The position numbers were made by a program, and so were the translations under genes. Source: Sphagnum magellanicum (Eukaryota; Streptophyta; Sphagnopsida; Sphagnales; Sphagnaceae). Taken from it: a stretch of 64,000 bases of DNA. Location of the stretch: NCBI GenBank assembly GCA_021904315.1, contig CM038915.1, forward strand, positions 4,898,001 to 4,962,000, read 5' to 3'. The notes below the pieces were generated by a model. The model was not told the DNA's origin, searched no databases, and worked only from the letters and a program-made list of their open reading frames with translations. Shown here piece after piece: positions 1-64,000 of the stretch; within the stretch, counting starts at the first letter, position 1, and every line of letters starts with the position of its first letter.

Positions 1-580
1 GACCAGAATCGGCAATTAACTACCAATTAGCCCCTGGTTAGCTTTCAGTTGTAATTTTATTTTATTTTCAAAAATCACGGTTTTGGTTATGGTTCCCACA
101 CATAAATAGAACCAATTATTATTATTAATATTTTTTTCCTTAAAAATAATCTGGTTGTGAATTTGGAACTGATTCCAAAAATCAGACCTGGGTTACTAAT
201 TTAACTTGAACCGGTGGTTCTGGCTGTCCAAACTGGTTATCCTGTATCCACCCAACATGGTAAATTCATTGACGATGTTTCATTGGAACTAGTTTAGGTA
301 GGATGGGTATTTTGATAATTGTCCCTGCAACAATTCCAGAGCTGTTTTGAATTCGAATTCGTGGTAAACAAAATTTCATTTCGAAATATTTTTTTCTTTC
401 CCTTTTGTCTCTTTGTATTTTGTTGCCTATCTTGCTCTTGCAGTTCCTTCTATGTCGACAATCGTCACTGGTAATGTTGTGGCAGCATGAAGCTCTCTCA
501 GTACATAAATATAAGTTTTGGGTGCTGATTTGAATATCCAAACTGGACCGCATTATAGAGGTCTTTTTATATTTTTGTTG

Positions 581-1090
581 TTCCCAATGGGTTTCCAAGA
601 TGTTCCACAAGTTCTCAATGTGTTCTCCAAGATGTTCCCAGTAGGACCTCACTTTGTCCCATATGCTTTGCCCAAGCTCTCCTCCTCAAAGGTGTTTATA
701 GGTGGGCAGATGTTTCTATGATGGGCCCGAAAACATTTTACATTGTGTACTTATTTGTCTTTGAATTATTTAGATGGAGGTGGCTCCCAAGTTCAAATCC
801 TAAAGAAAAACAATGAGCTGTTTTGATTGGCCTGTCACACAAAAACAAAAAAAACAGAAACTTTGGAGGCTCCCCAAAATAGAAGTTTCTAATTTGCAAG
901 TTTCTGTATAGGGTGCCTTTGAATTCAGGCCCAACTATGTAGGTGAAAATGAAGACAATTTTGGGCATGGCAAATGGGATAAAAAAAAGCGGTGCTAGGG
1001 AACATCTTGAGGTGCACATTGGGAATCCTTTGGGACCATTTGTGGGAACCCCTTGGAAACTTGGTGAGAACACATTGCCAATAGAAAATA
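581..1090. repeat. Imperfect inverted repeat
   Basis: The + strand at about 581-720 (with CCAAGATGTTCCC and a later TTTGCCCAA) resembles the reverse complement of about 960-1090, which carries CAAGATGTTCCC and TTTGCCATGCCCAA in the same order. Identity looks like roughly two thirds by eye. It may be a decayed foldback or MITE. Arm limits are approximate. Confidence 0.35.
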
Positions 1091-1296
1091 AAAATTCCAA
1101 ATCCCTCCAACCCCATCCCCTCCCCTCAAAAGAGACAAACATGGAACAATTTATATGATGTTCAGCTGTGCATGAAATTATTTTGAAAAACACACTGGAA
1201 CGGGAGGTTTAAGAATTTGAAGATTTCTATTTTATTGTTATATTCTCTCTTGCAATAAGGTCCAGTTCTCTTGATAGTCCATAATTATTATTTTTA

Positions 1297-1410
1297 ATAG
1301 GGGAAGGCTTGCTCTTGAGGGCCTTCTCTAATTTAAGGGGTCATCACCCTGAGGGTGTAGGCTTGAAAATTAGAGAAGGCTCACAGGAGTAGGCCTTTCC
1401 CGGTATTAAG
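1297..1410. repeat. Compact multi-stem foldback
   Basis: Three nested complementary segments are visible. The outer arms are GGGGAAGGC near 1300 and GCCTTTCCC near 1393. The middle arms are GCCTTCTCTAATTT (about 1321-1334) and AAATTAGAGAAGGC (about 1367-1380), perfectly complementary over 14 bp. The inner hairpin is CACCCT/AGGGTG around 1345-1357. It could be a small MITE or a structured RNA; expression is unknown. Confidence 0.55.
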
Positions 1411-2231
1411 CATGGATGTTGTTCTCACCTCCATTGTGATTTGTTTTTCCAAGTGTTGAAGAAAAACCCAAAGCTCCTGGAAGAACTCTCGAATGTGCTC
1501 AGAAAGAAGTCTTGAACACACACAAACACACACTCATGAAACCCTATGTTGAGCTTTCCAATGGACACAAGATTCAATTATGGCTTCTCTTGATAGTTAT
1601 TTGCTTTCTCATATAAAAAAGCAACAACAACTATGATGAGCTTCTTCACTGTAACTTTGTTTTTTTAAAAAAAATTTGGGTTAAGAGAGAAACCACAACA
1701 AAACCACAACTTACATGTCGTGGTTTGCTGACTAGTTACATCACAACTTGTTCATTGACACAATCACGACTCGTTGGTTTTACTGGGTAGCAAGAGCAAA
1801 CACACAAACAAACAAGGGGCGTGTCACACTGTGGCCTTGCCATTTACATTAAAAAGTGTCTTAAGGCAAAAGAAGAACTATGGAAACTCAAATATTTCAT
1901 CATGCAAAAAGATACCTAATCTTCAAAAAAAAATCATCTAAAAGAAACCAAAAATCCTTCAAGATATTATAAACTCTGTAATAACGAATCTCAAGTTTCA
2001 ACACAAGCCAAAATACCATCTTTCAAAAATCCTCATAAAAAAAAAAGACCTATTATTATTATTATTATTATTATTACCTAGGGGCCAAAATCATTTAAGC
2101 TACTATACTCTCTGTATAATGAATCTCAACACAATATCCTTGCCTTTGTAGTAGGCAAGGCCAACAAACAAAAACCCAAACACAAAAACCAAGTTCACAA
2201 CAACTGGGAATGCAGCTTTAACATCATGGGG

Positions 2232-2440
2232 GGTGGGAAATGAACCGGAGTTCCAAGGCATAATAATGCCTTGACATTGGGGGGGGAGAGGGGGTGGTTA
2301 CCCAGCGTAACGACTAGAGCACCTCATCTTGGCTTCCAAATTCTATTTTTTTTCGCTCCCACTGGGAGATCTTTATGCAAATTCTCCCGTGCCAGCCTGG
2401 AGTGGGAAATTCTGCTTGGGGATATGCCTCGACCAAATTG
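2232..2440 (+). mobile_element. Possible SINE-like segment
   Basis: A locally GC-richer block in AT-rich DNA. It has a tRNA-like start (GTAACGACTAGAGCACC) and a downstream GCTCCCACTGGGAG...TCTCCCGTGCCAGCCTGG stretch of the kind seen in plant tRNA-derived SINEs. I cannot place convincing A and B boxes or target-site duplications, so this is a weak call. Confidence 0.25.
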
Positions 2441-2830
2441 TTAAAAATTTGACGAAACCGCTTCAAAACCACTCCAGAGCTAAATTTCTCAAAAAATTAA
2501 TTTAAAAAAAGGAGGGTTTTATTTCTCAAAAAATTAATTAAAAAAAAGGAGAATTAATTAAAACCCCATGTTTTTATTTTTTTCTTAAAGTAAAAGACTA
2601 AATAACAAGGATCCGAACCACCAAAGGTTCATTAAAAACACCCGGACCCTAACTACACTAGTAAAATAAATACATGTGCGAATAATCCATTTGTGGCCGG
2701 AACCCACTTCCGAAAGCAAGCACACGGTGAAAGAAGGGGAAAAAAAAGAAAAAAAAAGAAAAAAAAAAAAGTGTATATTTTTATGAAGAGATAGAGGCAG
2801 GAAAAAGTTTCTGATCATTACTTATTATTT

Positions 2831-3961
2831 AGAGAATGGAAGGAAGAAAATAAGGAAGAAGAAATTTATTATAAATAAATAAATAAATAAAAGAAAAAAT
2901 CAAGAAGGAGAAGAGAAAGAGAGAGAGAGAGAGAGAGGGGAGGGAAGGGGAGGGGGGTTTTTGGCCATTGATCATCGATGAAAATTTCATCTGGACCGTA
3001 GAAATCCATGCATGCACCTGCATGCACTACTGACAGATTGACTAAAACCATCATGACCTAATAATCAAGTGAGTAAGTAGGTAGAGTGTAAGATGAGAAC
3101 ACGCGATAGATCGACGAAAACATTCGGATGAAAACTCCTTGTTGGATGAATATTTCTTCCGCTCACCCTCACTCGCGCGCTCTCTCTCTCTCTCGTGTCT
3201 GTGTCTCTCTTTGTTTGTGTCTCTCTGTCTTTGTTCGGTTTTCTTCGCAATTTTTTTCCTCATTTGCTAGAATTATTATTTTTTGCTAGTCTGATGCGCG
3301 CTTGCATCGGCAAGCTTGTCTCTTATTTTTATTTCGTTTTTTTTCCTCTTGATGCAAACTTTTTTCCTTGATCCATTTCTGTGCTCTGTGGCTCAAAAGC
3401 AAGCGGACACAAGCTTTCTTCTCCTGCCTTTTGTGTGTGTGTGTGTGTATGTGGTCAGGAGTTTCTTGTTTATAGCAGTGATGCTGCTTCATTCTCCAGT
3501 AGATTTCTTTTTCAGGTTCTAAAACTTTTTTGCAGATTTCAGATGGACAGTTGCGGCAGTCGCATTTCACCATCTGTAGAACTCCCTGGGGAAGTCTGGC
3601 TGGAGGTTCTTGTATGTATGTAAAACGCCGCTGACTTAGATGAAGAAACATCTGCATCGTGATGCTGCATACATTTGGAACATCTACGTCTTCGTAAAAT
3701 CAAGCTGTGTGATGTAGAGATTGGTTGCTGCTTTGATGGAGAGAAAGTGGTAGAATGCTCTGCCTGAATCGCTCAAAATTGGGAGTCGATGCTGTCGTCT
3801 GTCAAATACAGAACTTGTCGCAGCATCTGCGGTATATGAGGAATCCAAAGGTGCTTGAAATCAATTTCATTTCTTAGCTGCAGAAGCTGCAATCATCTTA
3901 CCGTCTTTTGTAGAGGCTCAGAGTCAATCAGAGTTGAGGGGGGAAAGAGAAATCGAGAAAC
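2831..3961 (+). promoter_or_regulatory. Promoter/5' leader region of MYB-CC gene A with microsatellites
   Basis: The stretch upstream of the MYB-CC start holds a GA run (about 2917-2938), a CT run (about 3178-3195) and a TG run (about 3434-3450). Such pyrimidine-rich tracts are common in plant 5' leaders. I cannot fix the transcription start or any 5'-UTR intron. Confidence 0.35.
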
Positions 3962-6491
3962 ATGTACCAAATGAAGAAATACACGAGTCCGGGTTTGATA
4001 CCGCACCGGACACAAATCCCTTCGCCAAACTATCAAGACAGGTCATCTTTGTATGGTGGAAGCTTGTCTGGAGATGGTGGAGGATTGACCTCTCCTGATC
4101 CCAAGCCGCGTTTGCGATGGACTCCAGAGCTTCATGAGCGTTTTGTGGACGCAGTGATGCAGCTTGGAGGCTCTGATAGTAAGCTTCTTCCTGCATCATC
4201 CCTCACTGCTACTATTCTCCCACTATAATAGTGTCATGAGCGTCATTCAGGCTTGTGGCCGCTTTGCTACCAATTCAGACTCTTGATTCAGTTTGTTCTT
4301 CCTTATACATTTTTCTTTGTATCTTCTGTACTGCTGTAGGATGTCTCATGATCTCTAGAACATCTGATCATGCAAGAAGAATATTCCATTCCTAGTTTTC
4401 AGAAACTCTCTATAAGAACTGATCATGCAAGAAAAATGTTCCATCAGTAGTGCTCAAAAACTCTGTATAAGAACTGATCATGCAAGACGACTGTTCCATT
4501 GGTAGTGTTCAGAACATCTCCATAACAACTTATCATGCAAGAAGAATCTTCATCACCCAGTGTTGAGAAAATCTCTGTAACACCTGATGCACAAGAAAAA
4601 TCTTTCTTCATTGCTAGTATTTCAAAAAATCCTTTTGTAACACCTGATGCAAGAAGAATCTTTCTTCCTTGATAGTGTTTCAAAAAAATCTTTTGTAACA
4701 CCTGATGCAAGAAGTTGAATGTTCCACTGCTAGTGTTCAGAAAATCTCTAACACCTGGTGCATTAAGAATCTTCATTTGCTAGTGTTGAGAAGATGATGA
4801 GCGTTTCCTCCTCTCTCTATTGTTGATAGAGGCGACACCAAAATCGGTGATGAGGGTGATGGGTGTGAAAGGCCTGACACTTTACCATCTGAAAAGCCAC
4901 CTCCAGGTTCCATTCTCACTTTGTCTCTAGCATTTTCTCCCAGACCCAAAAAAGTCTTTTTTCATTTCTTCAATAGGTACTGAAGAGAGCTACTTGAAGG
5001 TGTGCATTTCACTTGCTTTCTTAAAGTTTAATATGGAGTTCAAAGGAAGAGGCAAATCAAATTTCCAAGAGATGGGGTATTTGGATATCAGTTTGCTTTC
5101 CTGTCTTCATTCCGTTCTTGACAATAATTGGAGTGGTCTTCTTTATCACGTAGTTCTCAGAAGTGGGTTGCATGCTTATATCTGCAACTTCTGATCTTGT
5201 TTTCTGTCTGAGGGCTTGCAGAAGTACCGACTTGGAAAGCAGTTTCATCGAGAGGGGAGTATGCCTGAAACAAAGGATGCTCCTCATGGTATGCTTGATT
5301 GAAAGGCAGTGACAGTTAATTGTCTCTTCTCTGAGAGGTTTCATTTTAAGTGTCTGTGCATGCCTTTTGGTGGGAATGACAGAGTGCACCAAAATGTCAC
5401 TTAAGATTGTAGGGTTAGTCACTCTTACTTTCACAGCTGATGCTGCTGCAAGACAAACCTTTGTCATTGCCTGGAATTGTTATGTGCCTTTTTATGGTGT
5501 GACTGTTCTCATTTTGTTGTTATTCTCTTTTCTGAGCTCTTGTACAGTGTCTTCTGATGGACAAGGAGCAAACACTGCTGCTGCCTGTCAGTGTGTGGTC
5601 ACACCCAAGTTGCAGAACCCACAAGAGTAAGTGAGCCTTCTATCTCTTCAATCTTCCTTAATACTAGAAACTTTTCACACTGTTGATAGCCAATGTTCCA
5701 ACATAGATGAGCTTTTTTCCAGAGTTAATGCACAGAAGAAAGTTACCTAACATTTCTTCAAGGTTTGTGCATAGCATTTTTGGATATTCAGAGCATTCAA
5801 GAAAATGATCTATACCCATCACATGTCCACCATAAAAGAGATATGATATTTTTGCAGAAACTCCCAAATAACTGAGGCTGTTCACATGCATATGGAGGTC
5901 CAACGTCGACTGCAAGAGCAACTTGAGGTATCTTATGTCAGCCCCCTCCCCCAGGGTTCTCTTTTGATCAACATTAGGGACACAGGATATGTTGAATACT
6001 CCAACTATATGAACTTGAGACAACTCAAATTAGTTAAAGCTTCATTCTTTCAGACGTTGTGAGATGCTGTAAGGTCGCTACAACTAGCTCTTCTTCTCTT
6101 GCAGGTCCAAAGACATCTACAGCTGCGGATTGAGGCTCAAGGCAAGTATTTACAATCCATCCTGGAGAAAGCCAAGGAAACCCTAGCCAACCATACAGGG
6201 GTGGCACCAGAACTTGAAGCAGCACATGCAAAGCTCACAGATTTGGCATCCACTGTGATAACAGAGCCAGGCGGGCCTTCCTTTCCCTCTCTGGGTGTGC
6301 CTAACCTGTCAGCCCATGAACGCAATGCTCAAGGAGTTTCTCTGCCACGCCAACTTTCCCTAGTATCAGACACCTCATCACAAAAGAGCTACCTCACAAA
6401 CCCTAGTGCAAAACCAGAGGATAGTGGAGGTGCATCTGGAAGCTGTGAGCACCGGGTTTCTACAGGTAATCAGCACAGTGCAAAGACATGA
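3962..6491 (+). CDS. MYB-CC (GARP, PHR1-like) transcription factor, copy A
   Basis: Predicted nuclear DNA-binding regulator. Exons: 3962-4178, 4830-4906, 5222-5288, 5548-5626, 5858-5927, 6105-6491; all introns are GT-AG and the spliced length (897 nt) gives 298 residues. The N-terminus is MYQMKKYT. The single MYB/GARP repeat follows from about residue 46 (KPRLRWTPELHERFVDAV, split by intron 1 at the GGSD/KATPK position, ending GLTLYHLKSHLQ-KYRLGK). The MYB-CC coiled coil is built from exons 5-6 (ITEAVHMHMEVQRRLQEQLE, then VQRHLQLRIEAQGKYLQSIL). Family knowledge: MYB-CC proteins bind P1BS-like sites as dimers and act in phosphate starvation and development. Compared with copy B at 24505-27626, this copy ends early, about 40 residues after the SQKSYLTN motif, and lacks the LDLN-rich tail. 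A GT at 6466, placed like one in copy B, could be a donor to unseen 3' exons. The family call is sure; the 3' end is less so. Confidence 0.85.
4357..4796 (+). repeat. Intronic minisatellite, about 8 units of about 55 bp
   Basis: Within intron 1 of MYB-CC copy A, units share a core of CTGATCATGCAAGAAGAAT, then TTCCATT, TAGTGTTCAGAAA and ATCTCTGTAA. The first units carry GATCATGCAAG; the later ones carry CACCTGATGCAAG, so two sub-variants exist. The 110-codon minus-strand ORF across it is an artefact of the repeat period. Intron 1 of copy B lacks it. Confidence 0.85.
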
Positions 6492-7612
6492 TGGGCACTG
6501 CCCTAATCTTGAACTGAAGATTGTATCAGTTAGATACTGGATTTGTGTGGTTTGAGAGATGAAGTTCATGAGAACAAGACAGAACTTCTGGGGTCTTAAA
6601 GAGTTACACCTTGCTGTTCGCATAGTGAAAAGGTAAGTTCATGAAGGAAGGCTTGCACAAATGAAACTATTGACCACCATCACCCTAATCTTAGAAGCTA
6701 GCCTCAGAACTCCCTTGATTACAAGTACTCAAGGAGTATCCAGTTGTATGATTCTTGTATGAGGGCCAGAGAGGTGTATGCTTGTAGTATGAGTCTTGAA
6801 AGGCAGATCCTCTTGACTGAATGGTATGTAAGCTAATTGTCCACTTTATCTGCAGGTACAAGGAAACAATAGGCTCTTCAACAAGTGTTTTACATGCACC
6901 CTGGTGGACATCTCTCCACAGGGTACTCTCCTGTGGCCATGCCTCCTCCTGTTGGATTCTTGTGCCCACAATGTGTCCATATCTTCTATCTTGTAAAATC
7001 TGTTCAAAACATTTGTTAAAGCAAAAGCACCCAGAGATTGTTTATAGGTTGTGGTGACATTCTCTTGCCATTACTTCGGTAGGTAGTTGGCAAAGATAGA
7101 GAGCAACACTCTATCAAAGGCAATGTTCAATGTTAGGAATAATACTAGTTCACTCTCTGTACAGTAATCAGATGTGGTGAAGGACTGGGCTCTTCTGCGT
7201 ACATAGTTTTGGCAACAGTAGTAGTTTTCATTTTTCAACATGCTGTGTAGGCTCCAGATTGGTTTGTCCAAATTTGAACTCTTTATTCCCTTGCCTAGAA
7301 AATTTAGGAACTTAAATTTTTTGCATAAGTTCCTCCAACTTGTTGAAAAGGCTTCTCAAGCTGGAGAGTTTCTCTATAGCCAAGTGATTGTGTCAAATAT
7401 TCATTAGTTTACAGAGCTGTATGACTCTCCACCAAGTACTTGTGAGAGCATGCAGCCTGCTTCCCTCTCACTTGTCTCCACTTTTTTGAAGCTGAATGCT
7501 ATGGCCCGAATGTAGGTCAGTCTTCCATCCCAACCTCTTTGCATAAGAAAACGTTTGTGGAGAGAGGGGATATCTGATCCCACCTTTTAGGAGCTGATTC
7601 ATTCATTCATAT

Positions 7613-7661
<49 letters not shown>

Positions 7662-9267
7662 CAAAAAAGGAACCTTGTGAGGAGAATTTAGTTGTATTGG
7701 ACAAATGCTGGGTCATTTGCTATATGATTATGTGGAAGTTGGTGGACGGGTATGTAGAAAGTGGACAAGGGAAGAGATTACAGTTCTCACTTCCTACACG
7801 AGTAGTGGAATTCTGCTTGAACTGACTGGGATGCATCCATATCCAGAAAGTCGACGGATCAAGAGAATTGATTTGAACCAGAATCTTCTTCAACTGGGAA
7901 GGGAATTGAAAAATGGGTGTGTTTGTATGGTTCAGATCTACCCTCAAATGTGTTGGGGAGAGAATTGTGAAACAGTTATCTGTGTACATCATGGTTCATT
8001 GCCCCCCTTTTTTTTTGGGTATTGTATGCAAGTTTGTTGATTTTGTTGGATCCATGACTTTGGAAGCAAGCTTGACATGCTCAAACAAGCAGCAAATAAG
8101 GAGGTTTGTTTTTTCAGGGTGATAAATCAAATGTTATTGCAAGTGAAAAAAAGGAAGAGAGGCAAGTCAAGTTTTGGAGGTGATGATGAAGAGTGCAGAG
8201 ATGAATGCAGAGAGACATGTGGTGAGTGTGTTGTCAGTGCAAAATGAAGTTCACTGAGCACGAGGATCCTAACAAGTGTGTATATCAAAGTGAGTCTCTT
8301 CCCTCGCTTCAGAATAAGGTTTCAAACTCAACACCCCATTCCTCTTGTTACAGGAGCAAAGAGTCGAATCGATGTTGTCTCTCCACTGTCAAGTTCCCAT
8401 TTGATGTTTTGCATGCAGAAACAAAATTCTTTGCCAAGGATATCAGGGAACAACATGGATCAATTAGGTTTGCCCAGACATGCTCTGGAGATGTCAGGTT
8501 GAGAATTCTGGTGTGTGTTCTACCGTTGTGGTCTGACAATTTGGAGTGACAACAAAGTGATGCCTTTCCAATGGTAAAGTCACAAGTCTCCAGCTTTCCT
8601 CAAGAAGAACACAATAATGCAATTTCTTTCCTTCCATCCTGAGTTCCAAACAATAGCAGTGATTTTAACATCCTTCTCTCATATGCTGAATTGTGGTTAA
8701 ATGGGGATTCTCTTGAGTTGGGTGGGTGCTCACCTGATGTGCATGACATGGCCTGAAGCTTGAAATGGTTTGTATATGCACTCTGTCTGAGCTTGTCGGT
8801 CAGTGGCTTTCAATGCACCAAGTTCATGATCAGGTTGAGTATGACAAATGCACAGACCTTGTGGTCACTGTAAGGGGCAAAAAAAACCCAACATTTTCCA
8901 TTCCAAAATCTTGTTGTGAAAAAAGGTGAGGCTGATGCTGATGCTGATGCTGATCTCATGAGATTCTGACAAAATAGAGAAACATTGATCAGTATCAGAA
9001 CTATGGAGTGTACAATCGTGGGAAGAAGCTGTGCAATGGAATCACGATAGGATCACAGATGATCACAGAGCTTGTAAAAACAGAGTCAGGCTGAGATTGG
9101 TTGCGAGAAAGGCAATTGTCCAGCAGGTTAGATATGTGCAATGAAATCGTTTGTTGTTGTTTTGTGATGACTCTGCCACAAGATTACTTACATATGATGA
9201 TTACGCCTCCCTAGCTCATTAGCAATCAAGCAGGAAGACAGATAGATGTACTCAATGAAGATGAGAA
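6492..9267. other. Downstream of MYB-CC copy A, no gene recognised
   Basis: This holds the probable 3' UTR of copy A and unassigned DNA. A TG/AG compound microsatellite lies at about 7608-7661. Short ORFs at 6821-7057, 7705-8040 and 8226-8549 have no recognisable domain. Splice-like signals occur at about 8118 (TTTTTTCAG) and 8222 (GTGAGT), but I could not build a spliced product resembling a known family or the C-terminus of copy B. Confidence 0.4.
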
Positions 9268-9395
9268 TTGCTCTTTCTGGATTCAAAGCAGAGATCTGAG
9301 CCAAGATGATCACTGTTTCTTTCTGGATTCAAAGCAGAGATATCTGAGCCAGGATGAGAAATGTCCTTTCTGGATTTACAGCAGAATTTTGAGAC
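9268..9395 (+). repeat. Tandem repeat, 3 units of about 49 bp
   Basis: Three successive units contain TTTCTGGATTCAAAGCAGAG followed by ATCTGAGCCAAGATGA. The third unit is more diverged (TTTCTGGATTTACAGCAGAA). Confidence 0.8.
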
Positions 9396-9689
9396 ATCCA
9401 AGGGAGGCAGGCAGTATGAGGAGGGAGGGAAGGAGGGAGAGAGGGAGGTGCACACACTTTTATGAGTCATGACGATACCTGAAAATTTTCTGTCAAGAAT
9501 TCTTCAAAACCACAAGAAAATTGCATGTTTTCCTTTGATCTTGCAGGTCAAGAATGATTCGTCTTCAAGAGTTGACAATTGTCCAACAAAAAACGAAGAG
9601 AAAATCTTCTGCCGCTGTTGTCAGCCACCACCACCAGTTGGGAATCTGTTCTCACTCTGAGCATGAGGATCACCTCAAAATAGTTAGAG

Positions 9690-9990
9690 AGAGAGAAAGA
9701 GAGAGAGAGACCGAGATCTACAGAATCGTCATCGGTGGTCATGCCTCCCTCAGAATAACAAAAATAGAAAGCAAAAACACTGAATCGGATGAGAAATGGT
9801 GCGAATTTTTTCCGGGCATCCATGGAGAGAAAGAAAGAGACAGAGAGCGACCGAGAGAGTGAGCGCGCTACAGGGTTATCATCGGTGGTCATTCCTCGGT
9901 CAGCAATGAGGAATAACAAAAACAGAAAAGGAAAAACACGAAGTCAGAGCAGAAATGGTGCGAATCTTGTATCCGGGCAGCCATGGAAAA
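9690..9990 (+). repeat. Tandem duplication of about 150 bp
   Basis: Two copies share, in order: ACCGAGA, TCATCGGTGGTCAT, CCTC(G)GTCAG, GAATAACAAAAA, GAGAAATGGTGCGAAT and a CCGGGCA...CCATGGA stretch. GA-rich microsatellite tracts begin each copy. The ORFs on both strands follow from the duplication and purine runs. Confidence 0.75.
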
Positions 9991-10249
9991 TCCTGAGCTC
10001 GACTGTTGGTAGCGTATTCATCAGCAAAGATCCATAAAATCTGCAATTCACTAAGTGCAGATCTAAAAACTCTCTTGCCTGTTCAACTACAAATCAACGC
10101 AAAAATATATATTAAAAATAAGAAAACCAAATAAATCGCCTGTTTTTCAACAACAAAAACTCTCAGAAATAGAATTGCAAAACCAGGATAAGTTCAGACA
10201 GACAGCATTGTTCACGAAGAATCCCGCATTCTCCGCTGGAGGATACAGG

Positions 10250-11240
10250 CTACAAACAAGACCGACAATTTCATGGAACTCTGAAGATTAAAGAAATCAC
10301 TGTCTTAAACTAATCGTGCTCCTGAAAAATTGTAAATACAGATCCATAAGCTCATTCACGTGTTTGTTGTATGCATCTGTAGTTTGATCGGCCACTTGTA
10401 CCAGTGATGCAGGAAACACGGGACGACAAATCACAAGAAGAATAAACCTGCAAAAACAAGACCGACAATTCATGAACTCTCGAAGATTAAACAAGTCCCT
10501 GTAAAATTGATCGTGCTCCTGAAAATCTGTAAATAAATATCCATAAGCTAAATTCACGTGTTTGTGGTATGCATCTGTAGTTTGATCGGCCGCTTCTAGC
10601 GGTGATGCAGAAAACACAGGGATTACGAGTCACAAGGAGAATAGTTACCTGCAAAACAAGACCGACAAATCATGGAACTCGAAGATTAAAGAAATGAGTG
10701 TGAAATTAGTCGTGAATCGCCTGAAAATTGTAAATACAGATCCATAAGCTAATTCATTTGCTTGTTGTATGGATCTGTTTTGTTCGGCCACTTGCAGTGA
10801 TGCAGGAAACACGGGATGATGAGTCACAAGGAGAATAGATACCTGCAAAACAAAGATAGACAAATCAATGTGGAACTACCTCGAGGCTTAGAGAAATCCA
10901 ACTGGGATTAGCCGTGCTACTGAAAGTTGTAAACATAGTTCCATATGCTAATTCATGAATTTGATTATTATATAGATCTGTATTTTATTCGGCCACTTGT
11001 AGTGATGCAGCAAACATGGGATGACGAGTTATTTAAGGAGAATATACCTGCAAAACAAGAGCTACACAAATCATGGAACTAACTCGAAGATTAGAGAAAT
11101 CCAAGTGGTGGTCCTGAAAATTGTAAATACAGATCCTTAAGCTAATTCATGTACTTATTGTATAGATTCTGCATTTTGTTCGGCCACTTGAAGTAGTGAC
11201 GCAGGAAACACGGGATGACGAGTCACAAGGAGAATACCTG
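10250..11240. repeat. Tandem array, 5 units of about 195-200 bp
   Basis: Units start near 10250, 10448, 10650, 10841 and 11047. Each runs from CTGCAAAACAAGACCGACAA through CATGGAACTCGAAGATTA, CTGAAAATTGTAAATACAGA, TCCATAAGCTAATTCA and TCGGCCACTTG to GATGCAGGAAACACGGGATG and ACGAGTCACAAGGAGAATA. Read on the minus strand, each unit has a splice-acceptor-like TTGTTTTGCAG followed by an open stretch including PVFPASL and QVAxQ. It may be a duplicated exon or pure satellite. Confidence 0.85.
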
Positions 11241-11504
11241 TTTTTGGCAACAACCGAATCAACGGCAGAAGACGTGATTTGCTTTTGGTTTATTCTTTTT
11301 TTTTTCCTCCCCGTTTGCTTTTGCCTTGCTTTGCTGACTCGCTTGCTGTCTCTAAAAAAAGGCCACAATCCGACCTACTCTATTAAACTACTCGTTCAAT
11401 CGGTGGTTGCTGTTCCACGCCATCGATCTCTTGGCTCCCTGAGCTGCAACTAAAAGCTCGGAACTGGAGCCAATTTCCCTCACTATGTCGCGATGAAGAA
11501 GAAG

Positions 11505-11535
11505 ACAACGACGACGACGACGACGACGACGACGA
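11505..11535 (+). repeat. CGA trinucleotide microsatellite
   Basis: A run of ACGACGACG... inside otherwise AT-rich DNA. It is CpG-dense and lies between the 195 bp array and the next minisatellite. The minus-strand ORF with an arginine run is a product of this microsatellite. Confidence 0.9.
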
Positions 11536-11559
11536 AAACATTCAATGGGGTTGATGAAA

Positions 11560-11985
11560 TTCATCCAACATCCATCCATCAGCCCTCCTTCAGATGACAA
11601 TCTGACTCTCATCTATCCATCTACACTCCTTCAGATGACAAGCTGAATCTCATCCATCCTTCAGATGACAATCTGATCTCATTCATCCATCATCAGTCCT
11701 TCAGATGACAATCTTATCTCATCCAGCCATCATCATCCTTCAGATGAAAATCTGATCTCATCCATCCGTCATCATTCCTTGAGATGACAATCTGACTGCC
11801 ATTCATCCATCATCATTCCTTTCAGATTGACAATCTGATCTCATTCATCCATCCATCATCATTCCTTTCAGATTGACAATCTAATCTCATTCATCCATCC
11901 ATCATTACTCCTTTAGACGACAGTCTGACTGTTATCCATCCATATCAGTCCCTCAGATGACAATCTGATCTCATCCATCAGTTTT
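11560..11985 (+). repeat. Minisatellite, about 9 units of about 47-52 bp
   Basis: Each unit contains CCTTCAGATGACAATCTGA, then TCTCATTCATCCATCAT. Within a unit, CAGATGACAATCTG is a near-palindrome (CAGAT/ATCTG arms), so each unit can form a small hairpin. Unit length varies through ATCC insertions. Confidence 0.9.
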
Positions 11986-12960
11986 TCATTTTTGCTAAGC
12001 CCTTTTTCCCTCTTAACCAAAATCCATTACCAACACTTGATCTCAAGATTTTATTTTTATTTTTATTTTTTTTAAAATATTTTTTGGTGGTATTTTTCTC
12101 CCAACTTTTATATATATATATAAACATTTCGTGAATTTCTCCCCAAAACATTAGCAAAATTAGCCAATGAGATTAGCCTTAGACAATTTTGCCTAATCTT
12201 TGCAACACCATGACCCATGCCAAGTACTAATAAAAAACATAAAATCAAATGTTTTCATACATATTTCTTTAAAATTTGTATATAGTATTAACACATTTGT
12301 CATGTGTTGTATTATTATAATTATATCAATGTCAAATTAGTGTAAAATTCATAGGTGCAAATAAGGTGCAAATCTATTGTTATTGTTGTAACTTTTTTTT
12401 CATCATTTTTGTTCAATTGAAGTGTTAAATTTGTCCAATTTATTTATGCAAAGCTTTCTTGGTGTTTTCACATAGTTTTTGTGCATCAATTGTAAGAAAA
12501 TCATGATAATATGATATGAACTTAACAATAATAAATTTCATGTAGACATTTAGGAAGCTTGTTATAGAGTTTATGAAGGTAGTACACTTATGTACCCATT
12601 AATGTTGTGTGGTTATATCATTTACCCATATATACATGTTAGGTACAAGCAAGGTATATTATTTATTTATTTTATTTTTGCAAAATTAATACACCATAAT
12701 TAAATGCATACTCAAAGGCATATAAATTTGAAAAAATATAATCATTTCATAACACTAGGTATATCTCAAAAATACCCATGTACCTGAAACTAGGTATATT
12801 CTCAAACCTAGGTAAATTCATTAGGGTAAGTTTCATTTAAATCCTAAAATCATTGTCATTATTTCCAAGGATCATTGTAAAATCACAACTTAAACCCTAA
12901 AATTATCGTCACCATTTCAAAATATCATTATGCAAGGTGTATAGTTCCTAGGGTTACACT
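11986..12960. other. AT-rich intergenic DNA, nothing recognised
   Basis: Low-complexity AT-rich sequence with no ORF above background and no protein resemblance on either strand. Confidence 0.6.
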
Positions 12961-13260
12961 TAAGTTTCCAATTTTCTATTCAAATTTATAGTGTGCTCCA
13001 AATAATTCATGTTTAGGTTTGTAAGGTTGTGTTTAGATTTTCAAGTTTCTAAATTTTTTATGTATTTCAAGTAGTTCATGCTCAGGTTTCCAAGGTTGCA
13101 TTCAAGTTTTTAGGTTTTTATTATGTTCCAAGTTTGTGCTCAAGTTTTTAAGTTTTTAGTGTGCTCCAAGTTCATGATCCAAATAGTTCATGGTCTAGTT
13201 TCCAGTGTTTTTAGTGTTCAAGTTTTTAGTTTGTGAGGTAGGTCACTGGATAGGTAAGTT
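12960..13260 (+). repeat. Degenerate tandem repeat, unit about 75 bp
   Basis: Repeated cores of GTGCTCCAAGTAGTTCATG, CTCAGGTTTCCAAGGTTG and CAAGTTTTTAGGTTTTTA recur about four times with substitutions and small indels. A TG microsatellite follows at about 13300-13335. Confidence 0.6.
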
Positions 13261-13419
13261 TCTAGTAGCTTGTGTTCAAGTTTCCAAATTCGTGATTTGG
13301 GTGTGTGTGTGTGTGTGTGTGTGTTCTGTGTGTGGGTGTGTAGCAAGTCATTGAACAAGCAATGGGTCAACAACAATGAATTACAACAATTCAATAGGAC
13401 TTGCAATAGCTTAAAGGGT

Positions 13420-13700
13420 AAAAGCAATTTGAACAAGACTTATGTAGGATGAACAAAATTTTGAACAAGACTTGTAGCAAGTTGAGTGGCACATAAGCTT
13501 GAACATGACCTGTAATAGTGAGGGTAACAACAACTAGAAGCAGACCTGCAGTAGGTTGAGTAGCAACACAAGCTTGAACAAGACATGCAATAGTTCAAAA
13601 GGTGACAACAACTTGAGCAAAACCTACAATAGGCTAAGTGGTGGCAATAGCTCAAACAAAAACCTATAGTAGGTCAAGTTGCAACAGCAAGTCGTAGGAT
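13420..13700 (+). repeat. Degenerate tandem repeat, about 5 units of about 57 bp
   Basis: Units contain CTTGAACAAGACTTGCAATAG, then GTTGAGTGGCAACA. The minus-strand ORF rich in YCRSCSSCC at 13440-13655 is the translated repeat, not a gene. Confidence 0.7.
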
Positions 13701-13764
13701 CATAGTAGATTAATAACAACTTGAATTGCAACAAGTTTTCAATTTATCTAGCAACAAATCCCTA

Positions 13765-14340
13765 TTAGGTTTCTAATAGTAGTAAGTTGGTGAATAGCTA
13801 AGGTTTCTAACTAAAGTGGTGTTTTTAGTAACAACATTGGGTTTTTAGTAATTGTAGGTTGGCAAATCGCTAAGGTTTCTAGCTAAGGTGGTGGTTTCAA
13901 CAACATTGGGTTTTTAGCAACTGTAGGTTGGCGAATAGTTAAGGTTTCCAACTAATATTGTGTTTCCAATATCAACAACTATAGATTAACGAATAGTTAT
14001 GTGTATGTGTGCGAAAAATTGTTTTTAGTTAAGGTGTTGTTTTTACTAGCAACATTAAGTTTCCAATAACTATAGGTTAGCGAATAGTTATGTGTGTGTG
14101 TGTGAAGAAAACTAGCTAAGGTGTTGTTTCTAGTAACAACATTAGGTTTCCAATAGTTATAGGTTGGTTAGTAGTTAAGCTTTCTAGCTAAGGTGGTCTT
14201 TCTAGCAACAACATTGGGTTTCCAACAATTGTAGGCTTGTGAATTTAACCAAGGTTTCTAACTAAAGTGTGTGTTTGTGTCTAACAACATTGAATTTTTC
14301 AACACCTATAAGTTGGCAAATAGTTAAGGTGTGTGTGGAT
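13765..14340 (+). repeat. Tandem repeat, about 7 units of about 85 bp
   Basis: Units share AGCAACAACATTGGGTTTCC, AACAATTGTAGGTTGGCGAA and TAGTTAAGGTTTCTAGCTAA. Some units carry an added TGTGTGTG stretch. It ends where the AT-rich DNA of the hAT relic begins. Confidence 0.85.
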
Positions 14341-14799
14341 AATTGTTTTATAGAGTGAAAAATATAGAAAGAATAATTTGAATACATTTTTTCTAAATAA
14401 TTTGAAATGTTGAATATAAACCCCAACAACACAAAAAAGTTCACCCTTCAAATGGTGATGGACCTTCATGCATAATTATTGTTGTTGGTTCTTCATCAAC
14501 TAATAGATCTAGTACAACCAAACTTACTTTTAAGCTCAATTAGCTACATTATAACAACAAACAAAATTTTGGGCTTCATGGGATTAAAAATCTAATACTT
14601 GGGCTTCTATCAAACCAAATGATGATGAACCTATGTCACTTGAAACAAAATAGGTTTTTCATTATATTTTATGTCATTGAATTGCTTTGGGTTCATGTTT
14701 TGGGATCAAAAACTCAAAGTAGGAAATGATTGATCTTTTATAAAATTGAAAATGGAACTTCAACAATGAAAAAACATTATGAAGTTGAACATTCCAAAC

Positions 14800-16310
14800 A
14801 TTTTAAAAATGTATGTTAATGAGACTGTTTGACAACGCTATGTTGAAATGGATGTTTTTGAGTTCAAACAAAGTTCCAAGATTCGACAAATGGTAATTCC
14901 AAGATCCATTTGTGCATGTTCAATAGTACTACAACATATAAAAAATTAAACGAAAAAAAATAAAATTTCATTGATGATCATATGTTGGTTGTTGTGAAGG
15001 AATTACTCCTTTTAAACATAGTTGAAAACATATGGATATGAGGTGATTTGGCTTACAAAAGGACCCATGATTGGTGTTTCCATCATGTAGAATCTTAACT
15101 GAAAAGGTATTACCTTGTATGATGAAGCACACACTTGAAAAGTTTGTTTTACTTTATGTTAATGCTACAATTTTTATCATAACACCATTTGACCTTTAGA
15201 TGAACAAATATGCACTTGATACTTTTGCCCTTGTGATTAATTTTTTAACATTAGATTGGGAATCAAAACATGTCACAATTGGTCTATTTGAAATAAAAGG
15301 CACTATTGGAATTAATCTCGTTCATCAATTGCAAGCCTTGTTTGAGGAGTACAAATTGACTAGCAAAATTAATTTTTATTTGAAAAATGAAGGCAAAAAT
15401 TTGTTTATAATGACAAATGTCCTTTAAAAATTTGTTAATTGTGAAAATTTGGGGATATTTGCACCATTTGAAGGTGTTTATTTTGGCCATGCCCTTTCTA
15501 AAGCTTGCTAATATGCCACTTTTAATGAAAAAATAAGTTAAAGTCTACAACCTGTGAACATCAAATCTACACAATCTTTAATTCAAACTTGTATAACATG
15601 ACCAAAAAACTAGGAAAATGAAGAGTAGAATGGACAAATGTTTGTTTGGTTACAAGTTTACAACCATGGAAGCTAAGCACACTAGTGAAAACAAGGTTTG
15701 CTTCCAAAGTGGCAATGTTATAGTAGGCCTTTGAATTTAAGGCTATTATTCATATTTGTTATAGTTAATAAACATTGGCTTCACAAAGCAAAATTCCCAA
15801 CATCACAAATTTGGGCCATTGCAAAAATCATTGCCTTAACCTTAACTTCGACTGTATCAAGTTGTATGCCAAAACAACATTGTGGTTAATAATTGTTAAG
15901 TGATGCATTTGCAAATGCAATTAACTTTTGTGTGAAATTGACCAATGAGAGACTTGAATTAAAAATTCAAATGAACTTTATTCCCCTATCTTAATTTTAT
16001 GCAAAATTGCTTTTGTTAACAAATAGAATGTGATTGGAAATCATTCATGCGCTTGCTCCTTTTTTGGATTATTTTTAAAAATTGATCCAAAAAAAAAATC
16101 ACATGATGTTAGCTTTAATGCTTGATCCTAGATTCAAGGATATTTTTATTTTGAATAATTATGTGGGAATAGAAAAAAGTCACAATTGCAACAACAAGGT
16201 ATGATTTTAAAACCTTAATTCTCTTTTTGTATTTAACTTATCAAAAAGTTCATCCTTTTACTTAACAACCATCAAATTTTGGCCCCTAAGGACGGCCATT
16301 GGTGGTGATT
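14800..16310 (+). pseudogene. Decayed hAT-family transposase (RNase H-like fold)
   Basis: Fragments in several frames match, in order, the plant hAT/BED-zinc-finger transposase layout. They are: a block with ALDTFALVINFL and WESKHVTIGLFE near 15206-15290; VHQLQALFEEYKL and a KNEGKNLFIMTNVL stretch to about 15424; YFGHALSKAC near 15480; a WAIAKIIALTLTSTVSSC stretch near 15810-15875; and the family hallmark LMLDPRFK near 16113-16136. Stops and frameshifts separate these pieces, so no functional product is possible. No terminal inverted repeats or target duplications could be fixed, so the outer limits are those of the coding relic only. Confidence 0.8.
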
Positions 16311-17754
16311 AGTGCAAGATTGACCCAAGATCAAATTGGGATGAAACATGTAAGCTTTTTAATTTTTAAGGAAATTTTTAATTTTTACGATCATAGATTT
16401 TAATAAAAACACATTTAAGTCAAATATATAATGTTAACAATTTCCCTTTGACAATATGTGCACCATGCAATGAAAACTTGCAAGTTTTCAAAATCTAAAA
16501 TTGGTTGAAGAGACTTGTGAAGATGCACTAAAGTGGTGGAAAACACATAAGATGTAGTTTCCTATTGTTGGATATTTGGTTGGTCATATTTTAAGTATTG
16601 TGTGAAGCTAAATTGAAAAAGAACAATTTTTTTCTATTGTTAGGATTTTGACATGACTCCATAAATATTGACTTTGAACTCAAAACTTAAATAAACTTGT
16701 GTTAATTTCTACCAAATGATTTAGAGTCCGATTATGAAGCATTTGTCAGGGCTTCATTACAACCTCTAAATTTTTATTTTTACTCGAACCAAGGATATAT
16801 GATAAAGGTCCCCAACCCTACCCATGTACCCAAAATGACAAATTTTGTTTACCCAAACCCTACTTTAATGGGGGGAAAAGATCATAATATACCCTTACTT
16901 ACACCTTGGATAAACAAATTAAAAATTAATATGTACCTTTATTTTAGGATATATCAAACACAATATACCCGCACAAAACTAGTACCCACCCATCTTGTTG
17001 GTGACAAGAAGGGACCAAAAAGCAACATTGAAAGGCTATCCATGTATCCATCCCCTTGAGAAATTGAGAGAACTGCCAACGTCTATTATCACCCACCCTT
17101 CAACGACAAACCATGAGTGGCACAAACCAATGACGCTATCCTTTGCAACAAAAAGGCCAAGGCTTTGTTTTCTTTGTTGTTGTCATCCCCTCACCTCAAT
17201 GCTCACAATAGGTATAATGTGGTTGTTGTTGTTGTTGTTTCCAACTAGTTCTTTTGTAATAATGTTGGTTTACAATGCAATTGTTGCATACGGAAACCTA
17301 TTTTGCATTCTCGTGTGGAATGCAAACTTGAATGACATTTTATAAATTGTCATGTGGAGTGAAAAGTGCGAACTTGAACGTTTACGCATTTCTATCCTTT
17401 TGGGGGCTTTGGGTGGGGACCATATTATTGCATGCATCCTTGTGTTAGAATAAATACCATGGCATGAGCGGAATCTATTATTATGTATATATAATATGTT
17501 CAGTTCCCCAACCGTTGCATTTGATTGATTGCCACATACACCATCATTTGCCATGACACACACATTCATGAACCTTATTGGGTTCTTTCTCTCATCTCAT
17601 CAAGTTTGGAGGCAAAATATCCCAAACAGACCGACCCCACATAAAAATTTCGTGTCATTGCTCAATCCGTGCATCACACCTTACCCAACTAAAAAAAAAT
17701 CTCCCAAGGTGATAACGGAGAGTCAATTATTTTTTTTAAAAAAAATTATGGCAA
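16311..17754. other. AT-rich intergenic DNA, no gene recognised
   Basis: ORFs at 16799-17059, 16995-17345 and 17270-17569 have no domain I recognise and are dominated by low-complexity stretches such as GTTGTTGTTGTT near 17223-17238. Possibly unclassified transposon remains. Confidence 0.45.
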
Positions 17755-17905
17755 ATAAATAATCATAAATTTCTCAAATAATAAATTATCATAAATTATT
17801 AATGTAAATAAATTATCATAAAATCATTGACATAAATTATCATAAATTCTTAATGGAAATAAATCATCGTAAAATTATTGACATAAAATTATCAATTTAC
17901 GTAAA
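17755..17905 (+). repeat. Short AT-rich tandem repeat
   Basis: About 2.5 units of about 60 bp containing AAATTATCATAAATT and AATTATTGACATAAA. Confidence 0.65.
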
Positions 17906-18263
17906 TTGCATAATCAAAAACTCCAAAGTGAGAATAACTTAGAAAGTATTACACCATCATCGGCCGAGTCATGTGCGGTTCACATGGTTTGATCCCAAAG
18001 GACATTCCATTCCGACGGAGTTTTTTTCTCTTTTTCGCCGCACCCAAAAAAGTTTACCATGCCAGTAATTATTATGGTTTTTTTTTTTTTTTTTGTTTTT
18101 TTCTCTAGTACTCCACCCCTTTCCTTGCTCTTCATTTCTTAACCCATTTCCGCTCTCGGCTACTAATTATTATTCCACCCATTCCTTCATAACTGATTTT
18201 TATGCATTGTTCATGTTCGCAACTACGGAATCTCTCTCGGTGGGTGTCGGTCGTGAAGGGGTA

Positions 18264-18373
18264 GTAGATAGATACATCTCTTTGTCTAGCTAGAGTTCGT
18301 TTGGTGGGTTACAAGAGGAGTAGATACATCTCGTCGTCTAACTAGAGTTCATTTGGTGGGTTACAAGAGGAAT
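18264..18373 (+). repeat. Tandem duplication of about 53 bp
   Basis: Two copies contain GTAGATAGATACATCTC, GTCTAACTAGAGTTC and TTTGGTGGGTTACAAGAGGA. A short CGGT microsatellite follows near 18436-18453. Confidence 0.85.
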
Positions 18374-18459
18374 TTAAAATCATGCTTTTGCATCACAACT
18401 AACCCTAAATGGCCAACCCAAGTCAACACCCATCATCGGTCGGTCGGTCGGTCGATGAA

Positions 18460-19970
18460 AGAAACGCCTCGAATGCTTTACCATTATATTTGTCAAAAAT
18501 GAGCTTCTAAAAATCTAGGGTTTTTTTTTAAAAAAATTATGACATTATTTTATTTTTCAAAATTTTCCCAAATTTTAGCAAAATTAGCAGAAATTTTACT
18601 ACAAAGAAAAAAAGAAAGAAAGGGGGGGAAAAGAAAAAAGAAAAAAATTCCACTTTTTTTTTGGTCAAAATATACGTAGTAGTTCATAAAAAAAAAAATT
18701 TTTTTAATGAAATAGCAAAACTAGTCAAATTTACTCTAGAAAAAGCACAATTTTCCAAAAATTTCCCAATAATTTTCTGTGAAGAAATGACAAAATTTGT
18801 TGGAAGAAACACTATCTTAGATCTTAAGATACATCATAAGATGTACCATGAATGTGTTTTTTCTCGTGTGGAATTCTAGAAATTTAGACTAATTTTGCTA
18901 AATTTTTGGGAAAAAATCACCAAATGTTTGATTTCACAAAATTGGAATTTTTTTTTTTCCTAAAAATCCTGGGTTGCATGTATGTAAAAAGCGAATCTAA
19001 TTTTATTTTAAAATTAAATTTTCGAAGATTGGGGCATGATATATCAACTTTTTTATTTTTATTGATTGGTTCTCAAAGTGCCAATTCTCATAAATTTGAA
19101 AACATTCGGTTACCTAAGGCGATTCTTAAAAGCCACTTTGATATGCAATTACGAGGTTTTTTATTTTTATTTTTAATCACAAAAATTATTGTCAAAATGA
19201 AACAAGACAATAGGGTTTGCATGAGGGTGTAGTAGGCTCAGCATTTTTTCTTCCAACAATTGTTTTTTCATTTTTTCAACAAAAAATTTGGGAAAATTTT
19301 GGATTTTTTTTTTTCCCCAGTGCAAATTTCACTATTTTTTTCTTTTTTCTTTTGGAAAAAGTTTCCAAATTATTCTCTTTATGCGACTTGCACAAATTCT
19401 CTTGATGCGGTTGTGTTGTTGGATTTTCAAATGGTTCAATACCGTAATACCTGGGCAAGTTCAACACTAATTCTATTATTATTTTCGAAAATGTTGAAAT
19501 TTTCGAAAAATCAAAATTTTTTTTAAAGAAAAAAATCATTTTTCCAAAGGAAAATAAAGAAAATTTTTGATAAAATATCTGGGAATATATATATAATTTG
19601 TTGAAATGGAATGCTCAATTTTTTTTAATTAATTAATGATGTGTAAATTGACACATGGATCAATTATGCTGGCTGGCCACTCAACTTGTTGTTGATGGTT
19701 GTGACCGGGCTTTGGAAAACCCACACTTTTCGGTAGGATTTTGGCAAAAGAAATTATTTTCCATGTGCCATTAATGGCGGAGGGTTTATCCAAAAAGTGG
19801 TGGTGTTTGTGAGACCTTTATGAGCAACCTCCTCCGGAGGTGGTGCTCTTTTGCCTATGTCAAAATAAAACCATTAGAATTTTTTCTTTTAAAAACAAGG
19901 GGAAAAAAAAAAAAGCACCTTACTTATACACATAAGGTTCCTCCAAAAAAAACCTTATAGTAAGTAAGGT
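18460..19970. other. Very AT-rich intergenic DNA
   Basis: Long A and T runs create paired overlapping ORFs on both strands (for example 18906-19232 and 19260-19539) rich in Phe and Lys. None resembles a known protein. I see no gene. Confidence 0.55.
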
Positions 19971-19976
19971 TCCTGA

Positions 19977-20318
19977 GAGCATCTCCAGAGGTGCTCAGTA
20001 TGTGACCCTGCAAAAATATTTTTCACATCCAAGTTTAGTTATGTACTTGTTTTTCCAACCCCACTCATAAAACTGAAACTGGGCCAGCAAATAGCAAACC
20101 ATTTGGACCAATTATTATGATCGGCCAATCAGAAACACTGAGTAGCAGTCAGATCATATTTATTACACTGTTTTTTGCTGCGCCTTTTACCAGCCGCCTC
20201 GAAAGGTATAAGTACGCCGAGCCAAAACTATTTTCCTGAGCCAAACCGGCATGTTTTGACTTTTCTTCATCCAATTTTACTCTGTACGATCACATACTGA
20301 GCACTGCTGGAGATGCTC
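19977..20318. mobile_element. Tourist-like (PIF/Harbinger) MITE, 342 bp
   Basis: Terminal inverted repeats of about 29 bp begin GAGCATCTCCAG and continue to GTGCTCAGTATGTGA; the right end is the reverse complement with about two mismatches. The element is bracketed by TGA at 19974-19976 and TGA at 20319-20321, a 3 bp target-site duplication as expected for PIF/Harbinger. There is no internal ORF. The terminal sequence fits known Tourist-type ends. The TIRs are nearly identical, which argues for a fairly recent insertion. Confidence 0.85.
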
Positions 20319-20321
20319 TGA

Positions 20322-21790
20322 TGATGCAATATGCAAGATGCCATCCTTTGTTGAGGAAGACATTTTACTGAGGTTAATTAAGGCACCTTCCTCCACATTC
20401 ACTAGATGATAATTCTTCGGATTCTTTTTTAACAAGTTTGCAATAGTTGTTGACATGTTGGTGCAAATAACTTGAGATACAAACTCTAATGATACATCCA
20501 ACCAAGTTGGCTACCGACACTCCATTGTGACAAGTTAAATCTCGCACTTTTTGAAAAATGCAATTAATTAAATTTTCGTGCATAACTTTGACAAATTTTT
20601 GACTCCCAAACAACACTTCACTAATGAATTGGTCTTCAAAAGATGCAAGCCTTGCCAATTCTTATATAGTGGGATCCCTTTTAGGGTTGCTCATCTCTTG
20701 AAGATGCCTCCTTGGAATTTTTATTTTTTTCTTTTTCTTACAAATACTTTTATAATTCATGATCCAACACCATCTCTCTCTCACATGCAACCACCAAACT
20801 TTGGTGCCGACGAGTAGGTGTCATTCAAAAAATTTAACCTAATATTCGCTTTTTTCCAATTCATTGTTCCTAGTCACATAAATGCAAGTAAAGCCTATAT
20901 ATACTACCTCTCTCTTTTCTTTTTTTTCTCATCATATGTGTATGATTTCATCACTCCTTCCCCAATTGGTTTCATTATGCATGTGATGAGTAGACAAGTC
21001 CACTTGAGTGTTGAAAAAGAACGTGGGTGCTGCTGGCTCACAAATTGCAACGAGCATTGGTTTGGGTATAAAACCCTAAAATCCTAAACCCTAAACCCCG
21101 ATCCTTGTATTGGGTATTTTTTATTTATTTTTAAATTCACACCAATCTCGTTTCGTATTGGTTACATTTTAAAAACTTTCATACTAGCCAGTTGGTCATA
21201 ATAGCGGGTTCAAGCTTGACTTTTGGCTTGTATGAGATAGTAATTTTATATATATATATACCCGTTGGTATTGAAACTAGTATTAAATTTATACAAGGTT
21301 AATATTATATCATGTCCATACATATTTTTGTAACCTATGCAAAAACTTGTTTATTTTCAAATTGTGAAACTTGATACCTTATATTTTCAAGGATATTTTT
21401 TCAAAAAAATTTAAAAATTATTTGATTTGAACAAGACTTGGTGCCCAAACCTTGTCCCAAAGATCGACTCAGATGAGCCAATTGACACCAACCTTCTACT
21501 ACGTAGTTCTTCTCCCGGCAATATATAGTTAGATTTGTTCTCTAGGACAAGAACAAGTTTTAGCTTCGGATTGATGACTTTTTGGAACCTAAAGCATCTT
21601 CGTAGTAGTAGTAGTGTACATGATTTACATGCTTTGGTACTTGTGGTCAATTCCACAATGATTTTTCACTAGATGTGCCTTTCAAAGGCATTATGAAATT
21701 CTCCAAAAGTGACATTCGTAATGGGTCCCTTGTCCCTTCTTTGGAATGATTTTTCATGGCATTTCAAAAGTAGAGATGAGAGAGAAGGTT
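20322..21790. other. Intergenic, no confident gene
   Basis: A minus-strand ORF at 20374-20658 (94 codons) has no recognised domain. Short telomere-like CCCTAAA motifs occur at about 21068-21098. Otherwise AT-rich. Confidence 0.5.
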
Positions 21791-21792
21791 TC

Positions 21793-21910
21793 AAACAAAC
21801 CGTATATTTACCTACCCACCTACCTAAAGGTTCAAAACAAAGCTTTATATTTACCTACCCACCTACCTAATGGTTCAAAACAAACCTTTATATTTACCTA
21901 CCTACCTAAG
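21793..21910 (+). repeat. Tandem repeat, about 2.3 units of about 52 bp
   Basis: Units contain TATATTTACCTACCCACC, TACCTAA and GGTTCAAAACAAA. Confidence 0.8.
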
Positions 21911-23980
21911 TGAAATTTGGGAGACAAATAAATTATATTTGGGTTGTGAGATATGCACATGTGGTTCGGAATCCATTGGGCCAATGTAGATTCAAACCAA
22001 CCAATACATGAATTCAAGCACAATTAGGCACAACCCAAGTTGTGCATACTCAACACAAGTCAATAGACTAAATAAATCTTTGAAAAAGCTGGATGTGGCA
22101 AAGCAAGATTTCTAAGGTTTTTTACCTACGAACATTGAGCATGGAGCAATGGCTACCCTAATTGCAAAACAATTTCCACCACACTTTCAAAGAATATAGG
22201 CTAACTTGTAGTAGAAAATATCAATATATTAAATTACACTTGTGCCATACCCCATAAGTTGCTGCTGGATGATGATTTGGGAATAAAGGTTCAGCCCTTT
22301 TTATTATTTAAATTTTAAATGAAAAATCTTAATTTATTCATGAGGCTTATTTTCACACTTTTTAGGTGCTCCTCTTATCTTGCTACCACTTGGGGGTGAT
22401 GGATTTTTTGGAATTTAAAAAAAAAAAAACACCAAAAGTCTTGAAAAGACAAAATTGACCATGTAAAGATAGGCCTTGGGGGGGATAAATCTAGTTGTAC
22501 ATTTTGTGTATAACTAAAATATGTGGTAAAAGTTGTTCTCCCAATGAGGCACCAAGTCGCACAAAAGGGAAGATATTAGGGTTAACGGTTGCATCACACT
22601 TCTTACAATACTTATTAGCAATACTCGTATGCCATCAAAATAGTATCAAAGGTGTGACAAAATTGGCAAAACACTAAATAGGAGCAATGAATTGAACATG
22701 GCACCATAGGCTTCACATAGTTATTTGACAATGCCCAATGGAAAAACATTTTTGAATTTGTTTTTATTGTAGTTGAACTATGATTAATTTTTTAATTATT
22801 ATTTTTGCTATATACAAAGGTCCAAGGTTCAATCCTTTTTATTTTTTTATTTTTTTCACAAATGAAATGAATGAAAAAAGAAAAAATCTTGGATTATTTC
22901 TTCAAACTAATTTATCCAAAGAATAACTTTCCTTGAGAGAAAGAGATTAAATTTTCAAGAGTCAAATTGTCAATGTGACTTTCGATTTTTATTTTTATCA
23001 TTTAACTCCTAATTCACAATTTCAAATGGAAAATGCAAGCTCATTCTCAATAACTTATGTTTTGAAAACTTCCTAATGATATAAAAAAAAATTGGGTGTG
23101 GGTGGAGATGCTCTTTGCACAAGATGTTTTGAACAAAGAATAATAAAGTTTACGCCAATTCAGGAAAATAAAGTGATTATGAACCAATATTTGTGCATAG
23201 GATGTTGTGCTTACAAAAGGCATTATATTGTCTAATTATTGCTCTTAATTGATTGGATAAAAAGATTGGCTCCATGTGGTTTGTTATTAGTAATCTCTCA
23301 CCTTTTACAACTCTTGTTTTCATGTTTATAGGTGAAGCTTGAGAAATCGTAAATAAGAAGATTATGTTGTATTGATATCATTTCAATCTCAATACAACAT
23401 AATGAGAGTGAAAAGACATTCAATTCCCAATTCATTTGCAAACTTTGCAATATCCATCCTTCTTCTTTGTTACAACTTCTACAACGAAAAGGAATCTATT
23501 TATTATTATTAAACATATTTTCAAAAATATAATGATACCTCCTTATATCATGAGGTTTTTCGAATTCCTCTCACATTTTCAAACCAATAAACCTGAAAAA
23601 GTGAATTGAATAAAGTGATAGTCCATTTAAATCTTATCACTTGGGTCAATCATTCTGGTTGGTCGATAAAAAATAATCATTTCTTTTTCCTAACCTTATT
23701 CCAGGGCATTGTTAACATGTGCATTTCTTTATCAACCCAAAGCAATTTAACACTATTTGATTATAATATTTCATCCAAAAATATACATTAGAAAGACCAT
23801 TTTACCGCTAGAGCTAGGCATGCTTTTATAAACGTACACATGGAGATACATATAATTTTGTATTCAAGTGTGGAAAAGCAACTCTTCCATACTTGGTAAT
23901 TTGGAACATTATTTCTCACATCTAAGATCGCATATTTATTATTTCCCAAGCTATGCCCACAAACATGAAACTGAAAAAAA
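21911..23980. other. AT-rich intergenic DNA, nothing recognised
   Basis: No coding resemblance on either strand. A lone GGTGGAGATGCTCTTTGC near 23101-23118 looks like one end of a Tourist-like MITE, but I see no partner. Confidence 0.5.
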
Positions 23981-23984
23981 GTCA

Positions 23985-24250
23985 TAATCGACTAATAACA
24001 AACCACTTGAACCAATCAATATACTTGACCAATCAAAATATCTAGCCAATCAAGAGGAGGTGTCAAACTTTGCAAGTGGCTTTTGCCAACCTGATGTAGG
24101 TACTATTGTACCTAGAAAGCCCCAAAAAAAAAATGTTGAGCCAAAACCATTTTAGTAAGCCTTTTGTCAACCAAGTGTTTTGTTTTTTCTTTTTTGGGGT
24201 TCTTTTGCTGATCTTCATCCAAAACATGTTATGCAATGTGCCCATGAAGA
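23985..24250. mobile_element. Decayed relative of the 342 bp MITE, upstream of MYB-CC copy B
   Basis: Segments appear in the same order as in the MITE at 19977-20318: ACAAACCACTTGAACCAAT, then GCCAATCA, then GAGCCAAAACCATTTTAGTAA, then GATCTTCATCCAA, ending near GAAGATGCT. The TIRs are badly eroded. It lies about 255-520 bp before the copy B start codon, so it may have contributed promoter sequence. Confidence 0.4.
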
Positions 24251-24443
24251 TGCTGTAAAACTCTTGTGGGTGGAACCAAACCCATGCTAGAAGCTCAAGA
24301 GTCTTTCTGAGCTTCATTGCATGCATCTTCATCACAGCAGAGGAGAGAATGAAAGCTTCATCCTCGCCTGACTGACTCGGTGATTTAGACCAAAAGGTTT
24401 CTGGAAGCTCTCTCTTTCTTGGCAGATTTCTTGGCAGAAACTC

Positions 24444-24474
<31 letters not shown>
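24444..24474 (+). repeat. CA microsatellite in the 5' leader of MYB-CC copy B
   Basis: An ACACACAC run ends about 30 bp before the start codon at 24505, so it probably lies in the 5' UTR. The minus-strand ORF with a valine/cysteine run is its shadow. Confidence 0.9.
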
Positions 24475-24477
<3 letters not shown>

Positions 24478-24504
24478 GAAAAAAACACAAAGTGGTGGTG
24501 AAAA

Positions 24505-24832
24505 ATGTATCAAATTAAGAAGTATACAAATCCGCCGAGCTTGATGCCACACGGCCGAGCTCAGCATCACACATCGCTGCATCAGCAGCTTGAGCGGCCC
24601 AGTAGTCTTTATGCTGGCAATCTAATATCATCAGCTTCAGATGCATCAGGAATGAATTTTTCTTCTTCTGCTGCTGATCCCAAGCCACGATTGCGTTGGA
24701 CTCCGCAACTTCATGAGCGTTTTGTAGATGCCGTCACACAGCTTGGAGGCGCTGATAGTAAGCCTACTTCCTTCTCAAACCCTTTCTCTAAATTCTCATC
24801 ACATTCTCATCTCCCTCTCTCTCTCCCACATA

Positions 24833-24871
<39 letters not shown>

Positions 24872-27626
24872 CTCTCTCTAAAAAAAACATTGGGTGTGCA
24901 GAAGCAACACCCAAATCTGTGATGCGAGTTATGGGTATTAAGGGCCTCACACTATACCACTTGAAAAGCCATCTCCAGGTGAGAGATTCTTCTTCTCAAT
25001 TTTTTTTTCCTCTTTTTTTTGGGGGGGGGGTTTGTTGGATCCAGTGTAAATTTTGCATAATTTTTTTTTTTTTCCATCCCTGCTTGCTTGCTGAATTTTT
25101 GAATCCTCTGAGATCCTGGTTTTTGTTGTGGAGATGGAGATCATGCTTGGTGTATGAACACTCACGTCCTGAACATTTCTCTCTTTGAAACTTCATTGGG
25201 TCTTTTCTTTTTTCTCTTTCTTTTGCTTTTTTTTTTGTGATTATTGGAATTTTCCAGAAATTTTTTGTTTGCATCAACCAGTGTAGTTCAATTTCATTCT
25301 TATCATGCATGGTCTGTTTTTCTTGCTCCCTGTTTGAATTACTTTTGTAAAATTGAAAGCAGAAAAATGAAAGACTTCTCCGGGTGTAAGAAGACAAACT
25401 TGGTTTTCTAACTGAAACAAAATGGTCATCTGGGCTCGAGTGGTTTTGTAGAAGTTCAGACTTGGGAAGAAACTTCACAGCGATTTGACAAATGTGCATG
25501 ACACCAATAAGGATGGACTATCTCATGGTATGCTTCAGAAAAAATCACATTCAAGCAAACATCTGAACTTAATTATTTAGTCACAACTGTTTACATTTTT
25601 TTACTTGCAGTTGTAAAAACAAACATTGCTGCTAAATCTTGTAATCTTCGAGGCACATATTTGTTGCTGAAGATTATGCTCTAAAAGTTTGAAATGATTT
25701 GTTGGGTTTTTTTTGGGTATACTTATTGTTGGTATGGAGAAGATTTTCAAGAGTTGCTGATTGTTGGTCTTACGTCTTACTGGGTGCCTGAAAGGGAGAC
25801 CTGTGGTTATTTTGGGCCTGTTTTTGCAGGCTCTTCAGATATGCAAGTAACAAACACCAATTCTGCATCTGATAGTGTGAACCCACATCAACTGAATAAC
25901 CCACAAGAGTATGTGGACATTGGGTTGTTCTCTTGGTGCAAATTTTTTTTTGCTTGTGTTTCTTGTTGTAGGATTGAGTAAATGATTCTTCTATGGTGAG
26001 AATTTTTTTGCAGTGGCATCCAAATCACCGAAAGTATTCTCTTGCAAATGGAAGTACAGCATCACCTACAACAACAACTTGAGGTACATCTTCATTCCTC
26101 AATTGGAATTGTGAGCTCAATCATTTGTACAGTTTTGAAGCTCAAAAAAATTCTTCACATGCACCACATATAGAATCATCCTCAAATCAGTTTTGCTGTT
26201 TTGTATCATGAGATTTGTATGTGTTGAACACTACAAAATTCAACATTTGTGTTTCATGCTTTTGTGATTCTTCTTGGCCGAGTAGACAATCTGTCTTGTG
26301 TCTCTTTCTCTCTGTCTCTGTCTCTCTCATTCTTCTTGACCAATGTATATGCATACAACTGGAGTTTTTATGGAAAATGGGTTTGGACTTGGAATGCAGG
26401 TTCAAAGAAGTCTGCAATTGCGGATCGAGGCACAAGGCAAGTATTTACAATCCATTTTGGAGAAAGCAAAGGAAACTCTTGCAGGACATACATCCTCATC
26501 TCCAGGGCTGGAAGCTGCACGTGCAAAACTTGCAGAGCTAGCATCCAAAGTCACCAATGACCCAGTACTCATGGGTCATGGTTCTTTCTCCTTGATGAGC
26601 TTGCCGCCTGGAATGATCAACAATCCTGAGTTTTTGCAACATGCTGTAGATCCACGAGGAGGAGGAGGAGGAGGAGGAGGAGGTGCATTATCACTTCCAC
26701 ACTTGCGGCAACAGCAACAGCAGCTAATTCCACGCCAACAATCAAGGGTGTCAGATTCATCATCACAGAAAAGCTACCTGACAAGTCTAACAGCTAACAA
26801 GCCAGAGGACAGTGGGGGTGCTTCAGTAGGTGGCGAGCACCAGACAGCTACGGGTAAGATCAAAAGAGCTTACCTGCATTCCTATACTTATTCAGAGATG
26901 GGTGATGATCATGGTGAAAGGGGGCAGCAAAGCAGGCGGCTTTGCGACATGAGTGCTAACTTCCTGCCCCTGCAGGGATCCAGCAATGCTAGAGCTGAGG
27001 ACAGGCTTGCTAAGGCTGCAGCTGCTCTCAAGGGCATTACCAAATTGAAGGGTGCAGGTGGTGCTCGACCCCCCTCCTCACATTGGACTACAGTAGCTTC
27101 ACAAGACAGTCTCTCATTCAATGCTGCTGGGATGGTGGGGACAGAAGGAGGTGGCAACAAACCCTCTTCTCAGGCTGGAGGTATAAGTAAGAGCATGCAG
27201 CAGGGGCGATCCAACAAGGCCGGCAGCAGCTCCTCCTATGCCAATTACATGATGCAGCAGGGATCCTTAGCAGGCACAGGAGGGGCTTTGTCTTCTTCTG
27301 CTTTTGCACTTGAGCCACCCACATCCAGGAGAGCCACTGCACTACAATCAATGCAAGCAGAGGAAAGCTTGAATGGTGCTGGTGATGGATCTCCCCATAC
27401 TTTTTCCTCTGCCACTTCATCACTACAGCCTGGGAAGAATATGTATCATCATGGTGAAATGGGAGCAGCATCACCCAGCCATATAAGATTATCTGCTGCA
27501 ACCCCAACACTTGCAACACCACCGTATGTTAAGGTAGAAGGATCTCTTGATCTAAACCCTGGAAATGGGATCAGAATGCTTAGAGGAAGTGAGCTTGACC
27601 TCAATTCTTATGGCTGGGAACGATAA
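24505..27626 (+). CDS. MYB-CC (GARP, PHR1-like) transcription factor, copy B
   Basis: Predicted nuclear DNA-binding protein and tandem paralogue of copy A (3962-6491). Exons: 24505-24757, 24902-24978, 25452-25527, 25830-25908, 26014-26083, 26400-27626; the spliced CDS of 1782 nt encodes 593 residues. Exon lengths and phases match copy A (77, 79 and 70 nt exons identical in size). The start MYQIKKYT is shared. The MYB/GARP repeat runs KPRLRWTPQLHERFVDAV to LTLYHLKSHLQ-KFRLGK. The coiled coil is ITESILLQMEVQHHLQQQLE, then VQRSLQLRIEAQGKYLQSIL. Exon 6 adds a glycine run from a GGA microsatellite (about 26657-26682), a glutamine-rich stretch, an SQKSYLT motif shared with copy A, an Ala/Ser/Gly-rich region, and two LDLN motifs at the very C-terminus (GSLDLNPG and SELDLNSYGW). 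LDLN-type motifs resemble EAR repression motifs (inference). An in-frame GT-AG segment (26854-26975) may be alternatively spliced. The family is certain; the subclade is not. Confidence 0.9.
24818..24879 (+). repeat. CT microsatellite in intron 1 of MYB-CC copy B
   Basis: A CTCTCT run of about 60 bp lies just upstream of the acceptor at 24900-24901. It could serve as, or interfere with, the polypyrimidine tract. Apparent ORFs rich in Leu/Ser derive from it. Confidence 0.9.
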
Positions 27627-30037
27627 ACCTTCTTCAAAACTGATTCACTAAAACCATTATTGTATTAAAACTGCATTTGAATGAAGCAAACTGCCTACAA
27701 ATCCTTGTCAACTTGTTTTTCCAAAACAATATGCTATGTACTATGTGGAATGCTGTGATGACCCATGACATTAGAACACCCATATCTCACAATTACATAC
27801 AACACATAACCAATCATTCATTTAAAGCATATGTTAAACTAAACTTAAATCCAGCGGAATTGAAGGTCCCCATTTTATCATGTGGTTGCATATGATGTTT
27901 TTTCTTTTTGAACATGTAAATCTTTGCAATGTGCACCAAAACATAATCATCTTCTTTGTCGCTTTTGTGTATCTTTACATCATTGCTCTTTGGTTTGAGT
28001 TGTCTTCAAATCCCATAGCTAATTGATTCTATAAATGGGATTTCTAGTTTTCTAGCAAAGGGACATGTAGTCTTGGAACACTTTTCAAATTCAAGAGTCA
28101 AGAATTGTTTGGCAAAGGTCCAAACACCAAGTCTTAAGCTTTGTTCATTTACGATTGCACATTAGAGAGGACCTTAAGGACCTACTATCACAAACTTGCC
28201 CTCTCCATGTATTTATGGATTTACAACACTTTAAAAATGCATTCAAAGTTAAGTGCTATTTAAATATTGTTACATAATATTGTCATTGCATTATAACACA
28301 ATGTTTGATCATCGCAACGTGTTACAATGCAATCACAATAGTGTATCAATGATTGTATTAATGTTTAGTTAGCATTTAACTTTGAACACATTGTTAAAAT
28401 GTTGTAAAAACATTAAACCTTATAAAAAGCAAGTTTGTGATTAGTAGCTAACCTAAAGGATTGACCATCAACAAGCCTAACCTTCCCACGCATAGAGAGA
28501 GGAACATCAAGGTATGAATAGGAGAGAAGAAGGAAAAAGTCTAAAAAATCTAAAACCTTCCAAATTGATCTAAGAAAGTAAGTACACACATTACACAAGA
28601 TGAAAGAGTCCATAAGGACAAGCTAAAGTTCAATTCTCCAAAAATGTTGTTAGGGTCATGGCCAACCCTAAAATGAGGCTAATGCCACCTAATGAAATGG
28701 GGAGAAAGGCACGTTGACACGTTAAACTCACCTAGGAAAATATAAAGACTTTGGGCTTGAAAGGATGTTCAAATGTTTTGGAAAACACATGTTGAACAAG
28801 AACAGGACATGTAAGAATTCTTTTATGTAATAAAAATTGTTTTATGCTTAATTTTCATGTGAATTAATGGGCTTTAATGTTATTGGCCCCAATATATTAC
28901 ACCTCTTGAAAGATCACCCATTTGAATACTATTTCGATCAAATTGAAATTAATTTTGAAGTTCTCATTTTGAAAAAAAATTACAATTAAAAAATCATTTA
29001 AAATTTAATAGTTTTTGCTCCAATAGTCCAAAAATTGTGAAACAATAAACATGCACACCACAATTCATCGAAAGCTTTTTGATGGCACCAAAAGTAGAGT
29101 ATGGGGCCTTATGGTTTGTTAGATTGAAGGCCTAATTGCATCCTAATCGAACTCACATCCGTACATGTTCAGGTTCATAACTTCATTAATCCTATTGATG
29201 TTTTGTTAATCATCACCACCAATCTTTTCCATCACATTACAAATTTGACTTGGATTGGCACATCCCGCAATTATTGGCCTACCATGTTGTGTACAAATTC
29301 ATCCCATTGATCTTATAAGGTGCTCATCTTTTATATTGTTTACATGGCAATGAACACATCAAAACACATGGTTCTATTTGTGATGTCTTTGTATCCATTG
29401 TAATGGAAGTTGTTTTTCATGTGGTTTAGGAACAATTGCATGTTCTTCCTTCTTCCACATTTTAGACATATGGATGCAATGTGAACATTGTCTTTTCTAA
29501 AGATGGAATTTGGCTCCTTGCAAACATTGTCAATGTGGAGTCCACCATCGTAAGTCTATTGATCCACACATCTTCTACACATAGTTTTTCAACATCAAAA
29601 GAAGCCCAATTCAAAAAAAAGGAGTTATCAAAATCCCCATCTTGGAAATCATTTTTTCCCATAAGGATATAAATCTTTGATTGTTTACACAAACAAACCA
29701 ATGACTTTTTTCAACATTATGTTAACAATGTGTGAGGAATGAACGACTTTGATCGACCCCTTATAGTCAATCTTAACCATTTATCTTAAACAAAAGGTTT
29801 TAATTATGCTCTAAAAATTGCAAGCTTCCACAATCCTCAATTGACAAGCAATCATGAAGTTGGCTACCTATCGACTACCACCACTCACAAACCCTTCATC
29901 CATTATCACCTCATACATCTTATTTGTTGTAGGTAGGTGAAGAATGAAAAATGGTTTCTACCTTTCTCGTCAAACACAACAATTTGTCATAATTTATTAA
30001 TGTTGGATAATGAATCACGGTATGCTCGGTGGTGCAC
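27627..30037. other. Downstream of MYB-CC copy B, no gene recognised
   Basis: Presumed 3' UTR followed by AT-rich DNA. The ORF pair 29462-29701 (-) and 29481-29672 (+) overlaps and has no domain I recognise. The last four bases, GCAC (30034-30037), are repeated just after the retroelement's right end. Confidence 0.5.
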
Positions 30038-30348
30038 TGTCATGCCCATATGCACGGCCTCATGCATGATGGCCGGTTACGGGCATGCCCGTCATATCTT
30101 TTACGGTTATTGTATGGTTGTAAGGTTATGAACGTTCTTAAGTGACTATGCGCTATTAGGTTTAGGGTTTCAGCTTTTGGTGGCTGTATAAAAGGGCCAA
30201 GCCCTTCCCTTATCCTTTAGTTTTTCTAGAATTCCTTTGTATGAAAGTTGCCTCCATAGTTCACTTGGATTTTCTAGATGCTCACGATGGTTACTGCACG
30301 GCCACCATCTACATACACCTTCACTACTTCTTTGCAATTTATTTCAAT
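30038..30348 (+). repeat. Terminal repeat A1 (left end of the retroelement)
   Basis: 311 bp, matching A2 at 38889-39199 at about 97 percent by eye, same length. Most differences are transitions. It holds the TATA box and predicted RNA start. Unlike a full LTR it is not followed, or preceded, by the B segment. Confidence 0.9.
30187..30193 (+). promoter_or_regulatory. TATA box of the retroelement
   Basis: TATAAAA inside A1, conserved in A2. With usual plant spacing (about 30 bp) transcription would begin near 30219, at the AGTTTTTCTAGAATT stretch that is complementary to the proposed primer site. Confidence 0.7.
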
Positions 30349-30360
30349 TCTAGAAAAACT
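30346..30360 (+). other. Candidate self-priming primer-binding site
   Basis: AATTCTAGAAAAACT here is the exact reverse complement of AGTTTTTCTAGAATT at 30219-30233, which sits where the RNA 5' end is expected. This matches the Tf1-type self-priming layout, in which the RNA start folds back onto a site just after the left terminal repeat. No tRNA-type primer site (beginning TGG) is seen at this position. A GGCGCTGG-containing stretch near 30635 is a weaker alternative. Confidence 0.6.
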
Positions 30361-31264
30361 CTATTTCCTGTTGCTTCATGTTGAAAGCAACAGATTTCTT
30401 GCACTTTTGAAGTTCTTGAGTTGTTACTACTAGTGTGGTGTTGTTGCTGCCGGAAGGAACGCAAGGAAGGAGCGCAAGTTGCTACTACTGTTGTTGCGAG
30501 AGGGAGCTTTTGTGTTACATTCAAGCCAACCAACAGAGCAAGGAAACAGGTTTTGAAGCCATGTCTCTTTTCTCTCTGTCTTGCTCTCGTTCTCTCTTTG
30601 AAACTTTCGAGTAAAAAAAAAACAACAAAAATTTCGGCGCTGGCCACCTGCCATTGCTACAGAGCAGCGTAGCCCTGCCTACCGTTGCAGCGACGCGAGT
30701 TACCGCAGCGTTGCCACGACGCGTGTTGCAACAGCGCCGCAGTGTCGTCGCGACACATGCTGCAACAGCGACGCAACGCTGTCGCGATGCGAGCTACAGC
30801 ATTAGAACGTTGCAAGCTTGTAATGTTGCAACGTCGCAAGCTTGTAGTGTTGTAGCATCGCGAGCTTGCAGTGCTGAAGCAACGCGAGCTTGCACCGCTG
30901 CAACTCCACGTTACCATCGCCATCGCCACAAAGCTCATGGGTGAGCTACGGCGTGGTGACCTTTGACGTTGCGGTGCCGATTTCCGTCCACGGACTCCGT
31001 CCATTGACTTTCGTCTGTCGGACTTCCGTCCTGTCGTCCTGTTGTCTTGCACCCTGTTGTCCTACGTCCTGCCACCCTGCTGTCTTACGTCTTGCCATTT
31101 TACGTCTTACCTTTTCATCCAACATCTATTTGACTTCCGTGCAATATTTGTGTGTCACAGGTTATTTTCAACAACGCACTTTATTCTTCAAATTGTGCGT
31201 TGTGTTAGAATTTTGTAGTTAGTGTTATGTACTATCACAGCATTTTAGGGCATGGGACAACACC
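30361..31264 (+). repeat. CpG-rich repetitive leader of the retroelement
   Basis: Between the primer site and the gag start lies GC-rich DNA with two degenerate arrays. About 30660-30915 repeats CGAGCTTGCA-type units with GTTGCAAC; about 30980-31110 repeats CTTCCGTCC/CCTGTCGTC-type units. CpG density far exceeds the flanking DNA. ORFs at 30421-31222 are repeat products and lack known domains. It might be a packaging or methylation-target region (inference). Confidence 0.65.
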
Positions 31265-34200
31265 ATGTCCTCATATGAGAGCACTACCGCTAGGCCAGAG
31301 CCCAGGTATCAGCTACGAAGTAACACACAGTCCTTTGAGCCGATTTCTTTAAGCTCACAATCTTCACGACGGTACCATCAAGCATCTAAAACACCACCGT
31401 CGTCTAGTACAACTCCTACTAGGAATTCAGGCTCAGGTTACACTACATCAACGGTACATCAGAGTCCATTTGGAGGGGCTCATCAGTGGACTACGCTTGT
31501 TGCCGTGCCTACTTTCGCACCATCACCGTATACTCCGTTGCAAGCTGTGACTTCAGCACCCATATACACCATGGAGGTGAACAATTCCTCTGGGAGAATT
31601 GAGAAATTCAGCGGAAGGCCAGGTACTATTTCTTTGAGGGAGTTCAAGGCAACCTTCTTAACTGTGGTTTGTGAATTGGAGCTTAAGTATGGGGCTAATT
31701 ACACTAAGGCGTTTGTATTCAAACAATTGGCTCGTTATGTGCACTATGAGGCGTTGGATGTCTATGAGCAACATTCTGCAAGGATTTTGGGTGTCACCCA
31801 GATTCCCAATTCAGCATACGCCATAGCCATTGCCACCGCCTCTCAAGCTGCATTACAAGCTGCAATTGCACATCACGGAACTGTGTCGAATAATCCAGAC
31901 CTGGTACCTACCTCAGTAAACCTTTCTCCTCAACAACTCATTGCTGCGACTGCAAACATTCCTCCCACCACCGATGTGCCAGCTTTTGCTGATTCAGTGG
32001 GGGAGTTCTTCTGAATTCTTGAGCTAGAATTTCCAGTCAAAAGTTTCGAAAAAATTCTGCAGCTCGCCACCTTCTCTCAGCAAAAGGATGAAACCCTCAA
32101 GATGCTTTACAGGAGGCTTCTCAAACTCAAAGAGGATACACAGAGCATCATCGACTTGGAAGCTGCCCATCGGTATCTTCGTTCTTTGGAAGGTACTCCA
32201 ACACTCCACGCACAGGTTTTGCAACAAGTCTTTGCAGAATTTGGAGACTCGTACACTTTGCTGGATGTGTACAACATTTCCGAAAAGTTGGAATTGGCTC
32301 ATGCACACTATGAGGCCAGCACTATGAGGCCTCCATCACGTTCAAGGCCTCAACCTACACCAACTCCGCCAACTAGATCATCACATTCTTCTTCAAGGAC
32401 TAAAGCGGTGCACACGGCTACACCCATCCTACCTTCTTGCAACTACTGTGGCAATCCTACCCACAAAGCTAGTGAGTGCAACATTCCTTCTGAAGATCTC
32501 TTTTGTGATTATTGTGGAAAAGAAGGACATTAGAAATCTGTCTGTTTTGCCAAGTTCCCAGAGCAGAAGCAACTCCGATTACAACGACAAAATCTGCCAG
32601 CATCTTTTGCTGTACCTCACCCAAAAGCCAAGGCACCTCAGCCTTCCACTCAGGCTTTGCCCACCAAAGGTAATTCCAACAAGAATGTTAAGAAGAAGGA
32701 ACACAATGCTGACAAGAGGGAGGTGCTTCAAGCCCATGCAATTCAAGTTCAAACTTTACAAAATGAACTCGAATCATTAAGGGTTCAACTTGCTAATCTA
32801 AAAGGCAAGTCCTCCCAACCAGCTAGTCATGCCCAACCTGTACAAGGTTCAGGATCACGAGAGGGACCTCCTAGGTCGTTCTACGGCCTTCCACACATGG
32901 TTGGGGAGTATGTTCTTTCCACTCCACGCAATTCTAGTCTCACACCAGAATTGGCTACTTATTTTTGCCCTTCCTATGTCACGGCACAAGAAGCTAGTGT
33001 GGCACCCAGAATTTCTACCACTAGGCAGGTAATTCAGACTGATGGATTCGCATCTGGTTCAAGTCTTATTACCAAGGCTAGAGGAGTTCGAGCAGTCATG
33101 CCACAATCTTTTCGTCCTCTCAACATGGAAGAAGAACGCACCTTGTTGGCGAGGGGGGAGGAGATTACTACACCACAAGCTATTAGGGCATCAAATTCTC
33201 GTGTCCTAGGAGTACATGTACATCAAGAAAACACACAATTTTCCACTGATCAGCTTATGGAATGCCAACTTCAAATGCATGAAATGGCGCAAAAGCTTAT
33301 GAGTACACCATTGTTTAATTTTCAAGATTTGAAGCTAAGCACCAAGGACATAATTGCAATCTTAAAGGATACCTTGAACATTACATCAGGTCCTCTACCA
33401 ATCCCTGATTCACATGCTATAGAGGTCCCATCTAACACCTTGGAAAGACAATTGATTGGCTCACATGTTGCAGATGGCGTTCGTAATTTGGTCACTAATT
33501 CTAGCATGGCTAAACTAGTAGGCTTTCCTACCTCTGATTCTACATTCACATATCAGAAGGAAGTTCAGATCACCTCACTTGTGGATTTGTTACTCAGCAA
33601 AAGTGTTGTGGATAGCCATTCTCTCCACAAAGTCTCTCACTCATTTTTGAAGGTGGTGCCTAGTGAAAGAACTTCCATCGCCACCGAAGTTGCCATTGTC
33701 GACAATACTGGGTCAACAATCCAAGTGGGAGGACATACACCTAAAGTAGTACTTCTTGACATAGGTGCCCAACTAGTGATTCTTGGAGTTAAATTCGCCA
33801 AGAAGATGGGCATGCTTGACTCCAAACTACGGAAATCTATGTGGCAAATTCGCACCGCTGGTGGGAGCGTAGAAGAGGTATTTGGGGAAAGTTCGAAATT
33901 GATTACACTTAAGTTCAATGAAGGTACATATCAGGAGCTTTGCTTACAGGTCAGATGTTTAGTCACCAATGCCACAAGTTATGATGTGCTCATCAGGCAA
34001 GAGGCCCTGTTTCCACCAGGTTTCACAATTGACAACAGGTTTGAACATGCATACTACCGAGTGGATTGGGAGACTGATGGCCACCACCTAGGATACATAC
34101 CCCTTGATTTACATGGGAACCATAGTCCTATGGCTCACCATTATATGCTCAAGGAAGCACACACCATTTCCTACATCCAACAAGCTAGCCACGAATGGAT

Positions 34201-34426
34201 AGAGGGAATTGAAGAGGAGATAGCTTACGCTCAAGCTACTGAAAGTTTGAAGGAGGTTCCTACTGACATTCAACATGGACCAGAGATTTTACAAAGGTTC
34301 AAAGTAGCTCACAAACCTTTGGTCAAAGCTTTGTCTAGTTTTGAGAGCATGGAGAGCCATGGCGAACCGATTAAGCCATTACTTCGTCAACTAATCACTT
34401 GGACACCACCTAAGGAAGGGATTACA

Positions 34427-35380
34427 TTACTAGAGCTCTTTGGTGGTATTGGTACAGGTCTCGAAGCCCTACTACAGTCAAGGATGGTGGTTCGGAGGTA
34501 TTTCTACGTAGACATTGATCCTATTGCAAGGCAAGTGGCGGCATCAAGAATGAAAGAGTTCACAACAAGATTTTCGCAACAGTTTGCAACCACCGCATGG
34601 AAGGCTAGTTTCACATTTTTGCCCTCTGACATACAACTAATTCAAAAGAAGCATATGGAATTACTTGGCCTTGTCGACCTCATCATTTCAGGTTGGGAGT
34701 GTCAAGGATTTTCAGCGGCTGGATTTGGAGAAGGCTTGAGTGACACAAGATCTAGTCTTTTCACGGACATGGTACGATTAATCACCTGGGCTCAATCCAT
34801 TTCTCCTACACTTGGTTATGTAATTGAAAACACTCCTTCTCAGCTTGATCAGAGGGAGAAAGTCCAGGAGCATTACACACTGGTCAAGCATTACCTTGGA
34901 GAGCCGCTCTTACTTGATGCGGCACAATGCGATTCCTATGTGCACCGGCTGCGCAATTGGTGGACCAACTTGGCACCACTCTCAGTTCTGTAGCTAGTTC
35001 TGAAATACACTATCAGAGACCCCAACCTACAGGTTTCTCACATATTGGATGATCAAAGTTCTTGCCAACCAGTTACAAGGTAAGAAAAACCTTCTTGGTT
35101 TCCTGCGAACACAATAGGAAAACCAAGAGGTGCTTGGCCCACCTTTGTCTCCTTCCCAGGAGCACACGCCTTTCAAGGAGATGGGCCAAGCCTGGTGTAT
35201 TGTCATGCTTCAGCCACTTGGGATGAACCAAGCCCATAAGAAAGAGAAAGAGCTATGGGGTTCCAAGCTGGCACTACTAGTCACACTAAGGTGACTAGAT
35301 TGGAGCGTAATGCTCTACTAAGGAGAGGCATGGACCTGAATTCCCTTACATGGTTGTTGGTAACTTGTGTACTCTTTCAA
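34427..35380 (+). pseudogene. C5 cytosine-DNA methyltransferase-like domain inside the retroelement polyprotein
   Basis: It lies between protease and RT in the same frame. Motif I (SAM binding) is LLELFGGIGTG at 34427-34459. An acidic YVDIDP follows (motif II-like). Motif IV is ISGWECQGFSAAG with the candidate nucleophile Cys codon at 34700-34702; E replaces the usual P before the Cys. Motif VI is ENT (34826-34834; ENV is usual). HRLRNWWTNL (motif VIII-like, from 34943) recalls the HRARYFWGNL region of DNMT3-type enzymes. After stops at 34991, 35081 and 35237, an MGFQAGTT...LL block (about 35255-35370) fits the motif IX/X region. Order I-IV-VI-VIII-IX/X fits DNMT-type rather than rearranged DRM enzymes. 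Three internal stops silence this copy. Activity of intact relatives is unproven. Confidence 0.75.
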
Positions 35381-38300
35381 ATGTACATAACACCAACACT
35401 GGTTCAATCAACTTGCAATTCTAGTGATGCAACCACATGGCACCCCGACCACGTACACTTGCCTATTTTCAACATTCTACATTTCACTCTCAGTGTTGGG
35501 GGGGAGGAGGTACCATGTAATTTGACTCAAGTTGTGTCTAATACACCTGGAGGTGCATCAGCTTCTGGAGAAACAATCACAACCTTCTACGAATCTACAT
35601 AGTTGGATAGTGGAGAACCCAATACACCAGGTTCTTCAAACACACTTTCCAACTCCATTCCAAGTGTTTCCAACTACCCTTTCATTATCGGGAACCAGCT
35701 CACCAAGAAGGAAAGAGACCAAGTCACAAACTTGTTAATTAAGTATGAGAATGTGTTTGCATTCTCAATGAAAGACTTAGGTAGGTGTAAGACCATGCAG
35801 TTTTCTATAGACCTTACAGATGAAACACCCGTCTATCGAAGGAAGCATAGGTTGAGCAAACATGAATGGGAACTGGTAGATGAAAGATACAAAGAGCTCC
35901 ATGAGGCCGGTCTCATTCAGCCATCAAGTTCTGATTTCGCAACCGCTACAGTAATGCCAGCAAAGAAAGATTCAACTGGATTATGGACTGAGAAAAGGAT
36001 GTGCGGGGATTATAGGCCTTTGAACCTAGTTACACCGCAGGATATGTACCCCATGCCCATCCCTGAAGAATTTTTTGATAGCATTGGAGATTCAAACATC
36101 TTCACAATTGTGGATCTGAGGCAAGGTTTCAACCAGATTGTGCTCGTTGAGAAGGATCACAAGAAAACAGCATTCCATGGAAGCAACAAGTTATGGGAAT
36201 GGCTTGTGATGCCTTTTGGATTGAAGAATGCACCTGTCTTCTTTCAACGAGTCATGGACCAAGTTCTCAAAGGGGCAGATTTCCTGAAGTGTTACATAGA
36301 TGACGTCCTAGTGCATAGCAAGGGACTCCTGCAGCATTTGGCTCATCTTGAGGAGTTATTCAAGAGGCTCCACGAAGTCAATATGAAGATCCATCCTAAA
36401 AAATGTGAGTTTGCTGTCACCTCAATAATCTACCTTGGACATAGAATTTTGCCAAATGGTACCATGGCTCATTGGGCCAAAGTAGTAGCCATTTTGGAGA
36501 TGCCCAATCCTACTGATGTTCACACGTTGAGGAGCTTCATTAGACTATGCAATTACTACAGAATTTATGTCCAAGATTTTAGTACTATTGCTCATCCTCT
36601 CTATGCATTGTTAAAAAAGGATGTTGTTTGGACATGGAGTGATGAAGCTTAGGAAGCTTTCAACACACTCAAGGAAAAGCTTTCAGAGTTCCCCATTTTG
36701 AGAAGACCTGATTTCAACAAGGTTTTCATTCTACACACTGACTGGAGTGCTCTTGATATTGGAGCTATTATTGGCCAACTTGATGAGGAAGGCAAGGAAT
36801 ATGTTATCGCCTATGCATCTCGAAGCAACAACAAGGCTGAGAGCAACTACTCCTCATACGAGGGGGAGTGCCTTGCTGTTGTATGGGCCGTCATACATTT
36901 CAGGCCTTATCTTTATGGCACCAATTTCACTTTGTATACCGACCACCAGCCTATCAAGTGGTTAATGACCAATGATAAGCTTACTGGTAAGTTAGCTCGT
37001 TGGGCACTTATATTTCAAGAGTATGAGTTCAAGGTTATTCACCGACCTGGTATTACACATCAAAATGCGGATACCATGTCACGAAGACCCCTCACTACCT
37101 CTGAAGATTTTTCAGAAGCCAGGTAAGATTTTGACCAGATTCCAGTAGTACCTATATCTGAGGCATCTAGTTATCTTGCATTACTGCAATGCAACTTGGT
37201 TGAGCAACCCATTCTCGATATATGGGAGGACTTGGACACTCTGAGGTTTTTTCAACATGGGGAATATCCTCCCCAAGTTACGTCAAGTCAGCGAGATCGC
37301 ATACAACAACGATCCAAACACTACTCATGGAAAGACAATCACCTCGTCCGATGCTTACCACAAGGCGACAAAGTGGTTCCACCACCACATGAACGACATG
37401 GTCTTATTCAAAAGGTGCACTCGGAGCTTGGACACTTTGGAGTTAAGCGTACTTATAGCCTTCTCGCTCCTCGTTACCATTGGAGAGGTATGTATGCTCA
37501 AGTCCGAAACATCATTGCTAGGTGTGAACAATGTGATAGAGTGAGAACTTCTTTCTCCTTTCGACAACTCACGCTTTCTCCATTCCCTATTTAGGGCATG
37601 TTCTATCGTTGGTCATGTGATTTAGCTAGAAAGTTACCACAAACCTCTAGGGGTAATGTTTACATCATGATTATGATTGAGCATTTTTCAAAGTGGGTTG
37701 AACTTGTTGCGCTACCAAACAAGTCATCACACAACACCAGTCAGGCTTTCTTACAACAGGTTCTAAGTAGATTTGGGGCTTGTGCTGAGTGCCTTCCTGA
37801 TCAAGGATCAGAATTCAGGGGAGAATTCCAAGACCTACTTGACCATGCTCTCATTGACCATCTTCGGACTTCAAGAAATCATCCCCAAGCTGATGGCCTT
37901 GCAGAAAGGATGGTTCAAACGTGCAAGAAAGGACTTCGGAAGATTTGCCTCACTAAGAACAAAGAGGATTGGGACCTGGCCCTCCCTTACATCGCCATGG
38001 GTTACAAGATGTCCAAACACGCCTTTTTATCTCATTTCTCTCCTTATTTTTTACTTTTTGGGAGACACCCCATTCCACCCTCTTCCATTACTGCTCAAAT
38101 GGACCAGGTTGTGGACTTGGATTCCCCAGCCACTTGGGCTAGGGTCATTGCAGAAAGGGCTGCTCTATTCAGGAGGGTTATGCCCATGGCCATGGAAAAC
38201 TTGTCCATTGCACAACATTGAGACACCTTACAGTATGCACACACACGAAGTGGCAGTTACAAACCTAAGGTGAGATAATTTGATGTTGGTGATTTTGTGT

Positions 38301-38512
38301 ATCTTCAGCGACAACCCAATGATACTTTAGACACTTCTTCCGGTCGCACTATTTTGAGGATTAAGGCAATCAGGCCTTCAGGTGTGTTGGAGTTACAAGG
38401 AGCTGATGGACGCACAATTCGTGGTCATTCCAAAAATTATGCGCCCTGCCACTTGCCGAACTTGGATCCTACCATCATCACGTCAACTTGGATTCCTCCA
38501 CTTGATTATCCA

Positions 38513-38665
38513 TGTCAAGTATGTCAGAGGACGGACGATGCTGATCAGATGCTACTTTGTGACAACTGTAATGGTGGATGCCATCTCTTCTGCCTCAAGC
38601 CGGAACTCACTCAAGTTCCCGTCGGCAATTGGTACTGTTCATCATGTTCTCCTACAGCACCTTGA
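38513..38665 (+). pseudogene. C-terminal PHD finger of the retroelement polyprotein
   Basis: A C4HC3 zinc-finger pattern is complete: CQVC, CDNC, HLFC and CSSC, with the PHD-typical spacing and a tryptophan two residues before the last pair (NWYCSSC). It follows the integrase C-terminal region (DFVYLQ...) in the position where chromoviruses carry a chromodomain. PHD fingers read histone H3 tails, so a role in choosing chromatin targets for integration is a reasonable inference. A stop at 38276 separates it from the integrase core in this copy. Confidence 0.8.
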
Positions 38666-38706
38666 TTCCTACTCAGACCATGCCACGCTTTTCCCGGCTC
38701 AGGTCT

Positions 38707-38714
38707 GGGGGGGG
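38707..38714 (+). other. Candidate polypurine tract
   Basis: Eight G residues (then A) directly precede B1. In Ty3/gypsy elements the polypurine tract sets the left edge of the 3' LTR, so reverse transcription would define a repeat starting at B1, not at A2. Confidence 0.6.
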
Positions 38715-39371
38715 ATACATGAGAATTTCATCTCAGCCTCCCTTGTGCATTGTGTATATATGTGTGTGCATGTATCTCTTTGATTAGTTTCTACCTTTAA
38801 TTGGTTTTAGGCTGTTTGTTTAGTAGAGTTTTTTGCGGATTCACACCTTTATGACATTGTATGTCACGACACTACACGTCACGACAACTGTCATGCCCAT
38901 ATGCACAGCCTCATGCATGATGGCCGGTTACGGGCATGCCCGTCATATCTTTTAGGGTTATTGTATGGTTGTAAGGTTATGAACGTTCTTAAGTGACTGT
39001 GCGCTATTAGGTTTAGGGTTTCAGCTTTTGGTGGATGTATAAAAGGGCCAAGCCCTTCCCTTATCCTTTAGTTTTTCTAGAATTCCTTTGTATGAGAGTT
39101 ACCTCCATAGTTCACTTGGATTTTTTAAATGCTCATGGTGGTTACTGCACGGCCACCATCTACATACACCTTCACTACTTCTTTGCAATTTATTTCAATA
39201 TACATGAAAATTTCATTTCAGCCTCCCTTGTGCATTGTGTATATATGTGTGTGCATGCATCTCTTTGATTAGTTTCTACCTTTAATTGGTTTTAGGTTGT
39301 TTGTTTAGTAGAGTTTCCTGCGGATTCACACCTTTATGACACTGTATGTCACAACACTACACGTCACGACA
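38715..39371 (+). repeat. Right-end repeat block B1-A2-B2 of the retroelement
   Basis: B1 (38715-38886) and B2 (39200-39371) are 172 bp direct copies. A2 (38889-39199) sits between them and matches A1. The B1/A2 junction reads GACA-AC-TGTC, like a joint between two LTR ends. B2 begins right after the point where A1/A2 identity stops. B1 is absent from the left end of the element. Confidence 0.9.
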
Positions 39372-39375
39372 GCAC

Positions 39376-40538
39376 TTGATTGTTTACCATACCATAGTAC
39401 CTTGGCCATTTCAACAAGTGTTTGTTGTCGAATAATTTAATTAATTTTAAAACATTAATTTCAACAAATGGAATATTCTTAAATATTCATTATTTTCCTT
39501 CACAATATTTTTTTTGATTTGGAAGAAATAATTTTCAAAAATTTTGAAACATTTCTGAAAATAATATAATTAGTGTCGAATTGGCCCAAGGTACTAAGGT
39601 ATCATTAGTTTGCCTTCTCCTCCTCCTCCTCTTGTTTCCCTTCCCATTTTTGTTTGGAATATAAAGTCTTGCCGGTTATCAATAACTCTGTTTGATCCGG
39701 CAATATATATAGATCTGGCGGGATATTCTGCGAGTATACGTGGTGGCATCTCGACCGTCGAATAGGGTGCACAGACAAAAGCCTCGGGATGCGGAAGCGT
39801 CTTCCGCACACGACTGTTCTCGCGTTCCTCCGTTGCGAAGAAAAATTTTTGGTTTCTCAAATTCTCCCTCCCCGATCGATACCCTCCGATTTGCGCATGG
39901 CGTGAATCAGTAAGCTCGGTTTTGAATCACTCGGATTGACTGGAAAAGTTGCAGTCTCTTGGCTTTTGTTCAATCCGCAAGAGAGTTTTGCCCAAAGGTT
40001 TTTGTGAGCGTTGTATAATGGAAAACCCTTGATTCCTAAGGGAAAAGATTTTGTTTCCTAGTGTTGGTAATTGAAGAGATGATTGCTGCATTTTTCGCAG
40101 TGCTTTTCCTTCTGGTTTGAGTGTGACATCAAAGCTTCTTTCTTCTTCTTCTTCTTCTTCTTCTTCTTCCTGGTTGTCAGAAAGAGATTTAGGGTTTTCG
40201 ACAGATTTAGGGTTTCAAGCATAAGGCTTGGAGAGGGGGGAGGAGGGGAAGACGGGAATTCATTTTGCATTCCTGCCTGAGATGTCAGATCACGTGGCAT
40301 CCAAGAGAGCAGCATTTTGAAGCGGATTCCAGGTTTGTGTAGATGAAAGGAAATTGAAGGTATGGAGTTTGGTTGATGGTGTTACAGCAGCTATCATGCT
40401 GCAGTTGGATTTTGTGAAGTTTCAGAGAGAAGATAGATAGGGGAAAGTGGGCGAGAAAAGTGAATCTGCTCGATGTAGTCAGTCACTGTGTTTTGCTGGT
40501 CATGCCTGACAGGTCTTGAAGGAGATAGGGCGGGGGCC
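39376..40538 (+). promoter_or_regulatory. Promoter and 5' leader of the S26-like gene
   Basis: A TATATATA stretch lies near 39705-39713. Two TTTAGGGTTT telo-box motifs (about 40188-40197 and 40206-40215) occur in the likely 5' leader; such motifs are common near the start of plant housekeeping genes. A CTT microsatellite lies at about 40137-40170. No separate gene is recognised here. Confidence 0.45.
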
Positions 40539-43500
40539 ATGGGATCTCCAGTGACATGGGCACGATATTTCCTAACAAAGATCAAGGTCTCCCTCGCTCA
40601 AAGCATCAGGGTATGTCATGCAGCATAGATTTGACCCTTATGACTGTCTTTTTTATCTGGACATGGTGTCTGCACATGGAGTGTTTTTATTTCAGTGGAA
40701 TTCATCAAGTTCTTCATTTTTTCAGTTTTCGTTTGTAGATGGTTGTCTTTCTTCTATAGATTTTATCATTGCAGGATTTCCCCTGAAATAGGATTCGAGG
40801 ATAGGATTCCTTTTGTTGATGCAAAGATGCAAAATGGATGATGAATTGATGCAGAGTTATGAGCTGGGGAACATCAAGGAGAGAGAAATATATGATAGTA
40901 TTGTCAAGAATGTAGTACAAGGTCGTCTCACATTCAAAAGGCTTTTTAAAGGCACAGAGATGACACCAACTTTTGCAAGTCATGGGGAGACATTACTTAT
41001 CCGATCACTTCCAAGGCCTAGCCCAAGGTCAGTTATAACTTGCATTCCTAGCAACTATTCTCAGTGTGCTTTCCTGCATGATCTTATGATGGTGTGAAAT
41101 GGCTTCTGCAATTGTATCATGATTTTATCCATGCTACTAGTTTTCGGGCCATCTTCATGCTGAAATGTACAGTTCCAGATGCTATTTGAGGTGAGAAACA
41201 CTTAATTTTGGTTACAGATGAGGGTTCTGTATACCAAAAGTGGTAATAATTGTCTAGGCAACTGCAAAGTTGGCATGCCACACTTATATGGTATAGCTGA
41301 TTTTAGAGTATTGTTGCAACCACTTGCTTGCACTAATACAGAGTGAGATAGATTGTTCGAGTTTGGTGTAGAGTGTCATTTCCTGAGATGCCTTTTGTTG
41401 GTATCTTTCTGGTTATGGAATCATCCCATACTTGAATCACTGCTAAGATCCATGGGTCATTGAGTCTGGGGTGTTAAGGAGGGACTTTCCATCTCTTTTT
41501 TTTCTGACAACATTGTCTTTATCTCTGGCAGGTCAGTGTTTGTGGGGGATGTTGTGATGTTGGAGGATCCAGATAATCCACAAAGGGAGCTTGTCCGACG
41601 GGTTGCAGCATTAGAAGGGGAGGAGATGCTCTCATCAAATGACAACGAGGAGGGTTTTAAGTTACAACCTGGAACCTGCTGGGTGCTTTGTGACAACGGA
41701 GGCATAAGCCCAAAGGTACTGGTACAGATATCAACTTTGAGCTTGGAACTCTGATTTCATAGTTAAGATGAGCTGCTGCCATGCTATGTATTGACACACT
41801 TTGTCAAATGCCCTCGCGTGTGAGATGAAAAGAACCATACTATGGAAAGTGGGCTGCTGTGCATACAAATGGCCCCTCTTGATCCTTGATTGTACTCTGC
41901 ATCAATTCAGGCATCATTCTATTAACTACTATTGAATATCAAGCCCTTGAGAAATCATGCAATAGTAGGGATTGTCATGGGTGGAAAATTAACCACATGC
42001 TCAACATGGTGCTCCTTGCAAACAAAGAGATCCAGTGAAGTCACCTGCAGATCTCAGGGACACGGATTAAGTAAACTTTTAGGTCAAGTCTGGCAATTCA
42101 AGTAACTGCAAGATGCCCATCTTTTAAGGTTCTATTTGTTGATTCATCTGTTCCAAAGGTCTAATGTTTATGGTGGCTCAGGGACAGAAAGGCAACTCAG
42201 AATGTAGTACAACAAAAATGCAGACATAGAGCAGTGGTTAGGTTGGCCATGGAAACACAAAATGTACTCAATTTCATGAGAAAAGTAACTGTGCTTGCAG
42301 ATGTCATCATTTCAAGTTGGTACTTGCAGGAGGCTGTAGATAGCCGGAGCTTTGGGCCACTGCCACTGAGCAATATAATTGGACGAGCCATCTATTGCAG
42401 CCGCTCCCCTGTTGAACATGGCTTTGTCCAAAACAGGTGAAGAGCAGCCCTGTGGCAGCACTTTTTTCTTTCACTGCCACTTTCCTGTTAGTGTAGCTTT
42501 ATCAACATACATGTCATTGAGAGTGGGCACTTTCAACTCTTATTTCTGTCTACTCTTGTCTTCCATTTCTTGGTGTTTCTTTTCCCTTATATTAATCTTC
42601 CCCTGTTCTTTTCCCTTTCTGTCTTTCTTTGTTTCTTTGTCTGGTCTTCGTTGTGGGGTCTGTTGCTAGCCAGTAGTATGGCTGAGTCTTCCCGTTGCTT
42701 CCGGAATTGCAGCAGAAACTCAGTTCGCAGGCTGGTGCTTGGCACTGTCCTTTACCCACTGTAGGGAGCTGATGAAGTCAGTGGGGAAGGTGTGATAGTT
42801 AAGTCACTATCATACATGCTACTGTTGATGGTCCCTGAACAGGTGTGAGACTGGCACTTTCGTTCATACTGCTGTGTGTTTTTCGTGTTTTGTTTTGTTT
42901 CTCCCCTTGACTGGTTCTTTCTGTGGCTTCCTGAAGAAGTGTTAACCTTGCTGTCTTCTTCTTCATCGTGAGAATGGAGATTTCTCTATTCTTATGAAAG
43001 ATATATTCCATTTCTTGGTGTGACCCAGGAGTTTCATGAAAACCCCATGAAACCTAGTTTTATAAATGCAGCCAGTTCTAATTGTCTCACAGAAGTTTCT
43101 AAGTGGCTTAGCTCCTTGTATAAAGCTATCCTGCCAGTGGTCAATGACCTGCTGGTTGCCAAGTTGCAGGAAGCTGATGTTGCTTCTCAGACTAGTTGGA
43201 GTTTTAAAGATTCTTCAGGTGGAGTTGAAGTCGTCAATTTCTGGAATTGCCCTAATGCTGACAAATTGTGGTCTCTTGATTTCTCAATACTTTTTCTAGA
43301 AAGATCAATCTACTAGAGTTGGAAGCTAGAAAGAGAGTTTTTGCTAGGAATTTTTGAGTTTCATCATTTGAGAGGTCAGCCCTTAACTTTCAAATGTGTC
43401 TGGTAGAAGGAGAAGATAAAGTGTATACAATCCCTCCATAGCTTCAAGGAAGCAAAAGCTTCAGATTTATCTTTAGTGGATTCCCTGTTTCTCTGCTTTT

Positions 43501-43822
43501 TCTTCCTCTTTTCTTGTTTTGGCTTTTTCTTTACTTTCCCTCTCCATAGTATGGAGAAGTTCTCAGCACCTTTGAATATCATTACTATAGAGATGTAGTT
43601 GCCAACTTCCCCTTCCTAGTTTACAGATGACATGCTTGCCAACATTGATCCCTGCAACTTCTCAGGGTCATTTTCTTGTATCCATCTTCTCTGGTCAGGG
43701 AATTAAATCTCCAATGTGTTTTCTAATGTTTCACTGTTTTATGTAGTGATGAGGCAATGCATGTGGATTCTCCAGTTTTGGCTGTTGAGCTTGATGTGGA
43801 AGAAATGACAAGTCAATCTTGA
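40539..43822 (+). CDS. S26 (type I signal peptidase-like) family protein, probable pseudoprotease
   Basis: Exons: 40539-40610, 40855-41027, 41532-41715, 42330-42436, 43747-43822; all junctions are GT-AG and the 612 nt CDS gives 203 residues. The start ATG has a strong GGCCATGGG context. The layout follows the mitochondrial inner-membrane-protease/signal-peptidase fold: an N-terminal segment (TWARYFLTKIK), GTEMTPTF at the box B position, VFVGDVVMLEDP, RRVAALEGEE at box D, then CWVLCDN and DSRSFGPLPLSNIIGRAIY. It resembles a short plant family (Arabidopsis At2g31140/At1g06200 type, from memory). In active S26 enzymes box B has the Ser nucleophile (SM.PT) and box D a Lys; here Glu and Arg stand there, so catalysis is unlikely. 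The last exon encodes an acidic tail (LAVELDVEE). Intron 4 (1.3 kb) holds one arm of an inverted repeat. It is convergent with NECAP. Confidence 0.88.
42655..43005 (+). repeat. Inverted repeat, left arm (intron 4 of the S26-like gene)
   Basis: About 350 bp matching the reverse complement of 46275-46690. Shared blocks include ATGGCTGAGTCTTCCCG, CCACTGTAGGGAGCTGATGA, CACTATCATACATG, CTGTTGATGGTCCCTGAACA and AATGGAGATTTCTC. By eye identity is about 80 percent with small indels. A 22 bp piece (GGGAGCTGATGAAGTCAGTGGG) recurs near 45061. Confidence 0.85.
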
Positions 43823-46797
43823 ACAGTTAGTGTGAAAGTCAGCAAATTACCTCTGCAATTGACTGACAAGGTTGGTCACTCTTGTCTGTCTGCAAGTTTT
43901 TTGGAGGTGTTGGATTTGCCATTGTAGTTAAGCTAATGTCACCCAGGTATTCAACTCAGATGCAGTAGACAGAAGGTTTTCTCTAGTCAAGGTGTTTTCG
44001 ACCAGCAGAACTGAGTCATTTACATCTGTTTGGCAACTCAGTGGTAAAAATATGTTGGTGAACCATTGGTAACTGTTAAAGAATTCATTTCTGTTTCTTT
44101 GTGGTTCAAGTGTGTGCTTTCTGTAATGCAGGTTAATGTTTCTAACAAATGAAGGAGCTAAGGCTGGCCTTCTGACTCAAACTTTCTTCTCAACCTTACA
44201 AAGCTCAAGCTCACTATTTACCATTCCAGAGCTCGACCTTCTTTATACTTTCTTCACCTTTGTATCCTCAAGCTGGGGTAGTAACAAGTATCTGGAAATT
44301 GCTGCCAAAGCTCTAGGAAATCCAAAAAGATTGCATTGTTACATCTGTTAGCACTGACTTCAAGTGTCTGAATTTTTTACCTCCCAACTGTGTTTAGGTG
44401 CTCAAATCACAGGCACAGATGTCAGTGTGCAAGATCTGCTCTGATAACTGTCACCTCCCCACAGCAGATATGCTCTGTTAACAACTGTTCAAGCTTGGAA
44501 GCTCAATTGGGTGCGTGTTTAGGTCTGCACCTTGAGCATCAATGTTCCCAATCTTAGACACAGATGCTTACAATGCCTAAACCACCACTTTTAATTCTCT
44601 TTACTGCAAATTATTGGAAGTATTATAAAGTAAGGTGCTATTTTGGTCATGTTAGTTTTAGTTTTGCTGAAACTGATAGAATAGTTCCCTCAATGCATTG
44701 GTGTTGAGATTTCTCTGTAATTTCATAGATATAGTCTCCAGTAGTGACTTTTGCAGAAGTTCAGTATCCAAGTAATCACTGTCATGTGTTTAAATGAGAT
44801 GGTCAGGGTGCAAGTATGCTCCAGACACCACCTTGTATGCAGGCCTCTTTGTGCCTTATGCTTACATGCTTGCTTGTACAGGGACAAAAAAAACAAAATG
44901 ACTCCTATGTTCAAAAAGCTAAGTGCTTCAAAACTGTTTACTTCTTGGATGAGTGATATGTTCAGCACTAGCTGATATCAAGACTGAGTGTCTAGAAGCT
45001 TATGACATAGATGTTTGTATAAGGTTTTTTCCAAATTTGGCCAGGTTGATACTAAGCATTGGGAGCTGATGAAGTCAGTGGGCAAGATTACCTTATAAGC
45101 TATAAATGACAAAGTTAACAGTCTCACACAGTATGGCAATCTAGATTATACTTAACAACCAGTTATTCTGCTTGTATTAGTTTTGATTATGCTCAAGCTG
45201 ATGAAACAATTTATTACAGAAAAATTTGTCTTTAAAGTATTGTTGTAAAGGATACTCTGCAGTTCATTCATATGTACATTAGAAAATTAGAGATTGCATC
45301 ATTAGGCTCCAAGATTTGTCACTATTCCCACATGTTACCTGGAACAACTTGGATGGTGAAGACAACAGAGACAGATATTGAGTGCAATATTCACTAACAC
45401 ATATCACATATTTTGCTCAAGTCGTCATCCAACTGCCACAAGCCCAGAATCAATGTCGCAACTTTCTGTGCCAATGAACTGTTGACAGCTCTTCCTCTCA
45501 CCCTCAATTCTCAGCAAGCTGCTTCAGCTAGCAGCAGTCTGTTGCAGTGTTCCTTCACATGCTGCTCATATGTATAAACCCTAGCTCTGAAGGAAGTGAT
45601 CACCTGCAAATAGAATAAATTCATAAAGTAACAGATTCTCTTTCCAGCGAAGACCAGTAACGGGTTACCCAAGACTTTTTAACTGAAAAAAATTGTCTTC
45701 CAAAGAAAGTGTGTCAGACTATCTTAGTAACCCTGACACACAATGTTGAACTCCATTTGGCTTCAGGCTTGAAGTTAAAGTCTGTTACATTGTTCACCTC
45801 TACAGTCAAACCTCTAATATGAAGAGTACAGTTTTGAGCTGACACTGGAAATTACTGAAACTAGTCTTGGGAGCCTTGGCCCCACAGAATTAGTAAAACC
45901 CCAATACATCCTAAGAGTTCATACATGGTCTAAGACCCACTATCCTGTCCTCAATCAGGAAGATGTTTGAATTTTTTGTGAAATGCTCATGTATCCCTGA
46001 TAGCGAGACTGATGGTGGTGAAGCCATTAAGTGCAATCCGTTACCAGAAAGTGAAACTCCCGTGCATGAACAGCAAAAGCCAACAGTTACTGCATGCTAG
46101 AAGATGGTTCTGAACATATCACATTAACCTTTTTGACTCTTCCCTGACACCATGGAAAGTGGAGACTAACAAAGGAAGCATTCATCATGAGTCCCAGATA
46201 AGCTTTGTTCTAAATTTCCCACAAATGCTTACCACAGAATGTGTGGTCTGCTGTCTAAAGTTGTTTGTCAAAACATATAAACTTAATTATATCTCTCATA
46301 AGAATCGAGAAATCTCCATTCTTACAATTAAGAAAAAGAAAAGCAAGGTTAACTTCTTCCTTGAGCCACTGAAATTTCCAGGGGCAGGAAAGACAAAACT
46401 GAGAACAAAGGACTACGAAACAAAAACCAAACAAGGACAAAATAAACAAAATAAACATGAATGCAGTATGAACAACAGTGCCAGTCTCACACTTGTTCAG
46501 GGACCATCAACAGTAACATGTATGATAGTGACTTCTCTATCACAACATCCCCACTGACTTCATCAGCTCCCTACAGTGGGTGAAGGCCAGTGTAAACACT
46601 AACCTGTGTACTGAGTTTCTGCTGCAAATCTGGAAGCATCGGGAAGACTCAGCCATGCTACAGGCTAGCAACAAACAACACAAGGAGAAGACACAAGAGA
46701 GCAAAACACAACAGGATAGACTAAACACACAAAAAAGGGCAGCAGGGAAAAACATAGACCAAGTGGGCTTACAAGAAGCTATATAAACTTATACATA
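43823..46797. other. Intergenic between two convergent genes
   Basis: It includes presumed 3' UTRs of both genes. ORFs at 44136-44351 and 44723-44975 have no known domain. The right arm of the inverted repeat lies at 46275-46690 near the NECAP stop codon. No other gene is seen. Confidence 0.5.
46275..46690 (-). repeat. Inverted repeat, right arm (3' of the NECAP gene)
   Basis: The reverse complement matches 42655-43005. It begins about 108 bp beyond the NECAP stop codon and may lie in its 3' UTR. Relative to transcription, both arms have the same sense in their respective genes, since the genes converge. Confidence 0.85.
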
Positions 46798-49377
46798 CTA
46801 AAATGCTGCCCAGCCTCCAGCACCACGGCCAACTGTGCTTGAACTTGTCGTAGAAGTAGCTGGCAGATTTGACTGTGCCAATTTCCCAAGCATCATTAGT
46901 TGCATAAATGGCAAAGACACTAACTGAACTCAGAACCACATTATACTGCTGCTGTTGAACTTGTTCCCCATCCCCTACTAAGAATCCCGGCATTGCAATA
47001 CACAGTTTACCACAATACATGCACAAAAATGCATCAGGCATCATTGCAACACTCACTGGATCAATGATACATATCAACAAAGAAAGGGTGGAGGAATTTG
47101 CATAGCCATAGGTTTCATAGGTCATTGCAACTGGCAGTACCTTGAGATGAGACAAATCTGTGAAAGGATCAGCCCTTCCTGTATGCTTGGTCCTGTCAAG
47201 TGCCTGTGTTGATGCCATATTGGAAGCATACACCCCAGTTCTGGTGGGATTCAATAGTTCAGCACCAGATCCAAAAGAATGAACATTTCTGGAGTCATTT
47301 GAAGGTGGTGGTGGTAGTGGGGAACGAATTCGGCCTCCACCAGGAGGTGGTGCCAGTGGAGCCTTCATGCGGCCAATGCTTACATTGCTAGTTCCTGTTG
47401 CACCTGACAGCATTCCTGTGCCTGATGCCGGCTTAGTCTTCACATTTATTTTGATAGTCTCCCCCTCCTACATCCATAGCTCACATTGCATGTTAATGAC
47501 AGCCCTGGGACGGTTCCGACAAAAGACCTATATTGAGAGGTGTAGTACATCTGGGTGCTGATACTGCAACTGTATAGTCAGCTCCAACTAGCATATGACA
47601 AAGGCAGGGCTGATAAGGGATGACAATACCAAGCTTGATGAGTGTAGAGGGCATGCGCTCCTACTTGGTCTTAGGACCTATAGGCCTGTAAAACCTACTC
47701 TGTAAGAAACATACCACACATTCCCCATCTGTTTTGATTATGACTGTAGGTGTCCAAACTGCATATTCATCCTCTGTCTGAGCTTTATGAGGCGTTTTCT
47801 CCTGGGAATGATAAAGGCTTGCTCTTGTTTGTGAACCAAACAATGTGGGGGTAACCTAGGCATTATCCTTCTGAGCACAATCCTGGGTCCTAAGGATCCA
47901 GTGTCAAAACTTTGGCAGCTGTGAAGTTTGATATTGAATGGTACAAAAGAGGAAAGTAGGTCTCCATTTCAGGGATTAAACATGATGCTCATGATCCAGA
48001 ACAGCATGCATTCAAGTTTACTCTCTCCCTAATTCCCCATCAAATCAGCTCATTGAGAACAGACACCCTGTTAGAAGACACAACTACTCTCAAACTGTCA
48101 TACAAGCTGCAACTACACATACACAGGGGACCCACACCAGAATCTAAGAGCCCAAACTGAAGCATGTGACACTAAAAGATGGAGAAAGTATCAAGTGAGA
48201 ACCTCAGAATGCACACAAAAGGCATATTGAATCCCCTCTGACTGAACTGCACAAAACAAAAACCCTAAACATGTGTGCATCAAAAAAAGATGGAGGCAGG
48301 GGACCCACACCAGAAACTAAGAGCCCAAACCAAAGCATGTGACACTAAAGATGGACAAAGCTATCTAATGAGAACCCCAGAACACACTCAAAAGGCATAT
48401 TAAATCCGCTCCAACTGAACTGCAACAAAACAGAAACCCTAAACATGTGCAGATCAAGAAAAGACGGAGGTACAACAAAAAGAATAAGGAAAGTTTTGTA
48501 CTCAACCTGGAAGCTCACAAAAAGCCCCAATAGAAAGAAGGTGGTTTAGATCTCAGTCCAGTAGACCGGAACTGAAGATGTAAGATGGACCTGTCAAACC
48601 CTAAAACTTGTTGTAAACCCTAAACTTGTCGATCTAAGATCTACTGACGAGAGAGAGGGGAATGCAAATTCCAGAAGATTTCTGATCAAAGAAATTGCTG
48701 TCTACGTAATAACGCCGGCTAGATGATAATGCAGCTGTGAGATATGGACAACCAGTGAGGTATTGATGTAAGCAAGCATACAAGGAAGTGCTAGCAGCCA
48801 GAGAGGGATTGCAGACAAAAGTATCTACAAGACAATTGCAGAGAGGAGCAAGAAACAGATTGGACATGGAATGGTTTGTCCTTACCTTAAGACGCAGATC
48901 CAAGGAGGGATGTGAGGTGGTACGGCCGTCATGGCCATCAAACCCGTGTTGCTCCTTCTCTGCCTCTCTCTTGACGTACTTTTCATGGTCGGAGAGAGCC
49001 ACATTGAAATCAAAAGCCTCGTTTCTCTCCGCGAATCCAAGGCCAATAAACGCATGCTTTCCTCTGCCGTCATCGATCCGAAGCACGAAGTAGCGAGAGG
49101 AATCCGCCACGTTCTCCACGGTGGCATCCCTCTTCCCAGGAAGCACAGGGCAGGCAGCGAAGAGCTCGCCTGTGTTGGGATCTTCCAATCGAACTTCGCA
49201 TTTCTCCTTGAGAGAGATGACCTTGAGCCTACCCGTCCAGATTTTATCGGATTGTAACCATTCCGCACACTTGTAGCCACCGCTTGAGCTTCTCGCCGGG
49301 ATCTTGTACACCGACACTTCTCTAACAATCAACAGCGTGTGTTCAAGCGCTTCATCGTCCTCTGCTGCATATGACAT
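46798..49377 (-). CDS. NECAP: NECAP-like adaptin-ear-binding coat-associated protein
   Basis: Endocytic accessory protein acting in clathrin-coated vesicle formation at the plasma membrane. Exons on the minus strand: 49377-48886 (492 nt), 47467-47141 (327 nt), 46872-46798 (75 nt); introns are GT-AG and the product has 297 residues. The start MSYAAEDDEALEHTLL opens the NECAP PH-like (PHear, DUF1681) domain, covering about residues 8-160 (VYKIPARSSSGGYKCAEW, IWTGRLKVIS, GLGFAERNEAFDFNVAL, DHEKYVKRE). A linker rich in Pro/Gly/Ser follows (LAPPPGGGRIRSPLPPPPS). Two short interaction motifs then appear: DPF (in ADPFTDL) and the C-terminal WAAF, a WxxF motif used to bind adaptor ear domains. All key family features are present and the length is normal. 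Intron 1 carries a 178 bp tandem duplication; a cluster of ACGTGG motifs lies upstream. Confidence 0.93.
48118..48474. repeat. Tandem duplication of about 178 bp in NECAP intron 1
   Basis: Two copies share GGGGACCCACACCAGAA, CTAAGAGCCCAAAC, GCATGTGACACTAAA, AAAAGGCATATT and AAACCCTAAACATGTG. Each holds one telo-box (AAACCCTAA); a further pair lies near 48596-48624. Confidence 0.85.
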
Positions 49378-49680
49378 TTTTGTTGTGCCAAAACTCCCTT
49401 ATTTGTTCTTGTTCTTTCTTCTTCTTCGTCTTCTTCTTGATCGAACTCTTTTCTGTCTGGTATCAAAGCTGAAGAAAGACAATGAAGAACGCAATCAATC
49501 AATGCGCGTTTCTACAGCAACTCTTCTTCCAGACAACTGCTGAAAGCCCAAACTCTCACTCACTGCAAAGGATTTTTTTCATGGAAAAAAAACAATGGAC
49601 CCAGATTCGCCATATTTCCAAAAAACAAATTCTATATCGCCATATTTTTATGATCAGTTCCTGTAGTTAGCCAGAATTTT
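49378..49680 (-). promoter_or_regulatory. 5' leader/proximal promoter of NECAP
   Basis: On the NECAP sense strand this is purine-rich near the start codon (GAAGAAGAAG-type tract at about 49417-49440). No other gene is seen. Confidence 0.4.
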
Positions 49681-49795
49681 GTTTTTTTGTTTTTCCTAAT
49701 TTAAGATCTAGTCTGTAGCCAGAATTCTGTTTTCTGTGTTTTTTTTAATTTTTTTGGTTTTTCCTACTTTCAAATCTAGTCTGTAGCCAGATTTG
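49666..49795. repeat. Tandem repeat, about 2-3 units of about 65 bp
   Basis: Units contain TAGCCAGAATTCTGTTTT, a T-rich run, TTTTTCCTA and AAATCTAGTCTG. Confidence 0.7.
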
Positions 49796-49883
49796 GCTTA
49801 AATGTTTTCTGGATGATCGCCATTTTGGCTACTACTTACAAAATCCTTTAAATAAAAAGCCCTGGATCCAAGTCTACGACCAC

Positions 49884-50255
49884 GGGCTTCATCCTTTGGC
49901 CTCTGGGCCGTTTTCATTACGTGGCACTTTCCAGTTACGTGAATGGTCGATAATTTAGGACGATAGGCCGTTACCTAGGCTGTCACCTGGTGGGCGTCAC
50001 TTTCGCGCATACGCAAGGGAACGAACACGGGTTTCAGACTTTGTCCTCTGGGTCATTTCATGACGTGGCAGTATCAAGCCGCGTGAATGGCCGCCAATCT
50101 CGACGAAAGCCCGCCCGCCCTAGGCCAGTCGGGGGGGGGGGGGGGGGGGGGCTTAATTTCACGCACCAAGTTCCATAAGGCTTGGCTATGATTACGTGGC
50201 GGATATGGATTGGTCTATGGCAGACAAAAACCCTCGTGATTTTGACACGTGGAGA
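49884..50255 (-). promoter_or_regulatory. Cluster of four ACGTGG motifs in a duplicated segment upstream of NECAP
   Basis: ACGTGG occurs at 49919-49924, 50063-50068, 50194-50199 and 50247-50252. ACGTGG(C) cores are bound by bZIP factors (ABRE/G-box type). The first two sit in the two halves of an imperfect duplication of about 85 bp, offset about 144 bp (CTTTGGCCTCTGGG / CTTTGTCCTCTGGG, then GTGAATGG). They lie 0.54-0.87 kb upstream of NECAP. Confidence 0.45.
50130..50151 (+). repeat. Poly(G) run of about 22
   Basis: An uninterrupted G tract in the ACGTGG-rich segment, able in principle to form a G-quadruplex. Length may be affected by assembly error. Confidence 0.9.
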
Positions 50256-50636
50256 TGTCTGATTTGGTTGAGCTAGAGGTGCCCACCATTCTGCCATTTC
50301 GTTTAAGCAAAAATAAAATAAATTAGAACACTGAAAAAGGCCTTGGCAGGGGGCAGAATATTTTCCGGAATCAGCTAATTCCAATCATTATTGCTCTGTG
50401 AATGATTGAGCTTCAAAGATAAACACTTGTCACTATTTAATTGGTGGATAAGTGAAAAATCCGCCCTTCAATATCTCATTCATATTTGGATATGCGCTCC
50501 CTCCATCTTGTGTATAATTGTGGAGGGAGGGTTGCCCGATGTTTCAAAAAAATTGTGATGGGCCAATCAAAGTGGCTCCTTCCGACAACAACTTTGGGCA
50601 CAGCCCTCAACTAATTAATAAGAAGTATGAATATAT

Positions 50637-50684
<48 letters not shown>

Positions 50685-51030
50685 ATACATAGTAATATAT
50701 AGTAAGAAATTTATGTGATATAGTGTGACTCATATTAATTACTCATAGGGACCCTTAAAGTTCAAATATTTTCCTTTAGTGTGGGGCATCTTTGATTGGC
50801 TCAATCAACCCAAAAAAAAAAAAATTATAAAAAAATCAAGATTTGGATAGTCCCAAAAACATATATTGCAACATGCCTTCTTTGGGCTGTTTATATAGTT
50901 AGCTTAGAATATGTAGCAAGTGAAATTGTAATTTTTGGACTTTTGTAGAATTAGTTATCAATTTTTGAAAATTTGTGGTAGCTTCATTTAATTCTAACCC
51001 TAGAAACATATGTCAGGTGACCTTGAAACG
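50256..51030. other. Intergenic with a long poly(C) tract
   Basis: Low-complexity DNA. An uninterrupted C run of about 47 lies at 50638-50684, flanked by ATATATA and ATACATAG. No gene is recognised. Confidence 0.7.
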
Positions 51031-51036
51031 ATGTAA

Positions 51037-51222
51037 GGTCGGGTATGATTCAACACAACTCAACCCTAACCTTGTACTTATGCAAAGGTCGGTATAATTC
51101 AACACAACTCAACCTTAACCTTATGCAAAGGTCGGTATGATTCAACACAACTCAACCTTAACCTTATGCAAAGGTTGGTATGATTCAACACAACTCAACC
51201 CTAACCTTGTCCTTATGCAACC
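51037..51222 (+). repeat. Tandem repeat, 4 units of about 45-54 bp
   Basis: Each unit contains GGTCGGTATGATTCAACACA, then ACTCAACC(C/T)TAACCTT and ATGCAAA. The ORF at 51137-51424 starts in this repeat and is not recognised. Confidence 0.9.
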
Positions 51223-51834
51223 TAATGTTTCTAATGATTCCTCATTTCAATGTATCCTTGTTGGCAACATGCAAATGCAAGTTCTTGGCCTAGATGAATG
51301 CAAAAATGCATTGGAAAGTCATGGATGCAAATTCTTTCTTCTTCACTCATTAATAGATCACAACAACAACATAGAGCCAACAATTGTTGTAACATTGAGT
51401 TGCACTCCTACATGCAATGGTTGATGAGGACCACCTTGTCTTTGTAGTTGAGCTCGTGCAAAGAGACAATGTTGACAACCATGGGAGGAGCAAAAGTAGA
51501 ATTATTATAAGAAGTTGCCACAGACATGTGATTGTCCCTTAATTATTTATACCAAAACAAAAGGGACAACTACACGATGTTGCTTGCTTTCACTACCTTT
51601 GGTCTTTGGCAACAACATTAGCATGTGAACCTTGAATCTAGAGCCTTGAGCCTAGACCTTTTTTTTTTATATATAATTGGATTAAATATATGTATTGATA
51701 TGAATAACAACAAATGTGAACAATGATTTCATCTAAATTTTTCATCCATTATTTTCATTCAATATTTCATCCCTTATGTTGTATTTCCTCCATTTCAAAC
51801 ATTTAAAGTGATTATGGTGCTTTGATATGCATAC

Positions 51835-52700
51835 TGGATATTGATAGGTTTCGAAAGAAAAAAGTCGTCCAATTCACAATCTCAATCTCCACATGAGTTT
51901 GTTGAAACCGTACCAACTTGAAATTGTTTCAACATTTATCTTATTTTGGTATGTTCCACATCATCAAAGTTCAAGTGAATTGTGTCTCTTAATATGCAAT
52001 TTGGATAGTTTCAAGTTTTAAATGGATTTTTCTTTTGATATGCACACAAGACTTCAAAATTAAAAACTCATATAGTTTCATAATTTCAATCTCCATATGA
52101 GTTTGTTGAAACCCTATCAACCTTAAATTGGTTCACCATTTATTTTACTTTGGTATGTTCCACAACATCAAAGTCAAAATGAATTGTCTTTTGGTATGAA
52201 CTTCGGGTAGTATCAATTTTTAAATGGTTTATTCCTCTAATATGCATTATGAATATTGACATAATTCCCTAAAAAATATTGTGGATATGCATGTATAAGT
52301 CATAGTTTCTGTCTCCATATGAATTGTTGTAACCTTGTCAACTTGATAGTAATTTCACATTATTTTTTCTTTAATTATGCCCCACATCATCATAGTTTTA
52401 ATTATATTTGTCTTTTGGAATGCATTATCCAAAACATTAATGTTTAAATGGGGTTTTTTTTTCTAATATGCATTCCATGGGTACTATTAAACTTTAAAGG
52501 ATTTTTTCTTTTATGGGATGCACGCTCCACAAATCCCACTTTCCAAATGAATTGATTGAACCCTTACCAAAAAATAAACAATTTAAGTGATTTTGGATTT
52601 ATGTTAAACACTTCCCACAATGTCCTTATTTTAATGGTTTTTGTTTTGGTATGCATTATGGTTATTATTAGACCTTGGAATGTTTTTATCTTTTGGTTTG
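51835..52700 (+). repeat. Satellite-like array, about 4 units of about 205-227 bp
   Basis: The landmark CAATCTCCATATGAGTTTGT, then TGAAACC recurs at about 51884, 52088, 52312 and 52539 with increasing divergence. Each unit also holds TTTGGTATGTTCCACATCAT and TTTTAAATGG...TATGCAT. Coding potential is absent. Confidence 0.75.
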
Positions 52701-52736
52701 TAAAGGTCACAATGTATGTAAGGACTTACTCCAGTC

Positions 52737-53910
52737 TTATATGATAATATCATTCATTGTTTGTGTATTAAATGCAAGGGTGAAGCCATTTAAATAGTAT
52801 TGTTGCTTCCAAGCAACTCCGTAGCAATCATCAAGGCACAAAGAGACATGGGACTTGACGTTCCTAAAAATGAAGGTAGTTGCAAAAGTGCAAAAGGTCT
52901 TGGATTTTGAAGGGGTCAAAAAAATCTTTAACCAAGACATTGATGCCAAGTTTGTGTATAAGGTCAAGTTTGGCACCAACTTTGTTTCTTGGAACTACAA
53001 GCCATGATTCTTGTTCATTGCCCCATTTTATAGTGTCTACAGTAGTTACTCACATAGGTGTAGCCTTAAATTATGTTTCCCCATTGAAGGTGTTTTTATT
53101 CTTTGATAAAGGTGGTTCCATGGCAAATAACGCCAACTCCCACCATATAATTTTGTTTTCAATTTCTTTGAAAAACAAGATTCAGTAGTTGGACCACAAG
53201 GTGGGCACCCCACATGGCCTTTAATTACACAACTAACAAATAGCCCGTAGGCTAGAAAAACACGTATGGACCACATGCACATGTTTTTTAATGTGAATGC
53301 CTTTTTTGAATATGCAATAAAGGCTTGTACCCCTTTCCACATCATTTGCAATTCTTTGATCAACATTTGCAAGTACACATTTATGTTTCCAAATGTCACT
53401 GATTCCTTGCTAGGAATAATTAAGGCCAATATCAAAAAATGCAATTTAGATACCATCCAAAGGGGAAGATTGTAATTTAGTAAAATCATGAGCCTTATAA
53501 AATCACATGAACTTAAATCACCAAATGGATTGACTCCATCAAGTGCCAACCCTAATCTCACATATATTGCATGGATCATTAGCAAAAAATTTGGCCATTT
53601 GTCATTAATGTGTTTCCAATCCATGGAATCTAGAACACTTCGAACCAAACGATCTAAACTAACACCATGGTTATGCTAAATCAACAATTTTGCCAAGGAT
53701 TTGCATTTGTATATGTGTAATAACCATGAAATTAAAGGGAAATGTCAAAGCACTTTCCGTGGAGTTTTTGTTAACCTTTCAACATATCTACATGTGTTAC
53801 ATTTTGGACACCATTGGACATTTTTTAAGGTGTCCCAAAAAAATACACACCCATTTGTGCATGCATGGATTGAATCTAATTTAATCCAAGTACTTCAATT
53901 GAGTTAAGGG
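52737..53910 (-). pseudogene. Decayed CACTA (En/Spm) TNP2-type transposase
   Basis: Read on the minus strand, frames in order contain a WCPKCNTCRYV zinc-type stretch (about 53820), SLDRLVRSVLDSM near 53650, then VRLGLALDGVNPFGDLSS, then YNLPLWM and LALIIPSKESV, then INVYLQMLIKELQMMWKGV, and a CPPCG motif with the preceding AYGLF stretch (to about 53200). These are hallmarks of plant TNP2. A final frame near 52979-52737 is less certain. Several stops and frame changes rule out function. Terminal CACTA repeats were not found. Confidence 0.8.
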
Positions 53911-54073
53911 CCTCATATGTGGTTGTAAGCATTTTATTCCTTTTTGGCAAGAGTTCCTTTTATAATAATGAGAATAATTCATCCATGAAGCTATTGCTAA
54001 CCCCATGAATTGTCCTTAAATTTAACAACAACAACACAATAAATAACATGCTTACAGATGAACCTTCAAACAA

Positions 54074-56608
54074 AAGGGTTGAAAATCAAAATATAGTTAA
54101 AGTATTTAAAAGATCTGTCTCATTTTATATTCATTGGCCCCTTTCACTTAAACATGTTATGGAAACTTAATGACACATTCATATTGAAATTTTTATTTTA
54201 TTCATAAATAGATACATTACAAAGGTACTGTTTTATGCATAAATGTCAAATTTGAACAAGTTTAAGGATTCCTACCAAGTCCTTGGAAAACATCTAAGAC
54301 TTTGTTTCATGAGAAAAAAATAAATTCAAAGACTCATAAGGAATGTTTAAACAACTTTTTTTGGCTCAAGATTTTTATCACAAATACCTTATGTGCTAAT
54401 GTGTATAAAATGTATGAATGTGACAAGAACCAAATGCCCTATTATGATGTAAATGTTTTTCAAAAAATCAAATGTTTGGGAATTATAGGCTATTGATAAA
54501 AACATGGCCCACATTGGATAAATTTAACTATTCTCACTTTCATAAGTGAAAAAAATAGATATTTTAGAGGCTTATATAAAATTTGAAACAAAATTATTTC
54601 ATTTGACATGAAAAAAAGGGTGAAATGTAAAACAAGTCATGAGAAAAATGAAGAAAAAGGTGAATTTGAAAGTCCTTGGAGTGAGTGCTTAGGGTTCAAA
54701 TGTGGTACCCCAATCATGATTGAACCTTTGAAGCTTTTGAAAACATTATTTCCATCAAAGCTTCATGGCATCCTTAAGGAAGGGGAGTATGGATGTCATT
54801 TGTGGTATCCTCCAAGGGTTGACCATTAGGAAGGTTTTGTTCTTCACATACTTGTTGTAGCTCTTTGAATGTTGCAAAGGCTTTAATAACCATCCGATGT
54901 ATTTGAACTTTTGGATCAAGTTTAAGGGGATCAATTAATTCAGAAAAATTAATACAAATTTTTTTGGAACTCTTAAGTTCCAAAATTCCACCTCTTGACC
55001 ATTACCATTCCTTTGTGCATTTCCCTCTATTGTTTTATGTCCATGTTCCAACCATAAGGCCAATATAGTAGTTAATTATGGCATGGCCAATAAATTCAAT
55101 CATCAAATTATTCCAACCACGAAGCCAATTGTGGAAGTTTGCAAATTTGAATTTTAAATTAGAATTATTTATAACTCATATATGCCACAAGGTACAAATG
55201 AAACATCTATGTAACTTAAATATGAATTCTAAAGTACAAAAAAACCCTTCTAAAACAAGTAGATATGAACTTTGGGCACCAAAGATACCTTTTTGTAAGT
55301 ATATGTGATCTAGGTACAAAATAAAACAATTTCATTATATTGATTACAACATGAAGAATAAGTTCAAAATTATTTTTGTATATTAAAGAAAGTGTTCCAA
55401 AATTCTATACCACCATTGGCCATCGAAAATAAAGATCCAATCCATGTTGTCTCAAATGTCTTTCAATTGCGCTACAAATATGCAATTTTTCACCATGGCA
55501 ACACATACACAAGCATTCATAACTTGTTATGCCCTATTTATGGGCTTCAAGCTCTTTAGTTTCAAATAGTTTTTGGGCATCAATATCCCCTTGCATTTGG
55601 CCAATTGGCATTTGCCTTCCCTTTGTTAACATTCCAACATAATACATTGCATTAGTTTATGACCTTGCAGAATAATCTTAAGGTATGTTTATCATGGGTT
55701 TTTAAATGCCATATAGATGTTTTGGGCTCCAATAATTCAATCCAACAATTCATTAACCAAGACAAAATTTCAATGCAATTTTCAAGCATACATACATACA
55801 AAATTCAATATAAAAATATAGTGATTACAAAAGGCCCAATTGAAGATATTGAGAATTAAAACAACATAAGTATTCTTGAATGTGAAATTTGTACAATGCG
55901 TTGCAATGTAGAATTTGTTGTAATAAATATGTGCAAGATAATTAGGGGAGATGGTTGCTAAATGGTCCAAGCATGATTGGGGTACCCCCTTTGAAACATA
56001 AATACTCACTCCTAGGATTCCCAAATTCACCTTTTTCTTCATTTTTCCCATGACATGTTTTACATTTCACCCTGTTTTTTCATGTCAAATGAAATAATTT
56101 TGTCCCAAATTTTATGTAGGCTTCTAAAGTATCTATTGTTTTTCCTTATGAAAATGAGAATAATAAAATTTATCCAATGTGGGCCATGTTTTATCAATGG
56201 CCCAAAATTCTCAAAAAATTGATTTTTGGAAACTTTTTACATCACAATAGGGCATTTGGTTTTTGTCACATTCATATATTTTATACACATTAACATGTAA
56301 GGTGTTTGTGGTAAAAATCTCGGGCCCAAAAAGATTGCTTAAACATCCCTTATGAATCTTTGAACTTTTTTTTTCTCATGTGACAAAGTCTTGAATTTTT
56401 TCAAGGACTTGGTAAAAATCCTTAAACTTGTTCAAATTTGACATTCTATGCATAGAATAGTACCTTTATAATGTATCTATATATGAATAAAATCAAACTT
56501 TCAATATGAATGTGTCATTAAGTTTCAATAACATGTTTAAATGAGGGGGTCCAATGAATATAAAATGAGATGGTCCTTTTAGGTACCCCAACTATACTTT
56601 GACCCTTA
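54074..56608. mobile_element. Long-terminal-inverted-repeat element, about 2.5 kb
   Basis: The left arm (about 54074-54730) and right arm (about 55958-56608) are reverse complements over about 650 bp, imperfectly, with indels. Shared landmarks: CTCATTTTATATTCATTGG near the outer ends, ATATTGAAA, CATTCATATATTTTATACAC on the right versus GTATAAAATGTATGAATGTG on the left, AATGCCCTATTGTGATG-like text, and GGTACCCCAATCATG at the inner ends. The outer tip reads AAGGGTC/AGGGTTG. The 1.2 kb interior has no recognised transposase. It may be a non-autonomous MULE or foldback element. I could not fix a target-site duplication. Confidence 0.7.
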
Positions 56609-57170
56609 AGTAATAATCCCAACACATGTATTAATTGACAATTTATGAATTCAATGTTGAGTATGAAAAATGATACTTATCAAATAGAAAATATGACATG
56701 TAAATAAGTTGATTTTACAAAGATGACAAAATTTTGTCATAGTTAGTCATCTTAATCATTAACCTAGTTCCTAGGCCTATGTAAAAGGTTCACACGGTGC
56801 ATCCACGAGGAGTTTAAGATCCAATTTAATAAACACTATGAAAATGAAACATTTATTTATTTTCTTGATAACAATTCTAAGGTGGGAAAGTACAAAGCAA
56901 TGGCGTTCATAATGTTCTTGCATTTTGATTTTCAAATGGGAGAAAGAGGTGCAAAATGTTTTATTATACATGTTATTATGCAAAATGTAGAAGATGTAAT
57001 GTTGATTTGAGTTGGAGAAGTCAAATATTGGTTAAACGTGACAATGGTCAATGGGAGAATGTTGTTATTTGGGAACAAGGTTATGCATACTTCACATAGT
57101 TGTTTTTATAGTTCATTCAAATATTAAAGCGTTGCAAGGTGCACTGCAAGGAGTTGAAATGACAATGGAA
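56609..57170. other. AT-rich intergenic DNA, nothing recognised
   Basis: No coding or repeat structure that I can support. Confidence 0.5.
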
Positions 57171-57179
57171 GGTACAAAA

Positions 57180-57975
57180 TAACCAATAATAGGTTATGAT
57201 AAATAACATTGAATAACCAATAATAACTTATGATAGAATAACCAAAAATAACATATGGTAAATAACATATAATAACCAACAATAGCCTATAATAAAATAA
57301 TAAAAATAGCTTATGGTAAATAGTCTAAAATAACCAATAATAGTTAATGATAAAATAACAAAAAGATAGCTTAAAATAAATTAGTTAAAAATAGCTAACA
57401 ATTGCATATGATAAAATAACCAATAATAATTTATGGTAAAATAACCTAAAATAGCCAACAATAGCCATTGATAAAATAACCAATAATAATTTATGGTAAA
57501 ATAACCTAAAATAGCCAACAATAGCCATTGATAAAATAACCAATAATAATTTATGGTAAAATAACCCAAAATAGCTAACAATAGCTTATGATAGAGTAAC
57601 TAATAATAAGTTAAGGTAAAGTAATTTAAAATAACCAACAATAGCCTACGATAGAATAGTTTAAAATAGCTTAGAGTAAAATAACCTAGAATAACCTAGA
57701 ATAACCAATAATAACATATGGTAAATAATCTAAAATAGACAAAAATAACCTATGATAGAATAGCCAAAATAGCCTATGAGAGAATAACCAAAAGTAAACT
57801 ATGGTAAAATAACTTAGAATAGCCAACAATAGCCTATGATAAAATAACCTAAAATAGTAAAAAATAACTTCCAAGAAAATAGCCCAAAATAGCTTTTGAT
57901 AAAATAGCTAAAAATAACATATGATCAAATAGCCAAAAATAGCTTATGATAAGATAGTCTATGATAAAATAGCCA
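57180..57975. repeat. AT-rich minisatellite of about 800 bp
   Basis: Higher-order units of about 60 bp (exact copies near 57421-57480, 57481-57540) are built from subunits such as AAAATAACC and AATAGCCAACAATAGCC. Edges are degenerate. Minus-strand ORFs with LAILGYFTINYYWLF repeats are products of the period. Confidence 0.95.
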
Positions 57976-59940
57976 AAAAAAACTTATATACATATATTAA
58001 TACACTTCATTGTCATCATGTTTTCATGTTTTTAGTTTTTATTTTGATTAGTTTGGACCTATCATTGTTTGTGTTATAATGTGAATAATATGTTTCATTA
58101 TCAATTTGTCATCACTATAATTTGCATCTTTTGTACCTTTGATATCATCAATAGCATTTGTGGGTTTAATTCAACATTTAGTTCTTCCATTTTGGATTCA
58201 TATATTTGAGCTTCATGTTAGTCAAACCACTTCTAGATATTTTAAATCTAGTACATTTATATGTATGCTTGGTCCTATGTAATGTGGTGCCAAATACTTC
58301 ACACTTTGTGTTGATGATTTTATGCACAACATTTTTATTTCTACCATTTGAAATATATATATATTATTTATTTATTTTATTTTTTTGAAATTTCAAGAAT
58401 ATAAAAAATTGGAGAAGTAACCGTGAAATGTGATCAAAATATTATACACAAATGATGAAGAAGGGGAGATGGGGGGATGATATTTTTCAATTGAACTCAA
58501 AAAATTTCTCTAATTCATGGTAATATTCATTAGTTTACCATACCCTATACTTTGAAGGAAAACAAAGTTGCACTTTTGTTGCTATTGTTTGAAGTATGAT
58601 ACATGTTGTTAAGTTACTTACAATCTTTTGGGCTAAGGCCATTTCCACATCATGTTACATCAATATTCATGTTCCAATTTTAATAAAATCTAGAACATTT
58701 AAAATTTCCTATAGATTATGGACATAATGTAAACTCAAAATTGATCCTTTATGAACAATTGGGCGTACATGTTATGTTCACATCCCCATAAAAAGAATGA
58801 AGTAAATGAGATTGTTAAACAATCAAATTTGTTTTTATTACATGGAGAACAAGGAGTAAAAGGGTATAGATCATATGATTGTCGTACTTGTACGGATTTC
58901 ATTGGATAAGATATCATCTTTGATGAAGATTCTATGTTCAAAGATGATTTAAACTTCACTGATAATAATTTTGTCAATGGCTGTGAGTAAGATTATACAA
59001 TTTTGTTACTTTGTTAGTATATTTGTTAGATTGATAAAAAGTAAGAACAAATCTATCACAAAAAAATTAAAATTCAATGGAATCACTTAAAAAATTATTA
59101 TTATTATTTTTCACTATTGTGCATTAATTTTCAAAATTTGCATTGTCAAAGTACATCTCAAGCAAGTCTTTCTAAATGCAAGTAGTTTTTGAAGTTTATT
59201 TGTTATAATGTAATATTTGTTTCAAATATGTATCAAATATGTTTTAACAAAGAGAAAATAAAATTGTTTTTTATGACAAACCTAAATATACAATGATCTT
59301 TGTATTTTAACTTAGTACATATTTATTTCATTAAGTTTTTTAATGAAAAAATATTTTTGAACCCCATATTAACTAGTCAATCTCAAAAGTACTTGTTCCC
59401 TATTTTTGTTATTACAGGTCATTGAATTTTGTATTCAAATTATCGTAAATTCATGGAATGCATAATGGTTTTATAATAAAACCTAAATAAATATTGAATA
59501 TACTTGTGTTTAGGCCCAAAAAAATCTCATTTTTAAACTCAATTTTGTTTGGTCTACTTTAGAGGGGTATTTTACCATGAATTCACACTAATTTTTAAAC
59601 TCAAATCACCAAACTATATATAAAAGTTTATGTGAAGGAGCAAATTTCAACAATAATCGTTTTTTAACACATGTTATCTCACCCATTTTGGCTTAAATAT
59701 ATTACAAATCTTGACATAGAATCATTGATACAAATAGAAAGACCTCCTTTAACATTTCTTTGAATCAACTTCTGTTGAATATGTTATAAATCAAACCTAC
59801 TTCTCCAATTCATCATGTTCATAAAAAATAATTCAAACCACCACCTTTCAAAAGGTGTGGCAAAGACCAAATAATGACCAAATGTTAGCCAAGTTTGTGA
59901 TGTTTTAGCTCAAGCTCTTGTTGCACAAACGAATGATACT
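57976..59940. other. AT-rich intergenic DNA, no gene recognised
   Basis: Both strands are densely stopped. Short ORFs (58206-58388, 58735-58977) show no domain. Confidence 0.55.
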
Positions 59941-59949
59941 ATATTTTTC

Positions 59950-61330
59950 TATTGAAGCCATGGATAGCCCAAAGGCTCACAAATAGCAAGACGTTTTAGG
60001 TGTTGAGTATTGATTTCTTTTCAAGAATGACATTTGGCAACTCATAGATTTATCATGGCATAGTCCCACCTCCTACAAATGGATATTCCACAAGAAGTAC
60101 AATGCTATGGGACCCTAGAGTCCAACAAAAGTCAAATTAATGGCTTGTGGATTTTCTCAACACTATGGAATTGACTATGAAGGGACATTTTCACCAATAA
60201 TAAAAATCACCTCAATATGTTTTCTAATAACCATTGTCACCACATACAACCTCAAAATAAATTAAATATCCATGTAAAAAAAGCTTTATTGAATGGAACT
60301 TTCTTAGATAATCTACATGGCTCAACCACTTGAATAAGAGAAATTGGTTGAAAAATACAAAGTTTGTTGTCTTGTATGTACCATGTATGGGCTCAAACAA
60401 GCCTATCACAAATTGTATGAAAGATTCACCACCTATTTTTACAAGTTGAATTCAATAAAAGCAAAACTGACCTCAATATTTATATCAAAAGAGCCCGTAA
60501 ATTTTTTTGTTTTACTTGGGTTGTATGTATACATACTCCATTTAAATATCTAAAAATAATGTTTTTTTAGAAAATCATTAAATGTGACTTTTTTCAAGCC
60601 ATTGAGATGATTGACAATGGAGTATTCCACTATTGTTTTGGTTCATAATCAGGATAAACATTCAATACTTATATTCCAATGATGAGAATTTCGAGGAATT
60701 GGTATATGGGTGGTTTTTTGTAATTTTTCGTAGGCTCCTTATTGATTTTGCATAATCCTTTGTATGGTCATCTCTTGACAATTCTAAGAAACATTTTGCA
60801 AGTATAACTACCTCATTTCCAAGCCTAATTACCTCACTTCCTTCTTAATAATTACCTATTATTTTCATAATTATTTCCCTCCTTTTCTAATAACTATTTT
60901 TTTATCCTTTTGACTATTTCATCCCTTTTTTTACTCACCAACATGGATATGAAAAGGCAAATTAAAATGTGCCTTTTCATGTCCATGATACTTATATTAA
61001 TTGAAATTGAATTTGACATTGACATAAATAATGATGAATTATTGATAATCATATGGGAAAATAATAAGAAGGAAATTGTCACTAGTAGTACATAACAACG
61101 TGAATCCCAAGTTTGTTTTGAAGAAATTAATTGCCTAATATGGGATGGTCCAGTTTGCAAACTCATCTCCATCCCAATGGTTTTCAACACAAAGTTGATT
61201 CAAGATACATCCCCCCAAACTACCCAAGAGTTTCATGACATGTTTATAATCCCTTATACCCAAGCAATGGGAAGTCTCATCCATACAATCAAATCAACCC
61301 AATTTGATGTTGCATTTCCCATGCCGTGAC
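59950..61330 (+). pseudogene. Decayed Ty1/copia reverse transcriptase
   Basis: In order on the + strand: NDIWQLIDLSWH near 60030; YKWIFHKKYNAMGP near 60078-60113; VKLMACGFSQHYGIDYEGTF near 60132-60190; a YMAQP stretch near 60318; KYKVCCLVCTMYGLKQAYHK near 60352-60410; and, after about 0.8 kb of unrelated or degraded DNA, YTQAMGSLIHTIKSTQFDVA near 61257-61316. This is the RVT_2 domain of Ty1/copia followed by its RNase H-side connection. Stops and frameshifts break it. No LTRs were found. Confidence 0.8.
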
Positions 61331-62596
61331 ATAGCAACACCTCCAAAGGTGAAGAACATAGTTGGTGGTGGATTAATGAATCTCAATATTGCCAACCCAA
61401 TCAACATCTTTCGAACCCTCTATATGAGTTGTGGCATTGGCATCTCCATGTAGTAAGCCATATGTGAATGTCCCTTTACAATAATGAAATATTCATCTAA
61501 TGATAGATCAATGGAAAGGTCTTAGGTGGGCCACAATCTAAGCTAAGTACATTTCCCAAGCTTAAGTGGCCAAGGAGTTTGATTGTTGGTGGCAAGAGCC
61601 TAGTACATATACAAACCTTTTCAAATAATAAATAATAAATAATCTTCTTTCTTGTGTGCCTTTCCTTCAAGCATTCATGTAACACCTGTATTGTACACAC
61701 CCAAAAAAAAAACCTCAATTGCATTTCAAATAGAGTAATCCTTGATTGTGTTTGGTAAATAATCATTGAATAATTAATTATATTTTTAGGATTTAATTTT
61801 AGCACATTGATTATGGAATTTGGGAATTTTCAAGATGTAAATAAGAAAATAAATAAATAAAAATATATATATTAATGAGAGAAAGTTGTGTAATTATGCA
61901 ATATACCTTTTGAATGTATGTGAACCTATGGATCAAAGTTCAAATCCAATAGAGAACCACTTTCTAATGCAACAAGTGCGATAGCCTTGGACCTACATTG
62001 AAGAGTGCACAACTTTTTGTTTTGGTCAATTTTTTGAAACGTTCAACACAATGGGTTGATATTTTTTCCAAAATTTGAATTAAAAAAAAAAAAAACAGTT
62101 TTGAAGTTGTAGCACTTAAAACTTATCAAAATTTCAATTCCTTTGAAAATTTCACTCCCCCCATTTATAATTATGAGATGAACATATTTCTCACTATATC
62201 ACTTTAATAAGCATTCTTTAAAAATGGCCTAGTATTGTTGACCATCTAGATTGTGAGCAAAATAAATCTTCTCTTGAGAACCTTCTTTAAATGCACACGA
62301 AAGTCTTACATTTTCCATTGATAATTGTTAGAATTTGCCATTTAAACAAGTTGGGATTATCTTTATTGCTTGATTATATTGCCAAGAAATATCTTTGTAC
62401 TGGATTAAGTTCAACAACTAGATTTCTATTTTGATGATTGGAATGTATACTTACAAGATGGGAGTTGTTTGATGTTTGAGCATTGACATGGTAAGGTCTC
62501 TTGCCATGACATTTGAAAATCTAACCTATACCATGCAGGAAAACCAATGAAACATGAATCAATGTTAGACGTTTCTGCACTCAAATGCCATAAAGG
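61331..62596. other. AT-rich intergenic DNA, no gene recognised
   Basis: A 102-codon minus-strand ORF (61497-61805) has no known domain. Nothing else is supported. Confidence 0.5.
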
Positions 62597-62825
62597 TAGA
62601 ACCATTGCATGCTGCAGCTTGTTTCAACACTTCAATGCTTGACCCAATGCCTGAACACTAGGCCAAATCCCTAGAACCACTGCATGCTGCAGCTTGTTTC
62701 AATCCTTCAATATGTGACCCAATACCTGAACACCAGGCCAAATCCCGTAGAACCATTGCATGCTGCAGCTTGTTTCAATCATTCAATATGTGACCCAATA
62801 CCTGAACACTAGGCCAAAATCCCTA
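62597..62825 (+). repeat. Tandem repeat, 3 units of about 76 bp
   Basis: Each unit contains GTAGAACCATTGCATGCTGC, AGCTTGTTTCAA, TTCAATATGTGACCCAATAC and CTGAACACTAGGCCAAATCC. Confidence 0.95.
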
Positions 62826-63244
62826 TTGTTTTTGTTCCCGACTCCACACATATATAAAAGCTTCTAATTGTTTAATACTCTCCAACATACACCATACAAT
62901 TGAAGACAATAGAGCTTCTAACTACATAATACACTGGGCTTGATTTTGCTTTGTTGAAATATGCTTGCTAGAAACTGCAACAGCTCCCCTCCCCCCAATC
63001 AGTGTGGAGGCATTATTAAAAATTAATTGCACTATGACGTTTCCAATGCCCATGATGCAGTATGCCATTGGTCTATCGCAACACAAAGCATTGAAAAATA
63101 AGGAAATCAAGCCCACTGCTTTATGCAGAGGAATGCCCCCACCCTAAGGTTTTCCTCCATACATAGCTTGCAACATACTCTCGTCCAACACACCTTGAAG
63201 TCACATGCTGATACTGGAGGACACCAATGATCAATTTGTTCCAA

Positions 63245-63545
63245 TAGAATTGATCTACATCCCCAACAATTTTGCTTTCCGACCAAAACCCAAGCTCCCT
63301 CACACCTAAGTTTTCATGATAGACAAGATCCACATCCCAACAATTCTGCTTTCTCACCAAAACACAAGCTCCCTCACACCCAAGTTTTCATGAGAATCTG
63401 AAAGCTAAACAAGCTCTACCACCATAACAAACAATTGGCAAGTTCCAAAACCTGAGTCCCCCCACACCCAAATTTTCACAAGAATTTTCTGAAAGCTAAA
63501 CAAGCTCTACCATCACAACAAACAATTGGCAGGTTCTAATTGTTT
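63245..63545 (+). repeat. Two adjacent tandem duplications of about 70-85 bp
   Basis: The first pair shares GATC(T/C)ACATCCC, CAACAATT(T/C)TGCTTTC and AAGCTCCCTCACACC(C/T)AAG. The second pair shares TCTGAAAGCTAAACAAGCTC, TACCA and ACAACAAACAATTGGCA. The minus-strand ORF at 63121-63360 follows from the first pair. Confidence 0.85.
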
Positions 63546-64000
63546 GAGTTTGCATCTAAGTACACAAACTCATGCCCCTCCCCAAGTTTCATTCTGGGGA
63601 GGAGGAGGAATGCTGGATATTCAGAAGACTGGGTGTGTCTTTCACCCAAATGGACCTCAGAGATGGTGCCATTTAGCATTGCTGAAGTTCCAGGCAGTCT
63701 GGAATTCTGCCACAAGGATTCTTCCGGAGAAAAAACCCCAGGAAAAAATGATTGCAAAAAAGCATGCTTTCACAAGGGACTTTAAGAAGATCCAGTTTAA
63801 GAGAAAAGGAGTGGGAAAAACTCCTGTCACAGAGAAAGCCACTTCCTGACAGAAAGAAAGCTGCCAATCATGCAGTTATAACCTTGGGGAACTGCTCAAT
63901 TTATTGAATGGATTGGTCTGGATTGGTACACTAAATACTAGAAAAAACTTTGGCGCATGGAATACGTGCAACTCAACAAATCTGATCAGATGAAAAGAAC
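63546..64000. other. Window edge, no gene recognised
   Basis: Overlapping ORFs of 60-107 codons occur on both strands (for example 63526-63849 +). None has a domain I recognise. A gene continuing past the window cannot be excluded. Confidence 0.4.

Follow-up and report, generated by a model that had tools for sequence, protein, structure and literature searches.

How does a retrotransposon with the enzymes of the Ty3/Gypsy group come to carry repeats that are split in the manner of a tyrosine recombinase element? The question is raised by a decayed plant retrotransposon situated on the + strand at 30038..39371 of the 64-kb window (the whole stretch of DNA that was analysed). Its repeats have the order A1-internal-B1-AC-A2-B2. 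PAT/Ngaro elements have split direct repeats arranged as A1-internal-B1-A2-B2 and use a tyrosine recombinase (PMC4157794). The present element has the same order, but it encodes a DDE integrase and is flanked by a 4-bp direct repeat. All features given below lie on the + strand.

Repeat organization

The left-end half of the repeat, A, contains the promoter and primer region. A1 (30038..30348) opens with TGTC, and its internal copy, A2, is found at 38889..39199. The right-end half, B, is present internally as B1 (38715..38886) and at the right end as B2 (39200..39371), which closes with GACA. Comparison of the repeats is in agreement with the positions, order, tips and GCAC flanks given in the preliminary description. 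The repeats also have the lengths of 311 bp and 172 bp reported there, but the copies are not identical as was stated: there are 10 differences between A1 and A2 over 311 positions (96.8% alike) and 8 between B1 and B2 over 172 (95.3% alike), with no insertions or deletions in either pair. Both repeats are far above chance (blastn E values: A, 4e-149; B, 1e-76). Their divergence is indistinguishable (Fisher p 0.46), which fits one origin for both.

The match between the A copies stops precisely at 30348/39199, and that between the B copies opens precisely at 38715/39200. The A2/B2 border (39199..39200) is thus a flush joint between the end of A and the start of B, which would be the two cDNA ends. 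B1 and A2 are separated by the two bases AC; these also precede A1 as the last bases of the left GCAC.

The left end lacks B, as described earlier. The sole B-like stretch shortly before A1 is 12 nt long (29954-29965) and has a blastn E value of 1.2, which is at chance level, and the element has no blastn match to its two flanks at E 1e-3. The layout could have arisen from a conventional element with 483-bp A-B LTRs, in which the left B was lost and B was duplicated before A2 after insertion, and the A-B unit does resemble a normal LTR running from TGTC to GACA. However, this would require two exact events at identical borders, B has left no trace beside A1 other than the chance-level match, and the primer site adjoins A1 rather than B. 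Nor is the divergence between B1 and B2 lower than that between A1 and A2. Such a rearrangement is very improbable and was rejected.

Element termini

The element tips, TGTC at the start of A and GACA at the end of B, are of the TG...CA type. Both adjoin GCAC, which is found at 30034..30037 before A1 and again at 39372..39375 after B2. This target-site duplication is 4 bp long and does not extend to 5 bp. A four-base match taken alone has a chance of 1/256, and the AC with which it ends is also the spacer dinucleotide. Elements with the DIRS order (PAT/Ngaro) are not known to have a 4-6 bp target duplication, whereas GCAC is present here on both sides. Ty3/Gypsy LTR elements have TG...CA tips. 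Their target-site duplication is 4 or 5 bp (PMC6317226), as is the GCAC next to TGTC...GACA.

The TGTC and GACA tips adjoin each other only at the internal border of B1 and A2. The sequence CACGACA-AC-TGTCATG at 38880..38895 is an imperfect palindrome with a 2-nt spacer and 6 of 7 positions inverted, and is the putative site of cleavage by the integrase. The predicted cDNA ends, ATAC... and ...CAAT, are without TG...CA tips and have 2 of 4 positions inverted.

The B1-A2 palindrome is short, and four sites in the element satisfy the same loose filter. A perfect 14-nt palindrome lies within each A. In A2 it was also picked out by a bacterial promoter and terminator scan, which is not meaningful for a plant and was used solely for this palindrome.

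Encoded proteins

The gag-pol region (31223..38665) has all recognised domains in a single frame, which is interrupted by 11 premature stops; the element is dead. A CCHC zinc knuckle of Gag (32438..32479) was recognised by eye and has no Pfam match. It is followed by an aspartic protease-like region (33719..33895), the PF13650 match of which (E 0.0019) is below the curated cut-off. A DNMT3-like C5 cytosine methyltransferase, also interrupted by stops, occupies 34430..35335 (PF00145, E 1.4e-9). Its best PDB match is DNMT3A at E 8.7e-5, a weak basis for the DNMT3 assignment, and the part after 34993, where there is no Pfam match, was assigned by eye.

The reverse transcriptase has a YIDD motif (35603..36652; RVT_1, E 5.2e-29) and is adjoined by RNase H (36653..37126; PF17917, E 1.8e-38). 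The DDE integrase (37127..38221) consists of an H2C2 zinc domain and an rve core, with the D, D and E residues present; its best PDB match is the Ty3 Gag-Pol structure 7q5b (E 7.2e-9). The Ty3-type reverse transcriptase and DDE integrase reported earlier are thus supported. The order of protease, reverse transcriptase, RNase H and DDE integrase is that of Ty3/Gypsy elements, with the protease match below its cut-off. The equal full LTRs of that group are absent from the ends of the inserted copy, which has A at the left and B-A-B at the right, and are found only in the predicted cDNA. The C-terminal tail of the integrase (38279..38665) contains a PHD finger at 38513-38647 (PF00628, E 1.1e-11). 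There is no chromodomain match at the integrase C terminus, and the PHD finger is in that place.

No match to a tyrosine recombinase (PF00589) was found in the 17 stop-to-stop ORFs of at least 100 aa overlapping the element, as the preliminary description had implied. Within these ORFs, an encoded recombinase was rejected. A recombinase might nevertheless be supplied by another element, with the entire RNA being copied and circularised on a B1-A2 splint. The PAT/Ngaro repeat order would agree with such a cycle. However, the element has a DDE integrase of its own and a 4-bp flanking repeat, and the flush fit of the end of A with the primer site, like that of the start of B with the G-rich tract described below, would be coincidental. 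We consider this cycle quite improbable.

Viral contigs scanned with the reverse transcriptase and integrase pieces gave 3 and 2 pattern matches, respectively, and 0 were confirmed; this collection is unlikely to contain plant elements. In bacterial and archaeal contigs, 1 of 11 pattern matches to the reverse transcriptase piece was confirmed. The confirmed match, in a gammaproteobacterial bin (37% identity over 52 residues), was set aside as too weak and too short. The direct repeats of at least 60 nt in that bin form two families, of 67 nt and 62 nt.

Priming of reverse transcription

A TATA box motif (TATAAA), presumably functional, is situated at 30187..30192, position 150 of A1. The predicted transcript starts 32 nt after it. 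The first 15 nt of this transcript (30219..30233) are perfectly complementary to 30346..30360, a site that spans the border of A1 with the internal region (3 nt of A1 and 12 nt of internal sequence), suggesting that the transcript is its own primer. Among the other 30-nt windows across the internal region, 8320 in number, none reaches 12 nt of complementarity to the 40-nt start region. Predicted RNA structures around the primer site form a 14-bp helix and are only moderately better than those of shuffled sequences, with z values of -2.48 and -2.59 (1 and 5 of 200 shuffles folded equally well). A tRNA primer site was rejected: inspection by eye found no TGG directly after A1, and the self-primer fits better.

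At the other end of the internal region the G-rich sequence GGTCTGGGGGGGG (38702..38714) is flush with B1, and its position and composition suggest a polypurine tract. The putative polypurine tract before B1 and the primer site after A1 of the preliminary description are thus retained, the primer being a self-primer. A motif search of both repeats found no AATAAA in A or B. The UG-rich B might conceivably, at a guess, be the RNA 3'-end signal.

The chromoviruses of the Tf1/Sushi group and Tcn1 clade have ordinary LTRs. Tf1/Sushi and the plant Tcn1 clade combine Ty3/Gypsy enzymes with predicted self-priming (PMC6317226). The present element resembles them, as judged from its sequence, in its enzymes and in self-priming from the transcript 5' end, but differs in its split repeats and in having a PHD finger at the chromodomain position.

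Proposed replication cycle

The layout, tips, flanking repeat, self-primer complementarity, polypurine-like tract and protein domains can be read directly from the sequence. The cycle is deduced from one copy, with predicted transcript ends. We believe, with modest confidence, that the element is a decayed Ty3/Gypsy-type copy in which the ends produced by reverse transcription and the ends used for integration are different sites, and that a 2-LTR circle was opened by the integrase.

Transcription would begin about 32 nt past the TATAAA of A1, and the 5' end of the RNA would fold back onto the A1/internal border to prime its own minus strand. Strand transfer would occur via the A2 copy, and the G-rich tract would start plus-strand synthesis. 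With a self-primer at the A1/internal border and a G-rich tract at B1, reverse transcription should therefore yield B-AC-A LTRs, and the linear cDNA would be [B-AC-A]-internal-[B-AC-A]. Flush ligation of its ends would give a 2-LTR circle. The DDE integrase would then make a staggered cut at one of the two B-AC-A palindromes, freeing two CA-3' ends that would be joined to the target with a 4-bp stagger, while AC is lost. The inserted product would be A-internal-B-AC-A-B. B2 would not be carried into the next cDNA but would be rebuilt by end ligation in every round; it may provide the RNA 3' end.

Opening of the 2-LTR circle, carried out symbolically, reproduces the observed repeat order. The lengths are also consistent (9334 = 9336 - 2), although this is a consequence of the layout and not independent evidence. 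Because the circle carries two equal palindromes, a cut can also yield A-B-AC-A-internal-B, which seems unable to replicate. Cutting of the circle would be wasteful unless one palindrome were favoured.

The cycle through a circular intermediate in the preliminary description is thus self-consistent on paper when a 2-LTR circle is assumed, but the circle is not the only form that fits. The ends could instead be ligated between linear cDNA molecules, giving a head-to-tail dimer or a longer concatemer; a dimer cut at palindromes 1 and 3 gives A-internal-B-AC-A-B and hence the observed layout with no circle. This route needs two separate cut sites, whereas the circle needs one, and of the 6 possible pairs of cuts the remaining 5 lead to four other products, including short A-B and A-internal-B. 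We regard the dimer as rather unlikely.

It is also unlikely that the copy is a one-off, a case in which a family that normally inserts linear B-AC-A...B-AC-A by its outer ends exceptionally inserted a 2-LTR circle opened at a fortuitous internal palindrome. Only a single copy has been seen, and among the by-products of HIV-1 reverse transcription 2-LTR circles are reliably observed (PMC4372172). However, the outer cDNA ends would be without TG...CA tips and inverted symmetry, both of which the internal site has, and the insertion has a 4-bp flanking repeat. Moreover, DNMT3-carrying Gypsy elements with DIRS-like repeats, KnitGypsy-Dnmt3, have been reported in the alga Klebsormidium nitens (de Mendoza et al. 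2018, PMC5890265).

Relation to retroviral circles and algal elements

Opening of a 2-LTR circle by an integrase, as favoured here, has retroviral parallels. Foamy virus integrase cuts the 2-LTR palindrome to leave 2-nt 5' overhangs (PMC1180852), and for HIV-1 both cleavage and integration of 2-LTR circles by preintegration complexes have been reported (PMC4372172). The latter report also states that such retroviral circles were long regarded as dead ends and that HIV-1 integrase had not been detected on them in an earlier study. A 2002 paper cited in PMC1180852 states in its title that an LTR-junction circle was not integrated by foamy virus integrase. The question of circle integration was reopened in both reports (PMC1180852, PMC4372172), with linear DNA regarded as the main substrate. 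The likeness lies in cutting of an LTR-LTR palindrome by integrase, which is predicted for the present element. The viral palindrome, however, is the joint of two cDNA ends, whereas that of the present element is inside the LTR; and the main substrate of the viruses is linear DNA.

The K. nitens elements, compared by description, share with the present one the Gypsy domains, a DNMT3-type methyltransferase in Pol and DIRS-like repeats. The available text of PMC5890265 mentions no self-priming, palindrome, target duplication, cycle or mechanism for them, and the words 'PHD' and 'circular' do not occur in its main text. Among the literature matches listed, which leave out preprints and most subscription papers, this is the only report in which Gypsy enzymes are combined with split repeats. 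The suggestion that the life cycle had not been described may thus hold for the mechanism only: the layout itself was already known from the alga, and the explanation of how it works seems new.

Implications

Extension to a whole lineage is evenly poised between true and false. In a lineage of DNMT3-carrying Gypsy elements of streptophytes, the ends made by reverse transcription would be uncoupled from those used by the integrase. End-joined cDNA, as a 2-LTR circle or a dimer, would be an obligatory integration precursor and the DDE integrase would cut a palindrome internal to the LTR, the DIRS-like pattern being convergent and produced with an unrelated enzyme. If this is so, split direct repeats would not be diagnostic for tyrosine recombinases. 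LTR elements are usually found by searching for equal repeats at both ends, and programs of this kind could miss or truncate such elements. An element whose anatomy seems to require an end-joined route would make the question of circle integration testable through its joints genome-wide.

Repeat organization

The element, a decayed Ty3/Gypsy-type retrotransposon, has the order A1-internal-B1-AC-A2-B2, as the preliminary description stated, with the dinucleotide AC preceding A2. The 311-bp repeat half A forms the left end (A1, 30038-30348) and recurs after B1-AC (A2, 38889-39199). The 172-bp half B follows the internal region (B1, 38715-38886) and forms the right end (B2, 39200-39371). The copies of each half, earlier called equal, are only near-equal, because A1 and A2 are unlike at 10 of 311 positions and B1 and B2 at 8 of 172, without insertions or deletions. 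B is indeed missing from the left end, where the only B-like stretch next to A1 is a 12-nt match at 29954-29965 (E 1.2). The tips are TGTC and GACA, and GCAC lies directly on each side, as also noted earlier; the flank match is 4 bp, not 5. No second match to the element was found elsewhere in the window (blastn, E 1e-3).

The window also holds two related MYB-CC-type gene regions, of a plant-specific type, about 20 kb apart (4092-6491 and 24502-27626; Pfam). They share stretches of 93 and 98 nt (85% and 83%) and are probably a local duplication. A DUF1681 gene is also present, and together these genes suggest a plant or streptophyte alga as host. At 53049-53675 and 54086-56602 there is a Transposase_21 (tnp2) fragment near four nested inverted repeats with arms of 118-156 nt that are 86-90% complementary. 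A large inverted repeat at 42648-46686, whose arms measure 156 nt (86%) and 93 nt (85%), is possibly a foldback element.

Encoded proteins

A single frame (31223-38665) holds all recognized domains and 11 premature stops. The domains are a Gag zinc knuckle recognized by eye, an aspartic protease with a weak match under the cut-off (PF13650, E 0.0019), a C5 methyltransferase (Pfam, E 1.4e-9), RT (Pfam, E 5.2e-29), RNase H (Pfam, E 1.8e-38), the integrase H2C2 zinc domain (Pfam, E 1e-17) and rve core (Pfam, E 9.9e-12) and, at the integrase C terminus, a PHD finger (38513-38647; Pfam, E 1.1e-11). Judging from the stops the copy is dead, yet its plan is readable. The decay looks substitution-driven, because the domains remain in one frame, the repeats lack indels and 16 of the 18 differences within the A and B pairs are transitions.

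The integrase core retains D, D and E, the last two separated by 34 residues, and its best PDB match is Ty3 Gag-Pol (7q5b, E 7.2e-9); the Ty3-type RT and DDE integrase claimed earlier are borne out. Pfam was run on all 17 stop-to-stop ORFs of at least 100 aa overlapping the element and on two short main-frame pieces. None matched a recombinase, in agreement with the earlier statement that the element encodes a Ty3-type RT and a DDE integrase instead of using a tyrosine recombinase as PAT/Ngaro do. Eight of these ORFs and the two short pieces gave few matches, all under family cut-offs.

The methyltransferase fragment weakly matches DNMT3A (best PDB match, E 8.7e-5) and, more weakly still, HhaI and DRM2. 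By eye its motifs are in unrearranged order. Chromoviruses carry a chromodomain at the integrase C terminus, whereas this element has the PHD finger there. As the finger is closest to those of BAZ2B and WSTF, it may serve in targeting by reading histone tails.

Predicted cDNA ends

TATAAA occurs at A1 position 150 (30187). The 15 nt starting at 30219, 32 nt past TATAAA, are perfectly complementary to 30346-30360, which straddles the A1/internal border with 12 nt internal. Elsewhere in the internal region, none of 8320 windows of 30 nt has a complementarity of at least 12 nt to the 40-nt start region. RNA folding pairs 14 bp of the 15-nt complementarity; z-scores of the whole folded regions are modest (-2.48 and -2.59), with 1 of 200 and 5 of 200 shuffles folding as well or better. 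The Tf1 primer is 11 nt long. At the sequence level the arrangement is that of the self-priming which PMC6317226 reports in the Tf1/Sushi group and in the Tcn1 clade of plants. Across the internal region, the polypurine-like tract GGTCTGGGGGGGG (38702-38714) is flush with B1. Both the predicted primer site after A1 and the PPT-like tract before B1 are where they had been placed. Because of these two positions, the cDNA LTR should be B-AC-A, 485 bp.

Integration

The TGTC/GACA tips differ from the predicted cDNA ends, ATAC.../...CAAT, which are inverted at 2 of 4 positions. TGTC and GACA face each other only within the LTR, in CACGACA-AC-TGTCATG, which is inverted at 6 of 7 positions around a 2-nt spacer. 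A loose palindrome filter over the whole element passes four places, namely this site, 30931 and a 14-nt palindrome in each A; the site is therefore not unique by symmetry, and its match to the element tips singles it out. The 14-nt palindrome, ACGGGCATGCCCGT, is perfect in both A copies (30079-30092 and 38930-38943).

In symbolic blocks, a 2-LTR circle (cDNA with its ends ligated) opened at CACGACA-AC-TGTCATG yields the observed A-internal-B-AC-A-B or A-B-AC-A-internal-B, so the claimed circular-intermediate cycle closes on paper. A-internal-B results both from a 1-LTR circle and from linear cDNA cut at its two palindromes. A head-to-tail dimer gives the observed form for one of six cut pairs, and unligated linear cDNA for none of three cutting ways. 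Because the observed order arises from end-joined and not from unligated linear cDNA, the A2/B2 joint looks like two cDNA ends ligated flush. The integrase would open the joined molecule at the internal palindrome and insert it, with loss of AC. The length of the element, 9334, agrees with the 9336 of the predicted linear cDNA minus AC; this agreement is a consequence of the layout and adds no evidence of its own. Integration of end-joined cDNA at the internal palindrome is the best-supported reading, and in its circular form somewhat more probable than not. What the single copy shows directly is the layout, the complementarity at the primer site, the type of integrase and the flanking repeat.

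A 2002 paper reportedly found foamy virus integrase unable to integrate a circle that carried an LTR junction, which counts against the proposed cycle. The same integrase is described in PMC1180852 as cleaving its own 2-LTR palindrome to leave 2-nt 5' overhangs, the geometry expected at GACA-AC-TGTC. For HIV-1, linearisation of 2-LTR circles by its complexes, followed by integration, is reported, with linear DNA still the principal substrate; such circles had for many years been regarded as dead ends (PMC4372172).

Relation to known elements

A 2019 paper describes DNA-methylase transposons as absent from land plants such as tracheophytes (PMC6338049). In the charophyte Klebsormidium nitens, Gypsy elements with DNMT3 in Pol are reported (de Mendoza et al. 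2018, PMC5890265), and the Fig. 4 legend gives them repeats as in DIRS elements and domains as in Gypsy. The present element, compared by description only, combines the same features. Of the life cycle proposed as undescribed, the layout does not stand as new, and only the mechanism can; the word "circular" does not occur in the main text of PMC5890265. Because Gypsy elements with DIRS-like repeats are reported in K. nitens, the layout is less novel, and an accidental origin of it less likely.
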